A DNA stretch of 64,000 nucleotides, from positions 1-64,000 of the forward strand of contig JAKSYS010000157.1 in assembly GCA_022925895.1 (NCBI GenBank), in the 5' to 3' direction. How positions within the stretch are numbered: the first letter of the stretch is position 1; each line of letters opens with the position of its first letter. Of the stretch, positions 1 to 64,000 are shown in pieces. The notes under the pieces are model-generated. The model did no database searches. It was not told the origin of the DNA and saw only the letters and a program-made list of their open reading frames with translations. The stretch is from Fragilaria crotonensis. Its lineage: Eukaryota; Bacillariophyta; Fragilariophyceae; Fragilariales; Fragilariaceae. The translations under genes were made by a program, and so were the position numbers.

Positions 1-735
1 CCTAACCGTTGCGAAACACATACTTTGCAAAACGTCAGTTTTGCATCTTGAAAAACTGAAGTGCAGTTCTGCAAGCTTGCAAAACCGAATTTAAATAGAG
101 CTCGACCTCGATACATACTGGCACCAACGCATTTTTACGTCAGTTTAAATAAATAAATGTTTAGGAGAAACTGACATACTGGAGTCTACACGTTTCAACG
201 AATGTGACCGTTGTCTTTTGAAGATTTTCAAATTGTACTGAAGGGTACACAATTTTCTACATGTATAAAGTTTTGAAAAAGAGTTTACAACTTTTTCAAG
301 GACATATATCTCTTTACTCGCTCCGAGGTTTCGGTTTCGCAACACGGTTAGGGACGGTGTTTTACAAATACGAAAAAGTAGAATGAAAACATGGTTTTGC
401 TTTTGCTTTTGCAACACCGTTAGGATCGGCCTAAACTCTAACAACCGACACCATTTTGAGAAAATTCCGCAAGATTTCAAACAATTCCGTTTATGTCGCA
501 CTCCTGCTTGATTTGTCAGAGGAAGCACTTGGAAACGGTTGAAATGAAAATGTAATTCTCGAAGAATTGTACTCGGAGTTTCGTTATGAAAAAGAATAGT
601 CTACGACAAACGGTGCCTTCTCAATTTGAAATACGGTTTGTATTAAGAACTTCCATCCATTTTGAGTGTCTGGCGTATCTTGATAAACGACTACACACAT
701 GTTAAAACCCTGTTTCCAACCATCTTGACATAAAC
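1..735. repeat. Intergenic DNA with inverted-repeat transposon ends
   Basis: No gene is supported here. The window opens with CCTAACCGTTGCGAAAC (1-17). A near-complementary end, GTTTCGCAACACGGTTAGG, lies at 334-352, and a third, more diverged one (GCAACACCGTTAGG) at about 411-424. Positions 1-352 could be a small inverted-repeat element, and 353-424 the end of a second copy. The rest (430-735) is AT-rich with no recognisable content. No target-site duplication could be confirmed because the window begins at the element end. Confidence 0.4.
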
Positions 736-738
736 CTA

Positions 739-758
739 GGCCTGTCCATAGTTAATTT
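739..758 (+). repeat. Left terminal inverted repeat of the Harbinger element
   Basis: 20 bp, identical to the reverse complement of 2915-2934; preceded by CTA at 736-738. Confidence 0.93.
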
Positions 759-962
759 CTCGAATCCAAGTTTCCAAGTTTCGAAGGGGCACATAACCAA
801 ATGATTTCGGGTTCGATTTTTGTGCCTGCCCAAGACTCGTCCATAGTTATCCAAGTTCTGAACTCCTAAGTTGCCTTCAAACTTCAAACAGATCAATCGT
901 GAGTACCACTTTGAGTGCGTACTTAGTACTTCATAGACACAAATGGTGAAGAGGACTGTACC

Positions 963-2231
963 ATGACGAATGCCACCATGGCTGCAAGACGAAAGAAGTC
1001 CCAGCAAGAGGACGTGGGCAACTCTATTGAAGTTGGATATGTCATGGCTAATGTGGCTGCACTCGTAGCAGATTTTGTATTAAGCCAAAGTCGCAAACAG
1101 AAGCGAAGAAGGAAATTTCACGGAGGATCGCTGCCTGGGCGTACATTTAGAGTACGAAAGCGAAGGTCTGTTGAAGACGTTTACAATGAACTTGGGCACA
1201 TCTACTTTCGCAGGGCATATCGAATGAAGTACAGTACTTTTAAATGTCTTGCCGAGGAGCTTGGTCCCTATATAATTAGAGCATCTGGTCAGAAGGACGG
1301 TGTGCGCCCTGGTTCTCCACCAAATGGACACATATCATCCGATGTCAGGCTTGCATGTGCAATTCGTTGGTTCGCAGGTGCTTCTGCATACGACTTAATG
1401 ACCACATTCGGAATCGGTCACACCGACACAATCAACAGCTGTTGGTACGCTGTAGAAGCTGTCAATGGACATCCAAGCTTCAACATTGAGTACCCAGAAG
1501 ACCATGAAAAGCAGAAGGCTATTGCACGAGGGTTTCAGGAAGCCTCGGCTGCAGGATTCAACTCGTGTGCTGGGGCAATAGATGGAGTTCTTATCTGGAT
1601 ACACAAGCCATCTCGAAAAGACTGCTTAGACGCTGGTTGCGATGAAGGCAAGTTCCATTGTGCTAGAAAGCACAAGTTCGGATTGAATTGTCAGGCCGTG
1701 TGCGACGTTCGTGGGAGAATCTTGGACATTTCAGTTCTATATCCAGGATCAACATCGGACTGCCTTGCTTTCGAGGGTATGTCACTCTTCCAGAAGCTGG
1801 AACACGGCATATTGGCTCCAGGTTTATGCCTTTTTGGTGACAACGCATACATAAATACTCCATTCATGGCAACCCCGTATCCAGCGGTGTCTGGCGGAAC
1901 ACAGGATTATTACAATTTCTACCATTCGCAGCTAAGAATTCGTATTGAATGCACATTTGGGATGTTGACGCACCGATGGTCCATCCTGCGAAGCGCAATA
2001 CCAATGAAGGTCACCGTGCGGAAGACTGTTGCACTTGTGCTTGCACTGGCCAAGCTTCACAACTATTGTATTGATGTCGGTGACGACTGCGCAGATGTTA
2101 GAAACACAGCAATTGACGAGTGGACGGCTGAAGCTAACGGTGCGGTACCATTGGTTCCCGTGCAAACGGAAAATGCCAGTCAAAATGTTGTTCCCGAGCA
2201 GCTTGTAGGTGGCTGGTGGACACCATTTTGA
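963..2231 (+). CDS. Harbinger-type DDE transposase (C-terminal tail out of frame)
   Basis: A 422-codon frame starting at the ATG at 963. The catalytic triad of the DDE_Tnp_4/plant-transposon-protein family can be read as D207 (context AIDGVLIWIHKP), D293 (GDNAYINTPF) and E329 (RIRIECTFGMLTHRWSIL), giving 35 residues between the second D and E. The N-terminus is basic (AARRKKSQQ, QSRKQKRRRK), as expected for DNA binding. The frame closes at 2231. A second frame (about 2212-2397, reading GGHHFDDVGG through LPRERLHQHIELIGLTRP to NRRRGT) looks like the normal C-terminal tail of this family, so a single-base shift near 2200-2212 probably truncates the protein by about 55 residues. The catalytic core itself is uninterrupted. 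Confidence 0.88.
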   Translation: MTNATMAARRKKSQQEDVGNSIEVGYVMANVAALVADFVLSQSRKQKRRRKFHGGSLPGRTFRVRKRRSVEDVYNELGHIYFRRAYRMKYSTFKCLAEELGPYIIRASGQKDGVRPGSPPNGHISSDVRLACAIRWFAGASAYDLMTTFGIGHTDTINSCWYAVEAVNGHPSFNIEYPEDHEKQKAIARGFQEASAAGFNSCAGAIDGVLIWIHKPSRKDCLDAGCDEGKFHCARKHKFGLNCQAVCDVRGRILDISVLYPGSTSDCLAFEGMSLFQKLEHGILAPGLCLFGDNAYINTPFMATPYPAVSGGTQDYYNFYHSQLRIRIECTFGMLTHRWSILRSAIPMKVTVRKTVALVLALAKLHNYCIDVGDDCADVRNTAIDEWTAEANGAVPLVPVQTENASQNVVPEQLVGGWWTPF

Positions 2232-2914
2232 CGATGTGGGTGGCTCAGCAGGTCGTCACAATCTACAGCGACGTTACAACTATGTAAGCCAGCAAGTAGA
2301 TGGTGTGCCACTTCCAAGGGAAAGGCTCCATCAGCACATTGAGTTGATAGGCCTTACCAGACCAACACCACAACCCAATCGACGCCGTGGCACGTGATTA
2401 GAGACGTATGATTTTAGAATGTGACAATTACTCCTACTAGTAGTCCGTGTTGAGATTCTCTTCCTCTAATTCACGAATCTCATCCTCCAAAAGCAACCCT
2501 TCCCTCCTGTAAAACTCCGCCTTTCGACGACTTGAAGGATCTGTTGCACCTTCTGCCTCGGCAGTAAGCCTTCGATACTTTTCCACGGTACCTGGTATGC
2601 GAAACGGGGATCACCTGCGCAAGAGGATACTTGTACGAGCACGAGCGAAAGGAGTGTGCAGGAAGAATCCTGTGGATTCTTGGTGGGAGGAAACGTGTTG
2701 AAGAGATTTGTTCTCAGGATCCAAGCAAAATGAGTGGTGTAGAGGTAACTTGGATTTCCACTTGGATTCGAACTTGGATAAACACCTTTCGTCAGGGTCG
2801 ATCCAAACCTTGACGAAGAACGAGTCCCACCACACTCGGAAATCGAAGTTAAAGGGCCCTAAGTCACGAGTAACTTGGAGTTTTGGGGTTGGAAACTTGG
2901 AAATTAGTAGTGAA

Positions 2915-2934
2915 AAATTAACTATGGACAGGCC
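2915..2934 (-). repeat. Right terminal inverted repeat of the Harbinger element
   Basis: 20 bp, the exact inverse of 739-758; followed by CTA at 2935-2937, the second copy of the target duplication. Confidence 0.93.
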
Positions 2935-2937
2935 CTA

Positions 2938-5789
2938 ATTTTCATGATTTCATTCTAACGTCTACATATAAACTACTGTACAAGGTTTACGTTGAAACCT
3001 ATGTCATAGTTAAAGCTACTGATCCAGTAATTCCGAACATTATCTACCAGGCGTAAACAAGAAAAGAGTGGGTCCCACTGTCCCACCTCTCTTACATTAG
3101 CTAGCCAGTAACATGTTTTCAACACCTTCATTGGCAGATGAGATGTAGTGCATTCTAATCACTTATCATTACGGCTGATGCACTACCACTTTGTTGGCTT
3201 GATCCTCCACAAACTGCTCATAAATGGAACCTGCATAAGCAAAAGCTGTGGTTTGGAAACATGTGCATCATTATCTGCCTCCATGAACAGTCAATGACTC
3301 TTGGAATGTGCCAGTGTTGTTCTTGTCCTTGAGGTCACAAATGAGTTTGAAGAAGATAACACATCAGAATGAGCTTACCAATCTACTCCCCTTGTACTGC
3401 TAATCTTTCTTTATCTCCTCAATGGTATCTAGTTTGCCAATGCTCACTCGCCGATTTGCCATAACCCTTAACCCCCACAAAAAACTAGACATTAATTATT
3501 CATCTCTAACAAAATCAAGATTTTTGTTCAAAGCTAGAAAAATCTAGGCGAGTTACATCTAGCAATGCCACCCTTGGTTTCTTCCAAGCAAGAACCGCTA
3601 GAAGACACATCATACACAAATTCGTGTGGCCTTTTGAAGCAGAGCATCAAACACATATGTGTCCGTATGATCTAGAAACAGCGTTTACCAAATAACAAGT
3701 TTTTAGTTTTGTCTACTTGTACCTTGTAGAGAGCAAGACCAGCCAGCAGGGAATGTTAGCTACTATAAGACCTACAACTTGCATTCAAGTTTTCTATCAA
3801 CAATTCATGTTGAACATTGTGCCGACCATCAAAAAGAAAGGACCTGACCAATACTGGAGCATCTGCCAGCAGCATGCCTAATAATGACACACTTTCAGAT
3901 CTGCAGCATGCAACACCACCAAGGAGTTTGGAACTTACACAGCTTGCCAAGATTGCAGATTTGAATGTGTTGACCTCAGTTTCTTCTGTCCACTGCAATC
4001 CTCCTCCCCATCAAGCTTGGGAAATGAGGTACTAAATGTTAAGGGATTGATCAGACATCTTCCAACAGATTTTGCAAACCTTGTGCAAACTTTGAACTGA
4101 AAGGTTGACAAAGGGTTTCCAACACAATAAACATTCATGGTCAAATAATACGGAAATTTTGTGGTGCTAATAACTTCATAAGTCACAGATTGGCACCAAG
4201 GGCACAATGCTCCAAGATGCAGAAATGTCTACAATGATAGAATCCAGTGATAGAGCAATGGAGTCATTTTTCTATCTTGTCATTGAGCAAAAACACAAAA
4301 GCGAAGCATGTGAAAGACCAATTGTCAACGACAACAATAAGCGAGAGGACAACAATAAAGGAGGGGGAGTGACCAAAGTGTAGTAATGCAAATGATTTTC
4401 TTATGTGAAAGACCATGAAAACAAACTAAAAAGTAATTTAATATCATACCAATTCCCACATCCACCATTTTGTTACCCCTGTCATTGTTGCCAGATACTC
4501 CACAAGGAGCTGAGGCTGAAGCCCTTTCATCACTTTCCACCCAAATCCGTACCACTTATAATCATGCCTTTTGTCCAGGCTGTCCACAATCCACTGGCAA
4601 GCAAACCCCACTCCCAAAATTGCTTGCATCCACAGCATCCACTTCTGTCATCATTTAAACCTCACTAATTACTACTAGTGGTGACACTTTGCTATCCAAT
4701 CCTGAAGCAACTTTCCAGCCTCGCCACCATTGTCAGCTAGTACTGGCATGACCTTGTAACTTTCCTATGCATGCCCCCGTGTCTATCCATTTGATCCGCG
4801 ATTTGTCTTCATCACCAACTTCGCACTGGTGACCATGAGAGAGCAATCGATTGGTGAGCAGTGGACGTGTGATCTCATCCCAAGAATCAGGGGAGAAACC
4901 TTTTCAGTTGAAATGCTCCAAGCCGTCAAAGGATGATTGTTGACTTACTGCTAATAGGATGAACTGGACATTGTGCAATCTTTATGCTTGGTACAGGGGA
5001 ATCAAATGTGTGCAGGCCAATCCATTTCATTGCACACCAGCCACTAACTTTTTCAACAAAAAACATTAAAGAAGAAATGCTTACACTTTCACATTTGCGG
5101 TTGTTGGGTGCTTCACAGCTAATTTGAGTCCCATCACTTCTCTGGGACTCCTTCCTCCTCAGCGTGGACCAAAGAATCAAGCTGAGTATTGAGGAATAAC
5201 AGCAGAATGGTGACAACAGTGAATGGAAGCTCTCCATTTGCACAAGGGCATCTTTGATGTGTCATGCATTTAAATGGGTATGGGGTTGAATCCGGTTGGG
5301 AGGTTACTTTCTAGCCAAAACCTAAACTTATCCTTTGCTCCCCCCTATAACAAGAGAGCACCAAGGTTGGGTACCTGTAGTGGTGAGTTCTTTAGAAACC
5401 TCCCCATCAGAAGCAAACTGGATCGTTTAGTTCTCATGTTTTAGCGTTGTCATCCATTTCCTCCAGATCCTTCTTGTGCGCCACCTGGCTTTAACTAAAT
5501 CGTAGGAAAAAGTCTTTGAACATCACATCTGTAGGCATCCGGAGAACACCATTGATCGTTTTGCATTCGCTGAAGTATACGGCAAAGGCAAAACATTTTA
5601 ATTCATGTACCCTGAAGAAGAATAACTCTTCCCCGCAATGATGGATATATGCAATGTAAATACTGCACACCTTAGCAGAGACTGTTTGTGCTTATCGGCC
5701 GACACCAGTGGTGCATCGTTCTCCTCACCTGCATGCATACAGCGTGCACGGAGATCCAAAGCTTCCGAGAACGAAAGTGGGACAATACA
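2938..5789. other. Gene-poor stretch, probably decayed transposon or gene DNA
   Basis: No open frame with recognisable family features was found. On the minus strand, short protein-like stretches appear in alternating frames (for example around 3300-3400, 4440-4640 and 4930-5240), which suggests a decayed gene or transposon. They are too broken to name. The last ~150 bp is the 3' flank of the minus-strand sulfotransferase gene. Confidence 0.4.
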
Positions 5790-6998
5790 TCACCCCGACA
5801 TTGTTAATCTCGTCCACTCGTCGTCAGACTCTGCTCGTAATGCGATATCTGTACACCTATGGCCACATCCAGCATCCGAACGGTAACAATTTTGAAGTGA
5901 TAACATTGTGTGATTGGGTAATGTGAGTGGACAAGGGAAGATGGCCTTGTGGGAACACTCTCGTTTGTTTTTCTCGACGAGTTCGTAGAAGTCAGACACT
6001 CTGGCCGTAACCAGGTCTCGCCCCAGTGCGTCAATGGTCAAATCTAAGCTTGCATTGACAGCCCGATAGAAGATCATGTCATAATTGTCTTGTAGAAACT
6101 CGCCCGCCAAGTATTCATCAACCTTGGGAGTTCTCCATGCCCGCGTCAATTTGATACACCCTTTCGCAGTCATCCCGTCGTCATATTCGTCGGCCTTGGC
6201 AGACAAGACAATGAGGTCGGCAAGAGGAACCTTCAAAATCATGGACATGACTACTAGCGATTCGGGCATCCGCTCGGCAACTGCAATAAAGTCGTAGTTC
6301 TGGATCACATGACGAATTTCTTCTTCTCTGTTTGTGAAATTCTTTAATTTCACATAATCCAGCATGTACGTTTTAAACTTGCGTCTTCCAACAAAGTCAA
6401 GAATATTCTGTTCCGTGGCGTTGACACCATTCCGACTCACTTCGAAAAAAAAGAATGCACTCATGACACGGGGTGCGGGTTGTCGAATTGTCGTCCATAG
6501 TAAGGATCTATCAGTATCGCGAAACAAATACTGTTGCAGTCCTGCGGATGCCCTTCCATGGGAATGTCTTGTAAAGCAATGCTCGTTCATAGTACCCATC
6601 AAGCGACGTCCCAACGTATCGGCAATGCGAATGGAAACGCCACTTCCAGTGGTTGATGCGCACTTATCCACCTTGACATACAAAATACCCGATCTTGGGC
6701 CCTCCTCCTTGTGACACCAATTGTAGGGTGTAGTAGCAGATCGGTTCCAGACAGGAAAGGCTCGTGCGACGGGAAAGCTATGGGGCACGGTGATGTTCAC
6801 ATCTTGGTGGGGAGCCGTATTTGACCTTGGAGTGATTGCAACGCTTGGCGGTGTGGTGTGGTTTACAACCTCCAGAATTTCTGTATTCGTTTTCGTTGTG
6901 ATCATGACTTGTGTCGTGAAATGCCAATCCACCACACGCACAATCGGGGAAAACGAAATGACGACCAATCCCCAAAGCATGGACTGTATCGTCTTCAT
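5790..6998 (-). CDS. Golgi-type sulfotransferase (type II membrane protein)
   Basis: A predicted 402-residue protein from the ATG at 6998 (the open frame extends upstream only through a TTG). It would transfer sulfate from PAPS to a sugar or glycan in the Golgi lumen. It has a hydrophobic signal-anchor near the N-terminus (SMLWGLVVISFSPIVRVV). A 5'-phosphosulfate-binding loop lies near residue 107 (ILYVKVDKCASTT), and a 3'-phosphate-binding motif near residue 166 (TTIRQPAPRVMSAFF, the R-x-P-x-x-R-x-x-S pattern). It has several Asn-X-Ser/Thr sites. The two motifs and the topology fit the carbohydrate sulfotransferases of the heparan 2-O/galactose-3-O type, but the acceptor cannot be deduced. 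It appears to be single-exon. Confidence 0.78.
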   Translation of the reverse strand: MKTIQSMLWGLVVISFSPIVRVVDWHFTTQVMITTKTNTEILEVVNHTTPPSVAITPRSNTAPHQDVNITVPHSFPVARAFPVWNRSATTPYNWCHKEEGPRSGILYVKVDKCASTTGSGVSIRIADTLGRRLMGTMNEHCFTRHSHGRASAGLQQYLFRDTDRSLLWTTIRQPAPRVMSAFFFFEVSRNGVNATEQNILDFVGRRKFKTYMLDYVKLKNFTNREEEIRHVIQNYDFIAVAERMPESLVVMSMILKVPLADLIVLSAKADEYDDGMTAKGCIKLTRAWRTPKVDEYLAGEFLQDNYDMIFYRAVNASLDLTIDALGRDLVTARVSDFYELVEKNKRECSHKAIFPCPLTLPNHTMLSLQNCYRSDAGCGHRCTDIALRAESDDEWTRLTMSG

Positions 6999-7758
6999 GC
7001 TGTTCAAGTGCGCCAATAGTTCAACCTTTGATGTACCTGGTACAAGTGCTTGATTCCTGGGTTGATGAGACCCGATTTGAACCAGGTCCTGGATAGTCCA
7101 ACAACTTCCCAGGCAAGCGAACTACTGTATTGTATGGCGATGCAAGAACCAAGTCCGAAAAGCCTATAGTGATCTTGTGACGGCCCTGTCCTGTTGACTT
7201 GTGACTTACTGATGAGCCTAATGAATTGCGAATATGTATACTGGTACAGAACGATTATACATTACAATACACGCAATTGAAATACATCAATCGCATGGGC
7301 ATGATTTTATGCTTCGCGGTTGAAAACTCGAAACATCTCTGTTGCCGAATGTTTAAGTGCATGAGGTTACACATATAAAAAATGTCGTTTAGGATACCCA
7401 GCTCTACTTTGTTTTAAAAATTTAAAATACTCAAACACTCAACTATACACAAACTACACACTACACACTACTCCAGTAGTACATGACAAAGCTGCAACTG
7501 TACCTTGTACAAGTGCTACTATCAGGTACGTATACTGTGCACATTGTACTGGAGTGCAATGGATTACTGTAGGACATGCAAACATGTCTGTCGTTCGCCA
7601 TGGATGTGTCACAGCGTCACAGCATGTGCCTCTACTAGAGACTCTACTACAGTACTAGCTTGAGCACATATCGTTGAGTATGCGCTAAAAAAGTCTCATT
7701 CCAACACAAAATCAACGTCAAGTGTCAAGCATCTACGTTGAACTGTGCACGGAACACC
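6999..7758. other. Divergent intergenic region between sulfotransferase and GST genes
   Basis: About 760 bp separating two divergently transcribed genes, so it must hold both promoters. Nothing coding is seen. It contains several short repeats built on TACTGGAGT/AGTACT (about 7470-7680). No TATA box could be assigned with confidence. Confidence 0.5.
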
Positions 7759-8760
7759 ATGTCCTGTCATACTGACCCATCACTCGTGTCACCCGCCGCC
7801 GCGACAGCAGGGTTGTTGCAAGATCGCATCAAGCCTACTACTCTCATCAAGGTGGGAACTGGAAAGAAGAACAATAATAATGATAATAATGATAATAATT
7901 GCGAAAACGACAATGACATTGTTCCTCGCTTCATTGTGGGGTATTGGTCCACGCGAGGATTGGGTGCACCATTGCGCATGATGTTGAGTGCGGCAAGAGT
8001 TCCTCATTGGGTGGCCCTCTATGATGTTTTGGAAGAAGACGAAGTTCAACAAACATCATCAGTACCAGGTTGGAATAAAAAATCCTGGATGAAAGAAAAG
8101 GAGTGGATGATGCGAGCGTGCAATCCGTTTATGAATCTACCTTATTTGATTGATGTTCGCGAACAATTTGTATTGACACAAGCCAATGCGATCCTGTCCT
8201 ACCTGGGACAAGAACTCGGGATGATGGGGTCTACCAAACTGGAAACTGCCAAATGTGAGGAACTTTTAGGTACGATTTATGATATGCGAGACGTCATGGT
8301 AAATTTCGCGTATTATGGAACGCCAACGGCAGAACAATGCTGGACGACTGCACAGCAGCATTTCCAAGGCTTTGAATCTCATTTGAGGCTGCAGCAGCAA
8401 TTGCGCAGTAGAACCACTGCTGCTTCTGCTGCTGACGATGGTACATTAATGTTTCTGATAGGACCCAAGACGAGTGCACCTGATTTTCATCTATATGAAA
8501 TGTTGGACCAATACGAGATTTTGGCGAAAGAGCATGGTTTCAAAAGTCTAGTTCATGAGTACCCATACCTGGCGTTGTACAAGAAGGCAATGGAAGAATT
8601 GCCGGAACATGAGAACTATCTCAAATCATTTTTGCACCAGGGATTGCCCTTGAACAATCCTATGCACTCTTCGCATCGTCGTTATTTGGAAAGTCCTACA
8701 AACGCGGACAGGACGCTCCATGGCGAAACCAGGGAATTGCTGTCATGGACTTTTAGATAA
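7759..8760 (+). CDS. Glutathione S-transferase-like protein
   Basis: A predicted 333-residue cytosolic protein from the ATG at 7759; the open frame begins upstream only at a TTG. A thioredoxin-fold N-domain starts near residue 58 (RFIVGYWSTRGLGAPLRMML) and includes the PYLID stretch and the following glutathione-site-like TQANAILSYLGQELG. An all-helical C-domain follows, with APDFHLYEMLDQYEIL. The pattern is closest to sigma/mu-class GSTs; the Y-W-S-T-R-G segment supplies the usual Tyr/Ser region. It is longer than a typical GST (about 210 residues) because of an Asn/Asp-rich insert near residue 35-50, encoded by an AAT/GAT microsatellite, and a C-terminal tail of about 40 residues. The substrate is unknown. 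Confidence 0.8.
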   Translation: MSCHTDPSLVSPAAATAGLLQDRIKPTTLIKVGTGKKNNNNDNNDNNCENDNDIVPRFIVGYWSTRGLGAPLRMMLSAARVPHWVALYDVLEEDEVQQTSSVPGWNKKSWMKEKEWMMRACNPFMNLPYLIDVREQFVLTQANAILSYLGQELGMMGSTKLETAKCEELLGTIYDMRDVMVNFAYYGTPTAEQCWTTAQQHFQGFESHLRLQQQLRSRTTAASAADDGTLMFLIGPKTSAPDFHLYEMLDQYEILAKEHGFKSLVHEYPYLALYKKAMEELPEHENYLKSFLHQGLPLNNPMHSSHRRYLESPTNADRTLHGETRELLSWTFR

Positions 8761-9099
8761 GACACGACCGGTTTGTTGTTTCCTTCTTATTACATGTTGA
8801 TCCATTCAGATGATCTTTGATGAGGATGGTCTGGACACGCTCCATTTTGGATGGGCATGGTGGAGTTTCAAAACATCTTCAGCATTGGCAACGGCATCTT
8901 TCTTGATTGAGTTTTTGCGTACTGGAGTACAAGTACTCGTCACTGGATGTTTTCATTGCTGGCAAATCAAGCCGCTAAAATACATGGGAAGATCGTAGTG
9001 ACAGGACCATTTGTATGCATTGATTCCACACAGAAACAAACTTGTCACATAAAGTATATACTCCTAACGCTAATTTATTCCCAAAGTAGCCCTGCAGGA
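8761..9099. other. Convergent 3' intergenic region
   Basis: 339 bp between the converging GST and nucleolin-like genes. It presumably holds both 3' UTRs. Nothing else is seen. Confidence 0.5.
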
Positions 9100-10647
9100 C
9101 TAATCAAAGGTCACCTTGGTTCCCTTGAATTCTGAAATCGAACCGAATTTCTTGGCACCAGATGGACTAGGGCCACCACGTCCGCCACCACCTCGTCCTC
9201 CGCCGCGACCACCGCCTCCAGCACCACGGCCACCACCACCGCCTCCTCCAAAGCCACCTCGGCCTCCGCCGCGACCACCACCAGCTCCAAACGCAGGACG
9301 TTGTTGGCGATCTGCCGCGTAATCGACTCGGACGGCCCGACCCAAAATGTCAGTCCCCGCCATCTTCATGGCAGCCTCTGTCGATTCAGATAATTCAAAT
9401 TCAATATGACCAAATCCCTTGAATTCTTGAGTCTCGCGGTCCATAGCGAAGCGCACGGATGTGATCTCGCCACAATCGGCAAAGGCCTGACGGAGGGTGT
9501 CTTCGTCGACATCCCACGCCAAATTTCCAACGAAAACGGTCTTGCATCCTTCTGGCTTTTCCGATGGTTGACGCTGTGTTTCCTGTGCCATGTTGGATTT
9601 TGGAGTCGACTCCTTTATGGACAGCCACCGACCCTGGAAGTCTTCGCCGTTTCTGGCGATTGCGCTTGCCGACGCTTCTTCCGTTTCGAATTCGAGAATG
9701 GCGGTTCCGGAGGATCGACCATCATCCTGGAGAGGCATTTCGCATGACACAATGGTTCCACATGACGAGAACCAGTCACGAATCTCATCTTCAGTAGCTC
9801 TCCATGGCAATCCTCGAACGTAAACCTTAGTGTTGGCATCCGACACGGCAGCCTTCTTGGCAGCAGGAGTTTCATCAGACGCAGCTTCTGGTGCCTTGCG
9901 CTTTTTGTTTGATTCTTCTTCCGCTTCGTCTGGAACGTCCGAACTATCGGTGGAATCGTCGTCTGAAGAGTCATCGTCCGAATCGTCCGATTCATCCTTC
10001 TTGGTTTCTTTTTCGACGTCAGCCTTCTTTGCTGCAGCGGGAGCCGGCTTTTCTTCCTCCTCCTCTTCGTCATCGTCCGAATCATCATCATCATCCGAGT
10101 CTGAACTGCTCTCATCGGAATCTGACTCTTCCTTCGCAGCAGCCGCTTCCTTGGGCTCAGCCTTCTTGGGTTCGACTATCTTGGGCTTCTCCTCCTCTTC
10201 TTCATCATCATCATCATCATCGTCGTCGTCATCTTCATCATCATCGTCCGAATCAGAAGAATCAGAGGATTCTTCCTTCTTTTTCTTATCCGCAACTTTC
10301 TTGACAGGGGCAACTTCTTCTTCCTCTTCAGAAGAGGAGGATTCATCATCGTCGTCGTCGTCGTCGTCGTCGTCATCATCATCACTGGAATCGTCACTCT
10401 CTTCTTCCGCCTTCTTTGCAAGTTCGGCAGCCTTGCGCGCAGCTTCTTCAGCAGCCTTCAAGGCAGCGGCAGCTGCCTCCTTCTTGGCCTGTTTGAGCGC
10501 CTTCTTGTCCACCTTGCTGCTGTCCGACTGGAATGGGTAAATAGTAGTGATAGGAACATGATGTGAGTCAACGCTCAACGATGTTGACGCTCTCCGCACT
10601 TCTGATGCAACACATGACCCTCAACGTACCTTTGATTTAGTGCCCAT
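9100..10647 (-). CDS. Nucleolin-like RNA-binding protein (two exons)
   Basis: Exon 1 is 10630-10647 (MGTKSK only); exon 2 is 9100-10527. The 102-bp intron 10528-10629 has a GTACGT donor and TTCCAG acceptor, and joining keeps the frame, giving about 481 residues. This start is preferred over the ATG at 10599, which lies inside the intron. The layout is nucleolin/Nsr1-like. A K/A-rich helix opens the protein (KKALKQAKKEAAAAAL). Long Asp/Glu/Ser tracts with Lys blocks run to about residue 215. RRM1 lies near 238-312 (RNP2 KVYVRGLPW), RRM2 near 333-405 (TVFVGNLAW and KGFGHIEFE), then a Gly/Arg-rich tail near 415-455. It probably acts in the nucleolus on pre-rRNA. It lies convergent with the GST gene. 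Confidence 0.88.
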
Positions 10648-11624
10648 GATTATTGATTATTGTATTGTGTATGAAGTACTAAGGTTGCTATTGCAATTTG
10701 CTTTAGTTACAACAGTGAGTTACAATGTTTGCATTCGGGAGATGAAGTCAATCGTTGTATATCGAATTGTCCGAGTGCACATTCTCGCTATATGTATTGA
10801 CATCTGGATCCAATTTTTGGACGTGATGGAAAGATGAATGGCCATCATCCCACTCTCTCCAGTCCAACCCAAAATCATCCTGGTGATACGGTCGAAACCC
10901 AGACACTTTTTACATGACGGAATTACACTGTCCGCAAAAGGGACAAACGTTGTCTTTACTGTACTGTGGTACTACCACTTGTACTGGAGAACACACTTAC
11001 AGTACAAGACGGACAGACTGGACTCCGCCACCCGCCGCCACTCGTCCAACTCCGAGTGTACCAGTATTCATGTACTGGATTACGATTACTAACACGCATT
11101 CCTCCAGTAGAAAATAGTTCCCCGAGGAAACTTCTGGCTCGTGTAAATCAACCGCAAAAACGCGCCTGGTATTCGTACAGGCGATCGTGGTTTGGTGCTA
11201 ATACTACAGTAACAATCGCACGCATATACAGTACTTGTAGAACAAACACGACCAAACACCGTGAAACGGGATCTGATTTCGGATCTTGGAATTTGGCGCG
11301 CTACCATTTCAAATCAAACACATGGAAAAATTCCTCCCTTCATTCTTGCAACAAACCAACTTCGGAGTCTACATTCCGATCCATCCGAACAACATGAACA
11401 AAAATGCAGTCGATTCGTATTTAAACTCTAAACATAATTCATGTACTTTAACGGAATTGATTATTTTTAATATATTCAGGTGTGACCAAAAAGCCAAGGT
11501 TTTTCGGTGGTCTTTTGGCTGCTTCCGACTTCCGACACGCTATCACTATCATCATTCTACTTGTATATGGATTTCTCAGGACAGAGTAATTGACTGCCAA
11601 CGTTTCGAGACCTCCTCACTTACG
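10648..11624. other. Intergenic region upstream of the first acidic-protein paralogue
   Basis: The nucleolin-gene promoter side and the 5' flank of the next gene. An open frame runs through 11286-11624 but has no protein-like composition. The block GTGTGACC..AAGCCAAGG at about 11480-11500 recurs upstream of the second paralogue near 15753, so the 5' flank was duplicated too. Both copies are preceded by AG, so an upstream exon is possible. Confidence 0.4.
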
Positions 11625-12395
11625 ATGATGCGCCAAAGGATTCCACGATGGCCCCGCCTGCATCAAGATCAGGAGCCACCACAGGAGCTGCAACAGCATC
11701 AGCAACGATTGCATTTAGAACAACGACAACAGCGAGTGCATCAGCCGCAACAGCGGCCAGCGCCGCACCAACGTCTTCCTCTACGCTTGGAGGATGATGA
11801 TGATGATGATGACGGCAATTCGAGTGACGAGACGTACTTTAGCAGCCGTCATCACGTCACATCAAGACCACCTTTGCCATTCTCATTTCGCAAACGTGCC
11901 ACCACCCCAACGACGACCACAGCAACAACACCCTGGAATGGGGGCAGCATTGCCATTCGTGTGGTGAATTGCGAGTCGTCCGTTGTCGATGACGACACAG
12001 TTCCCACGCAGGTGCAACTCTCGGACAATGAAGAATCGGATGATGACTATGACTATGATGGTTTCACAGTAGAGGGTGACGAGGATACCGTCTATTCAAC
12101 CATCACGGTTGAGACTAAGGATCTCCCGGAGGAACCTGTCACCCAAATGTCCTCGTGTAAGAGAAAAAAAACACCGGAGACGAAGGATGGTGATGAAGAT
12201 ACTTTTCCAGACATCTCGGATCTGATTGTTAATTCCTGCCTGTCGACAAGTATTGGAAAAGAACTGCTGGACACGTACACTGATGCCAGAGACGCCCTCA
12301 ACCAAGTCCTACATGCCTTTACATTGGGAGAAGGAGAAATCAATTGTGTATGTGGGCGTTTGAATGATGCCAAGACTGAGTTTTTCCATAGTTGA
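11625..12395 (+). CDS. Unrecognised acidic low-complexity protein, paralogue 1
   Basis: Not recognised. From the ATG pair at 11625/11628 the frame gives about 256 residues; the frame is open upstream to 11286, so the start is uncertain. It reads: a Gln-rich section; an Asp run (LEDDDDDDDGNSSDE); a basic patch (PLPFSFRKR); a second acidic section (LSDNEESDDDYDYD); and a conserved tail, SDLIVNSC..SIGKELLDTY.DARDALNQVLHAFTLGEGEINCVCGRL. The tail and the DDD/PFSFR patch are shared with the gene at 15756-16826, so the two are paralogues. The sequence before the Asp run is also open in a second frame (Ala/Thr/Ser-rich, ending in GG-stop just after the Asp run begins), so the true N-terminal frame is in doubt. 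Nuclear location is only a guess from composition. Confidence 0.55.
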   Translation: MMRQRIPRWPRLHQDQEPPQELQQHQQRLHLEQRQQRVHQPQQRPAPHQRLPLRLEDDDDDDDGNSSDETYFSSRHHVTSRPPLPFSFRKRATTPTTTTATTPWNGGSIAIRVVNCESSVVDDDTVPTQVQLSDNEESDDDYDYDGFTVEGDEDTVYSTITVETKDLPEEPVTQMSSCKRKKTPETKDGDEDTFPDISDLIVNSCLSTSIGKELLDTYTDARDALNQVLHAFTLGEGEINCVCGRLNDAKTEFFHS

Positions 12396-15300
12396 TGAGG
12401 ATCCGTTTCAGGAAACAAGCATAGTTTCCAAACGATTCTCTGTAAGACTTTCTCCGTTAGCCATTTTGGTCAAGGAGGTAGAGAATGCTCCTGTATTGTG
12501 CGATGAAAAGGGAGCTCAAAAGGAGAAGAATTTGTGATGTGCTTATGCTATTTTGGATTCCTTGTATGACGTAGTATGCTATTATGGATTCCACGCGCCA
12601 AGTTCGAACTAGACGTGCTGATGTCGTCTCTCACGAGTACAACCAGGCACTCTACCAGTACTTAGTCACGAATTTGTAGTTGGAGATGCATATCCATTTC
12701 CCCCTTCTCTAAGGCACTCTACGGGTCAGTAACTTTATCCACTGGGATGCACGTGTTCAAGATATTTTTCGGCACCACAGTTACAAGGCTTTTGCGTCGT
12801 GGACAGTGACCTTCAAACCCTTTATTGCCGTGCAGTGTTCCCATATTGCGCCCACCCTTCTTGCACGTTTGTCTCTCAATTTTGTTATGCACCTCCCGCC
12901 TTGTAGGACTCCATGTAGTCCTTCCATGGGATGTCCAAAAACTCCTTTCTCTTTTTCCCTCGACTCTGCCATCCACCATGAACATAATCTTTCCGATTCC
13001 AAAACAACAGTTCAATCCCCGTGGTGGTTTGGCACCTTGAATAGAAGAATCTGTGACCTGCTTTTCAATTGTTGATCCTTTTTTAAATGTATTTGTATAC
13101 TTGATGGGAATCAAAGCCCTTCCAACATTATCTGCATCCATCAATTCATGATCAACAGAACAACGCCCAGCTCTGATACTGGAATTGTTCCATGTAGTGT
13201 ACTGGCCATGATGTACACCAGTAGCACTCATCATTGTGTTAATACTCGTACTCTGGAGTAGTACCACAGTAGAGCTTGACATTCATTTTGAGGTATCCCT
13301 GGATGAGATCTTACTACCAAAATTCAACACCTCATATTTCTTCGTTCTTACAATTTCATCACCACTACAGCATCTGACCAACCTATTATGCTAAACTCTT
13401 CTAGACATGTTTATCAGACGTCTATTTCTAGGCGGCTGCATTTCATATTGCTGGCCGGCGAATGTGATAGAAAAGCAGTAGCAAAAGCTACGCAGTAGCT
13501 GAAAGGAAAGACGCAGGTATGCACGAGGGCACCGAAGCAAGGAAAACGAAGCAGTAGGAGGATGCTATGCCCCAGCCAGCAGTACAACAGCCAGCACAAG
13601 TACATGGTGGTGAACATACGGTTCTTGAAGTAGAAGTCATGGTACTTGGAGTGCAGCGGACCAAGAACCACCATGCCCAAAAAAAGCAGCGGCAAATGTA
13701 GCTCTCTACATTTGTCCGAGAAGGCACAGATGGTGTGCCAGTAGGATAGAAGGGGTGCTGGCTGGTGTCGGTAGAAGCCAACAAAGTTGGAACTGATGAG
13801 AAGTGAGATTTCCTCTGGTGCTTACTGAGCACTGAGTGCAACAATGACAGAGGGTGAGAAATTTTGTTGTTTAGTGGACAATTGGAGAGGTGATAGCCTA
13901 ACACCCATTTGGCTGTCCAACCAAGAAGCATGCGCAAGATGAGGTTGCAAGGAATAGCCCCTCTTGCTCTCAGAGTGAAAGGGATCCACCATGGTGGAGG
14001 ACCCAAAAGAGGACAGCAGCCTCGCGTAGCGACTACAGTGAAACTGGTCTGACAGGCAGACATGAGTTTCAAAACTCATGGCTAGAAATTGTGTGCTGAC
14101 CAACCTATAAGGATATACAAGGATTGGACATTTCTGAGTGATGTACCTCCGTTTCTATGGGTTACCAGTGCTTTATGTTGATTGCCTACCATGTCTGACG
14201 TCTCTCCTCCATAATACAATAACACAACACATTATAACATCAAAGTATACAGCAATGAAGATCGGACGACAGATGACACCTAGTATTTTATGTGCTGCCG
14301 CGGTGCCTATGATTGGAGACACTCAACCCATACATACATGTCAGAGAAATATATCGCAAAGACAAACGTAACATTGTGATCTACAACACATACGCAAGAA
14401 ACCATGCTCCAAAGCATCAAAGTCCAGAACACCAGCCAAACAGTTGAACGAGGACTTTGGTATGTCAATCTCCGACTCACTGTCAGAAACGTGCAAAACC
14501 CATCAACATCATCCAAACTACATCACAGTAGAATACCTCATATATTATCAACTTCATCGTTTTCTCGTGAGTGATTGAGTTCCTCAGCAATACCATACCT
14601 TCTTATCTTCTCATGCAAACTACATCACATTACATTACCTCATATATCATCAATTTCAGATTGGTTTCTTGTGAGTGATTAAGTTCATCAATACTATACC
14701 TCCTAACCTTCATTGCTCTAAGAATTTGGTGTGGTATCCAGTTGTATGCTTGTCACTAATGTGTTTTATAGTAGAACAAGACCTGACCCCCACCAAGTTT
14801 AATCGTAGAAAATGTTATTCACCTGGCCCTTTCATGAAGACAGAAAAAGTTATGTTTTTTGGTTGCTTTTTGTGCTCATTCTTGCATAGTCTATGATACA
14901 ATTCCACTGTTGTCATTGTCTACTAGTACGACACTACCATCATTACTATGCCAACAATGAGTAAAGTGTGCATCAAGCATCATATCATCAAACATCAAAC
15001 CTTCATTACAGCACCTGCAATTCAAGTGGCAGCAGGTGAGAAATATGGCGACAAATTGATGCTCCTGCATTATGACTACAGTAGAAGCCAGCAAGGGAGA
15101 ATTCCCCTCTATCAAGGTGGTGATGAGAGAGCTCGCAAGTGGATGCAATTCTCATTCAGCTCCAATTGTCTTCCGCGCGTTTCGATCTTCAGCACAAGTT
15201 CAACATAGATTTCTGATCTGAGTACAAGAATACCGTAGAAGGGCTTCGCATAATTAAGAACAATGTCACTCGAACAGATTTCCCGACATACTCCGTACGT

Positions 15301-15755
15301 CATACGACACAAAAACTGAAAACTGCGAAGCCCGAAAAACCAGATAAATAAATTTGCCGAGTAAGATAACTAAGATGGCATGTACTATACATATCCTAAG
15401 ATGGTAGATGTTCATACCGTACTTCAAACCATGAACGCACTACTACCAGGAGCAGGAGAACGGGACTATCACTCAACGAACAAACAAATTTCGATGCACA
15501 TATTGAGCACCACATGTAACTTTTCATGTGGCGTGATTCACATGATGTATGTCCTGCCATCAGACTGGAAATGAGACAACACTACCTTCACTCGGGATTT
15601 CCAGAAAACTCTACTTCTACTATACGTGGTCTATGTGAAATATTCATTAAAAAAAGATGCAACAAGATCAGCATCCTCTATTCAATGTCGCGGAGCGACG
15701 TTCTTGAAAACAATCAAGCAAGTAGTGCGGCGTAACAATAGATGTATATATAGGT
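12396..15755. other. Relic DNA between the two paralogues
   Basis: 3.4 kb with no gene that can be supported. Minus-strand frames at 12719-13282 (187 codons, basic, unrecognised) and 13414-14103 (hydrophobic and Ser/Cys-rich, overlapping frames) have no family signature and look like decayed mobile DNA. The region also contains a degenerate tandem repeat at 14517-14722. Confidence 0.4.
14517..14722. repeat. Two-copy degenerate tandem repeat, ~110 bp period
   Basis: Copy 1 starts AACTACATCACAGTAGAATA (14517); copy 2 starts AACTACATCACATTACATTA (about 14628). Both continue with CCTCATATAT, GTGAGTGATT and AGTTC in the same order, ending in CATACCTTCTTATCTTC and TATACCTCCTAACCTTC. No coding content. 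Confidence 0.75.
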
Positions 15756-16826
15756 GTGACCTTCAAACCAAGGTTTCCGTGTTGTCACTTCGACACCACA
15801 AAAATTCGATCACTTTTTCTTCAGAGTCCTACCGAACATGGTGCGCCTGAACGCTTTCTTATTTCGAGTCCTACCGAAGATGCTGCGCAAGAACATCTTC
15901 TTCTCTCGAGTCCTACCGAAGATGATGCGCAAGAACATTTTCTTCTTCTGTTTCCTTCCGAAGATGATGCGTCAGAGGGTTCTACAATCACCTCATTTGC
16001 TCGAACAGCAGAATCAGAAGACCGTACCACGGGATCATCCGCAGCCACAAAGATGGCAGCAGCCGCAGCCGCAGCAACAGCAACAGCAACAGCAGCAGCC
16101 GCCACGAGCACCGCAGCCTATGCGAAAGCCACAGCAGTTGCTACGATTGCATCGTCTCCGACAGCAACGATTGCAAAAACAGAAGCAACGTTCGCTAATG
16201 GACTTGGATAGTGATGACGATGATAACACTTCGAGCGACGAGTCGTCCTATGGAAAGCGTCGTCGTGTTACAAGAAGGCTACGTTTACCCTTTTCATTCC
16301 GTACTCGCGTCGGTACTCCCGCCAGAGCTTCAATCTGGGGTCGGCGCAGAATTGCCAAATGCACAGTGGATGATTCATTCTCTTCCCAGTCCGCCATCTC
16401 GACGACGACTCGGTTCCCTCGCAGCTTGAAGTGTCAGACAATGAAGAATTGTGGTCAGACATTGGAGAATCTTCTTCCTCGGACGATTCATCCGAGGAAC
16501 TCGAAAGTGACGACGCTACGGCCTATTCAATCCACATTGTTGTGGCAAAGGATAATGCGTTGGAGCTTGCAACCCACCAAGAGTCTTCGAGTATCAAGAG
16601 CGGACCAGCAGAGGAGAAGAATGATGAAGGTACCATTCCAGACACTTCGGATCTGATTGCCAGTTCTTGCTTCACCATTACAATTGGAAGGGAACTGCTG
16701 GGCACCTACATTGATACCAGGGACGCCTTCTGCCAAGTCCTTCATGCCTTCACCTTGGGAGAAAGAGATCTCAATTGTGTTTGTGGACATTTGGAAAACG
16801 CCAAGAATGAGCTCTCTCATCTTTAA
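15756..16826 (+). pseudogene. Acidic low-complexity protein, paralogue 2 (frame disrupted)
   Basis: Direct paralogue of the gene at 11625-12395, in the same orientation. The Asp/Ser section (LDSDDDDNTSSDE) and basic patch (RRVTRRLRLPFSFRTR) lie in the frame open from 15838. The second half (DDDSVPSQLEVSDNEEL through SDLIASSC...RDAFCQVLHAFTLGERDLNCVCGHL) lies in a different frame, open to 16826. Alignment with copy 1 points to a one-base loss around 16390-16400 (CAGTCCGCCATCTCGAC against GAGTCGTCCGTTGTCGAT). The N-terminal part covers four 42-bp tandem repeats and is open in two frames; the frame starting near 15756 (SPTEDDAQEHFLLL...) looks the more protein-like. This is either a pseudogene, an intron-bearing gene misread here, or a sequencing indel. 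Confidence 0.55.
15825..15992 (+). repeat. Four 42-bp tandem repeats in paralogue 2
   Basis: Units begin at 15825, 15867, 15909 and 15951 with AGTCCTACCGAA or a variant, exactly 42 bp (14 codons) apart. The core is AGTCCTACCGAAGATGATGC; the last unit is the most diverged. The multiple-of-three period keeps every frame open through the array. Copy 1 retains only the last unit's equivalent (ACGATGATGCGCCAAAGG). Confidence 0.85.
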
Positions 16827-17935
16827 TTGGAGCCGCTTCTGAAAGGAAGGTAGTCCCCAAACGAAAGTCTGTGACGTATTCCAAAGTCGCACAATCGAGT
16901 TGAGGAAGAAAGTGCAGGCTGTTCTTGGGAGTACTCCGGTTCTGTTCAACGAACAAGGTTCAAAGTTAGGTTGTCGTGTTGCATTTTACATGGGGTTCAT
17001 TAATTTCACGCTGGTTTTATAGTGAGTCACGTTGAAAGTGTTGAACTAGTAGGTGTGCGTCTGTGTTCTCTGTCAAGGAGTCATGCAGTACTAGGTACTT
17101 CATCACCTCGTAATTCCGTTCTTCAGGTGCTGCATTGAGGACCCCAACCGTTTGCCCTGCCCAAAGGCGCTCCAGTGATTGGTTGGAGCGTCCACTTAGA
17201 TATGTACAGCAATGTGTATGTATCGATACATCTGACTCCCCTCTCTATGTTGGACTTTAGACCTATGAAATTTCTACACCGAAATGGAATCCGTTCGCGC
17301 TTCGCAAATTATTCGCGAAGTGCCTGTCATGGCGGTCCGCTGCAACTTTTTCTGGTATGCCTGGCACTCTGCTACGACATTTGGTATATTTGAATTTACT
17401 TCGTACCCGCATTATGATATAATCAGTCCGTAGGTGTGACAGTATGTCTCTACAAACAAAGACAATGAACTCTTTTGTACATACATGTAGTTCATAGTTC
17501 ATAGTCTGCATGGCGTCTCAGAGAAAAGGCACTGAATTTATCATACTCCACTGGAACGTCGGGTAAATGACGGCTATTGAGTCACGAGTAAAGGCATTGC
17601 GACGTTGGCGGGCGAATTTGTTTCACGGCCTGCCGCCTGCCGCCAGCGCGCCTAATTCTCTCTTGGAGTTTCGCCCAAAACCAGGGGCGCACAAGATTTT
17701 GTAGGGACACGTTGGATTGTCTCATCAGCACCCGTGCATCAGCTGCTCTCCTACACCCGTGCCGTAGCATCAAATCGAGCCATCACATATTGTCCTTTTT
17801 GGCACGAGCTATTTTGTTCAAGACCAGACATATCATCCTCATCGAATACAGTGCCAGGGTTGGCTACTCCGTTCTCTATTCCATTGATTGTGCATAAATC
17901 CCGCTATTAAATCATACACATCATTCATCAACATC
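16827..17935. other. Intergenic region
   Basis: 1.1 kb between paralogue 2 and the MAPR gene. It holds the 3' flank of the former and the promoter side of the latter. No coding frame or repeat stands out. Confidence 0.5.
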
Positions 17936-18619
17936 ATGTTACTACCACAGTGGCTCCTATGGACGGCGATTGGTGTTGTGGGTTCCAGTGCTGCCATTCA
18001 ATGGCAAAAAGATAAATTGAATTTGTTATTAATGGGAATCTTTCGAGATATTGGTCGTCACAAGGCGTACAAACGACGATATGCCAACAGCACTGGTAAC
18101 GCTGTCGCCTTGATGACATTTCTATTACATCAAGAAGAGGATCCATTGTTGGGTTCCATCGTACTCGATGAAAATGACGAGAATGGTGGTAATGACAATA
18201 ACGTCCCAACGTATACATTGGATGAATTGTGGGAATTTGGGAATGGTCATGACAATGCACCCTTGTTGATTAGTATCTTTGGTCGTATCTACGATGTGAG
18301 TGAGGGTGAAAAGTTTTATGGTCCGACAGGATCGTATCCCATGTTTCCTGGACGAGATGTGACGTTTGCACTTGCCACAGGTTGCAAGGCATGTGCTACC
18401 GACGCGTCGAAAACGGCGAATGATTTGAATCCCAAACAATTGGATGAAGCCAAACGATGGTTGAGTTTCTTTCAATTGCATGACAAGTACCCGTATGTTG
18501 GTAAATTGGATAAGAATCCCATGGAGGCCAAGATGAATGAATGGATTGATGAGGCTATTGCGAAGAAGAGTGAGAATGATATGATGCGAAGGATGCCGCC
18601 GATTCCAGGAATGAATTGA
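17936..18619 (+). CDS. Membrane-anchored cytochrome b5-like heme-binding protein (MAPR family)
   Basis: A predicted 227-residue protein from the ATG at 17936; the frame extends upstream only through a TTG. An N-terminal membrane anchor (LLPQWLLWTAIGVVGSSAAI) is followed by a linker with an Asn/Asp-rich insert. The cytochrome b5-like domain spans about residues 92-190. It contains the MAPR (PGRMC/neudesin) landmarks: YTLDELWEF, a GRIYDVSEGEKFYGPTGSYPMFPGRD core with the conserved heme-ligand tyrosines, ALATGC, and YPYVGKL at the end. PGRMC relatives bind heme and support cytochrome P450s in sterol metabolism at the ER; that role is inferred for this protein. It is single-exon with a basic, Met-rich C-terminus. 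Confidence 0.85.
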   Translation: MLLPQWLLWTAIGVVGSSAAIQWQKDKLNLLLMGIFRDIGRHKAYKRRYANSTGNAVALMTFLLHQEEDPLLGSIVLDENDENGGNDNNVPTYTLDELWEFGNGHDNAPLLISIFGRIYDVSEGEKFYGPTGSYPMFPGRDVTFALATGCKACATDASKTANDLNPKQLDEAKRWLSFFQLHDKYPYVGKLDKNPMEAKMNEWIDEAIAKKSENDMMRRMPPIPGMN

Positions 18620-19155
18620 AAGTTTGGATTGTAATAGGTTAGATGCAGAGGCACTACCGGTAGTGAAGGGAGTCCTCTGTTCTCATGTAGGCTTGCAAAG
18701 TGTCGTTTACAGATTTTAATAGAGTGATAAGGAACTGAAATGGATGAATAGAGTTAATAAACCTGAACTCTATGGTTTCCACAACGGTGTGGAACATCTG
18801 CGTAAGCAAACTGTAGTGTAGGACTCCCATCGTCACGAGATTCGAGCATCAGTGTGTATTGTCGCTCAATGTACTGCACTGATCTACTGAATTACTGTAT
18901 CACTGCGATACCGTTGAATCATTCCTTCTGGCGACGATTGAAGTTGGCCTCTCTCTCCATCATCATTTTTTTTTTTTTTTTTATCACCACAAGCAGAGAA
19001 CTACAGAACATGGATGATGAGTAGATCGTACGGATCCATGATACCAAGGTACCGTAGACTAAAGAGAGTTCGTATGGACACGATCTATAGCTCGAACTGG
19101 GAGGCTTCAGGTGCGTTCTTGCGCTCCGTCAGCACGAGTCAAGACGCCACTAGTA
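18620..19155. other. Intergenic region with an 18653 palindrome and a T17 tract
   Basis: It holds the 12-bp palindrome ACTACCGGTAGT at 18653-18664, just 3' of the MAPR gene, and a run of 17 T at 18966-18982. No gene. Confidence 0.55.
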
Positions 19156-19188
19156 GAGACCATTCGGCCTCTGAAGCAGCGGCCCGAT
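19156..19188 (+). repeat. Left TIR of the 1.35-kb element
   Basis: 33 bp, matching the inverse of 20477-20509 at 32 positions; preceded by TA. Confidence 0.85.
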
Positions 19189-20476
19189 TTTTGGTTATGA
19201 GCACTATTTTGACACTAATTTTAACGTCTTCTGTGTTATGCGTCATACATCTACCAGACATAACATTAAAAAAATTTGTTTAAGTAAATCGCAGGACTTG
19301 AGCGTTTTTTCATCGGCGCGCATTTTCTACGCTCGAGCTCTCGAGCTAAAATCAGTTCCTGCACTCGATTCTCAGATGAATCAGCGCGTAAGTAGTACTG
19401 TGCCAGACGACGATGATGACAAATTCATGACGCCGCGTCGTTGTTAAAGTAAACATGACGGCATTCTTGAAGTCACTCTAGTAGGCTTGCAAAAGTAATA
19501 CACAGCTACAGGATGTATTGAAACTTTATGCAATTTATCCACTGCAGCCTACTAGTATTAGAAAGATGACTCTCCATGCCGACTTGAAAACATAATCATT
19601 CCGAGTTCACAGCAGTAGGTCCTTTACCAACCCTTCTTGATTTGATTGATGCTGAAGAAATACATCATTGGCTGCAACCATGCTCCTCTTCATATTTATC
19701 TTGTAGTTCTGCTTTCTTGGTGTCGCTTGCTGGCTGGTGTGATAATGGTGTCGCTTGCTGGCTGGTGTGATAATGGCGCCGCATGGTGTTGGCAATTTGT
19801 GTTGACAGTCGACACACCCATCAACTGAAAGCCGGGAGAGAGGAGCGAGCGAATGAAGTGAGAGACGATCGGAGGACAGCATTCAAGACAACAGAATAAT
19901 AAATGGTTGAGCAATAGCATCAAGTCGTACCGCTTTGTTTGCATTTGTGAACCGGCGCTGTCGGACAGTGAAATTTGATCCGAAGGAGTATTCATCCACT
20001 CGCTCTCTCCTGCGGTTTTGCTGACCTCAGCACCTTTTCCGGCTCCTTGATGGAAGTTGTTCTTCCTTCTCAACTGGATGCCGATGAGCATTCATGCACA
20101 GATTGTTCATTGTCAACAGTGCTTGAAAGTGTGTCTTCCTCCAAAATGCATGAAATTCTCGGCGATCCAGAATTTCGCTCGCGTAGGGCTTACGTGGGAA
20201 TCAGTATATTTTTCAGGTGCATCCACGTGGAATGTGTATTTCAGGCCGCAAATCGACTTCACCAAAAAGCCGAAGTTCGCAGCGTCCGTGCATATCCTGA
20301 TGCACCACCACCCAAGGAGCATCAATATGCACGATCTCATCGAAGTTCAGGGAATTGGTGGAGAAATCGCACATTTCATGAGCTCAAAAACCGTTATCTA
20401 CTCTATCGTAAAGAATTAATTCTTCAATCATACAAATTTTAGAGTGTTAACGGTGGTATAACGAGAGGCCGGCGGG

Positions 20477-20509
20477 ATCGGGCCACTGCTTCAGAGGCCG
20501 AATGGTCTC
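20477..20509 (-). repeat. Right TIR of the 1.35-kb element
   Basis: 33 bp, the inverse of 19156-19188 with one difference; followed by TA. Confidence 0.85.
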
Positions 20510-20511
20510 TA

Positions 20512-21012
20512 GTGCGAGAGCACAACATCGAAGATCTCCGGGTTTCGGATTGACCCGAAATGATCCAAACTTCTGGAAGTATATTTCTACCACCTTTCCT
20601 ACTGGCATTTACTCACAAGAGGAGTATCCCTTACGTTCTTCCAAAGAACCCGGCAAGTTGAACTTGCATCCGATTGAGAGGACGCCCCTTGGAGAGTGAG
20701 ATCGCAAGAGAATATATGTCATGCAAAAAGGGGAACAAGACGGTAGTAGTGAGGCGTACGGAAAGCAGCGTACCATAGTGGTGTTGTGGCCCATATGGCT
20801 ATAGCACGGCTATACGTGCATTCTTCGTTTTCGTCCGTCAAGAAGGGGTTATTTTTCGTCTCGAATTACAATATAGAATTGATTCAAAGACTCACCGCCG
20901 CCGTCGTCGTCGTCGTTATTGTTATTGTCTACACAATAACAATCGCTTCATTCTCATTTGATCCAATCACTACTACTACATCAGCTACAGCTACAACAAC
21001 TACAACATCATT
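20512..21012. other. hemA: 5' flank of hemA
   Basis: 500 bp upstream of the glutamyl-tRNA reductase start. It includes a CGTCGTCGTCGTTATTGTTA tract and a run of ACTACTACATCAGCTACAGC repeats just before the ATG, probably 5' UTR. No separate gene. Confidence 0.45.
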
Positions 21013-22783
21013 ATGAAGTTTACTACGTCTACGCTGGTCCTCTCCTGCCTTTTTGCAACGTCGTCGCATGCCTTTACAACAACTACCAGCACAACGCCAC
21101 AACAACGACGACAACCACAATGGTTGTCAACTACGACGACAACAGCACGTCATGTTGCAACAGAACCACACGCCGAGACTTCAACATCCATGACGACTGA
21201 TATTGGTGATTTCTTTGCTTTGAATCGACCTAAAAAGACTCGTGAGGTGAGTATTGTTATTGTCAATGCATGGCTTATCGATTGGATCATGTATATACTC
21301 ACACATTCACATTCACATTCACACTCATATTTATATACAATAGGAACGCCTCGAGGCCGCCTCCAAGGGTCTTCAAGTTCACGTGGTGGGATTATCGATT
21401 CATCACGCCCAAGTTGAGGTTCGTGAAAAGTTGGCCATTCCCGAACCACAGTGGAATGCCGCATCGGCCGATTTGGTGGCCACGGGTGCCATTGCCGAAG
21501 CTGCCATTCTCAGTACCTGCAATCGTTTCGAGGTCTACTATGCCGCCACGGATGCCAGAGAAGCCATGGCAGCCGTGACGGAATATCTTTCCAAGAGAGG
21601 GAATCTGCCAGTATCGGTTCTGCGCAAGAATCTGTTTATGCTCAGTGGAGATGATGCCGTGTGGCATATTATGCGTGTGGCGGGAGGATTGGATTCTCTG
21701 GTGGTGGGTGAAGGACAGATTCTGTCTCAAGTTCGACAGTGCCACTTGAGATCCATTGAAGAAGAAGGCAGTGGTGGTAAGGTCTTGTCGCGATTGTTGC
21801 AGAATGCTGTTTCGGCTGGGAAGCGAGTTCGATCGGAAACAGCCATTAGTAAGGGATCCGTCTCCATCAGTTCGGCAGCCGTCGAACTCAGTGAAATGTT
21901 ATCCGCTCCGGATCTCAAGTTGCCCTTTGCGGAAGCGCGTCTCGCTGTTGTGGGAGCCGGAAAAATGACCCGACTCTTGATTACGCACTTGGCATCGCGC
22001 GGATTGGAGAAGATTACCATTGTCAATCGATCCAAGGGATCCGCCCAGGAACTTGCCGACCAATTTCCTGATGTTGAAATTGAAATCAAGCTCATGGACG
22101 ATTTGTGGGATGTTATTGCCAAATCGGATATCGTTTACACTGCCACGTCAGCAGTCGACTACATTGTCGACAAGAAGCGTCTCGAGGAGAATGGTCTTGC
22201 CGGAGGCAAGCCACTCATGCTGGTTGACATTGCCGTCCCACGTAACGTTGGAACCGACTGCAAGGAGGTGAGTTCAGTGCACAATTTCAGCATTACTTTC
22301 TCAACACAATATCTCACATTCCAATTATTTTTCATTGGACAGGTCCCAAGCGTCTACGCCTACAACGTTGATGACCTCAAGGCTGTCGTTGCCAAGAACA
22401 CGGCCATGCGTCAAAAGGAAATGATTGAAGCTCAGCTCTTGCTCAAGGAGGAGGCCCTCTCCTTTTCTGGATGGCGCGAATCTCTTTCCGCCATTCCCAC
22501 CATCAACCAACTCCAAGAGAGGGCCAACGAATTCCGTCAAGAAGAATTGGCCAAATGCACTCGCAAATTGAGTCATTTGAGCGAAACCGAAATGGAAGCC
22601 GTCGAGCGTTTGAGCCGTGGCATTGTCAACAAATTGTTGCATGGTCCCATGGCGCATCTGCGCAAGACGGAAAGCATCGAAGGGAAGCAGGCGACGCTCA
22701 AGGAATTGTCTGCCATGTTCCGATTGGAGGAGGAATCCAATGGACGGGGACGAGCCAACGGGGCTCGGACAAGAAGAAAGTGA
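21013..22783 (+). CDS. hemA: Glutamyl-tRNA reductase, plastid-targeted (three exons)
   Basis: Reduces glutamyl-tRNA(Glu) to glutamate-1-semialdehyde with NADPH, the first committed step of plastid tetrapyrrole synthesis. Exons: 21013-21246, 21344-22267 and 22343-22783, giving 532 residues. Intron 1 (97 bp) is GTGAGT..TAG and contains a CACATT microsatellite. Intron 2 (75 bp) is GTGAGT..ACAG. The N-terminus MKFTTSTLVLSCLFATSSHAF is a signal peptide followed by an ASAF-like S-H-A-F motif, as in proteins imported into secondary red plastids. Catalytic domain: HVVGLSIHHAQVEVREKLAIPE and the nucleophile Cys137 in STCNRFEVY. The NADPH domain has VVGAGKMTRLLITHL. The C-terminal helical dimerisation region ends in LKELSAMFRLEEE. 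Intron 2 is a multiple of three with no stop, so its retention would add 25 residues. Confidence 0.94.
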
Positions 22784-23695
22784 GCACAGAGAGGATTATC
22801 CTGCATTGGAGTACTGGAGTATTAACCAATACTATTGGGCCAGGCCGGGACAGTGAGCGGCGTTGGAAGCGAGGAGGTTCATTGTATTCTTAGAATTAGG
22901 AAGGGTTCTATTTACTAGAAACAGTTGAGAGCAAACTGCATCCATTTATCTTCCTCCGCATCTACTATTGTTGCCCTTTGTTCGTGTCCTACGTCCTACA
23001 AAGACATACTCCAGTGCTGAGAATAGAGCACAACTATACGATAGCACTAACATGCTCCCGTATGCGTACTCCTCGCGTGTAGTCGGTGGAAATACCAAAT
23101 ACCAACACGTTTCTACTTGTACTGTGGTGACTGTGCTATTGTTGAGGCGAGAGACGAGCTCAGCTGGTGAAGCTCGCGGCTCGCGGCAGACAGAAAAGGA
23201 CCTCGTTGACAGCTCATTAGAGAGAGAATTGGCGTTGGAATTGACTTTCCAGCAATCTGCAAAATGTGAAAACCTTTGCTCTCATTACACGATGACGTTA
23301 CAGTATCATATCTGAACAAGGAACCTATGGACTAACAGTGAGTGAACCAAGTCGTTGCTAGTCAGTATTGTTTTTAAATTTCAATCGACCGCAGTCTTCT
23401 TCTGCCTTGGAATGTAACTCAAAATGAATTTGACTGTATAAAGCTGGAGAAGGAAAAAGTGTGGCGGAAGCAACGTTGGAACAAACGATTGGAATGTGTG
23501 GAACCATTGTACTGCGACCATCACGTGCTGTTCCAGTAACCACATGGGGCAAGAGAACCAATTCACACATTTGTGTGTGCGTGTGTGCGTGCTCTCTTTT
23601 ATCTTGACCATTGCACACACCAATATACAAAATGGATAGGCGCATTCATGTATTCAACATTTCGAACAATTGAACCATTCCCAAAACGCGGGTTT
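22784..23695. other. Intergenic region; start of the duplicated block near 23370
   Basis: 3' flank of hemA and of the first PT gene, which converge here. From about 23370 the sequence (AATTTCAATCGACC onward) resembles 28131-28390, the 3' flank of the second PT gene. A GTGTGTGCGTGTGTGCGTGC tract lies at about 23573. No gene. Confidence 0.6.
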
Positions 23696-26503
23696 TCAGT
23701 ACGGGTTGGTCGGTGTTTGGGCTGGATTACAATCTGGCGCGTGCGTCGGAGGTTTATCCAACTGGGGCGATGTTGGAGGAGCCGTGGGAGTTCTTGTCGG
23801 CCGTACTGTTGGTGAAACGGTGGGTCTAGGGGTTGGAGGCGAAGTTGGAGCTGAGATTGGCTTGGTTGTTGGTGCTTTGGTCGGGGAAGAAGTCGGTTGG
23901 CAATCTGGCACGTGCGTCGGAGGTTTATCCAACTGGGGCGACGTTGGAGGAGCCGTGGGAGTTCTTGTCGGCCGTACTGTCGGTGAAACAATTGGTCGAG
24001 AGGTTGGAGTCGACGTAGGCGTTGCAGTCGGAGGAGCTGTTGGTTTTTTTGTCGGGGGAGAAGTCGGGAAAGTGGTGGGCTTTGAAGAGGGCTTGGCGGT
24101 TGCTTTGGAAGTAGGCGCTGACGTTGGTCGCGGGGATGGAGGTGCAGTAGGCTTACCAGTCGGGAGAGCTGTTGGTGTTTTCGTCGGGGGAGAAGTCGGA
24201 AAAGTGGTGGGCTTTGAAGAAGGCTTGGCAGTTGCTTTGGAGGTAGGCGCTGACGTTGGTCTCGGGGTTGGAGGTGCAGTAGGCTTAACAGTCGGGGGAG
24301 CTGTTGGTGCTTTGGTTGGAGGAGAAGTCGGATTACAGTCAGGCGAGTGCGTCGGTGTGACATCCAACTGGGGCGACGTTGGAGGAGCAGTGGGAGTTCT
24401 TGTCGGTCGTACTGTTGGTGAAACAGTGGGACTGGGGGTTGGAACCGAAGTAGGAACTGACGTAGGCTTAACAGTCGGGGGAGCTGTTGGTGCTTTGGTT
24501 GGTGCAGTCGTCGGGAAATTGGTAGGCTTTGAAGAAGGCTTGGCGGTTGCTTTGTAAGTCGGTGCTTGACTAGGAGGAGAGGTCGGTGAAGGCGTAGGCG
24601 CTGGCGTTGATCTCGGGGTTGGAGGTGCAGTAGGCTTACCAGTCGGGGGAGCTGTTGGTGCTTTGGTTGGTGCAGACGTCGGGAAAGTGGTAGGTTTTGA
24701 AGATGGCTTGGCGGTTGCTTTGTAAGTCGGTGCTTGACTTGGAGGAGAGGTCGGAGAAGGCGTAGGCGCTGGCGTTGGTCTCGGGGTTGGAGGTACAGTA
24801 GGCTTAACAGCAGTCGGTGGAGGTGTTGGCTTTTTTGTTGGAGGAGAAGTCGGGAAAGTGGTAGGCGTTGAAGAAGGCTTTGTGGTTGCTTTGTAAGTCG
24901 GTGCTTGACTAGGAGGAGAGGTCGGTGAAGGCGTAGGCGTTGGCGTTGGTCTCGGGGTTGGAGGTGCAGTAGGCTTACCACTCGGTGGAGCTGTTGGTTT
25001 TTTGGTTGGAGGAGAAGTCGGGAAAGTGGTAGGCGTTGAAGAAGGCTTTGTGGTTGCTTTGTAAGTCGGTGCTTGGGTAGGAGGAGAAGTCGGAGAAGGC
25101 GTAGGCGCTGGCGTTGGTCTCGGGGTTGGAGGTGTTGTAGGCTTACCACTCGGTGGAGCTGTTGGTTTTTTGGTTGGAGGAGAAGTCGGGAAAGTGGTAG
25201 GCGTTGAAGAAGGCTTCGCGGTTGCTTTGTAAGTCGGTGCTTGGGTAGGAGGAGAAGTCGGAGAAGGCGTAGGCGCTGGCGTTGGTCTCGGGGTTGGAGG
25301 TGTTGTAGGCTTACCACTCGGTGGAGCTGTTGGTTTTTTGGTTGGAGGAGAAGTCGGGAAAGTGGTAGGGGTTAGAGAAGGCTTTCTGGTCGGCTGGACA
25401 GTTGGCAAGGCAGTTGGTCGGGGACTATCATTCGATCCATTTGTGGTCGGGGATGGTGGTGGGTCATAAATTGTAGGTGTTTGGACCGGCTTACAATCTG
25501 GGGCATGCGTCGGAAGTATATCCAACTGAGGTGAAGTCGGAGGACTAGTTGGAGTGCTTGTAGGCTGAATTGTTGGAAGTGGGGTTGGTGAATCGGTCGG
25601 CTCGGAAGTAGGTCTTGGGGTTGGTGGTGCAGTAGGTGTCACTGTTGGTAGAGCAGTTGGTTCTTTCGTTGGAGACGAAGTTGGTGATGCTGTTGGCCTA
25701 GTCGTGGGCATCGCTGTTGGAGCAGAAGTTGGTGTGCTGGTTGGCTGAGAGGTTGGAATAGCGGTTGGCACTGATGTAGGTGTTTTGGTTGGAGAAGAAG
25801 TTGGAGCTTTCGTTGGATTAGCAGTAGGCGTGTCCGTTGGAGCAACTGTCGGTTTCTTCGTAGGGAGTGAGGTTGGTGAATCGGAAGGCTGTGAAGTAGG
25901 TCTTGGGGTTGGTGGGCCAGTAGGTGCCGCTGTTGGTGAAGCAGTTGGTGCTTTCGTTGGGGGAGACGTTGGTGATGCGGTTGGTTCTTTCGTTGGTGAT
26001 GCTGTTGGTCTAGAGGTGGGCGTCGCTGTTGGGGTAAAAGTCGGTGTGCTGGTTGGCTGAGAGGTTGGAACAGCGGTTGGCACTACTGTAGGCGTTTTGG
26101 TCGGGGAAGCAGTGGGTACTTGTGTGGGAGAAAAGGTTGGAATTGCGGTAGGGGATGAAGTAGGCCTTGGGGTCGGAGGAGCAGTAGGCGAGTCAGTTGG
26201 TCGAGGGGTGGGAGGAGCCGTTGGTGCAGCAGTCGGAGAGGCAGTTGGATCATTTGTTGGGCTGTTGGATGGAGCGACACTCAAACTGGGAGTGTCAGTT
26301 GGTGACTCGGATGGTGCATGACTTGTAGTTGGATTGTTGGTTGGATCGACCGATGGCCCAACACTCAAGGTTGGAGATTCACTGGGAGAGGAGCTTCCCG
26401 AAGGATTGTTCGTCGGATAGTCTGGACGAGGCTGTCTGGCGTCGACCACATCTGAGAATGTTGCTACCACAACGGCAAAAGTTGCAGCGACGAGCAATCT
26501 CAT
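23696..26503 (-). CDS. Secreted proline/threonine-rich repeat protein 1
   Basis: 935 residues from the ATG at 26503. The N-terminus [22 protein letters not shown] is a signal peptide, followed by [20 protein letters not shown]. Nearly all the rest is tandem PTxxPT-type units (for example [29 protein letters not shown]). Interspersed are modules of the form TSPQLDxxPTHxPDCxP, which carry the mature protein's only cysteines; the protein ends in one (PDCNPAQTPTNPY). Such proteins are probably extended, heavily O-glycosylated cell-surface or extracellular molecules (inference). It is paralogous to the 2516-codon protein at 28391-35941: near-identical N-termini and similar ends. The antisense strand is also open over long stretches, a by-product of the codon composition. 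No intron is visible. Confidence 0.85.
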   Translation of the reverse strand: MRLLVAATFAVVVATFSDVVDARQPRPDYPTNNPSGSSSPSESPTLSVGPSVDPTNNPTTSHAPSESPTDTPSLSVAPSNSPTNDPTASPTAAPTAPPTPRPTDSPTAPPTPRPTSSPTAIPTFSPTQVPTASPTKTPTVVPTAVPTSQPTSTPTFTPTATPTSRPTASPTKEPTASPTSPPTKAPTASPTAAPTGPPTPRPTSQPSDSPTSLPTKKPTVAPTDTPTANPTKAPTSSPTKTPTSVPTAIPTSQPTSTPTSAPTAMPTTRPTASPTSSPTKEPTALPTVTPTAPPTPRPTSEPTDSPTPLPTIQPTSTPTSPPTSPQLDILPTHAPDCKPVQTPTIYDPPPSPTTNGSNDSPRPTALPTVQPTRKPSLTPTTFPTSPPTKKPTAPPSGKPTTPPTPRPTPAPTPSPTSPPTQAPTYKATAKPSSTPTTFPTSPPTKKPTAPPSGKPTTPPTPRPTPAPTPSPTSPPTQAPTYKATTKPSSTPTTFPTSPPTKKPTAPPSGKPTAPPTPRPTPTPTPSPTSPPSQAPTYKATTKPSSTPTTFPTSPPTKKPTPPPTAVKPTVPPTPRPTPAPTPSPTSPPSQAPTYKATAKPSSKPTTFPTSAPTKAPTAPPTGKPTAPPTPRSTPAPTPSPTSPPSQAPTYKATAKPSSKPTNFPTTAPTKAPTAPPTVKPTSVPTSVPTPSPTVSPTVRPTRTPTAPPTSPQLDVTPTHSPDCNPTSPPTKAPTAPPTVKPTAPPTPRPTSAPTSKATAKPSSKPTTFPTSPPTKTPTALPTGKPTAPPSPRPTSAPTSKATAKPSSKPTTFPTSPPTKKPTAPPTATPTSTPTSRPIVSPTVRPTRTPTAPPTSPQLDKPPTHVPDCQPTSSPTKAPTTKPISAPTSPPTPRPTVSPTVRPTRTPTAPPTSPQLDKPPTHAPDCNPAQTPTNPY

Positions 26504-27537
26504 TAGACGGTTTTCTTCTTAGAGGAGATGATGGGTGGGTTGTTCGAAGCTTGACTGTTGAAGATAATGATACCAGAATTGATGAGAGTGACGGACTAGC
26601 TGCGACTTGGATTTCCGGTTAACGCGACTTGATTTCGCGTGCTGAATTCGATCCTAGGAAGGACGTTTTATTTTGATTCACGATGTTCCTTTTCCGATCT
26701 CGGTAGGTAAGAAAACGTCAAGAATTAAGCTTGGAAGGTACTTGGAGTATCTGAAAGGGATCGTAGCCTTTTCTGAATGTATTGCATCGGGTGTGGTGTC
26801 TCTGAAAAGGTCCAAATATTCGTGCCAAGCACGTTTTAGTGCATACAATGCTTGAGAATGTGTTTAGTGGGCTTCTCGATAAAGACATATCGGGTGACTG
26901 CAAAGAATACGTTACAAATACAAGACGAGCAAAGAAAATGTGAAGATTCTGCACAGACTTCCCCCCTCGTTTCAACAACTAGCAAGTTTGTTTAATGACC
27001 AAGCCTCTATTTTCTGGCACTTTAGACATCAGGCAATTCTGTATTACGTTCGTGTGTTTGCAACGATTCATGTCGCGTTTACACACGCTTGTCGCGTTTA
27101 TGCACTCCATTCCTTTTTTATCCTGTTCATCGTCTTCGGTAGAGTTTGGTATCGCATAATCCACTGTAGTACCAGTACTACGGTACTTCAGTATCTACTA
27201 TACTCCCAGTAGCGGGTACAAGTAGCGAGTCCTGCGTATGAATAAAGCGAAGATAGGACATGCGTTCGAAGTTCGAACGAATGCAAACTAACGGATCCTG
27301 AACATCGTGGTGGCGAACTGGACCCACGGTCCAAGGCTCGCTCGTAGCCCCCGCGTACGAGATTTCCACCCTCAAGTGGATGAAAGCGATCTGCTGTCTA
27401 AACTGGGAACCCGAAAGTTAGGTGATTATGAGACCAGCGCAGTGTGTGGCAGGGCGCCCTACAGTATCAAGTGGCTTGATCCCTCTTCATCATTGATGGC
27501 GTACAGCTCTCGCAATTGTCTTCCCACGAGACTCGAA
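26504..27537. other. 5' flank of PT gene 1, homologous to 35942-37004
   Basis: The first ~70 bp upstream of the ATG matches the leader of PT gene 2 (CGGTTTTCTTCT, GAAGATAATG, CAGAATTGATG), so promoter and 5' UTR were duplicated with the gene. Further out, ATTGATGGCGTA and GAGACTCG are shared just before the ABC stub. No gene. Confidence 0.65.
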
Positions 27538-27710
27538 TGATCTGGTCATGTCACTCAACGCTGCATCACGTTCTTCGCCGGTGGGATTGACCCGGAGAAT
27601 ATGTCATTTGCTCCGATAGGGTTGTTGGCGGTCGGTTGTCGACCTCTCATCCCTGATACATCACCACGACGGCGTCATAGTCATGATCGTGTTTAGTCGA
27701 TGAGTGACGG
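27538..27710 (-). pseudogene. Decayed 3' fragment of the ABCC transporter gene
   Basis: A duplicated remnant of the last ~58 codons of the ABC transporter gene (intact version 37005-37183). Its minus-strand translation reads VTHRLNTIM, then diverges over DYDTVVVMDKGRAVEYGPP, then matches again in NPTGEERDAALSDM-RS against NATGEESAAALSDMARS. It has internal stops and at least one frame change and lacks everything upstream of the H-loop segment (AHRLNT), so it cannot encode a transporter. It marks the right-hand breakpoint of the segmental duplication. Confidence 0.85.
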
Positions 27711-28390
27711 TCAGCATACTCCACTACTACAGTCGCATATAACCATAATCAGAAATCAGAGCTACATTCTCAAATGTAAGCGACCTTACCCTTCAGTGAG
27801 AGCTGAAGGCAGAAGTGAAGTTTTTTTGTAAACACGACACTCGATATGAACCGCCTGCAAGATGAGCACTGCTGTTTCACACGGTACCTGGTACTACCGT
27901 ATTATGTATTCGACGACTCCAGTACTACTAGTACCGGTAGTATTACCTCCCGCACTGTTGCAACGCGAGACGCGAGACGCGAGATATATGACGACGTGAC
28001 ACAGAATCGATGGCGGCTTGTGATATCGTTTTGGAGAGTTATGTTGGCATTCCGCAGCCTTTGTGCGCTGAGACGATGAAGCTTTTTTTAGTGAGCGAAC
28101 GACGTCGTTATTTACTTAGTATTTATCCATGAATTTCAATCGACCTAAATTAAAATGACTTCATCATGAAGGAGCAGTGTAGCGAGAGCAACACCGGAAA
28201 CAAAAGATGGAATGGATTTGAATGTGTGGAATGGTATTGTAACGTCAAGCCTTCGGGAATCCAAATCGGGCAAGAGACCGAACAAAATTGGCTCTCCATC
28301 TCGACCATCACGCACTTTGTGAAAAATGTGAAAATGCATTCATTTACATACAGTGCTCCAACGTATTGCCGAATTCATAAATGCAGGTTT
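27711..28390. other. Spacer between the duplicated blocks and 3' flank of PT gene 2
   Basis: 27711-28130 has no counterpart near the transporter gene; it contains GTAC-rich sequence (about 27880-27945, including AGTACCGGTAGT). From about 28131 to 28390 it matches the 3' flank of PT gene 1. No gene. Confidence 0.55.
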
Positions 28391-31300
28391 TCAATACGGG
28401 ATGGTCGGTGTGTGGGCCGGTTTACATTGTGGCACATTCGTCGGTGGTTTATCCAACTGGGGAGACGTTGGAGGAGCAGTGGGGATATTTGGACTTTGAA
28501 CTGTTGGTTTTTTGGAAGGCCTACGGGTTGGGGCTTTGGAAGGCAACGGGGTAGGCTTGGCTGTTGGGGGAGCAGTTGGGGCTTTGGATGGACGAGTGGT
28601 TGGAATTGCGGTTGGGGATGAAGTTGGTCTTGGGGTTGGAGGGCGCGTACGCTTGGCGGTTGGAGAAACAGTTGGCAAGGGGGAAGGTCTTGGACTGTCG
28701 TTCGATCCATTATTGGTTGGGGACGGTTGCGGGTCATTCGCCGTCGGTGTTTCGACCGGTTTGCAATCTGGCGAGTGAGCTGGGGAAGCTGTCGGCGCTT
28801 TATCCAATGGAGACGGCGGTAAGGTGGTTGGCTTTGACGAAGGCTTCGGGGTTCCTTTTCCTTTGGGAGTCGGCGATTTCTTCGACGGAGCTGAAGTTGG
28901 TCTCGGCGTGGGTGGAGCCGAAGGCACTGCGGCTGGGGAAGCCGACGGCGCCTTATCAAGTGGAGAAGGCGGTAACGTGGTGGGCTTTGACGAAGGCTTC
29001 GGGGTTCCCTTTCCTTTGGGAGTCGGCGAATTCTTCGATGGAGCTGAAGTTGGTCTCGGCGTGGGTGGAGCCGAAGGCACTGCGGCTGGGGAAGCTGACG
29101 GTGCTTTATCCAATGGAAACGGTGGTAAGGTGGTGGGCTTTGACGAAGGCTTCGGGGTTCCTTTTCCTTTGGGAGTCGGCGATTTCTTCGACGGAGCTGA
29201 AGTTGGTCTCGGCGTTGGAGCTACAAATGGCGTTGCATTCGGGGAAGCTGTCGGCGCTTTATCCAATGGAGACGGCGGTATGGTGGTTGGCTTTGACGAA
29301 GGCTTCGGGGTTCCTTTTCCTTTTGGAGTCGGCGGTTTCTTCGACGGAGCTGAAGTTGGTCTCGGCGTCGGAGGAGCCGAAGGCACTGCGGCTGGGGAAG
29401 CTGACGGCGCCTTATCAAGTGGAGAAGGGGGTAACGTAGTGGGCTTTGACGAAGGCTTCGGGGTTCCCTTTCCTTTTGGAGTCGGCGATTTCTTCGACGG
29501 AGCTGAAGTTGGTCTCGGCGTCGGAGGAGCCGAAGGCACTGCGGCTGGGGAAGCTGACGGCGCCTTATCAAGTGGAGAAGGGGGTAACGTAGTGGGCTTT
29601 GACGAAGGCTTCGGGGTTCCCTTTCCTTTTGGAGTCGGCGATTTCTTCGACGGAGCTGAAGTTGGTCTCGGCGTTGGAGCTACAAATGGCGTTGCGTTCG
29701 GGGAAGCTGTCGGCACTTTATCCAATGGAGACGGCGGTAACGTGGTAGGCTTTGACGAAGGCTTCGGGGTTCCTTTTCCTTTTGGAGTCGGCGATTTCTT
29801 CGACGGAGCTGAAGTTGGTCTCGGCGATGGAGCTACAAATGGCGTTGCGTTCGGGGAAGCAGTCGGCGCTTTATCCAATGGAGACGGCGGTAAGGTGGTT
29901 GGCTTTGACGATGGCTTCGGTGTTCCTTTTCCTTTGGGAGTCGGCGATTTCTTCGACGGAACTGAAGTTGGTCTCGGCGTCGGAGGAGCCGAAGGCACTG
30001 CGGCTGGGGAAGCTGACGGCGCTTTATCAAGTGGAGACGGCGGTGACGTGGTAGGCTTTGACGAAGGCTTCGGGGTTCCTTTTCCTTTGGGAGTCGGCGA
30101 TTTCTTCGACGGAGCTGAAGTTGGTCTCGGCGTTGGAGCTACAAATGGCGTTGCATTCGGGGAAGCTGTCGGCGCTTTATCCAATGGAGACGGCGGTATG
30201 GTGGTTGGCTTTGACGAAGGCTTCGGGGTTCCTTTTCCTTTGGGAGTCGGCGATTTCTTCGACGGAGCTGAAGTTGGTCTCGGCGTGGGTTGAGCCGAAG
30301 GCACTGCGGCTGGGAAAGCTGACGGTGCTTTATCCAATGGAAACGGTGGTAAGGTGGTGGGCTTTGACGAAGGCTTCGGGGTTCCTTTTCCTTTGGGAGT
30401 CGGCGAATTCTTCGATGGAGCTGAAGTTGGTCTCGGCGTGGGTGGAGCCGAAGGCACTGCGGCTGGGAAAGCTGACGGTGCTTTATCCAATGGAAACGGT
30501 GGTAAGGTGGTGGGCTTTGACGAAGGCTTCGGGGTTCCTTTTCCTTTTGGAGTCGGCGATTTCTTCGACGGAACTGAAGTTGGTCTCGGCGTGGGTGGAG
30601 CCGAAGGCACTGCGGCTGGGAAAGCTGACGGCGCTTTATCCAATGGAGAAGGCGGTAACGTAGTGGGCTTTGAAGAAGGCTTCGGGGTTCCTTCTCCTTT
30701 TGGAGTCGGCGATTTCTTCGACGGAGCTGAAGTTGGTCTCGGCGTTGGAGCTACAAATGGCGTTGCGTTCGGGGAAGCTGACGGCGCCTTATCAAGTGGA
30801 GAAGGATGTAACGTAGTGGGCTTTGACGAAGGCTTCGGGGTTCCTTTTCCTTTTGGAGTCGGCGATTTCTTCGACGGAGCTGAAGTTGGTCTCGGCGATG
30901 GAGCTACAAATGGCGTTGCGTTCGGGGAAGCAGTCGGCGCTTTATCCAATGGAGACGGCGGTAAGGTGGTTGGCTTTGACGATGGCTTCGGTGTTCCTTT
31001 TCCTTTGGGAGTCGGCGATTTCTTCGACGGAACTGAAGTTGGTCTCGGCGTCGGAGGAGCCGAAGGCACTGCGGCTGGGGAAGCTGACGGCGCTTTATCA
31101 AGTGGAGACGGCGGAGACGTGGTAGGCTTTGACGAAGGCTTCGGGGTTCCTTTTCCTTTTGGAGTCGGCGATTTCTTCGACGGAGCTGAAGTTGGTCTCG
31201 GCGATGGAGCTACAAATGGCGTTGCGTTCGGGGAAGCAGTCGGCGCTTTATCCAATGGAGACGGCGGTAAGGTGGTTGGCTTTGACGAAGGCTTCGGTGT

Positions 31301-34300
31301 TCCTTTTCCTTTGGGAGTCGGCGGTTTCTTCGACGGAACTGAAGTTGGTCTCGGCGTCGGAGGAGCCGAAGGCACTGCGGCTGGGGAAGCTGACGGCGCT
31401 TTATCAAGTGGAGACGGCGGTGACGTGGTAGGCTTTGACGAAGGCTTCGGGGTTCCTTTTCCTTTTGGAGTCGGCGATTTCTTCGACGGAACTGAAATTG
31501 GTCTCGGCGTTGGTGGAGCCGAAGGCACGGCGGCTGGGGAAGCTGACGGCGCTTTATCAAGTGGAGAAGGCGGTAACGTGGTAGGCATTGACGAAGGCTT
31601 CGCGGTTCCTTTGGAATTCGGTGCTGGCGTAGACGACGCTGGAAAAGCAGTTGGCGATGATGCGGTTGGCTTCGTAGATGGCTTTGCGGTTTCGTTGGCA
31701 GTCGGACCTCCGTTTGATGGAGTTGTTGGAGGTGACGTTGGTCTCGGCGTTGGAGGTGCGGTTGGCGATACTGTCGGTGCTTTATCGAGTGGAGAAGGCG
31801 GAGAAGTGGTTGGTTTGGAAGTGGGCTTCGCGGTTCCTTTGGAATTCGGTGCTGGCGTAGAAGCTGGAGAAGCAGTTGGCGATGCCGCGGTTGGCTTGGT
31901 AGATGGCATCGCGGTGTCTTTGGAATTCGGTGCTGGCGTAGAAGGAGACGTTGGAGGAGCAGTTGGCGATGATGCGGTTGGCTTCGTAGACGGCTTCGTG
32001 GTTCCACTGGAATTCGGTGCTCCAGTAGTATTGGATCCCGGAGAAGCAGTCGGACTTGACGCCGCAGGCTTTGACGTTGGAGAAGCTGTGGTTAGTGTAG
32101 CTGGTGAAGAAGTCGTTGGCTTGGTCGAAGGCTTCACGGTTCCACTGGAGTTCGGTGCGCCAGTAGTAGTGGATCCCGGAGAAGCAGTCGGACCTGACGC
32201 GGCAGGCTTTGCGGTCGGGGAACCTGTCGGTGTTTTGTCGAAAGGGGAAGGCGGAGAAGTCGTCGGCTTGGCAGTTCCGTTGGAATTCGGTCCTCCGTTT
32301 GGCGGAGCTGTAGGAGCTGAAGTTGGTCTCGGCGTCGGAGGCGCGGTTGGCTTTGCGGCTGGAGAAGCTGTTTGGGCGCTTGCCGGAGAAGTTGTCTGTG
32401 AAGTGGGTGGCTTCGTAAATGGCTTCGCAGTTCCATTGGAATTCGGCGCTGACGAAGGAGTAGATCCCGGAGAAGCAGTCGGACCTGACGCGGCAGGCTT
32501 TGCGGTTGGAGATGTTGTTGGTACTGAGGTTGGTGAGGCTGTCTGTGACGTCGTTGGCTTCGTAGACGGCTTCGCGGTTCCACTGGAATTCGGTGCTCCA
32601 GTAGTAGTGGATCCCGGAGAAGCAGTCGGACTTGACGCCGCAGGCTTTGACGTTGGAGAAGCTGTGGTTAGTGTAGCTGGTGAAGAAGTCGTTGGCTTGG
32701 TCGAAGGCTTCGCGGTTCCACTGGAGTTCGGTGCTTGGCTGGAAGGAGTTGTCGGATTCACTGCTGGCGATGATGTTGGTCGCGGCGTTGGAGGTGCGAT
32801 TGGCTTCGCGGCTGGGGAAGCTGTTTGTGCGTTTGCCGGAGAAGCGGTTTGCGAAGTGGATGGCTTCGTTGAAGGCTTCGCGGTTCCACTGGTATTCGGT
32901 GCTCCAGTAGAAGTAGATCCCGGAGAAGCAGTCGGGCCTGACGCGGCAGGCTTGGCCGTTGGAGAAGCGGTTGTTACTGTGGCTGGTGAAGATGTCGTTG
33001 GCTTCGTTGAAGGCTTCGCGGTTCCACTGGAATTCGGTGCTCCCGTCGTGGTAGATCCCGGAGAAGCGGTCGGACCTGACGCGGCAGGCTTGGCGGTCGG
33101 GGAACCTGTCGGTGTTTTATCGAAAGGGGAAGGCGGAGAAGTCGTCGGCTTTGAAGACGGCTTCGCAGTTCCGTTGGCATTCGGTCCTCCGTTTGACGGA
33201 GCTGCAGGAGCTGAAGTCGGTCTCGGCGTCGGGGGCGCGGTTGGCTTCGCGGCTGGGGAAGCCGTTTGTGCGTTTGCCGGTGAAGCGGTTTGCGAAGTGG
33301 ATGGCTTCGTTGAAGGCTTCGCGGTTCCACTGGTATTCGGTGCTCCAGTAGAAGTAGATCCCGGAGAAGCAGTCGGGCCTGACGCGGCAGGCTTGGCCGT
33401 TGGAGAAGCGGTTGTTACTGTGGCTGGTGAAGATGTCGTTGGCTTCGTTGAAGGCTTCGCGGTTCCACTGGAATTCGGTGCTCCCGTCGTGGTAGATCCC
33501 GGAGAAGCGGTCGGACCTGACGCGGCAGGCTTGGCGGTCGGGGAACCTGTCGGTGTTTTATCGAAAGGGGAAGGCGGAGAAGTCGTCGGCATTGAAGACG
33601 GCTTCGCAGTTCCGTTGGCATTCGGTCCTCCGTTTGACGGAGCTGTAGGAGCTGATGTCGGTCTCGGCGTCGGGGGCGCGGTTGGCTTCGCGGCTGGGGA
33701 AGCCGTTTGTGCGTTTGCCGGTGAAGCGGTTTGCAAAGTGGATGGCTTCGTTGAAGGCTTCGCGGTTCCACTGGTATTCGGTGCTCCAGTAGAAGTAGAT
33801 CCCGGAGAAGCAGTCGGGCCTGACGCGGCAGGCTTCGCCGTTGGAGAAGCGGTTGTTACTGTGGCTGGTGAAGATGTCGTTGGCTTCGTTGAAGGCTTCG
33901 CGGTTCCACTGGAATTCGGTGCTCCCGTAATGGTAGATCCCGGAGAAGCGGTCGGACCTGACGCGGCAGGCTTGGCGGTCGGGGAACCTGTCGGTGTTTT
34001 ATCGAAAGGGGAAGGCGGAGAAGTCGTCGGCTTTGAAGACGGCTTCGCAGTTCCGTTGGCATTCGGTCCTCCGTTTGACGGAGCTGTAGGAGCTGAAGTC
34101 GGTCTCGGCGTCGGGGGCGCGGTTGGCTTCGCGGCTGGGGAAGCTGTTTGTGCGTTTGCCGGAGAAGCGGTTTGCGAAGTGGATGGCTTCGTTGAAGGCT
34201 TCGCGGTTCCACTGGAATTCGGTGCTCCAGTAGAAGTAGATCCCGGAGAAGCAGTCGGGCCTGACGCGGCAGGCTTGGCCGTTGGAGAAGCGGTTGTTAC

Positions 34301-35941
34301 TGTGGCTGGTGAAGATGTCGTTGGCTTCGTTGAAGGCTTCGCGGTTCCACTGGAATTAGGTGCTCCCGTCGTGGTAGATCCCGGAGAAGCGGTCGGACCT
34401 GACGCGGCAGGCTTGGCGGTCGGGGAACCTGTCGGTGTTTTATCGAAAGGGGAAGGCGGAGAAGTCGTCGGCTTTGAAGACGGCTTTGCGGTTCCACTGG
34501 AGTTCGGTGCTGGCGTGGAAGGAGACGTTGGAGACACAGCTGGCGATGAAGTCGGACGCGGCGTTGGAGGGGCTGTAGGCTTCGCGGCTGGAGAAGCTGT
34601 CGGTGCTTTGGTTGGAGTCGCAGTCTGAGAAGTCGTTGGCGAAAACGAAGGCTTCGCGGTTGCCCCGGGAGTCGTTGTCTTCGTTGGAGGTGATGTTTGC
34701 GGAGCGGTTGGCGCTGATGTTGGCTTCACGTTGGGCGGAGCAGTTGGCAACGCAGTGGGTTTTGGACTCGTGTTGGATCCATCTTTGGTTGGGGATGCTG
34801 ACGAGTCCATTACGGTCGGTGTTTGAGATGGCTTACAATCTGGCATGTGTGCTGGAGGTGTATCGAACTGGGGCGACGTTGGAGCTACAGTGGGAGTACT
34901 AGTCGGCCCAGCTGTTGGTGACACAGTGGGTCTCGGGCTTGGAGGAGCAGTCGGCGAATCCGTTGGACGCGGAGTTGGTGGAGTGGTTGGCTTGGAAGAA
35001 GGCTTTGCCGTCGCGGAGGGATCCGGTGCTTGGGAAGAAAGAGCATTAGGGAGGCTAGTCGGTTTTGTGCTCTCACCTGATCCATCCTTAGCTGGATTTT
35101 GGGATGGTTTACACTCTGGCACATGCGTCGGAAGTATATCTAACTGCGGCGAAGTCGGAGGAGCAGTAGGAACGCTTGTCGGCTGACCTGTTGGTGTACC
35201 TGAAGGCCTAGGGCTTGGAGCTGCCGTAGGCTGTGTGGTTGGGGGAGGAGTTGGTACTCCGGTGGGAGGTGAGGTTGGAAAAATGGTAGGCTTTCCGGTC
35301 GGCGAGGCAGTTGGAGCGCTGGTAGGAGGAGAGGTTGGTGATGTGGTGGGTTGAGAGGTTGGTGTCGCTGTTGGAGGAGACGTTGGTGCGTTGGTAGGAC
35401 CAGCGGTTGGAACTGATGTAGGTGTTTTAGTTGGAGCTTTCGTTGGATTAACAGTAGGCGTGTCGGTTGGAGCAACAGTCGGTTTCTCCGTAGGGAGAGA
35501 TGTTGGTGAATCGGTTGGGGCTGAAGAAGGTCTTGGGGTTGGTGAGGCTGTTGGTGCCGCTGTTGGTGAAGCAGTCGGTACGTTCGTTGGGGGAGACGTT
35601 GGTGATGCGGTAGGGTTAGAGGTGGGCGTCGCCGTTGGGGTAGAAGTTGGAACAGCGGTTGGCATTGATGTAGGCGCTGTGGTCGGGGAAGCAGTGGGTA
35701 CCTGTGTGGGGGAAAAGGTTGGAGTTGCGGTAGGGGATGAAGTAGGCCTTGGGGTCGGAGGAGCAGTTGGACTGTTGGTTGGATTAGCCGATGGTCCAAC
35801 ACTCAAGGTTGGAGATTCACTGGGAGAGGAACTTCCCGAAGGATTGCTCGTCGGAAAGTCTGGACGAGGCTGCCTCGCTTCGACTTCATCTAGGAAAGTT
35901 GCTACCACAACCGCAAAAGCTGCGGCGACGAGAAATCTCAT
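28391..35941 (-). CDS. Giant secreted proline/threonine-rich repeat protein 2
   Basis: 2516 residues from the ATG at 35941. The signal peptide is [22 protein letters not shown], then [20 protein letters not shown] as in protein 1. Three zones follow: (i) PTxxPT units like protein 1; (ii) a Ser/Gly/Asn zone with repeated PNSSGT and PNANGT, which contain N-glycosylation sequons, organised in 147-residue units; (iii) eighteen 51-residue Lys-rich units ([37 protein letters not shown]). It ends [26 protein letters not shown] cell-wall, mucilage or adhesive role is plausible. The Lys/Ser-rich units recall silica-associated proteins in composition only, with no shared signature. No intron is seen in 7.5 kb; frame integrity across so many repeats argues for selection. 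Confidence 0.85.
28800..31590 (-). repeat. 153-bp tandem repeat array, ~18 units, inside PT gene 2
   Basis: The plus-strand landmark GGAGTCGGCGATTTCTTCGA recurs at multiples of 153 bp (for example about 28866, 29172, 29478, 29631). Each unit encodes 51 residues. Two subtypes alternate: one with [16 protein letters not shown], the other with [16 protein letters not shown]. The mixed order suggests repeated unequal exchange rather than a single amplification. Confidence 0.85.
32500..34500 (-). repeat. 441-bp higher-order repeat array inside PT gene 2
   Basis: Units recur every 441 bp (equivalent points at 32974, 33415, 33856 and 34297), with a more diverged unit on the low-coordinate side. Each encodes 147 residues containing [20 protein letters not shown], two versions of [19 protein letters not shown], and [13 protein letters not shown]. 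Neighbouring units differ by a few substitutions only. Confidence 0.8.
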
Positions 35942-36992
35942 TATACGGTTTTCTTCTCAGAGATGATGGATTTGTTGTTCCAAGTCTGACTGTGGAAGAT
36001 AATGGTAACAGAATTGATGGAGAGTGGAGGCAACAGATTGTTGGTCGGATCTTTTGGTAATTATGCTACGTCTTTCGTAGAGTGCATTTGTCCATATCGG
36101 ACATTTTACAATTTGATTCACGATGTTCCTTTTCCGATCTTGGCAGTTAAGTAGACATTCGAGAATTCAGCTTAGAAGGTAATCGGAGTTTCTGAATGGG
36201 TCCTTTTTCTTTCGATTGAACGTCGTATCATAGATACTTCATTGGGCATGGACTCTTCGAAGGGTCCGATTATTTCAGCTAAGCATTTTTTGTGCATAGG
36301 ATCTTTGATTACGTGTTTCGAGTTTGTCTCGTCATCGACATACGAGTGTTCTTCTCCACCAACGGCTGCAAGGAACACATTTCGGATGCGTCACTCGCGT
36401 TTGAAAAATTATTCCAGACGAGCTTCCACTATAAATCAACTAAGTACCCAGTTCGTATATCGACCCAGTAGTTCATTTTCTGGCACTTCAGACAATTTCC
36501 GTATGATGATAGTATGTGACCGAATCCATGTCTCTGAACAAAAATACTTCTCGCGTCTATTCAGACCATGCTGTTGCCTATTGCCTATGTTGCGAACTCT
36601 ATTCGACGTCACTTGTTTTTGTCCCTTGGGAGTTTGCAGTGTCGCAATCCCTCTCTTTAATTAAATGCACGACAGAGTAAGAAATGAAGTTCAAACGAAT
36701 CCAAACGAATCCCGACCATCATGGCCATGGCAATGCTTGGACCCAAGGTCTCCCTCGAACACAACTCCCGGCACACTCACCTTGATGATAGCGATCCGTG
36801 TCTAAATCTGAAATTCATCTGATGCATATACGTATGCGACCAGTAAAATTGCCAAGGACCCTATGCTATCAAGCCTATCGATGGCTAGAGTCATAATTGA
36901 TGGCGTATATACAGCACTCTCAACCGTGAGACTCGTCAAATTTTTCTAGTCTAGTAAAGACTTTATGGAAGTCTCTCAATTCTATCTCAAGT
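35942..36992. other. Intergenic region between PT gene 2 and the ABC transporter gene
   Basis: Promoter and leader of PT gene 2, and 3' flank of the transporter gene. The first part matches 26504 onward. A plus-strand frame at 36242-36664 has no homologous open frame in the duplicated copy and is not credited. Confidence 0.55.
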
Positions 36993-39900
36993 CTAAGATT
37001 GAGCTGATCTAGCCATGTCGCTCAACGCTGCAGCACTTTCTTCGCCAGTGGCATTGACCAACTCGGCGAATATACCATTTTGCTCCAATAATGTGGATGG
37101 CGGTCCGTATTCGACCGCTCGTCCCTTGTCCATCACAACGACAGTGTCATAGTCCATGATTGTGTTGAGTCGATGAGCGACAGTTAGCAGAGTTGTATCC
37201 TTGAATCGAGTACGCAGCATACGTTGGATAAAGGCATCGGTCTCGCCGTCCACAGATGCCGTCGCTTCGTCCATGATCAATATTTTTGGTTTGGCGAGCA
37301 GTGCTCGCGCCAAGCATAAGAGTTGACGTTCGCCCACACTGAAATTGGAGCCACCCTCCTCAACGACGGCTTCCAATACTTTTTGGGGATCTCCTGACGA
37401 ACCACGCAACCTCACAGCCTGGAGTACCTCAAGAATCGCGTCATCTTTGGCCTGACCGAAAGGATCGATGCATTCTCGGAGGGTACCTGGAAACAGAAAT
37501 GGGTCTTGTGGGATAATTCCCAGACGAGAGCGAAGATCTGCCAGACCAATCTTGGACACATCCACACCATCAATCACAATCCTACCGGATTCCACCTCGA
37601 CCAATCGGAATAACGCAACCGTCAAAGTACTCTTCCCAGCTCCCGTTCGTCCCACAACACCACACCGCTTGCCCGGTTCCACACGGAAGGACAGTCCATC
37701 GAGAGCGAGAGGAAGTCCATCTCGGTATCGAATCGACACATTTTGGAATTCGAGTTCTCCCTTGTTTGGCCACGATGGAGATAAACCCACTGCGGGATCT
37801 GTCGTCATGGATGCTTCTTGTGGCAGTGATGCCATGGCATTCACTCTCTCGATGGACGTAATGGCAGCTTCTGCGTCACCAAAGTGATCAATCAAGAAAC
37901 CCAATGTAATTGTAAAGTTGGACGACCATATAATCAACAGGGCGACGATTCCTGCCGGCAGCTGAAGTACTCCATTCATGGTAATTACAAGCATGGTGGC
38001 GACCAGAGTGATGAGCGCACCCAAGACCTCGATTCTAACACCAAGCCAGCGTTGGGCGGATATAAAGTTGAGGACAGCGGATGAGTTAATGTCAGCGGCA
38101 GATTGGAACTTCTCCACGAAGAAACCACGTTTTCGAAAGACCTTGATCGTAGCAGATCCGTCAAGAGCCTCAGCCAGCATGGCCTGGATGGGAGATCTTG
38201 ATACAGCGTCAATTCGTTGCAAGTCAGCTCCTGATCTTCGATAGTGTAGAAGAAGGAACACATAGACAATCATGACGGGCACGAGAGCAACAAGCATGTA
38301 GGGGATGATGAGAACCATAATGATGACAGATGCAGTGAACCAACTTGACGCAATCATAAGGACAGACATTGCCTCCGTTAGTGTCAGATCAATCACTTCA
38401 GTGTCATACGTGAAGCGGTTGATGATCCGGCCCATGGGCGTGGTTTCAAAGTACTCCATCGGTGCACCCAACACTCGGTACAGCATGGCAAAGAAGACAT
38501 TCTTAGCACACCGAGCTCCACCGCTGACAGCCCACTGAGATCGGACAAATGTAGCAACAATCGAGACCAGTAAAATGAGGGCGTAAACTGCAATGTAACT
38601 GAACTGTGCTTCCCGGCCACTGGATTGTGCTTGAAACTCAACTCCAAACACTTGCTTGGGTTGGACGGCGGCTGAAGTCCAGAAAGCCAACCAGTATTCT
38701 GTCGCAACATAGAAGAAGCGATCAATACCCATGACCACTACTTGGATTGTAAAGAAAGGCAAGCCACCGGCATATTTGAACCACAGTGTCCACGTTCTCA
38801 AACTTGAAAGACCGTGCTCTCTGGATTCAACGGCAATGAGCTCCCCGTTCGCCTTTTCTGTCTCTTGCGTCAAAGAGGGTAATTCGACTTTTGCGGCATC
38901 GACAACTTTGGCATTGTAGTTACTTCCATTGCCATTCTCGTCGACACTTGTCTCTTGCACAGATGATCGAATCGCGTCAACCACCATGGCCGTGTTGTTG
39001 TCAGCTGAAGTAAAGTTGGCCAAGGCATTCCAAGAACCTTGGAACTTCATTTCACCGTCCACGATTAGCATCAAATTATCAACGCGATTCAAAAAGTGAG
39101 CTGCATGTGTCACCAACACAATCCCTGACGACGCCAATGGACTGTGAGGAGATTTGAAGAGTCGATCGAAAATCATCTTTCCAGTACCAGCATCCAATGC
39201 GGAAAGAGGATCATCAAAGAGGATCAGGTCGGGTTGCGCATAGGCAGCGCGTGCCAGTGACACACGCTGCTTTTGACCGCCCGAAAGTGTGACTCCACGT
39301 TCGCCGATTTCCGTTTGGTCGCCGGCGGCTCCGAGTTGTTGAATATCTGGTCGAAGACAGCATGCGTCGAGGACTTGTTCGTACAATTCATGATTGTAGT
39401 TTGAACCAAACAAAATGTTGTCTCGAAGTGTCGAGTTGAGTATAAAGGGAATCTGACTCGCATACGACATTCGCCCCGTATGCGTTGTCAAAGATCCAGA
39501 AACAAGTTCCGCTTCGCCAATGATTCCATTGATTAAGCTCGACTTTCCAGCACCTACTGGCCCCACAATCGCGAGTACCTGGCCGCGACGCAGTGTGCAA
39601 TTGATGCCAGATATGTGAAACGAATGTTGAGTGCCATTCTCCACATCACTGGACGATGCTGGTGCAGCACCAACACCAAAGCAAGCATCCTGGGTTTCAA
39701 GAAGGATCGAGTCCTTCTCGTCAATGTCTGGGTCACCAACGGGACCAATCTCTCCGTCTGACATTGCACGTCTCAAAAAGCTGTCGATACGCTTGGTGGC
39801 TTCCAAGGCTTGTCCGAGTTTCCCAATCAAACGTCCCACATAATTGATGGGAAAGCGGAGCGCTGCGAACAACAACAAGACAGTAAACGTCTTGGCTGGG

Positions 39901-41206
39901 GTCAAGATGTTGTTCTCATCCACCAAAACATATGTGACAAAGGTAGCGGCTGTCGCCAGCAATGGAGAGCACACGGTGAAGACAAGTGTCATGGCCCACA
40001 CAAAGAGCTCCCTGCGCAGCAATTTCAACTCTTTGGTTCTCGAGGATTCGATCCAATCTCGATATTTTCCTTCATAATTGTTCAATTTCGTTACCTTGAT
40101 GCCGTTGAGCATAGACTGCTGTGTTTCAATTCTAATGTCTGTAATCAACGCTCGTTGATGTCGTATTCTCCCCATGATCGATGCAATTGCCTTGACAATG
40201 GGAACAAAGATAAATAATATCAACATACCCACCAAAGTTGAGGGTCCCAAGACGACGAGCAAACATATTCCGACCAGGACCATACTCAAAGGACACGACC
40301 ATATCAAATGGCCTTCCATAAAGACTTCATATACCTTTTGAATGTCCACAGCGACCAGATTCGTGACTTGTCCGGAGGTAAGTCCTGCACGGCCGGCAGG
40401 CAAAAGCTGCAAGACTGCCTTATACACGACCGATACCACAGTGGCACGCACCACAATGCCGGCCTTGGTGGACAAATGTCGATGACGGTGGGTGGCAAAG
40501 CCATTCAGGACGGACGCGACGAAAATGAGAACAACGTACGGCAGTCCCTGTTGCACGACACTTTGATATGGATTTTGTTCTAAAATGGTGAGCAATTCTC
40601 GCACCAAGAGTGGGAGAGACACTTGAGCCAATACTGTAACGAGTTGGTTGACTCCGCCAGGAATGAAGTTGGGAGCTGCCAATTTCCAGAATGTCATTAG
40701 TAATCTGTGTTTGGAGTTTTTGGTTTCTTCGTAGTACTTGCTGAGGATGAGAATGACAAAGATGACAACGACGAGTGTGAGCGCATAGGTCTTCCTGGTG
40801 TACGACGTACATACGAGTAGGTCATCCCATGAGCCATGACGGGATAAACTTACTCGAAAAGAGAAACGAGATGGTGTGACTCCATCGATGGAGGAATAAA
40901 GTACAAGTCATCCTGAGTCAGATAGGTTCCATTGTTTTCGCTTTTCACTTCTTGCTTTGCCCCAATGCTTAGCACTCGATTCATGTAGGAGTAGGTGAAA
41001 CGTTGATACCATGCACATAGGAAGGATTGACCAGGACTGCGATGGTCTTCGGGCCATGGCAACATCACCATGTTACGAGTTCGACTCGTACTCAACCCTT
41101 TCATATCATCATCATCATCTTTGGCAGCTGCATCTGTAGCACCATTCGTAGAAGCATTCGATTGTCCCTGTTGCGATGACGACGGTGGACAAGTCATCTC
41201 GCACAT
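36993..41206 (-). CDS. ABCC (MRP)-type ABC transporter, two exons
   Basis: Exon 1 is 40854-41206 and exon 2 is 36993-40740. The 113-bp intron 40741-40853 (GTAAGT..CCTCAG, phase 2) joins SLF-D-KYYEETKNSKH in frame, giving 1366 residues. It is a full ABC exporter without an extra N-terminal membrane domain. Exon 1 carries the cytosolic lead-in (FTYSYMNRVLSIGAK, LTQDDLYFIP) typical of ABCC. TMD1 is followed by NBD1 (Walker A GPVGAGKSS near residue 511, signature LSGGQKQRVSLARA, Walker B LILFDDPLSALD). TMD2 is followed by NBD2 (GRTGAGKST near 1147, VGERQLLCLARAL, ILIMDEATASVD, H-loop AHRLNT). Such pumps export organic anions or glutathione conjugates across vacuolar or plasma membranes; the substrate here is unknown. 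Its 3' end is duplicated as a pseudogene at 27538-27710. Confidence 0.92.
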
Positions 41207-44200
41207 GATGCAACGTTTTGAGTGGGATGTGCGATTGTTGTGGTCACAGTCACAAAAAGGTTAATGGCCCCGTACCAATCGGGTTTTTTTTAAATGGTGT
41301 ACTACCGGTAGTGTATGTAAAGGATTTGGTCGCGTAAATCGTGGCAATGGCAATGCGGTTTCATGAAAGAATGTGATGTGTTTTATGACGTACTCGGAGG
41401 ACGTGTATTTGGACGGACACCAGTTGTACACAAGTCTCACGTACACTTGAACGATTACACATGCTACTGCTACCGGTTCAGTACTGTACGTACTAGACTC
41501 CTACGCATTCCTACTGGCACAATTCGTAGACGAGTCACGACGTAATCACGACTGAGAGCTGCATTCTGGAACGACGTCGAACGGAATCTGGGGTTCTGCA
41601 GAATCCAACAGTTAAAAGACATAGAGGATGCGGTTGTAATACAGATGAACTTGGAATTCGAAAGAACAGCAATAAAGACCGGACTTCGAGAAGCCGGCAG
41701 GATTACTCGGAGTACAGTATTGTTGTTGGAAAAATCCATAACATACACCATACTCCGAGTACACTGTTATTTATTCAACGTCACCGGGGTTTGTAGGAGT
41801 GTTATTGCCTAGTATGAGGTGCTGGTACCGGCGGGTATGCCCATAATTACAACTCCAGTCACTTGGAAGCTTGATGCCGAGGCATCTGACACGGAGGCAT
41901 CATTACCAGTTAGTATGGGCACTTCAGTAGATGCCTCAACTTGTAAAACATCTCATCCCTCTACCACCGTGGCTTATTCCACCGAGAGATTTTTCTCCCC
42001 TTGTTGACTAGCACAGAATATGAAAAGATGCAGCATATTCACATCAAGCAAGTCAAGCACCAATGGCAAGGCAACTTAGTGACTCTTGTAAACAGAAACC
42101 TTGTATCCAAGTTTTGGATGGACCTCAGCAGGTAAGTGGAATCATTTTCTGTCGTAAGGAGGACAATCTCCAGCAGAAGAAGCGAGGTATGTTAGGTGGA
42201 GATGTAAAGCCGTTTCTCAGAAGTATATACAGCAGAGAATATACTCCTGTTGCTGCAATGATACAGTGCATGATGTCATGTGCCACCAATGACAGCCTTA
42301 GAAAGATTTCACCCTTCTTTGCACCTCACCCATTGTTCCCACTTTCTTCATCATCTAGCTTCTGATTGATGCATGGTGAACATGGACGTCGACAATCACT
42401 CATCACGAGAAAAATGCACCGAGAGCCAGGAATTCAATCTTTCCAATGAGATCATGATTAGAAGTGCTGTTGCCTTTGGCAACAATATGGTAAGGCTGAT
42501 GCAAGTTGCATGTAGTGTTTAGTAGCTAGTGATATCAAGGTTTATAATCATTGTTAATAGGATTGACAGTATTCCTTGGAGTTGGAGATTGAAGGCCTTT
42601 TCTGCAAAGTCGTTACTCACAAACTCTACAATTGATCCAAAGGGTGATGGCCAGGACATGCTGTTGATGAGTCAGGAGTTGGTGATCTGAACCAGGTAAT
42701 TCCTCAATCATTTATTGCGCTGTGATAGTAATCCTGGTGCTTGTTTCTATTGCTTGTGACAATAGATACTGGCTGATGTATGTTCACATTGATAATGTGC
42801 CTGGCTACCAGCACAAGAGGAAGAAGCAAGAAGATCTGTAGGTGCCTTTGGCTTCCTCTTGATCGGAATTGAACGCATTCAAAACGCCTTTAGGAATCAC
42901 CATATTGACATTTGTGTTGTCAATAAGAACATTGTTAACAGTTGAATCCCTAGAGGTGAGTCAGCACACGGCTGTCAACCACATGTGTGACGGATGGAGT
43001 CTCACAAGAAGCATAGAGACGAGGTTGTTTGCTTTGAGGTCACTTCTGGATAGAGCTACTATTCATGAATCACCGTGTGGACCATGCATCTCCTGTTTTG
43101 TGTAGTTGTGAAGGTTTCAAGAAAAGGCATTCGGAAGTGGAACTTGTCGGTTTCGTCATTAGCTGATGGGCTGTTGGTCATGACTTCATCATATGGGAAG
43201 TTTGCTGATGTAAAGGGAGGAATGGGATAAAAAATCAAAGTTGATCTCGTCACTCCAGACAGACAATGTTTAGATTGCATAAACTGTTGCTGATGGTATC
43301 CATTCAAGTGGAATCTGTTGCATGCATTGACATGACTCTGGATTCTGATGCCATCAACGATGGAGATGGAGATTTGTTGCTTTAGGCTGTGCTCCGTGTG
43401 CTGTTCAGTTGATTCCTGAACTGCCCTTGGAATTGCAGTGCGTGTCCCTAATCCCAGGGTTGAATCCGCCACCTTCAACCAACTCAACCAGAATGTCATC
43501 ATGGAAGTTGGAAGTTCTCTGGTCTAGCATCGTCTTTGTGTTGTCCAAGTTCCTCTTTCCTGACCCTCGCTCAAACACCGAGCAATGCATTCCGACTGGG
43601 TGGGAGAAGACTTAATGTTTAATCTGAGTGCCAACTCTTCGTAACAGCATTCCCCCGACAGGATGTCATTGCGCCTCCAGGACATACCGTCACAAAACTC
43701 TGCCACAATACTAACAACTACTAACAGGCTCCAGCCACGTATGAATCCTCTCGCATGCATATTCGTACAGTACCAAATACCAGTATAGTAATGCAGTACT
43801 GGTACGCTGCATGCACACATGCTCATAGGATATGACCAGTACCAGGTATGACGTATGTAGTAGAAGAAGCAACGAGACAACGAGACGCAACGTGTATATG
43901 CGTATCTGCGCATATGCGCACCTTGTCATAACAGTACTACTACCTGGTACCTGGTACTCGGAATACATACTCTACAACGAGTACACTCCGACTGCCTGGT
44001 ACACGTAGTACTATAGTACTGGTACGAGTGTACTACGCGTTTTTTCCAGCAGGCGCGGATTCTACTCTAGCGAAGGCTTGTGACGAGTGACAAGTGACGA
44101 AAGAATACAGAATGCATGCACACATAGATTTGGAATGCGGTTGTCTCCGTCATTATTCTTGGAACCATGTCTACCTGGCGACTCTGTTGTTTGCTGTTAT

Positions 44201-44331
44201 AAACCGTACATGACGCATTGATTGATGTGTTGCAACAAAACTGCGAATTGCATTTGCAAGTAAACGAGAGCGTGTGAGCAAGAGCGACCGAAATTGCAGT
44301 GTATACATCCTACAGTACCGAGTTCGCGAAG
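41207..44331. other. Gene-poor stretch with relic sequence and GTAC-rich DNA
   Basis: 3.1 kb. 41301-41312 is the palindrome ACTACCGGTAGT. From about 41800 to 43650, fragments that read like exons with plausible GTAAG donors (for example near 42133 and 42490) and minus-strand pieces near 43100-43600 suggest a decayed gene or transposon, but nothing can be named. 43730-44040 is densely packed with GTAC-containing short motifs and forms the upstream flank of the glycosyltransferase gene. Confidence 0.4.
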
Positions 44332-45666
44332 ATGCGACAAGGTAATCATGTCAATAACAACAACAAAAAAACAACTGTATCTACAATTCGAAGACGACGA
44401 AGAAGAAGCATCCATACAGGAACATTTCGTTGCAAATATGTGGTGGTAGTCATTCTACTGCTGGTCGTTGTCATGTTTCAGCTTCACGGTGACAACAATG
44501 ACAATGTCAACAACTACAAGTATGCGGACAAGCAGCCAACGCAGCAGTTATACAACGACGCTATCATCTCTCCCAAAAACAGCAACAACAAGAAGTACAT
44601 TCCCAAACTTGTCATTTGTGGTACAGTTTACAACGTGCAACAACATTTGCCCGCCATTCAGAAAAGCATCATGAGACTTGTAGCGAACAATACATTTGAC
44701 TTGGTGCATTTGCTATTTGCAAATCACAATAGTACAGATGATTCTGTCCGTCAATTGGAACAATGGAGTACTCAGCTATCCAAGAATGTTACCGTCTTTT
44801 CACTCGCACCCGTTATTGACAATGATGACGACGACGATGAACCATTCAAGGAACGGACAGTGAGGCTTGCACAGGCCCGCAATTTCTTGTGGCAACAGGT
44901 ATCTCTACTCTCTCGTGGGAGCGCAAAAGTATCATCCAACAACAGCAGCAACAATGGAAAGAGCAGCAGTACAGGTTCTCAAATCGATTATGTCCTCATG
45001 ATGGATATGGATGACGTTAATTGGCACTTGTCCAACGTTCATGAATGTTTGAATCTACCCCCCGACTGGACAGTCTGCTGTTGCAATTCGTACAAAGTCT
45101 ATTATGATCTTTGGGCATTGCGAACCTTAAATGGTGATGATGATCTTGGTATCAGCAACAACAACCTTGCAAATAAAAATTGGTTAGCAGTGACAGCAGG
45201 ATCCAAATCATCGCAAGGAACAGCAGCAGCAGGAGGCTTTGGACGATACCGCCATTCCAAACCATTCCGACATATTCCTGCAGGACATGAACCCATCCCA
45301 GTCAAGTCTTGTTTCGGTGGAGCAGCTCTTTACAAATACACCAATCAAGATCTTGTCATGGTTGCCAATTCGAATCCATATGTGGGAATGACGGAGGACG
45401 ATGATACGAGGAACAACAACAGCAACAATAGCAATAAAAGCAGCATTCACAAAAAAGGCAAGAAGCATCCGGTATGTGAGCACGTGTCATTTCATCTACA
45501 ATTGTACGCTTGGAATCAAAGTCTATACATCCAACCATCCTTTTTGAACGATGGCCCGTCCGATGAGCGCATGCTTTACTTTGGAGCTGTCAAGAAGAGA
45601 TTGGAACCAGAGTATAAAAGGAGTTGGGAAGAAACGCCTCATTATTACCAACATTTTTGGGACTAG
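44332..45666 (+). CDS. Putative type II membrane glycosyltransferase
   Basis: 444 residues from the ATG at 44332; the frame extends upstream only through a GTG. A basic cytosolic tail (TIRRRRRRSIHTG) precedes a single membrane segment near residues 34-52 (KYVVVVILLLVVVMFQLHG). The lumenal domain begins like a GT-A fold (KLVICGTVYNVQQHLPAIQKSI) and continues LLFANHNSTDDSVRQLEQW. An acidic DxD-type site, LMMDMDDVNW, lies near residue 225. Further landmarks are CFGGAALYKY and CEHVSFHLQLY, which resemble the acceptor-side region of fungal-type mannosyl- and related transferases. Asn- and Asp-rich inserts interrupt the domain (NSSNNGKSSS, NNNSNNSNKSS). Donor and acceptor are unknown. Golgi location is inferred from topology. 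Confidence 0.65.
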   Translation: MRQGNHVNNNNKKTTVSTIRRRRRRSIHTGTFRCKYVVVVILLLVVVMFQLHGDNNDNVNNYKYADKQPTQQLYNDAIISPKNSNNKKYIPKLVICGTVYNVQQHLPAIQKSIMRLVANNTFDLVHLLFANHNSTDDSVRQLEQWSTQLSKNVTVFSLAPVIDNDDDDDEPFKERTVRLAQARNFLWQQVSLLSRGSAKVSSNNSSNNGKSSSTGSQIDYVLMMDMDDVNWHLSNVHECLNLPPDWTVCCCNSYKVYYDLWALRTLNGDDDLGISNNNLANKNWLAVTAGSKSSQGTAAAGGFGRYRHSKPFRHIPAGHEPIPVKSCFGGAALYKYTNQDLVMVANSNPYVGMTEDDDTRNNNSNNSNKSSIHKKGKKHPVCEHVSFHLQLYAWNQSLYIQPSFLNDGPSDERMLYFGAVKKRLEPEYKRSWEETPHYYQHFWD

Positions 45667-46993
45667 TGGTTGGGAACGTGGACGATAATAGAGAAATAGA
45701 TGGTGCTGGTGATGAGTTATATTAGTCCCCAAGAACAAGTTCGTCTTCGACACCCAGCAAGTGATCTGTACATACGATAGACTATTCGACCGCCCCCAAG
45801 CCCCAAGTGTGCCCAGGTCGACGGACCTCTTGGAGAAGTCACTCTATTCGTAAAACATTTTCGAAAGTCTACTCGTGAAACATGTCGATGGCCCCACGTA
45901 CACACGTGTTCATCGACGTAGCCATTTTCTATCCTTCAAAAACCAGCTCCTAGCTTGGCGAAGGTTGAACCAAGACTGACCCTACAAATGTTTGGTTTAT
46001 CATTTATGTGCGCTCTACCATTGTTTTTTTGTCGACTCCTCGAAGTAGCTTGCATACTGTTTCCTTTCTGTGCAAGAGGGTCATTTTGCGATTTGTCGGT
46101 ATGAGCCTGTGCTATTATTAGATAGGTCATAAACTCAAGTCACAGCGATGAACTGCCGGCAGTAGAGACTTGATTATATATGCCCTCCACTTTATGATTG
46201 ACCACTTCATTGTCGTAATACTAAATGCTCAAGCTACCGTAGATATAGAGCGACCAGTATATTCTGTATTGTACAATTCCACTCAATCGTTCGGTATGAT
46301 AGAGATGCATCGGTTTTTGACAATGTTTCATTCAGACTTCTGATCCGGTGGCACGATCAACGTCAGTATGCCACTAATGATGTGGAGTGAAGGCCATTTT
46401 GTATCCTAGAATATGAGCCACCATACATAGCCGCACTACTAGGGGGGGGTCCACGGAAGTCGACCTTGGAGAAGCGATAGGAGCGACTTGGCCGGAATAG
46501 AAACGTGCCTTGTGATTCTACACGTATGCATACAGCACGAGTAGTGCAGAGAGCTCAGTTCAGTCCAGATGCACAGGGCTATAATGGCTAGTATGTAATA
46601 TACACATGAAGAACGAGGTCTCATAGGGCAGACCCTATGCAGTTGCAAGGGGGGGCACGATCATCGCGGCGAATTTTTTCGCCACCCCGTGTTGGTATGA
46701 CATTTATGGATTTATGATGGTTTTGAGGATCCTTCAAGTACGCTGGTATAATAATGAGCGTATCTGATACACACAGACAGCCACTTGCTCACGCACTTGC
46801 ACACAGCACACGACTCGAGACAAGGATATAACAAAAAAAGTTGAACGAGTCTACCAGGTACGAGGACTACTAGCCACAGGTACGCCAGATCGAGGCACGA
46901 GGTCCAGAAGGTACATGAACCCCGGTATTCTTGTTCGCCTTGATGACGCCTTTGCCGCGACAAGAAGATTCATAAAATCAACAAGGCCATTCC
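45667..46993. other. Intergenic region
   Basis: 1.3 kb without a supportable gene. It contains a G8 run at 46442-46449 and a GGGGGG run near 46650. The end is the 5' flank of the next gene. Confidence 0.5.
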
Positions 46994-47695
46994 ATGAATC
47001 AATCCAACGCCCTACCGATCGCTTCCAAGCCCAATTCCAAGCTTATCGACTACACCCAACAGCGTCGAGATGATATGCCGTCCCGAGGTATGATGGTGCG
47101 ATCTCAATACGCATCCTCAGCACCATCACTATCATTATTAGGATCTCAGACACAGTTGCGACGGAAATCTTCATCCACCATGTCGCACTCTTCATCAATC
47201 ACGAATCATGATGATACTCCCGACGATGACAATGCACCAATTGAATTTCTCTTCAAAAAGACTTTTCGTCAACACAAGAGAAGCTCAGATTTTTCTCGAG
47301 AAGAACTACTCGTCGAGTGTGAGAAACGGTACATGCTCGAGAAGGAAAAACTGCAACAAGAACAAAATGGAGGCGACCACGCAATTTCTTCCCAAGACAA
47401 TGTTTTTCAACAGAATCCACGTCGGAGATCAAGTTACGAGAGTTATGGGAGTATGACACGGAAGGATAGCAAACGCTCAAGTCACATTGACAGAATCCTA
47501 CGGACGGAAATTTCAGTACCAAAAACGCCTGACTCCAAAAAGGCAGTTCGAGGAGTTCGACGAATCGTTTCGGAGCAAGGTTCGAAGCTTGGTGGTGAGA
47601 AAACTGAGAAGAAGCCTGTGGCATCGCCATTATTGGAACGAAGTAAATCAGACGGACCCACAGCACTCAGCACTCAAGGCGCAAAGGCAGCCTAG
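46994..47695 (+). CDS. Unrecognised charged, Ser-rich protein
   Basis: 233 residues from the ATG at 46994. No domain is recognised. The N-terminal half is Ser/Arg-rich and looks disordered (RSQYASSAPSLSLLGSQTQL, RRKSSSTMSHSSS). The middle has an acidic hinge (DDTPDDDNAPIEFLF), then a probable helix (SREELLVECEKRYMLEKEKLQQEQ). The C-terminal part is basic with repeated R-x-x-S/RRxS sites (RRRSSYESYG, RRIVSEQGSK, LLERSKSDGP), plausible basophilic kinase targets. It could be a regulatory or adaptor protein; nothing in its neighbours narrows this. It is accepted as a gene for its length, good ATG and coding-like composition, with moderate confidence. Confidence 0.55.
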   Translation: MNQSNALPIASKPNSKLIDYTQQRRDDMPSRGMMVRSQYASSAPSLSLLGSQTQLRRKSSSTMSHSSSITNHDDTPDDDNAPIEFLFKKTFRQHKRSSDFSREELLVECEKRYMLEKEKLQQEQNGGDHAISSQDNVFQQNPRRRSSYESYGSMTRKDSKRSSHIDRILRTEISVPKTPDSKKAVRGVRRIVSEQGSKLGGEKTEKKPVASPLLERSKSDGPTALSTQGAKAA

Positions 47696-48604
47696 CTCGG
47701 TTGCGTTGAGATTTCGAGCAAGCCATTCGTTTTGCTGCTCAGAAGCAAGTTGGCACTACATGACTACCACGAGGTCTGCAGGATCGGGCAGTTTGTGCTC
47801 CGACAAGGTTCTCTAGGGTTGCACAAGAGTGAGAAGTCGCTGATTGCAACATAACATTAGAGGCATGAGGGATGACACTCGACCTTCACTGAGGAAGGCG
47901 AAATCGTATCACATCAGCTTCCTGAAGTTCATGTGTGTCTGACCTAACGACGGTTCGTAGTTCGTATTATACGGATTTAAGGATGCGTAATTTCTCCTTT
48001 TGTCATAAGTGCGTTCCTTAAACAGACGTTTTTAGTATCCTCATGATTTAGCTATTGCATTTGCATAAGCATCCAATCAGAACTTCACAACATTAAGTGT
48101 TTAGAGCATCTGCTTTTCATGAACATGTGCTCCATTATTCCACGGAGCAAGTGGTTGTGTGGCATCCTGTGGACATATATATGCACGGTATGATATATGC
48201 TATTCATATGCCTACTACCGGTAGACTCTACCGGTAGAGGACTCGTACAGTACAAGAGTCCAGTAGTCCAGTACTTGGGGCGAAAGCAACCATACGCCGC
48301 CGGACCGCGAACCGCGAGGTGGGAGGTGGTAGAGATCGAAAAATGTACTGTACTTTAGGTACTAGCTAGTACCAGGTACAGTAGCCACGTAGTCGTACTG
48401 GACAATTTGCTATTTGCTCTGCACTGAAGCGCTGCTGATGGTGACAAGTGACAAGTGACAAGGGGCACTCGTCCCGGACTCCTCCTGTGCCCGCAATCTC
48501 ACTAAAAGTACCTGATAGCAGATAGCAGCAGTAGTCCAATGTCCAATGGGTAGTAACTGGTACTGGAGTATCGATGTCTACGGCTTGGTCTACAGACACA
48601 CAGG
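47696..48604. other. Intergenic region with paired ACCGGT palindromes
   Basis: It holds CTACTACCGGTAGA at about 48212 and CTCTACCGGTAGAG at 48227-48240 side by side, followed by a GTAC-rich patch (48240-48390). No gene is supported; minus-strand frame 48366-48689 runs into the tandem duplication and is not credited. Confidence 0.5.
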
Positions 48605-48824
48605 ATACTTGGGTCCTGATGTCCATCGAGTTGGTGCCGGAGATGAGATCCAGCACGGAGCAGCTTACCAGACGCAGATCATCTTGCATTAGAACAACTC
48701 TTCTCTGCTAAACTATACTTGGGTCCTGATGTCCATCGAGTTGGTGCCGGAGATGAGATCCAGCACGGAGCAGCTTACCAGACGCAGATCATCTTGCATT
48801 AGAACAACTCTTCTCTGCTAAACT
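48605..48824. repeat. Identical 110-bp direct tandem duplication
   Basis: 48605-48714 and 48715-48824 are the same sequence, both starting ATACTTGGGTCCTGATGTCC and ending TTCTCTGCTAAACT, with no difference that I can find. It lies about 80 bp beyond the stop of the thioredoxin-domain gene, so it may fall in its 3' UTR or terminator region. Confidence 0.9.
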
Positions 48825-48903
48825 ACGTGCAGGCAAATGCTGTCGGGCAGCGCTACGAAAAAAATAAATCAACTAAACGGTCCAACCCAGTTAATAACTT
48901 GTT

Positions 48904-49839
48904 TTACAACTCATCCTTGGCGTCGGACGATTTCTTGGAGGCCTTGACAGCCTTCATGAGTCCAAGACCAGAGCTCTTGATCTCATCATGCTTGGCGTCC
49001 TTGTCAGTGGTAAGCTTCTGGTAGGCATCCTGGAGTTTCTGAACCTCGTCCTTGAAGTGGGTCTCAGCGGCCTCCATCTCGGCTTCCTTTTCCTCAATGA
49101 GCTTGTCAAGGTCGGCAGGTGACAAATCAGCAAACTTCTTGATTTCAGCCTTCTTGGCATCATCACAGAGATCAATGTTCGATGGAGAGCACATTGGCTT
49201 GAGCTTCTCTTCTGCGAACTTGGTGAGCGATTCCAAATCACGTCCACCTTGGTAATCCTCAAGGGCGGCTGGGTCTCCGTACTTGAGAGTTGGGTATCCG
49301 CGAACTCCGTTAGCGTCGCAGAGAGCCTTGGCATCAGTAGTGCAGTCAACATCAGCGATCAATGCAGTTGGAGAATCGGCGAACTTGGCCATGAGCTCAT
49401 CCCAAGTTGGCTTGAGATTCTTGCAGTGACCGCACCATGGGGCGAAGAACTTGATGAAAACGGTCTTTCCTGTTGTCGTTATCGTTATTATTATTGTTGT
49501 TGGTTAGTTCATTGTGGAGCAGTCGGTAGTTGATGGATGATATTGAAAGAGATGCGACATGTTGCGAAAACGAAGTAACGAGAACCATGCAGAATGCTAT
49601 TAATGAGAAGACCAATTTTTACAACTTGGCGGTACGGAAACCGCGCAGCTCGCACAGCTGCAAAATCACAGGACACCACAGGCTTCGCGATCTCGTCCCT
49701 TCGCCGTTCGCCTATCATCCCTTGTTTATTTGCATCAAGACGACTTACCAGCTGTCAGCTCATCATAGTTATCAGGAGTGAGGTCAACGGCGTTGACGGC
49801 TGTGAGGCTGAGGAGGAGTGTGGCGATAGTGAACTTCAT
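48904..49839 (-). CDS. ER thioredoxin-domain protein (PDI-like) ending in KDEL, two exons
   Basis: Exon 1 is 49749-49839 and exon 2 is 48904-49469. The 279-bp intron 49470-49748 (GTAAGT..ACAACAG, phase 1) joins LTA-G-KTVFIKFF in frame, giving 218 residues. MKFTIATLLLSLTAVNA is a signal peptide. One thioredoxin domain has the active site WCGHC (Cys43, Cys46) and the cis-Pro region GVRGYPTLKYG. It is followed by a charged, probably coiled-coil helical segment (LDKLIEEKEAEMEAAETHFKDEVQKLQDAYQKL), and the protein ends in KDEL, an ER-retrieval signal. It most likely catalyses disulfide exchange in the ER lumen. With one domain and a helical tail it is shorter than classical PDI and resembles small PDI-D-type proteins. 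The frame starting at the ATG at 49392 lacks the active site and is not the real start. Confidence 0.92.
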
Positions 49840-50891
49840 GGTCTTTATTGTTGTCGTCAAGCAATGCGCCAGGGAATAATATTATGTAAGGCTTGAAATT
49901 CAGCAGATGGACAACGAAAATGACCCTCTTCGAAGATATCAAGAATCAAGATATCTGATTCCCCAGCATCAGATTTTACTGGAGTAAAAGTACTGAGTTC
50001 TCTATTGTTTTTGTGCACAGTACTTGTACTTGTACTCAGAGAGTACCAAGTAGGGTCTACGGATAACAACTATGAGTGGTCACGAATCACGAATGGAGGG
50101 TTAGCCGTCTCCGCGGAATAAAAAAGGCCACGCGGCATTTCAGTGTTGTTCGTTAATACTCGAGTAGTAGCTCTACGTTTTACTGGTACTACGTAGTACT
50201 GTAGTATGTGTATTTGTTCCGGTGGCGTGGGAACTCGGAAATCGGACACACTTACACAACACACTACAAGCGAAGTACCAGGTACTGTACACTTCTACTT
50301 GCAAAAGCGTGCTAGGTACTGGAGGAATAATGAGTATGACATCGCTACTACTACAAGTACCGTAAGAGCACTTATGTACTACAGTACCAGTTAGTCAGTA
50401 CTCCAGACTCCAGAGTCCAGTACTTGATTACTGAGAACTCGGCAGTCGGCAGTCGACATTTGTCCGAACTGACAACAGGGGAATAGGAGTAAGCTAAGTA
50501 CAAGTACTGTAGCAATGCAACTTTCAACGGCCTCGGCAGACGATAGCAATCCTGTAGGTGTCATGAACAGGATTAAAGGTGTGGCATCCAATAGAACTAG
50601 CCACCATGTACTCTTACCCTTGTCGTGAAACAGTCCCAGTTTCCTGTCACCTGTGCTAAACACAGTTTCTTACATCGAGGTCCATCAGAATTGTCGTAGT
50701 TCCTTTGCTACTAGAGTATAGCAACTATCGAATGCCATCGTTAGAAAGGATGTGAAGATGCGACGCCACATCGCTCAAGTGTTAGAGCCGACAAGACGTT
50801 ACCATAAGAGTGTGAATTGCGCTATACAACGTTATTTCTTTCAATAAAGAATTACTCATCGTAACGGAATCGCATCGAATGGAAACAAAGT
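49840..50891. other. Intergenic region, GTAC-rich
   Basis: Promoter side of the KDEL protein gene and 3' flank of the carrier gene. 50150-50420 is dense in GTACT/AGTAC/GGTAC motifs. No gene. Confidence 0.5.
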
Positions 50892-51821
50892 CTACAGAGC
50901 TGACTTGCCAGTGATGATCTGCGTGAACTTCTCGGTCAAAATGAGACTGATAATGGTATAGGGCGCCAACTTAATAAAAGCAGGCGTAAATCCTGACCAA
51001 AGAGTCCAGATGCCCTCCTCGGCAAGAATCTTGACGAAGCAGTCGATCATAGACTTGTACTTGGTAGATCCATCTTTTCCAACTCTTTGATTCTGCGTGC
51101 GACTCTTGACCACATCGAATGGATTTGAAAAAATGTTGGCAATGAACGAGGACACCAATGTGGCGCAGAATAATAGTGGAAATCCATAGAAAAGATCCCC
51201 ATCAGCACCAAAGATACCGGACGCTGTCAATTTCATCTTTATTTCGGACGTGATTCCCAATACACAAGCTGAGAGCACCATGGCTCGCAATACTGTCACT
51301 TGCGCTCCTCTCCACAAGTTGGACACTCCCTCTTCCCGCGCGATGCGTAAGATGCAGTCCGCCACTCCCCTGTAATTGCGACGTTCCTTGATGGGGAGTT
51401 TGGAATCTCCCGACATGCGCACGAGAGCCAGCTCAGCTGGCGTCCCAACAAAGGATCCGATTCCTCCAGATGTACATCCCATTAACAATTTGGTGCCAAT
51501 GGGGATGGCATTCTTCTCCAAGCCAGCAGCAAGATTTTTGTTTTGTGCCGCTTCTAACAAAAAGGCATAAATGCCAATACGACAGGATCCATAAAGCCAC
51601 TGTCGCAAATAAGCAGCCCCAATGCCGGCATACAGTCCCTTGATGAATCCTTCGTTGGCCATGATTTTCGTAGCACAATCCAAGGCATTCTTGAACTGCG
51701 AACCCTCCGTTTGCATCTGAACTCGAATAACATCGAGTGGATGACAAAATGTTGCAGCCCCCATGCCACTAAAGGCAGCAATCACCATCTTTAACGCCAA
51801 GACACCTGCAGCAGCCACCAT
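50892..51821 (-). CDS. Mitochondrial carrier protein, oxoglutarate/dicarboxylate type
   Basis: 309 residues from the ATG at 51821, the usual length for the SLC25 family. Three repeats of two membrane helices carry the signature P-x-[DE]-x-x-[KR]: PLDVIRVQMQ (repeat 1), TPAELALVRMSGD (repeat 2) and NPFDVVKSRTQNQ (repeat 3). Each is followed by the matrix helix and [FYL]-x-G motif (GFIKGLYAGIGAAYLRQ, GVSNLWRGAQVTVLRAM, GIWTLWSGFTPAFIKLAPY). The AELALVRM-D in repeat 2 and the R-Q in repeat 1 are like the 2-oxoglutarate/malate carrier (SLC25A11) group. It would exchange dicarboxylates across the mitochondrial inner membrane; the exact substrate is inferred. No presequence, as normal for this family. 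Single exon. Confidence 0.88.
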   Translation of the reverse strand: MVAAAGVLALKMVIAAFSGMGAATFCHPLDVIRVQMQTEGSQFKNALDCATKIMANEGFIKGLYAGIGAAYLRQWLYGSCRIGIYAFLLEAAQNKNLAAGLEKNAIPIGTKLLMGCTSGGIGSFVGTPAELALVRMSGDSKLPIKERRNYRGVADCILRIAREEGVSNLWRGAQVTVLRAMVLSACVLGITSEIKMKLTASGIFGADGDLFYGFPLLFCATLVSSFIANIFSNPFDVVKSRTQNQRVGKDGSTKYKSMIDCFVKILAEEGIWTLWSGFTPAFIKLAPYTIISLILTEKFTQIITGKSAL

Positions 51822-52367
51822 CTTTCTCTTTGTTGATCAGAAAGACTTGCTGGGAATAGTATGCACGTTATGTCGCAAATGGCAAGTAAAAATGTGTGTC
51901 AAGATTCAAGATTATTTGAGATGATCTATCGGCAGATGCACTGGTGGATATGATAGGAGGTTGAAACTGCAATTGCAACTGCATTTGACTCATAGCATTT
52001 TCACTGTAGAAGTAAGTCGTAGCAGTAGTATTAGTACTTAACGTACTCCAGTAGAATGGTACTGTACAACTTTAACACCCATCATGTTTTGGGTTTTGGG
52101 GCGTCCCGCAGGAGCGTGCAAGTACGAGTACCAGTCCTGCCTGCATGAGCACCATTTTGCTAGTCTCACAATCGGATCGAATCATTTAGTCTTTCTGCGG
52201 CACTTGTATGTCGATGCCACAATAATGGGAGAAAAGAACGGCGGCTACCCAGGATTCGAAACAAAGAAATAACAATACGCGCTCCCTGAAATTCCGCGTT
52301 CGAAGCTCCCTACTAGGCTTGCGCCTCATCCACTGCTAGCTAGGACGACGTTGATCAGCCACCGACA
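51822..52367. other. Intergenic region
   Basis: 546 bp: promoter side of the carrier gene and 3' flank of the WW-domain gene. Short TACTCCAGTAG/GTACTGTAC motifs near 52030-52070. No gene. Confidence 0.5.
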
Positions 52368-55300
52368 TCACACATAGGTCTTCCGCAACGCTTCAATCGT
52401 ATCCAGCACCTCGCCTTTCGTATCTGACAAACCGAGTCGAATCATTGATATCAAGGTCTTCAACTTATTCTTCTTCTCATCCGGAAAGTACGCAGATTGG
52501 AGTGCTTCGATACACTTTGGGGACAAGAGCAGCTTCCCCATGGCAGTTACCATGATGGGGGAACAAGGGGGCGACACAATATCCAACAATCCGCTGACAA
52601 AGTATCTAGCCAACGAGGAATCCAGATTCACACCATTGCTTTCCAAGAGATTCACCACTTTCCCGAGGACTGAGGTAACCTCGCCTTGAACCAATAGGAA
52701 GAACATCACTCGCAGAGCCTGTTCCTTGATTTCATTCATTTTTTGGTACGTCATTTCAGAGTTGGAGTGTCCCAGAAATGTCAGTGCCACCTCCAACACG
52801 AGCGGCCTTGTGAATGGATGCCGAGTTGAAACGACTCGCACAAGGGAAAGCATACTGGGAGCCAGCGTGGGGTACGACGCGGCAGAAACGAACTCATTGC
52901 CCGACACCAATTCCTTCGCCCACATGACAACGCCTTCAGCCACAGGTGCGCTCTTATTGGCCAGAACGGAAAGCTTGATTCCGGCAGATGGGTTGGCATC
53001 CTTCACTTCCGTGTCCGAGGAAACGACAAAGGAAACCATATTCTCGACTAGTTCGCACATTTGACTTCCAGTCAGGAGGCATCCCTTAATCTCCTCTTCC
53101 CTGGCCTGTCGGTTTGTGGGATCTTCAAAGCCTCGCTCTGTCTTTGTGGCTGCCTCTGCCGCCAGGACTGCCAAGGCAATGAGTCTAGCACACTTGGCAC
53201 GGCTGCTAAGTGATCCAGTTCTAAGTGCACCAGGAAGGAACAAGTGCCCAAGAAGTGCTTTTATAGCCAACGGGTGTGAATTCATGAGACGGCCAAGTTG
53301 TTTGGGATTGCGTCCATGAACTAGAAGCTGATCCAGCAAATGATCGTCAAACATCTTGCCTTCAGCGTGGCGAAGCAGAAGGTTGGATAGTGCAGACTCT
53401 AGAGCATCACGTTCTTCATCTCGAAGAGTACGATTCTCATCAATCCCGGGACGAAGTCGTCGACGTTGTCGCTGGGTTAGCTCACTGATTGTAAGAGCAA
53501 CATCGCGACGTCGTTTTCGATACAAAGTCGAGGCGCCTGCAGTCTTGGCCGACACGGTTGGATCTACCATGGCATTCTCCAGTTCTTCTCGTAGGCGTGT
53601 CCACTTTCGAATGGCGCGACTCAACGATGGGTCGGTCGTCGCTTGATCCTCTGCCTTTTGCACCAAGTGACGAAGAAACTCGACCGCGTACAAGTAGGTG
53701 TAGGACGTGGACGTGCACGATCGACGTAAATCTTCAACGAGCGCATGGATACCGGTCGAATCACCACCATTGCCCACAATGGTAAATTCCGATGTCAACA
53801 TGGAACTGTAAACCGGAAAGTGGTCGGACTGGTTAATGCGCTTGGCGATTTCTCGATGGTGACCTCGTTTGGAAATACTCGAAAGACAGTAACTCAACAA
53901 GGTTGAATCGCGATGGGTAGCGCTAAGGTCGATCAATAGCTTCCTCCACAAGGATGATTCCATCATATCTTCCAAAAAGCCTGCTTCAGCTTTCTTAAGT
54001 TGAAAGATGTTGTCACCCCCCGCCTTGGTGAATCTATCCTTGGCAATCTTGTCAATAACGTGTTGGGCAATGTCTCGAACGTCATCGACTGCCTTGTCGG
54101 GTTCTGGTATTGCTTGCTCATCGGCCTTTTTCAAATCTGCCAACCACAGTCCCAGAATACCACAAATGGCAGTTTCACCTTTGAAACTGGACAGAAGGGA
54201 TTGCATGGCCTTGGCACCTCCCTCGTTGCCACCACCCGAAATCAACTGACGGACATTGTCCAAACAATTCGGTTCCATAATGGCATCGGGTTGGTTGAGA
54301 GCATTCTCGGCATCTTGAATACGTTTCAACACCGGATCAATCTCGGGCTCTGGTTCGGGCTCAGGTTCCGTTTGTATTAGAGGCTGCTTTTCGACTGGTT
54401 CAACGTCCACCATTTTGGCACGGGCAATTGCAGCGTCGTTGGTAGTAATGCTCAACATTGACTTGTTCAATCCATGATCTTCGACTTTATCCTCCTCCTC
54501 AAATCCTGGTGGCATATCCCAAGATGTTTCACCCGACGTTTCATTGTAGTAGTATTCTCGACCTTCATCATCGTAATGTCTGGACCATTTGGAGATTTCA
54601 ACAAAGTCATCCGGTTTGTCCCATTGAGTCTCTTGTGTGAGTTCGTTGTAGTAGTATTCTCGTCCTTCATCATCAAGGTGTTTGGACCATTTGCTGTCAC
54701 TCACTACCGGTAGAGTTGTCGTGGTTGCGGTTGCTGCTGCGGCACTACCATTCTCGGGAGGATCAGCGTCATCATGCTCTGGAGTATCGGCAGTACCCAT
54801 ATCGGGACTTTGTTGTATGGGAGATGATCCTTCATATTCGTCCTCGTCGTTGTCATCATCATCGTCGTCGTTCCGATCACCATTGAATTTATTGAAATCT
54901 GTTGATGCATCGGATTTATTGGCGTCGTCATCATCGTCATCGTTTTTAGCATGTGCGCTCGACGCATCGTCGTCGTCATTATCGTCGTCATCGATTTTGT
55001 CAGGTGACGATACCATTCCATCAGGTTTGTCCCATGTTGTTTCTCCTGTGATTTCGTTGTAAAAGTATACTCGACCCTCATCATCCTTGTGACTTGTCCA
55101 CTTGTCTTTCGAGGATTCGACTTCCTCGTCGTCATTTCCGTCTTCTTTTTCAATCATCGTCGGCGAACTAGGATTGTTATCCATATCCATATCTTGAAGT
55201 GGCTGATTCTTCTTCTTATTGTTGTTATTTTCTTCTTCTCCGGCATGGAAATGTTCGTCAGAAGTGCCATTATCTTGGTTGTCATCCAATTCATCATCGA

Positions 55301-55676
55301 CGTAGTCATCTGGTTTGTCCCAAGTTGTTTCACCAGTATCTTCATTATAATAATACTCTATCCCCTCATCATTTGTATGTTTGGTCCAATGATTTTGATT
55401 GTTCGTGTTGTTGTTACTCTTATTGTTGTTGTCGGAACCACCACTCATGAGATCTTCTGGATCGTGATATCCTTCATCGGGTGGATCCCATGCGGACTCT
55501 CCAGTCTCCTCATTGTAATAGTATATGGCATCATCATCATCACGATGGGCTGTCCATTTATAATCTTGTGAATTACCATTGTCATTTTTGGTATTGTTGT
55601 TGTTGGTATCATCATTATCATCATTATTATTGCTGTTGTTGCTACCAGTAGTTCCATTTACCTTGTTGCTGCTCAT
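52368..55676 (-). CDS. Protein with five WW domains and a helical C-terminal region
   Basis: 1102 residues from the ATG at 55676 (MSSNKVNGTTG); the frame extends upstream only to a GTG. Five WW domains: about residues 39-66 (YKWTAHRDD..YYYNEETGESAWDPP), 96-123, 191-218, 329-354 and 363-389. Each has the first Trp, the YYY/FY-N core, T-x-E-T/S and the second Trp-x-x-P. They are separated by Asp- and Asn-rich linkers encoded by GAT/AAC repeats. WW domains bind Pro-rich peptides. The rest, from about residue 440 to 1102, is helix-rich with no named domain, perhaps an ARM/HEAT-like solenoid (repeated LALAVLAAEAATK-type helices). WW-plus-helical layouts occur in splicing and transcription-elongation factors such as Prp40 and TCERG1, but no FF domain is evident. 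Function unknown. Confidence 0.8.
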   Translation of the reverse strand: MSSNKVNGTTGSNNSNNNDDNDDTNNNNTKNDNGNSQDYKWTAHRDDDDAIYYYNEETGESAWDPPDEGYHDPEDLMSGGSDNNNKSNNNTNNQNHWTKHTNDEGIEYYYNEDTGETTWDKPDDYVDDELDDNQDNGTSDEHFHAGEEENNNNKKKNQPLQDMDMDNNPSSPTMIEKEDGNDDEEVESSKDKWTSHKDDEGRVYFYNEITGETTWDKPDGMVSSPDKIDDDDNDDDDASSAHAKNDDDDDDANKSDASTDFNKFNGDRNDDDDDDNDEDEYEGSSPIQQSPDMGTADTPEHDDADPPENGSAAAATATTTTLPVVSDSKWSKHLDDEGREYYYNELTQETQWDKPDDFVEISKWSRHYDDEGREYYYNETSGETSWDMPPGFEEEDKVEDHGLNKSMLSITTNDAAIARAKMVDVEPVEKQPLIQTEPEPEPEPEIDPVLKRIQDAENALNQPDAIMEPNCLDNVRQLISGGGNEGGAKAMQSLLSSFKGETAICGILGLWLADLKKADEQAIPEPDKAVDDVRDIAQHVIDKIAKDRFTKAGGDNIFQLKKAEAGFLEDMMESSLWRKLLIDLSATHRDSTLLSYCLSSISKRGHHREIAKRINQSDHFPVYSSMLTSEFTIVGNGGDSTGIHALVEDLRRSCTSTSYTYLYAVEFLRHLVQKAEDQATTDPSLSRAIRKWTRLREELENAMVDPTVSAKTAGASTLYRKRRRDVALTISELTQRQRRRLRPGIDENRTLRDEERDALESALSNLLLRHAEGKMFDDHLLDQLLVHGRNPKQLGRLMNSHPLAIKALLGHLFLPGALRTGSLSSRAKCARLIALAVLAAEAATKTERGFEDPTNRQAREEEIKGCLLTGSQMCELVENMVSFVVSSDTEVKDANPSAGIKLSVLANKSAPVAEGVVMWAKELVSGNEFVSAASYPTLAPSMLSLVRVVSTRHPFTRPLVLEVALTFLGHSNSEMTYQKMNEIKEQALRVMFFLLVQGEVTSVLGKVVNLLESNGVNLDSSLARYFVSGLLDIVSPPCSPIMVTAMGKLLLSPKCIEALQSAYFPDEKKNKLKTLISMIRLGLSDTKGEVLDTIEALRKTYV

Positions 55677-56579
55677 CGTGCTTGTGTGCTGGTCTCTGTC
55701 CACTTGCCGCTTTCACGAAAATATCCAAGTTGGCTGGCAGTCCGTGTGTCAAATGCCGCGTGGCTTTTTGGATTACTGGAGTACAAGTCTGCTGTAGTAT
55801 GTACAGATTATATCAGGGTCACCCGGTGGTCCTATTCCCATACTGGTAGTACTGGTACTGGTACTAAAGATATGTTGGATCTGCCAGAGCTCGAAACTTA
55901 AAAAGGCAAAGTGGCAACAGAATGTCACTGCTCATACTGGCGTACTGGTACCAGGTATGCATACCAGGAAACAATGCTTCCTCCGACTCTTTCAGTACTA
56001 CTGTACTCCTTACTGTTACTGTCATAAATATACAGTACAACATTACTCTTTGATTTTCACTTTGCTTTACTTCTCTTATTATACTTCGCACGTTGGTATG
56101 TACAGCATGTAGTGTGTACTACAATATATGACCTAATAATGGCGAGTATGGAACACACAGGCCTCCTCACTCCTCACTCCTTTGCGTACCTACAGGTCAA
56201 GAGGGATGACGGTTAAAGTTGCGGACAAGGACCGGTAACTAACAAGTAATATTTGAATTCTTCAGCCGTTTACTGTTTCTAACTCATACTGTTACGTTTC
56301 GCAGGGATGTGACTTAACCTTATTCTGATGCACATCACCTTCCAAGAAACGCAACAATTCGAGTTACGTGTCGATGCGTTCTACGATTCAAGAAGACCGT
56401 CATCGGCATGTTGCCAACAATCTACCAGATACCCATTCGTACGACTGAGTGAGTATGGGTTGGAGAACCTCCAAACCAGTTACTTAAAGTCGTTTGGGCC
56501 GACCAGTCACTCTGGTCACTCTTTACAGAATAATCGACACTCATCCTCGGACCGTACATCCAGGGCCTGATATCGTTGA
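55677..56579. other. Intergenic region with GTAC-rich DNA
   Basis: 5' flank of the WW-domain gene (55780-56050 dense in TACTGGTAC-type motifs) and the left flank of the retroelement. No gene. Confidence 0.5.
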
Positions 56580-59500
56580 TTCTTTGAAGCAGTTTCTTTT
56601 TCTTTTCTCTCTCTTATCATGACGTCCCTCGATGATCTTTTAAGTGCCGCCTCGTCGTTCTCTCTGGTGTCCGAACCTGGCGGCGGTGCCGTCTCTTTTG
56701 CCTCGCCAAGTGTCCCTGGTGGTTCGCCTGCGAGTGTGGAGGGGGTGGTCAGGGGAGCTGATTCCCCTTCTGAAGGTACGGGTGCTCTTAAGCGTTGTTT
56801 TTCTGTTGTATTGGTCCGCGGGTTCGATCGTTCATTGTGTTTTGGAGCTGTCGGTTCTGGAAATGCGTCATTCTGTATTCGCAAGGATTGCAAAATCAAG
56901 TCCCACGCTGAAAACAAGGCAGAAGGAATAGACAACTTGGATTCGTTCTACTTCATCGCTCGCGTCCCAGGCGCAACGGTATTCTCTGAGCCTAATGTGA
57001 AAGAGGCTCAAGTCCCAAAGGAAACTCGAGATGAATGGAAAGACAAGGCATGGACTCTTCCTAAATGGGTTCGAGCGTTCCGGGCAATAACAATTGCAGA
57101 TGATGTTGAAGCTTCAAACGAAGACATCAAGAAGGAATCAAAGTTACTGTCTGATGCCGATCGATTCAAGACTCCATCCAAGAAACGAAAGGCCAAGACC
57201 GAGACAGATGACACTGAGCCATTGGTAATGGTTTCGTTCGAGCCGCACGAGAGGTCACTACCGGAAGACGGAGCTCCGGAGCTGGAAACTTTCATCTCTT
57301 CCTTGGCCAAGGGGGGTTTGAGCAGGATCGTTGCCCGGTTAGAATCCAGTGTCGTAGGCGTCGGAAGAGCCCTGGAGGAAATTGCAACCCTTACCCATAG
57401 ACGATTCGTGGAGAACGAGGAGAACGTTCATCTGGTCTCTGGTGCTGTTCAAAACTTGATCTCTGTCCTAGGACCAACAGTTGAGATGGGTGAAAAGTTT
57501 GAAGCTCCTACATTGTGGGGAACCACCGCATTCGTTGGAAACGAGGTCGAGCAAACAGCAGAAGAAGTTTCGCATCTGAAGGTTCAGCTCGTGGAGTTGA
57601 AGACCTCGGTATCAAAGATAACGGAAGAAAAGACCAGTCAAGAAGAGTCATCATCTGAAGCGAATGGAAAGATGCTCAAGATCCTCTCACTGGTTACCAC
57701 TCGCGTCCAAGCGTTCACTCCCGAAATCGCCCAGGTCAGAAACCTCGTGTTGAAGTTGGAATCTGAAATGTCGTTGTCGAACGCTCGTTCTCCCAAGAGA
57801 CAACGTCCTCAGACAGGACGAGAGGCAAATGGTGATGATGATGCCATGGATGATCTCATGACCATGCTGACGTCAAATGCTTCGGTGAAGGACCATCCTC
57901 CCTCGACAGGTTTCTCTCACGACAAAGACTTTCCCTCCGAGGACGACCAGAGTCTTTTCCTCAAACGGGTTGGGGAGATAAAAGCCGATGTATCTCGCAT
58001 GTCAACCGAGATGCGTATGATAATCTCTGATGTGGGTCTTCTGAAGGCATGTGCCGAGGACAAGTCAATCAAGTTTGGCGGACTGGGACTCAGGACCCTG
58101 CAGGAATGCCACGAATGGATTACCTCAAACTTTAGAGGACTGAGATATGGATTGGTGATGGACCCACTGCTGATGCTAGACAGAATCTTCGGATCCGATG
58201 ACGTCGAGGCTGAGAGTCAGTTCAAGATTCTCGAATCGCGAGTCAAGCTCAAGATCACAACCGGAGCTGAGGCTGCTGCAATAAAAGCTCTTCATTTCAA
58301 CCGACCAAGGTTGTTTCACAAGGGTCGAGTAGCGATGACAAGCGAAAGAAACACCTCAAAATTGTCCAAGCTTCCTACGTTCAAGTCCTGGAAGTCCGGC
58401 GGAGAAGGAGTTCGGAACTATGTAACGAAACAGATGAACTTGATATCCTCGACGGTAGCTCACGATATCTCGTACGCATTTGGATCAGACCCGGAACTCG
58501 CGCAAGCTCAGGCAGTCGCAACCTCCAGCTTAAACGCCACAATCACTTTTCTGACTCAACTCATGGGTTTCATCGACACAATATATGAAAAACTCCATCT
58601 TCATTCGAAGTTCTCGGCCGATCAAGCTTGGTCCCTTACAACTCAGATCCTGGACAGAGTCTGTGAAGATTTGTACGCTCCAAAGGAAGGGGTAGCCGCA
58701 GCCATGACAGTAGAAGACCCTGTGTCCATATGTTCTCATTTGTTGTGGTCATGCTTTCGCACGCACGACGTTATGGCAGAGTACATCGATTACAACTTTG
58801 AAAATCATCCCGCCATTTCGGCCGAATACGTAAAATTTTTGGCTACAAACTCAGGATACGACAAAGTGGAAAAGATGGAGGTCATGGTCCTGAATATGAA
58901 GGAAAATGTGACGAAGGCGCTCGACATGGCCGATAAGGCTAAAAAGAGTGGGGAGTCCGCAACTGACAAGTTCTCTGCAGCTCACAAGGAGATAGAGTCC
59001 TTGAAAAAGCGAGTTCAATATCTCGAAGGCAAGGGAAATAAGTGACGAGAAGGCCAATCGGAAAGAAGGTTGGAAATTGAGGAAATCACGAATCTCCGAG
59101 ATCTGGATTCTAATTCTAGTAGAATCAAGAGTACCGAACCGATTTGTTACTCCTCACCTCCTCCGATATCAGGCCCTATAGCGACATTCCCATCACGACC
59201 CTGTGCCCCATTATTAAATGAACTGAGCGGTCCTTCTTACCAGCATTTGAAGCTAGTCAAGAGAGGGCACCGTGAAGTGGCAGTACCACTCTCCTGCGGA
59301 ATATCTTTTGAATCATGGCCCGCGTGGATCTGGGCTTTCCGCCTTTCAGATTGGGGTACAATCTACGTTGCCGATACAGACGAGCTCAGGCTGCGTCAGT
59401 ATCATGCTTCAACTTGGTCTCACATAGAGGACAGATTGTCGATCATCCCCTCACATCAAGTATGTTCGACGAGTGACACCGTGAATGTTTGGTTCATTAG

Positions 59501-62500
59501 CGGAACGCGCGACTTCATAGAAGGCTTCAAGGGTTCTCGGAACACGCCGTTGATGTTCTGGATCGAAAAGTGTGGGAGAAGAAGACCGAGCGACTCCGAA
59601 AATCGGGCATGGTTCAGCGTTTCGCACGAGAACATAGGCGGATCTACATCAGCGCGAGGTGTCTTTGGAACTCAAGGATTGGAGAAGTTGACGATTCCCC
59701 CGGACATTCTACGCCGAACGATCTCCCATATAATGAAATTCTCAATCCGTCCGGAGTCGTGCACAATCCCTTGCGAAACTCCTCATTATTTGATTAATCA
59801 GCGTCTATCGGTGCGTATGATCAACCAAAGAGTGGTATATGAAACACGTTTCTCTCGAACCGGCTGGGGTTCTCGATCCCTGGAAGATTCGGAATTGAGT
59901 CAAGCCTTCGACCTCCCTAACTACGTCCCCTGGAACTCTGATTTTCCCGCGGAAATTGTCCCAGTTGAAATCTTGAGGGTGGTCGTGGACGCGGTGCTGA
60001 AGCACATACGCCCCGTGAATCGATCTAATGATGCTCCAAAGCGCCGCTTAAACGTCTCGTTAGCGGTGGGACCATTGCCTTTAGACTCGGTGTGGCTACC
60101 GCATTTGAAGAAATGGCTGCCGGGTTCCTGGGCGAACATTGCCATTTCCAACAAAGCGGTGAAGGCTGACGATGCCGAAGTCATTCATTACCCTTGGAAT
60201 CAGCGCATTTCCTTGGTCATTCCTGACGTCAACTCCAAGGTTATCCTCGGTCTGGAGACATTAGCGTTGTGGCGATGGAAGTCGCAGCTTTGGAAATCGC
60301 TCGTCCGTTACCTAACTCACTCATACGGTCGTCAATGGCGCCGGGAGGTGGCCCAAGCCGCACGCGACACCTTGCGACCAACTCTCCTTTCGTCGAAACG
60401 AAAGAGGAAAGGATCAGGTGCTTCGCACGATGAAGGGGGGGATCGGGATCGGAATCGGAATCAAAAGCTAAACACAAAAGGGGATCGGCGGATTTTGTCC
60501 TCAATGGAGAAGGCGGCACTGCTTCAGGATGCACGATGCGGCTTTCGGATCCTGAACCAGGTTCTCAGTAGCACATGGTGGGATTGGACATGTGGGTCAA
60601 GCCTCTTTTTCTGGCGATGGAATGGCGCAGAGCAGATTCGGGCGGCACGGGATGGAATCCCTGTATTCGTTGCATCTGCACTTCCCACTAAGCGTCGACA
60701 CAAAATGGGGAGCATTAATCGTGAGCAGCGAGCGATGGTGGCAGTCAAAATGGAGGGGATGATAAAGCGTGACTATCTTGAGTCAGGTTTTGTTGCCAAC
60801 ACGGTTCATTATTTCTCTGTCCCAAAGGGAGATACCGATATTCGCGTCGTGTTCGATGGAACGTCGAGCGGATTAAACGACACTCTATGGGCGCCAAACT
60901 TCTTCCTACCTTCCGCCAAGTCGGCTGCCATGTGCATGTCATTCTCAACCTGGATGGCGGACATGGACTTCGGGGAAATGTTCCATAACTTCCACATGGA
61001 CCCTCGAATCCGTCCCTACTCGGGTGTGGATTTGGGGCCCATGTCATCACTGATCTCAGGGGTAGAGTCAAAAGGCTCCAATCCCCTTCTACTAAGGTGG
61101 ACGAGGTTATTCATGGGGATGCGACCCAGTCCTTATAATGCGGTTCGACATTATTATTGGGGAGAGGAGTTCGCCCGGGGAAACCCCACCAAACCCGGTA
61201 ACCCAATGGGGTATGATCGAGTAATCCTGAACTTGCCGGGAATGGAAAATTATGATCCTTCTCTTCCAAAGGTTATGAAGTGGAGAAACGGAACAGCCGG
61301 AGAGACCGAAGGTCACGTGGCGGGTGACGTCGTGACTTTTGCCGATGATGTGAGGGTGACAGGATATTCGAAGTCAAACTGCTGGGACGTCTACCACCAG
61401 TTTGCAAGCCGCATCCAATTCTTGGGAATGCAGAATGCACCCCGCAAGTTCAGACCTCCTTCGCAACTTGACGCAGGTGCTTGGACAGGGACCATTTTCA
61501 AAATAAGGGCATCTCACATCACCAAATCCGTGTCCCAAGAGAAATGGGACAAAGGAAGGAGGATGGTAGCAACGTTGCTTGAAAAACTTCACAAGTCCCC
61601 CGACTCGAGACCTGTTCTGGATCGACGAAGTTTAGAAAGGGAGACTGGTTTCCTAAACCACTTGTCGATGACTTTTGAGACCATGATCCCGTTCTTGAAA
61701 GGCTTCTACCTCACCCTAAACTCTTGGCGAGGAGGAAGGGACAGCGAAGATTGGAAGATGACCCCGAAGCGATGGAAGGCTATGATCTTTGATAGTAGGG
61801 CTGCGAACGGAATCATATCTGAGGAAGAGTTGGACATCGCTCTGAGACGAGGAGAGCCCGACGACGCCCCTGTCTCTGTCAAAGCGAGCCTCGGGTTGAT
61901 GGAAGATGTTAAGGCGATCTCGTTCCTGTTCAGCCCAGAGATCGTTCCGGAAGTAAACATACGATCCAAGTCGATAATGACTATCGTATACGGCTTCGGT
62001 GACGCATCGGGATCCGGTCTTGGAGCAACTTTCACGTGCGGCGGTGGATTTAATTTTCGGATTGGAGTATGGGTTCTCTTGAGGACCCAGAGTCTTCCAA
62101 CTGGAAAGAATTCACAAACATTGTGGAGTCACTAGAAGACGAGGCGCAATCGGGGAATCTGGTGGACTCTGAAGTGTACATGTTCACCGACAACTCAACA
62201 GTGGAGTCATGTGCATCTCGTGGTTCGTCATCATCCAAGAAGCTGTTGGGCCTCATCATTCGCTTGCACGGTTTGATGACGCGGAGCGGCTTGAAGATTC
62301 ACATATTCCACGTCGCTGGCACGAGAATGATTGCTCAAGGGACGGATGGGGTCTCGAGAGGTTACTTGGGTCAGGGAGTGATGGCTGGCGAGTCCATGGT
62401 TGCTCATATCCCAATTCACATGTCCGCTGTGGAACGAGCTCCTCTGGATCTTGTGCCCTGGATCCAGAGTTGGAGTGGTAACGACACCATTCTGTTGGAT

Positions 62501-64000
62501 AACATGGGATGGTTTGAGGCAGGGCACGATATAACGGGATGGCGCTTGGACGAGGACGGCTTCGAGAGACCCATTCTGGCAAACTCTCGTCGGTCATACA
62601 TTTGGGCGCCTGCTCCGCTGGCGGCTGAAGTAGTCATTGCTGAAATGAGAAAAGCCAGGATAAAGCGACAGTCTTCTTGTCACATTTTTGTGTGCCCCCG
62701 CTTGTGCACAAACCAATGGGCAAAACAATTGTACCGATCAGCGGATTTTGTCTTTGAAGTGCCAGTTGGTTTCTCGTGCTGGCCAGCAAACATGCATGAA
62801 CCCTTGCTAATTGGAATCCTCTTCCCCTTTCTCAGCGTCAGCCCATGGCAAATCAAAGGAACACCCAAGATGTACGCAGTGGGAAGGGAGTTGCGGGGTG
62901 TGTTCAAAGAATCTGAGATGGGGGCGAGGAATATTCTGCGCAAACTTTGGGCACTCGGTTGCGACCTCTCAACCCTGCCAGAGCACATGGTGCGGCAGTT
63001 GTTACTCTTCCGATGATGCAGTTGGGTTCTTTGTGCTACAGGCGAATTGCCTAGGGTGGCTGCAAACGACGAGGACAGATTGCTTTCAGGATGGATTCCC
63101 AGAAAGTCAGACGATTCAAGGTTCATGAGTGCAAGGGACGGCGATGACCTTATGGTCTCGTTTGAATGTGACATGTGCATCTTTGGAAAGTTATTCGCCC
63201 GACCCCCAGAAACAGAAAACGAGAAGGACAACTTTTCATTAAGGTGCATCAGGCGAATAAATCTTGATGCCTTCTGGAGCCGTGCACGGACGACTGTAGA
63301 ATCAAATGCGGCTAAAGTGAGAGAGGGTCTCAAAATATCCGACATGCTTGGTCTACAAGGACCATACCTGGATCCTGGTCCCTTACCCAATCACGATCAC
63401 TGCGGTTATCAAGTGGCATTACAGATTGTGGTGTCTTCCTTAGGAGGAGGTCGATACTCTGACAGTCATAAACAATGGGACACAATTCGGAGATTTCGTT
63501 CCTGCTTCTCGAACCAGGTTCGATCAGCTAGGGACGCCAATTTTACCCTTGGTTCTCGCTGACGGAAAGGGTGCAGGCTTTCAGAGAATTGCTGTCGATC
63601 CCTGTGGGTCCCTGTGGTTTCAAAGGTTCATGTTGGGTTGCAGCAAACGAATGGGCCAGGATTGGCGACCAAACCAAGCTATCAGTGTGGCGATCATGCA
63701 CTTACTTCTGGAACGAGTTGAAGAGAGGCTCGGATAGCGGGTTTGGTGACGACAGGCACAAGTGGGTTATGGCAGGTGCCTACTTTTGTATTTGTTTCGT
63801 ATTATCTCTGAGGAGCCCGGAGGGGCTCATGGCTGACCTGGAAGGTCTTCTACAATTCCACGACTCGGACTCGGACGAAGTGATAGTCCCGCTTCTGGGA
63901 CGTTTCAAGGGCGAACACCACGCCAAACAACACCTTCTTATCTCCTGCGCCATCACCGGCTCAGGGATTCGAATCAAGCTGTGGATATCCCGCCTCATTG
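56580..64000 (+). mobile_element. Retrotransposon with RT and RNase H, probably tyrosine-recombinase (DIRS-like) group
   Basis: A long plus-strand retroelement that runs past the window edge; both boundaries are approximate. Parts in order: a gag-like region of about 56.6-59.0 kb, rich in helices and coiled coil; a linker region; reverse transcriptase about 60.5-61.7 kb, with a VFDGTSS motif and a FADD catalytic box; RNase H about 62.0-62.4 kb, with FGDASGSG and TDNSTVE; then a region from about 63.2 kb resembling a tyrosine recombinase, with an Arg in a SLRSPEGL context at about 63.8 kb. No aspartic protease or integrase was seen, and no terminal repeat could be identified. The long open stretches point to a comparatively young copy with at most a few breaks. 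The family call rests on domain order and the incomplete recombinase. Confidence 0.72.

Follow-up and report, generated by a model that had tools for sequence, protein, structure and literature searches.

The locus carries two adjacent PT-repeat genes that most likely descend from one ancestral unit, which also included the 3' end of the neighbouring ABC transporter gene. As a whole, the history is very probably a tandem duplication of this unit, decay of the copied ABC end into a stub, retention of both PT genes in frame, and a later appearance of the ABC-PT pair on a second contig, C34. The window analysed here is a stretch of 64,000 bases (bases 1-64000 of the 103,021-base contig C67), and genome searches were run over the 62.1-Mb assembly of 881 contigs.

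The locus starts on the left with a glutamyl-tRNA reductase (GluTR) gene on the + strand, followed by four elements on the - strand, namely PT gene A, the stub, PT gene B and the ABC transporter gene. The GluTR gene contains Pfam GlutR domains and is convergent to the PT genes. An open frame at 21013 sits just upstream of the GluTR frame, in a different frame, and its SSHA-F start resembles the plastid-targeting signals of algae with red secondary plastids. Together with the PT genes, this start points to a diatom genome. The ABC gene (36993-40697, - strand) has an intact frame and matches PF00005 and PF00664 in two stretches each. It thus possesses two ATPase and two membrane domains, an organisation typical of ABCC transporters. 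Elsewhere in the window, at 48605-48825, a 110-bp unit stands twice in tandem with 100% matches; this duplication is probably very recent.

Two colinear copies of one unit

PT gene A (23696-26503, - strand) and PT gene B (28391-35941, - strand) are open frames of 935 and 2516 amino acids that share flanks on both sides. Their 5' flanks are colinear, 26504-27534 at PT gene A and 35942-36992 at PT gene B (both - strand), the latter lying between PT gene B and the ABC gene. In a blastn comparison of the flanks, the 5' sides form one colinear match from 26483-27716 to 35921-37189 (61%, E 5e-77) that runs through the stub. The 3' sides match in two places, 23449-23760 with 28168-28455 (E 8e-22) and 23337-23390 with 28090-28145 (E 2e-5).

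Each segment was also scored against 200 single-base shuffles. The three pieces of the 5' flank, 26504-26760, 26761-27250 and 27255-27515, have z scores of 20, 9.1 and 13.3, respectively. The stub (27540-27716) reaches 21.4, and the 3' flanks (23337-23695 and 28090-28390, both - strand) reach 13.7. The similarity of the 3' flanks begins at about 23337/28090; just before this left edge, 27790-28089 shows no homology to 23037-23336 (z -1.4 against shuffles). Just past the right edge at 27716/37189, homology is likewise absent by the same measure (z -0.3). Both edges are sharp, since the z score collapses outside the unit. The flanks of the two copies have diverged considerably, with K2P distances of 0.262, 0.461 and 0.306 for the three 5' pieces and 0.305 for the 3' flank.

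Two adjacent copies in the same orientation with colinear non-coding flanks constitute a tandem segmental duplication. The colinearity and the sharp edges support the duplication of one ancestral unit, consisting of the ABC 3' end, intergenic DNA, a PT gene and its 3' flank. A reading made earlier from the sequence alone had proposed a tandem duplication of a PT gene with the ABC 3' end, and this is confirmed by flanks shared on both sides and by sharp ends. The co-linear similarity beyond the PT coding repeats that it expected is present, with an abrupt stop at 27716/37189.

The two copies do not join directly but are separated by a 373-bp interval (27717-28089). The last 300 bases of the interval have no counterpart in the 300 bases left of copy A (z -1.4), so a simple tandem junction is not preserved. 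Part of the interval is also present on C34, and it is therefore associated with PT gene B in both places. Filler sequence, a later insertion or a loss on the A side can each explain the missing junction. Alternatively, gene A could derive from a dispersed, non-tandem copying of the PT segment that landed by chance beside its source, as copies that do not abut and an ABC-PT pair on another contig might suggest. The shared orientation and the adjacency are most simply the product of a tandem event, however, and such a chance landing is quite improbable.

Dispersed repeats at both edges were considered as a cause of the tandem duplication and rejected. In a genome search that skips simple and very common words, the sole other reported match of 27700-28200 and 22790-23700 is on C34, and that match is a copy of the ABC-PT-B pair rather than a repeat family.

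Two sequence motifs occur in this region. A 26-bp block within the shared 5' flank is identical between the copies (26675-26700 and 36115-36140), in a flank that is otherwise diverged, and is a possible regulatory element. It is found at only two sites in the genome with up to three mismatches allowed; with just these two copies, a family-wide promoter element was rejected. The second motif, GTACTAC/GTAGTAC, occurs 19 times in the window, compared with a mean of 7.6 and a maximum of 14 in 100 single-base shuffles. GTAC-rich palindromic stretches lie beside gaps between the copies at 27160-27215 and 27882-27945. The occurrences are scattered, and an interpretation as insertion elements was discarded.

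The ABC stub and the polarity of the copies

The stub (27535-27716, - strand) is a decayed ABC 3' end. Its local alignment to the ABC frame contains gaps of 1, 1 and 4 bases and stops in all three frames, and a protein search scored it at 27529-27744 with two TGA and two TAG codons inside. The best match of the stub is the window's own ABC gene, with a local DNA score of 216 against at most 63 for 19 other ABC loci. These 20 ABC loci, the own gene included, were drawn from 30 places in the protein search, among which are the own gene and the stub itself. A better match at another ABC gene, which would have spoken against the earlier proposal, was thus sought among the 19 other loci and not found. 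With its best match in the adjacent ABC gene and a broken frame, the stub has the properties of a truncated pseudogene, and its derivation from the window's own ABC gene is supported by this comparison. The sequence-only reading had correctly recognised the decayed ABC end, although the similarity reaches 27716 rather than 27710 and the ABC frame ends at 36993.

The K2P distance between the stub and the ABC gene is 0.20, less than the 0.26-0.46 of the non-coding flanks, which is what constraint on the intact ABC side would produce. The differences are unevenly distributed over the codon positions (13/60, 4/59 and 14/60), with a deficit at the second position (p 0.011). This deficit may reflect constraint on the intact ABC side or a period in which the stub was still coding; the numbers are small, 31 differences in total. 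It is not predicted by a purely neutral stub alone and to that extent counts against the best explanation.

The same deficit hints at divergence under coding constraint, as would occur if the duplication had covered the whole ABC-PT pair and a later deletion had removed most of the additional ABC gene, with 27716 as the deletion edge. Deletions inside an ABC gene do occur, as the C34 copy shows, and the extra interval 27717-28089 would fit a more complex history. A comparison of the flanks at E values up to 10, however, gives no further ABC match in 27717-28390, and the constraint signal can stem from the intact ABC side alone. A duplication of the whole pair is unlikely, if the strongest of the alternatives in this analysis.

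In the preferred reading, a duplication of the ABC end with the PT gene, the ancestral locus would have contained the ABC gene followed by one PT-repeat gene on the - strand, adjoining the convergent GluTR gene. One breakpoint would lie inside the last ~65 ABC codons and the second one in the PT gene's 3' flank. As the colinearity and the sharp edges show, the tandem duplication created a second PT gene equipped with promoter-side DNA and a useless ABC tail, presumably through an exchange. This tail then decayed through substitutions and frameshifts.

In its surviving form, the copied unit ends within the ABC gene, as the stub demonstrates, and this polarises the ABC fragment. The stub does not indicate which PT gene is the original, because unequal crossing-over makes both genes products of one exchange. 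The claim that the pair of PT gene B and ABC is original and copy A the duplicate is therefore not supported. Such an exchange would leave the original GluTR-side flank with gene A and the original ABC-side flank with gene B.

PT proteins and selection

Both PT proteins consist mostly of PT repeats and start with a hydrophobic stretch that is signal-like as judged by eye. Because of these two features, they are most likely secreted, mucin-like proteins of the cell surface or of the wall or mucilage. PT gene A belongs to Pfam family PF04886 (E 7.7e-29; 99.4 bits, curated cut-off 26.2). PT gene B matches no Pfam family at E 0.01, PF04886 included, and is related to PT gene A by its termini and flanks only. 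Its interior contains two in-frame arrays, 18.5 copies of a 153-bp unit (28779-31612) and 5.7 copies of a 441-bp unit (31979-34495).

Each PT protein contains four cysteines, and all eight are located in a P-T/A-H/N-x-P-D/E/Q-C-x-P module, seven of them after SPQ-L/F-D. Such single-cysteine modules may serve as cross-link sites at intervals along a disordered chain. For the module at the C terminus, the 10 matches, close ones included, were found only at this locus (7) and on C34 (3), both counts being lower bounds. The paralogue C872b has a similar cysteine context.

Selection was assessed by comparing A with B in four segments. The dN/dS ratio is 0.32 over 56 N-terminal codons (bootstrap 0.13-0.80, p 0.014) and 0.41 over 38 C-terminal codons (bootstrap 0.18-1.01, p 0.043). 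The two middle segments show no significant departure, with ratios of 0.84 (p 1.0) and 0.56 (p 0.14). Gaps are far more frequent outside the genes: 55 are present in ~1 kb of 5' flank and 10 in the first ~1 kb of the PT genes. Gaps that are not multiples of three make up 4/10 in the genes and 40/55 in the flank, a difference that is not significant with the placement given by a DNA aligner (p 0.065).

The N terminus is conserved throughout the PT family. Among eight of the 11 N-terminal sequences that were aligned, 26 of the 28 pairs, which are non-independent, have p < 0.05; the two remaining pairs are near-identical. PT gene A matches paralogue C307a at 72% and PT gene B at 76% in this region, so the N-terminal dN/dS need not reflect the A-B pair in particular. 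The 5'-flank similarity of the C307 and C872 genes stops near 26595. By eye, at least two paralogues, C307a and C872a, contain stretches apparently read in another frame, which counts against selection. C307 and C872 carry two pairs of PT paralogues. Between these contigs, the N-terminal pieces hardly differ (synonymous divergence 0 to 0.02), and the pairs may represent haplotypes that the assembly did not merge. Two short open frames, C563:34112-34258 (99 aa) and C299:51954-52079 (53 aa), share an N-terminal part with the C488 PT paralogue and then diverge.

The PT genes might also have drifted without selection and be open merely since PT codons seldom give stops. Of all single-base changes, a share of 0.024 yields a stop in A, against 0.034 in B and 0.039 in the ABC gene, and one other frame of PT gene A contains just 7 stops in 934 codons. 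In neutral simulations with substitutions only, at K 0.185, the first 340 codons of A stayed open in 80 of 2000 runs and the first 275 codons of B in 150 of 2000. At full length, by contrast, A and B each remained open in 0 of 300 runs at K 0.185 (at K 0.1, A did so in 1 of 300), although much of the length is repeats that may be younger than the duplication. Together with the N-terminal dN/dS, the family-wide pairs and the scarcity of gaps in the genes, this makes drift without selection very doubtful.

In PT-coding sequence, a frame that stays open says little about selection by itself. The earlier argument, that a stub with stops beside open PT genes implies selection, was in this respect too strong, as the 80 open runs illustrate, but its conclusion receives moderate independent support from the dN/dS of two of the four segments, the marked scarcity of gaps in the genes relative to the flank and the cysteine modules. 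Weak to moderate purifying selection on both PT genes is supported, though not proven, by these comparisons. Under the proposed history, such selection would have kept both genes in frame while internal repeat turnover changed their lengths.

A third copy on contig C34 and comparison with known systems

A third copy of the ABC-PT-B pair, rearranged and less diverged, is found on C34 at 93001-103000 (L042), positions 1348-6203. It is homologous to about 27926-41281 of the window, with a weak extension to 27862, and lacks 35253-39933. Through this deletion of ~4.7 kb, about a fifth of the ABC gene, its first ~250 of 1234 codons, runs directly into PT-B sequence. The C34 copy is probably a pseudogene, because its ABC part differs from the window by a 5-base gap and its PT sequence is distributed over two open frames.

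The K2P distances between C34 and the window are 0.045 for the ABC part, 0.067 upstream of ABC and 0.086 for the 3' flank, far below those between the A and B flanks (0.26-0.46). The best PT pieces are 87-90% identical. As A and B are more diverged, their duplication would precede the split of C67 and C34, and the B-type pair would later have come to lie on C34 and been cut there by the internal deletion. C67 is inferred to be the source of the C34 pair since its genes are intact. The timing is a relative order without an absolute date, and the dated local history that had been claimed does not hold beyond this order.

The PT segment measures 3123 bases on C34 and 6862 in the window. Of the 153-bp unit, C34 carries 3.5 copies and PT gene B 18.5; the 441-bp array is absent from the repeats listed for C34, and a short 147-bp array is present instead. 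Either growth in B or shrinkage on C34 would account for the difference. No PT gene A is present in the 10 kb of C34 that were read, and the surroundings of copy A are absent there apart from similarity in the PT repeats and the 3' flank. An allelic relationship between C34 and C67 was rejected for this 10-kb stretch, whose outer flanks (below 1340 and above 6250 of L042) are unmatched in the window; at E 1e-3, they give a single weak row at 27903-27942, inside the known extension.

The ABC-PT pair might be a recurrently unstable unit, in which PT repeats and ABC breaks repeatedly seed duplications and deletions and sometimes join ABC membrane segments to PT sequence. This is a long shot; if true, it would offer a way for disordered, secreted repeat domains to be joined to membrane domains.

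At this locus, the decayed stub, the non-coding flanks and the two retained repeat genes share one age, and a less diverged third copy is available as well. It thus allows the evolution of a fast-changing repeat gene to be compared with that of its surroundings after duplication. The termini of a long PT gene can evidently be preserved even when array length varies several-fold from copy to copy.

Diatom PT-repeat proteins include those of Pfam family PT (PF04886) and the XPT/SX-repeat proteins of Thalassiosira pseudonana (PMC5501833). That source describes many gene products with silicon-dependent expression that carry PT repeats and whose function is little known. The proteins here resemble them in their numerous proline-threonine repeats, and gene A matches PF04886; PT gene B differs in that it gives no Pfam match at E 0.01. 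In a literature search, none of the listed titles or abstract openings described this locus.

The event itself is of an ordinary and common kind, a tandem duplication that has one of its breakpoints within a neighbouring gene, accompanied by repeat turnover. The locus resembles other such duplications in its colinear unit, its sharp edges and its decayed partial neighbour gene, and differs from the typical case in that the copies lie 373 bp apart. The less diverged copy on C34 is a new and useful addition to this picture.
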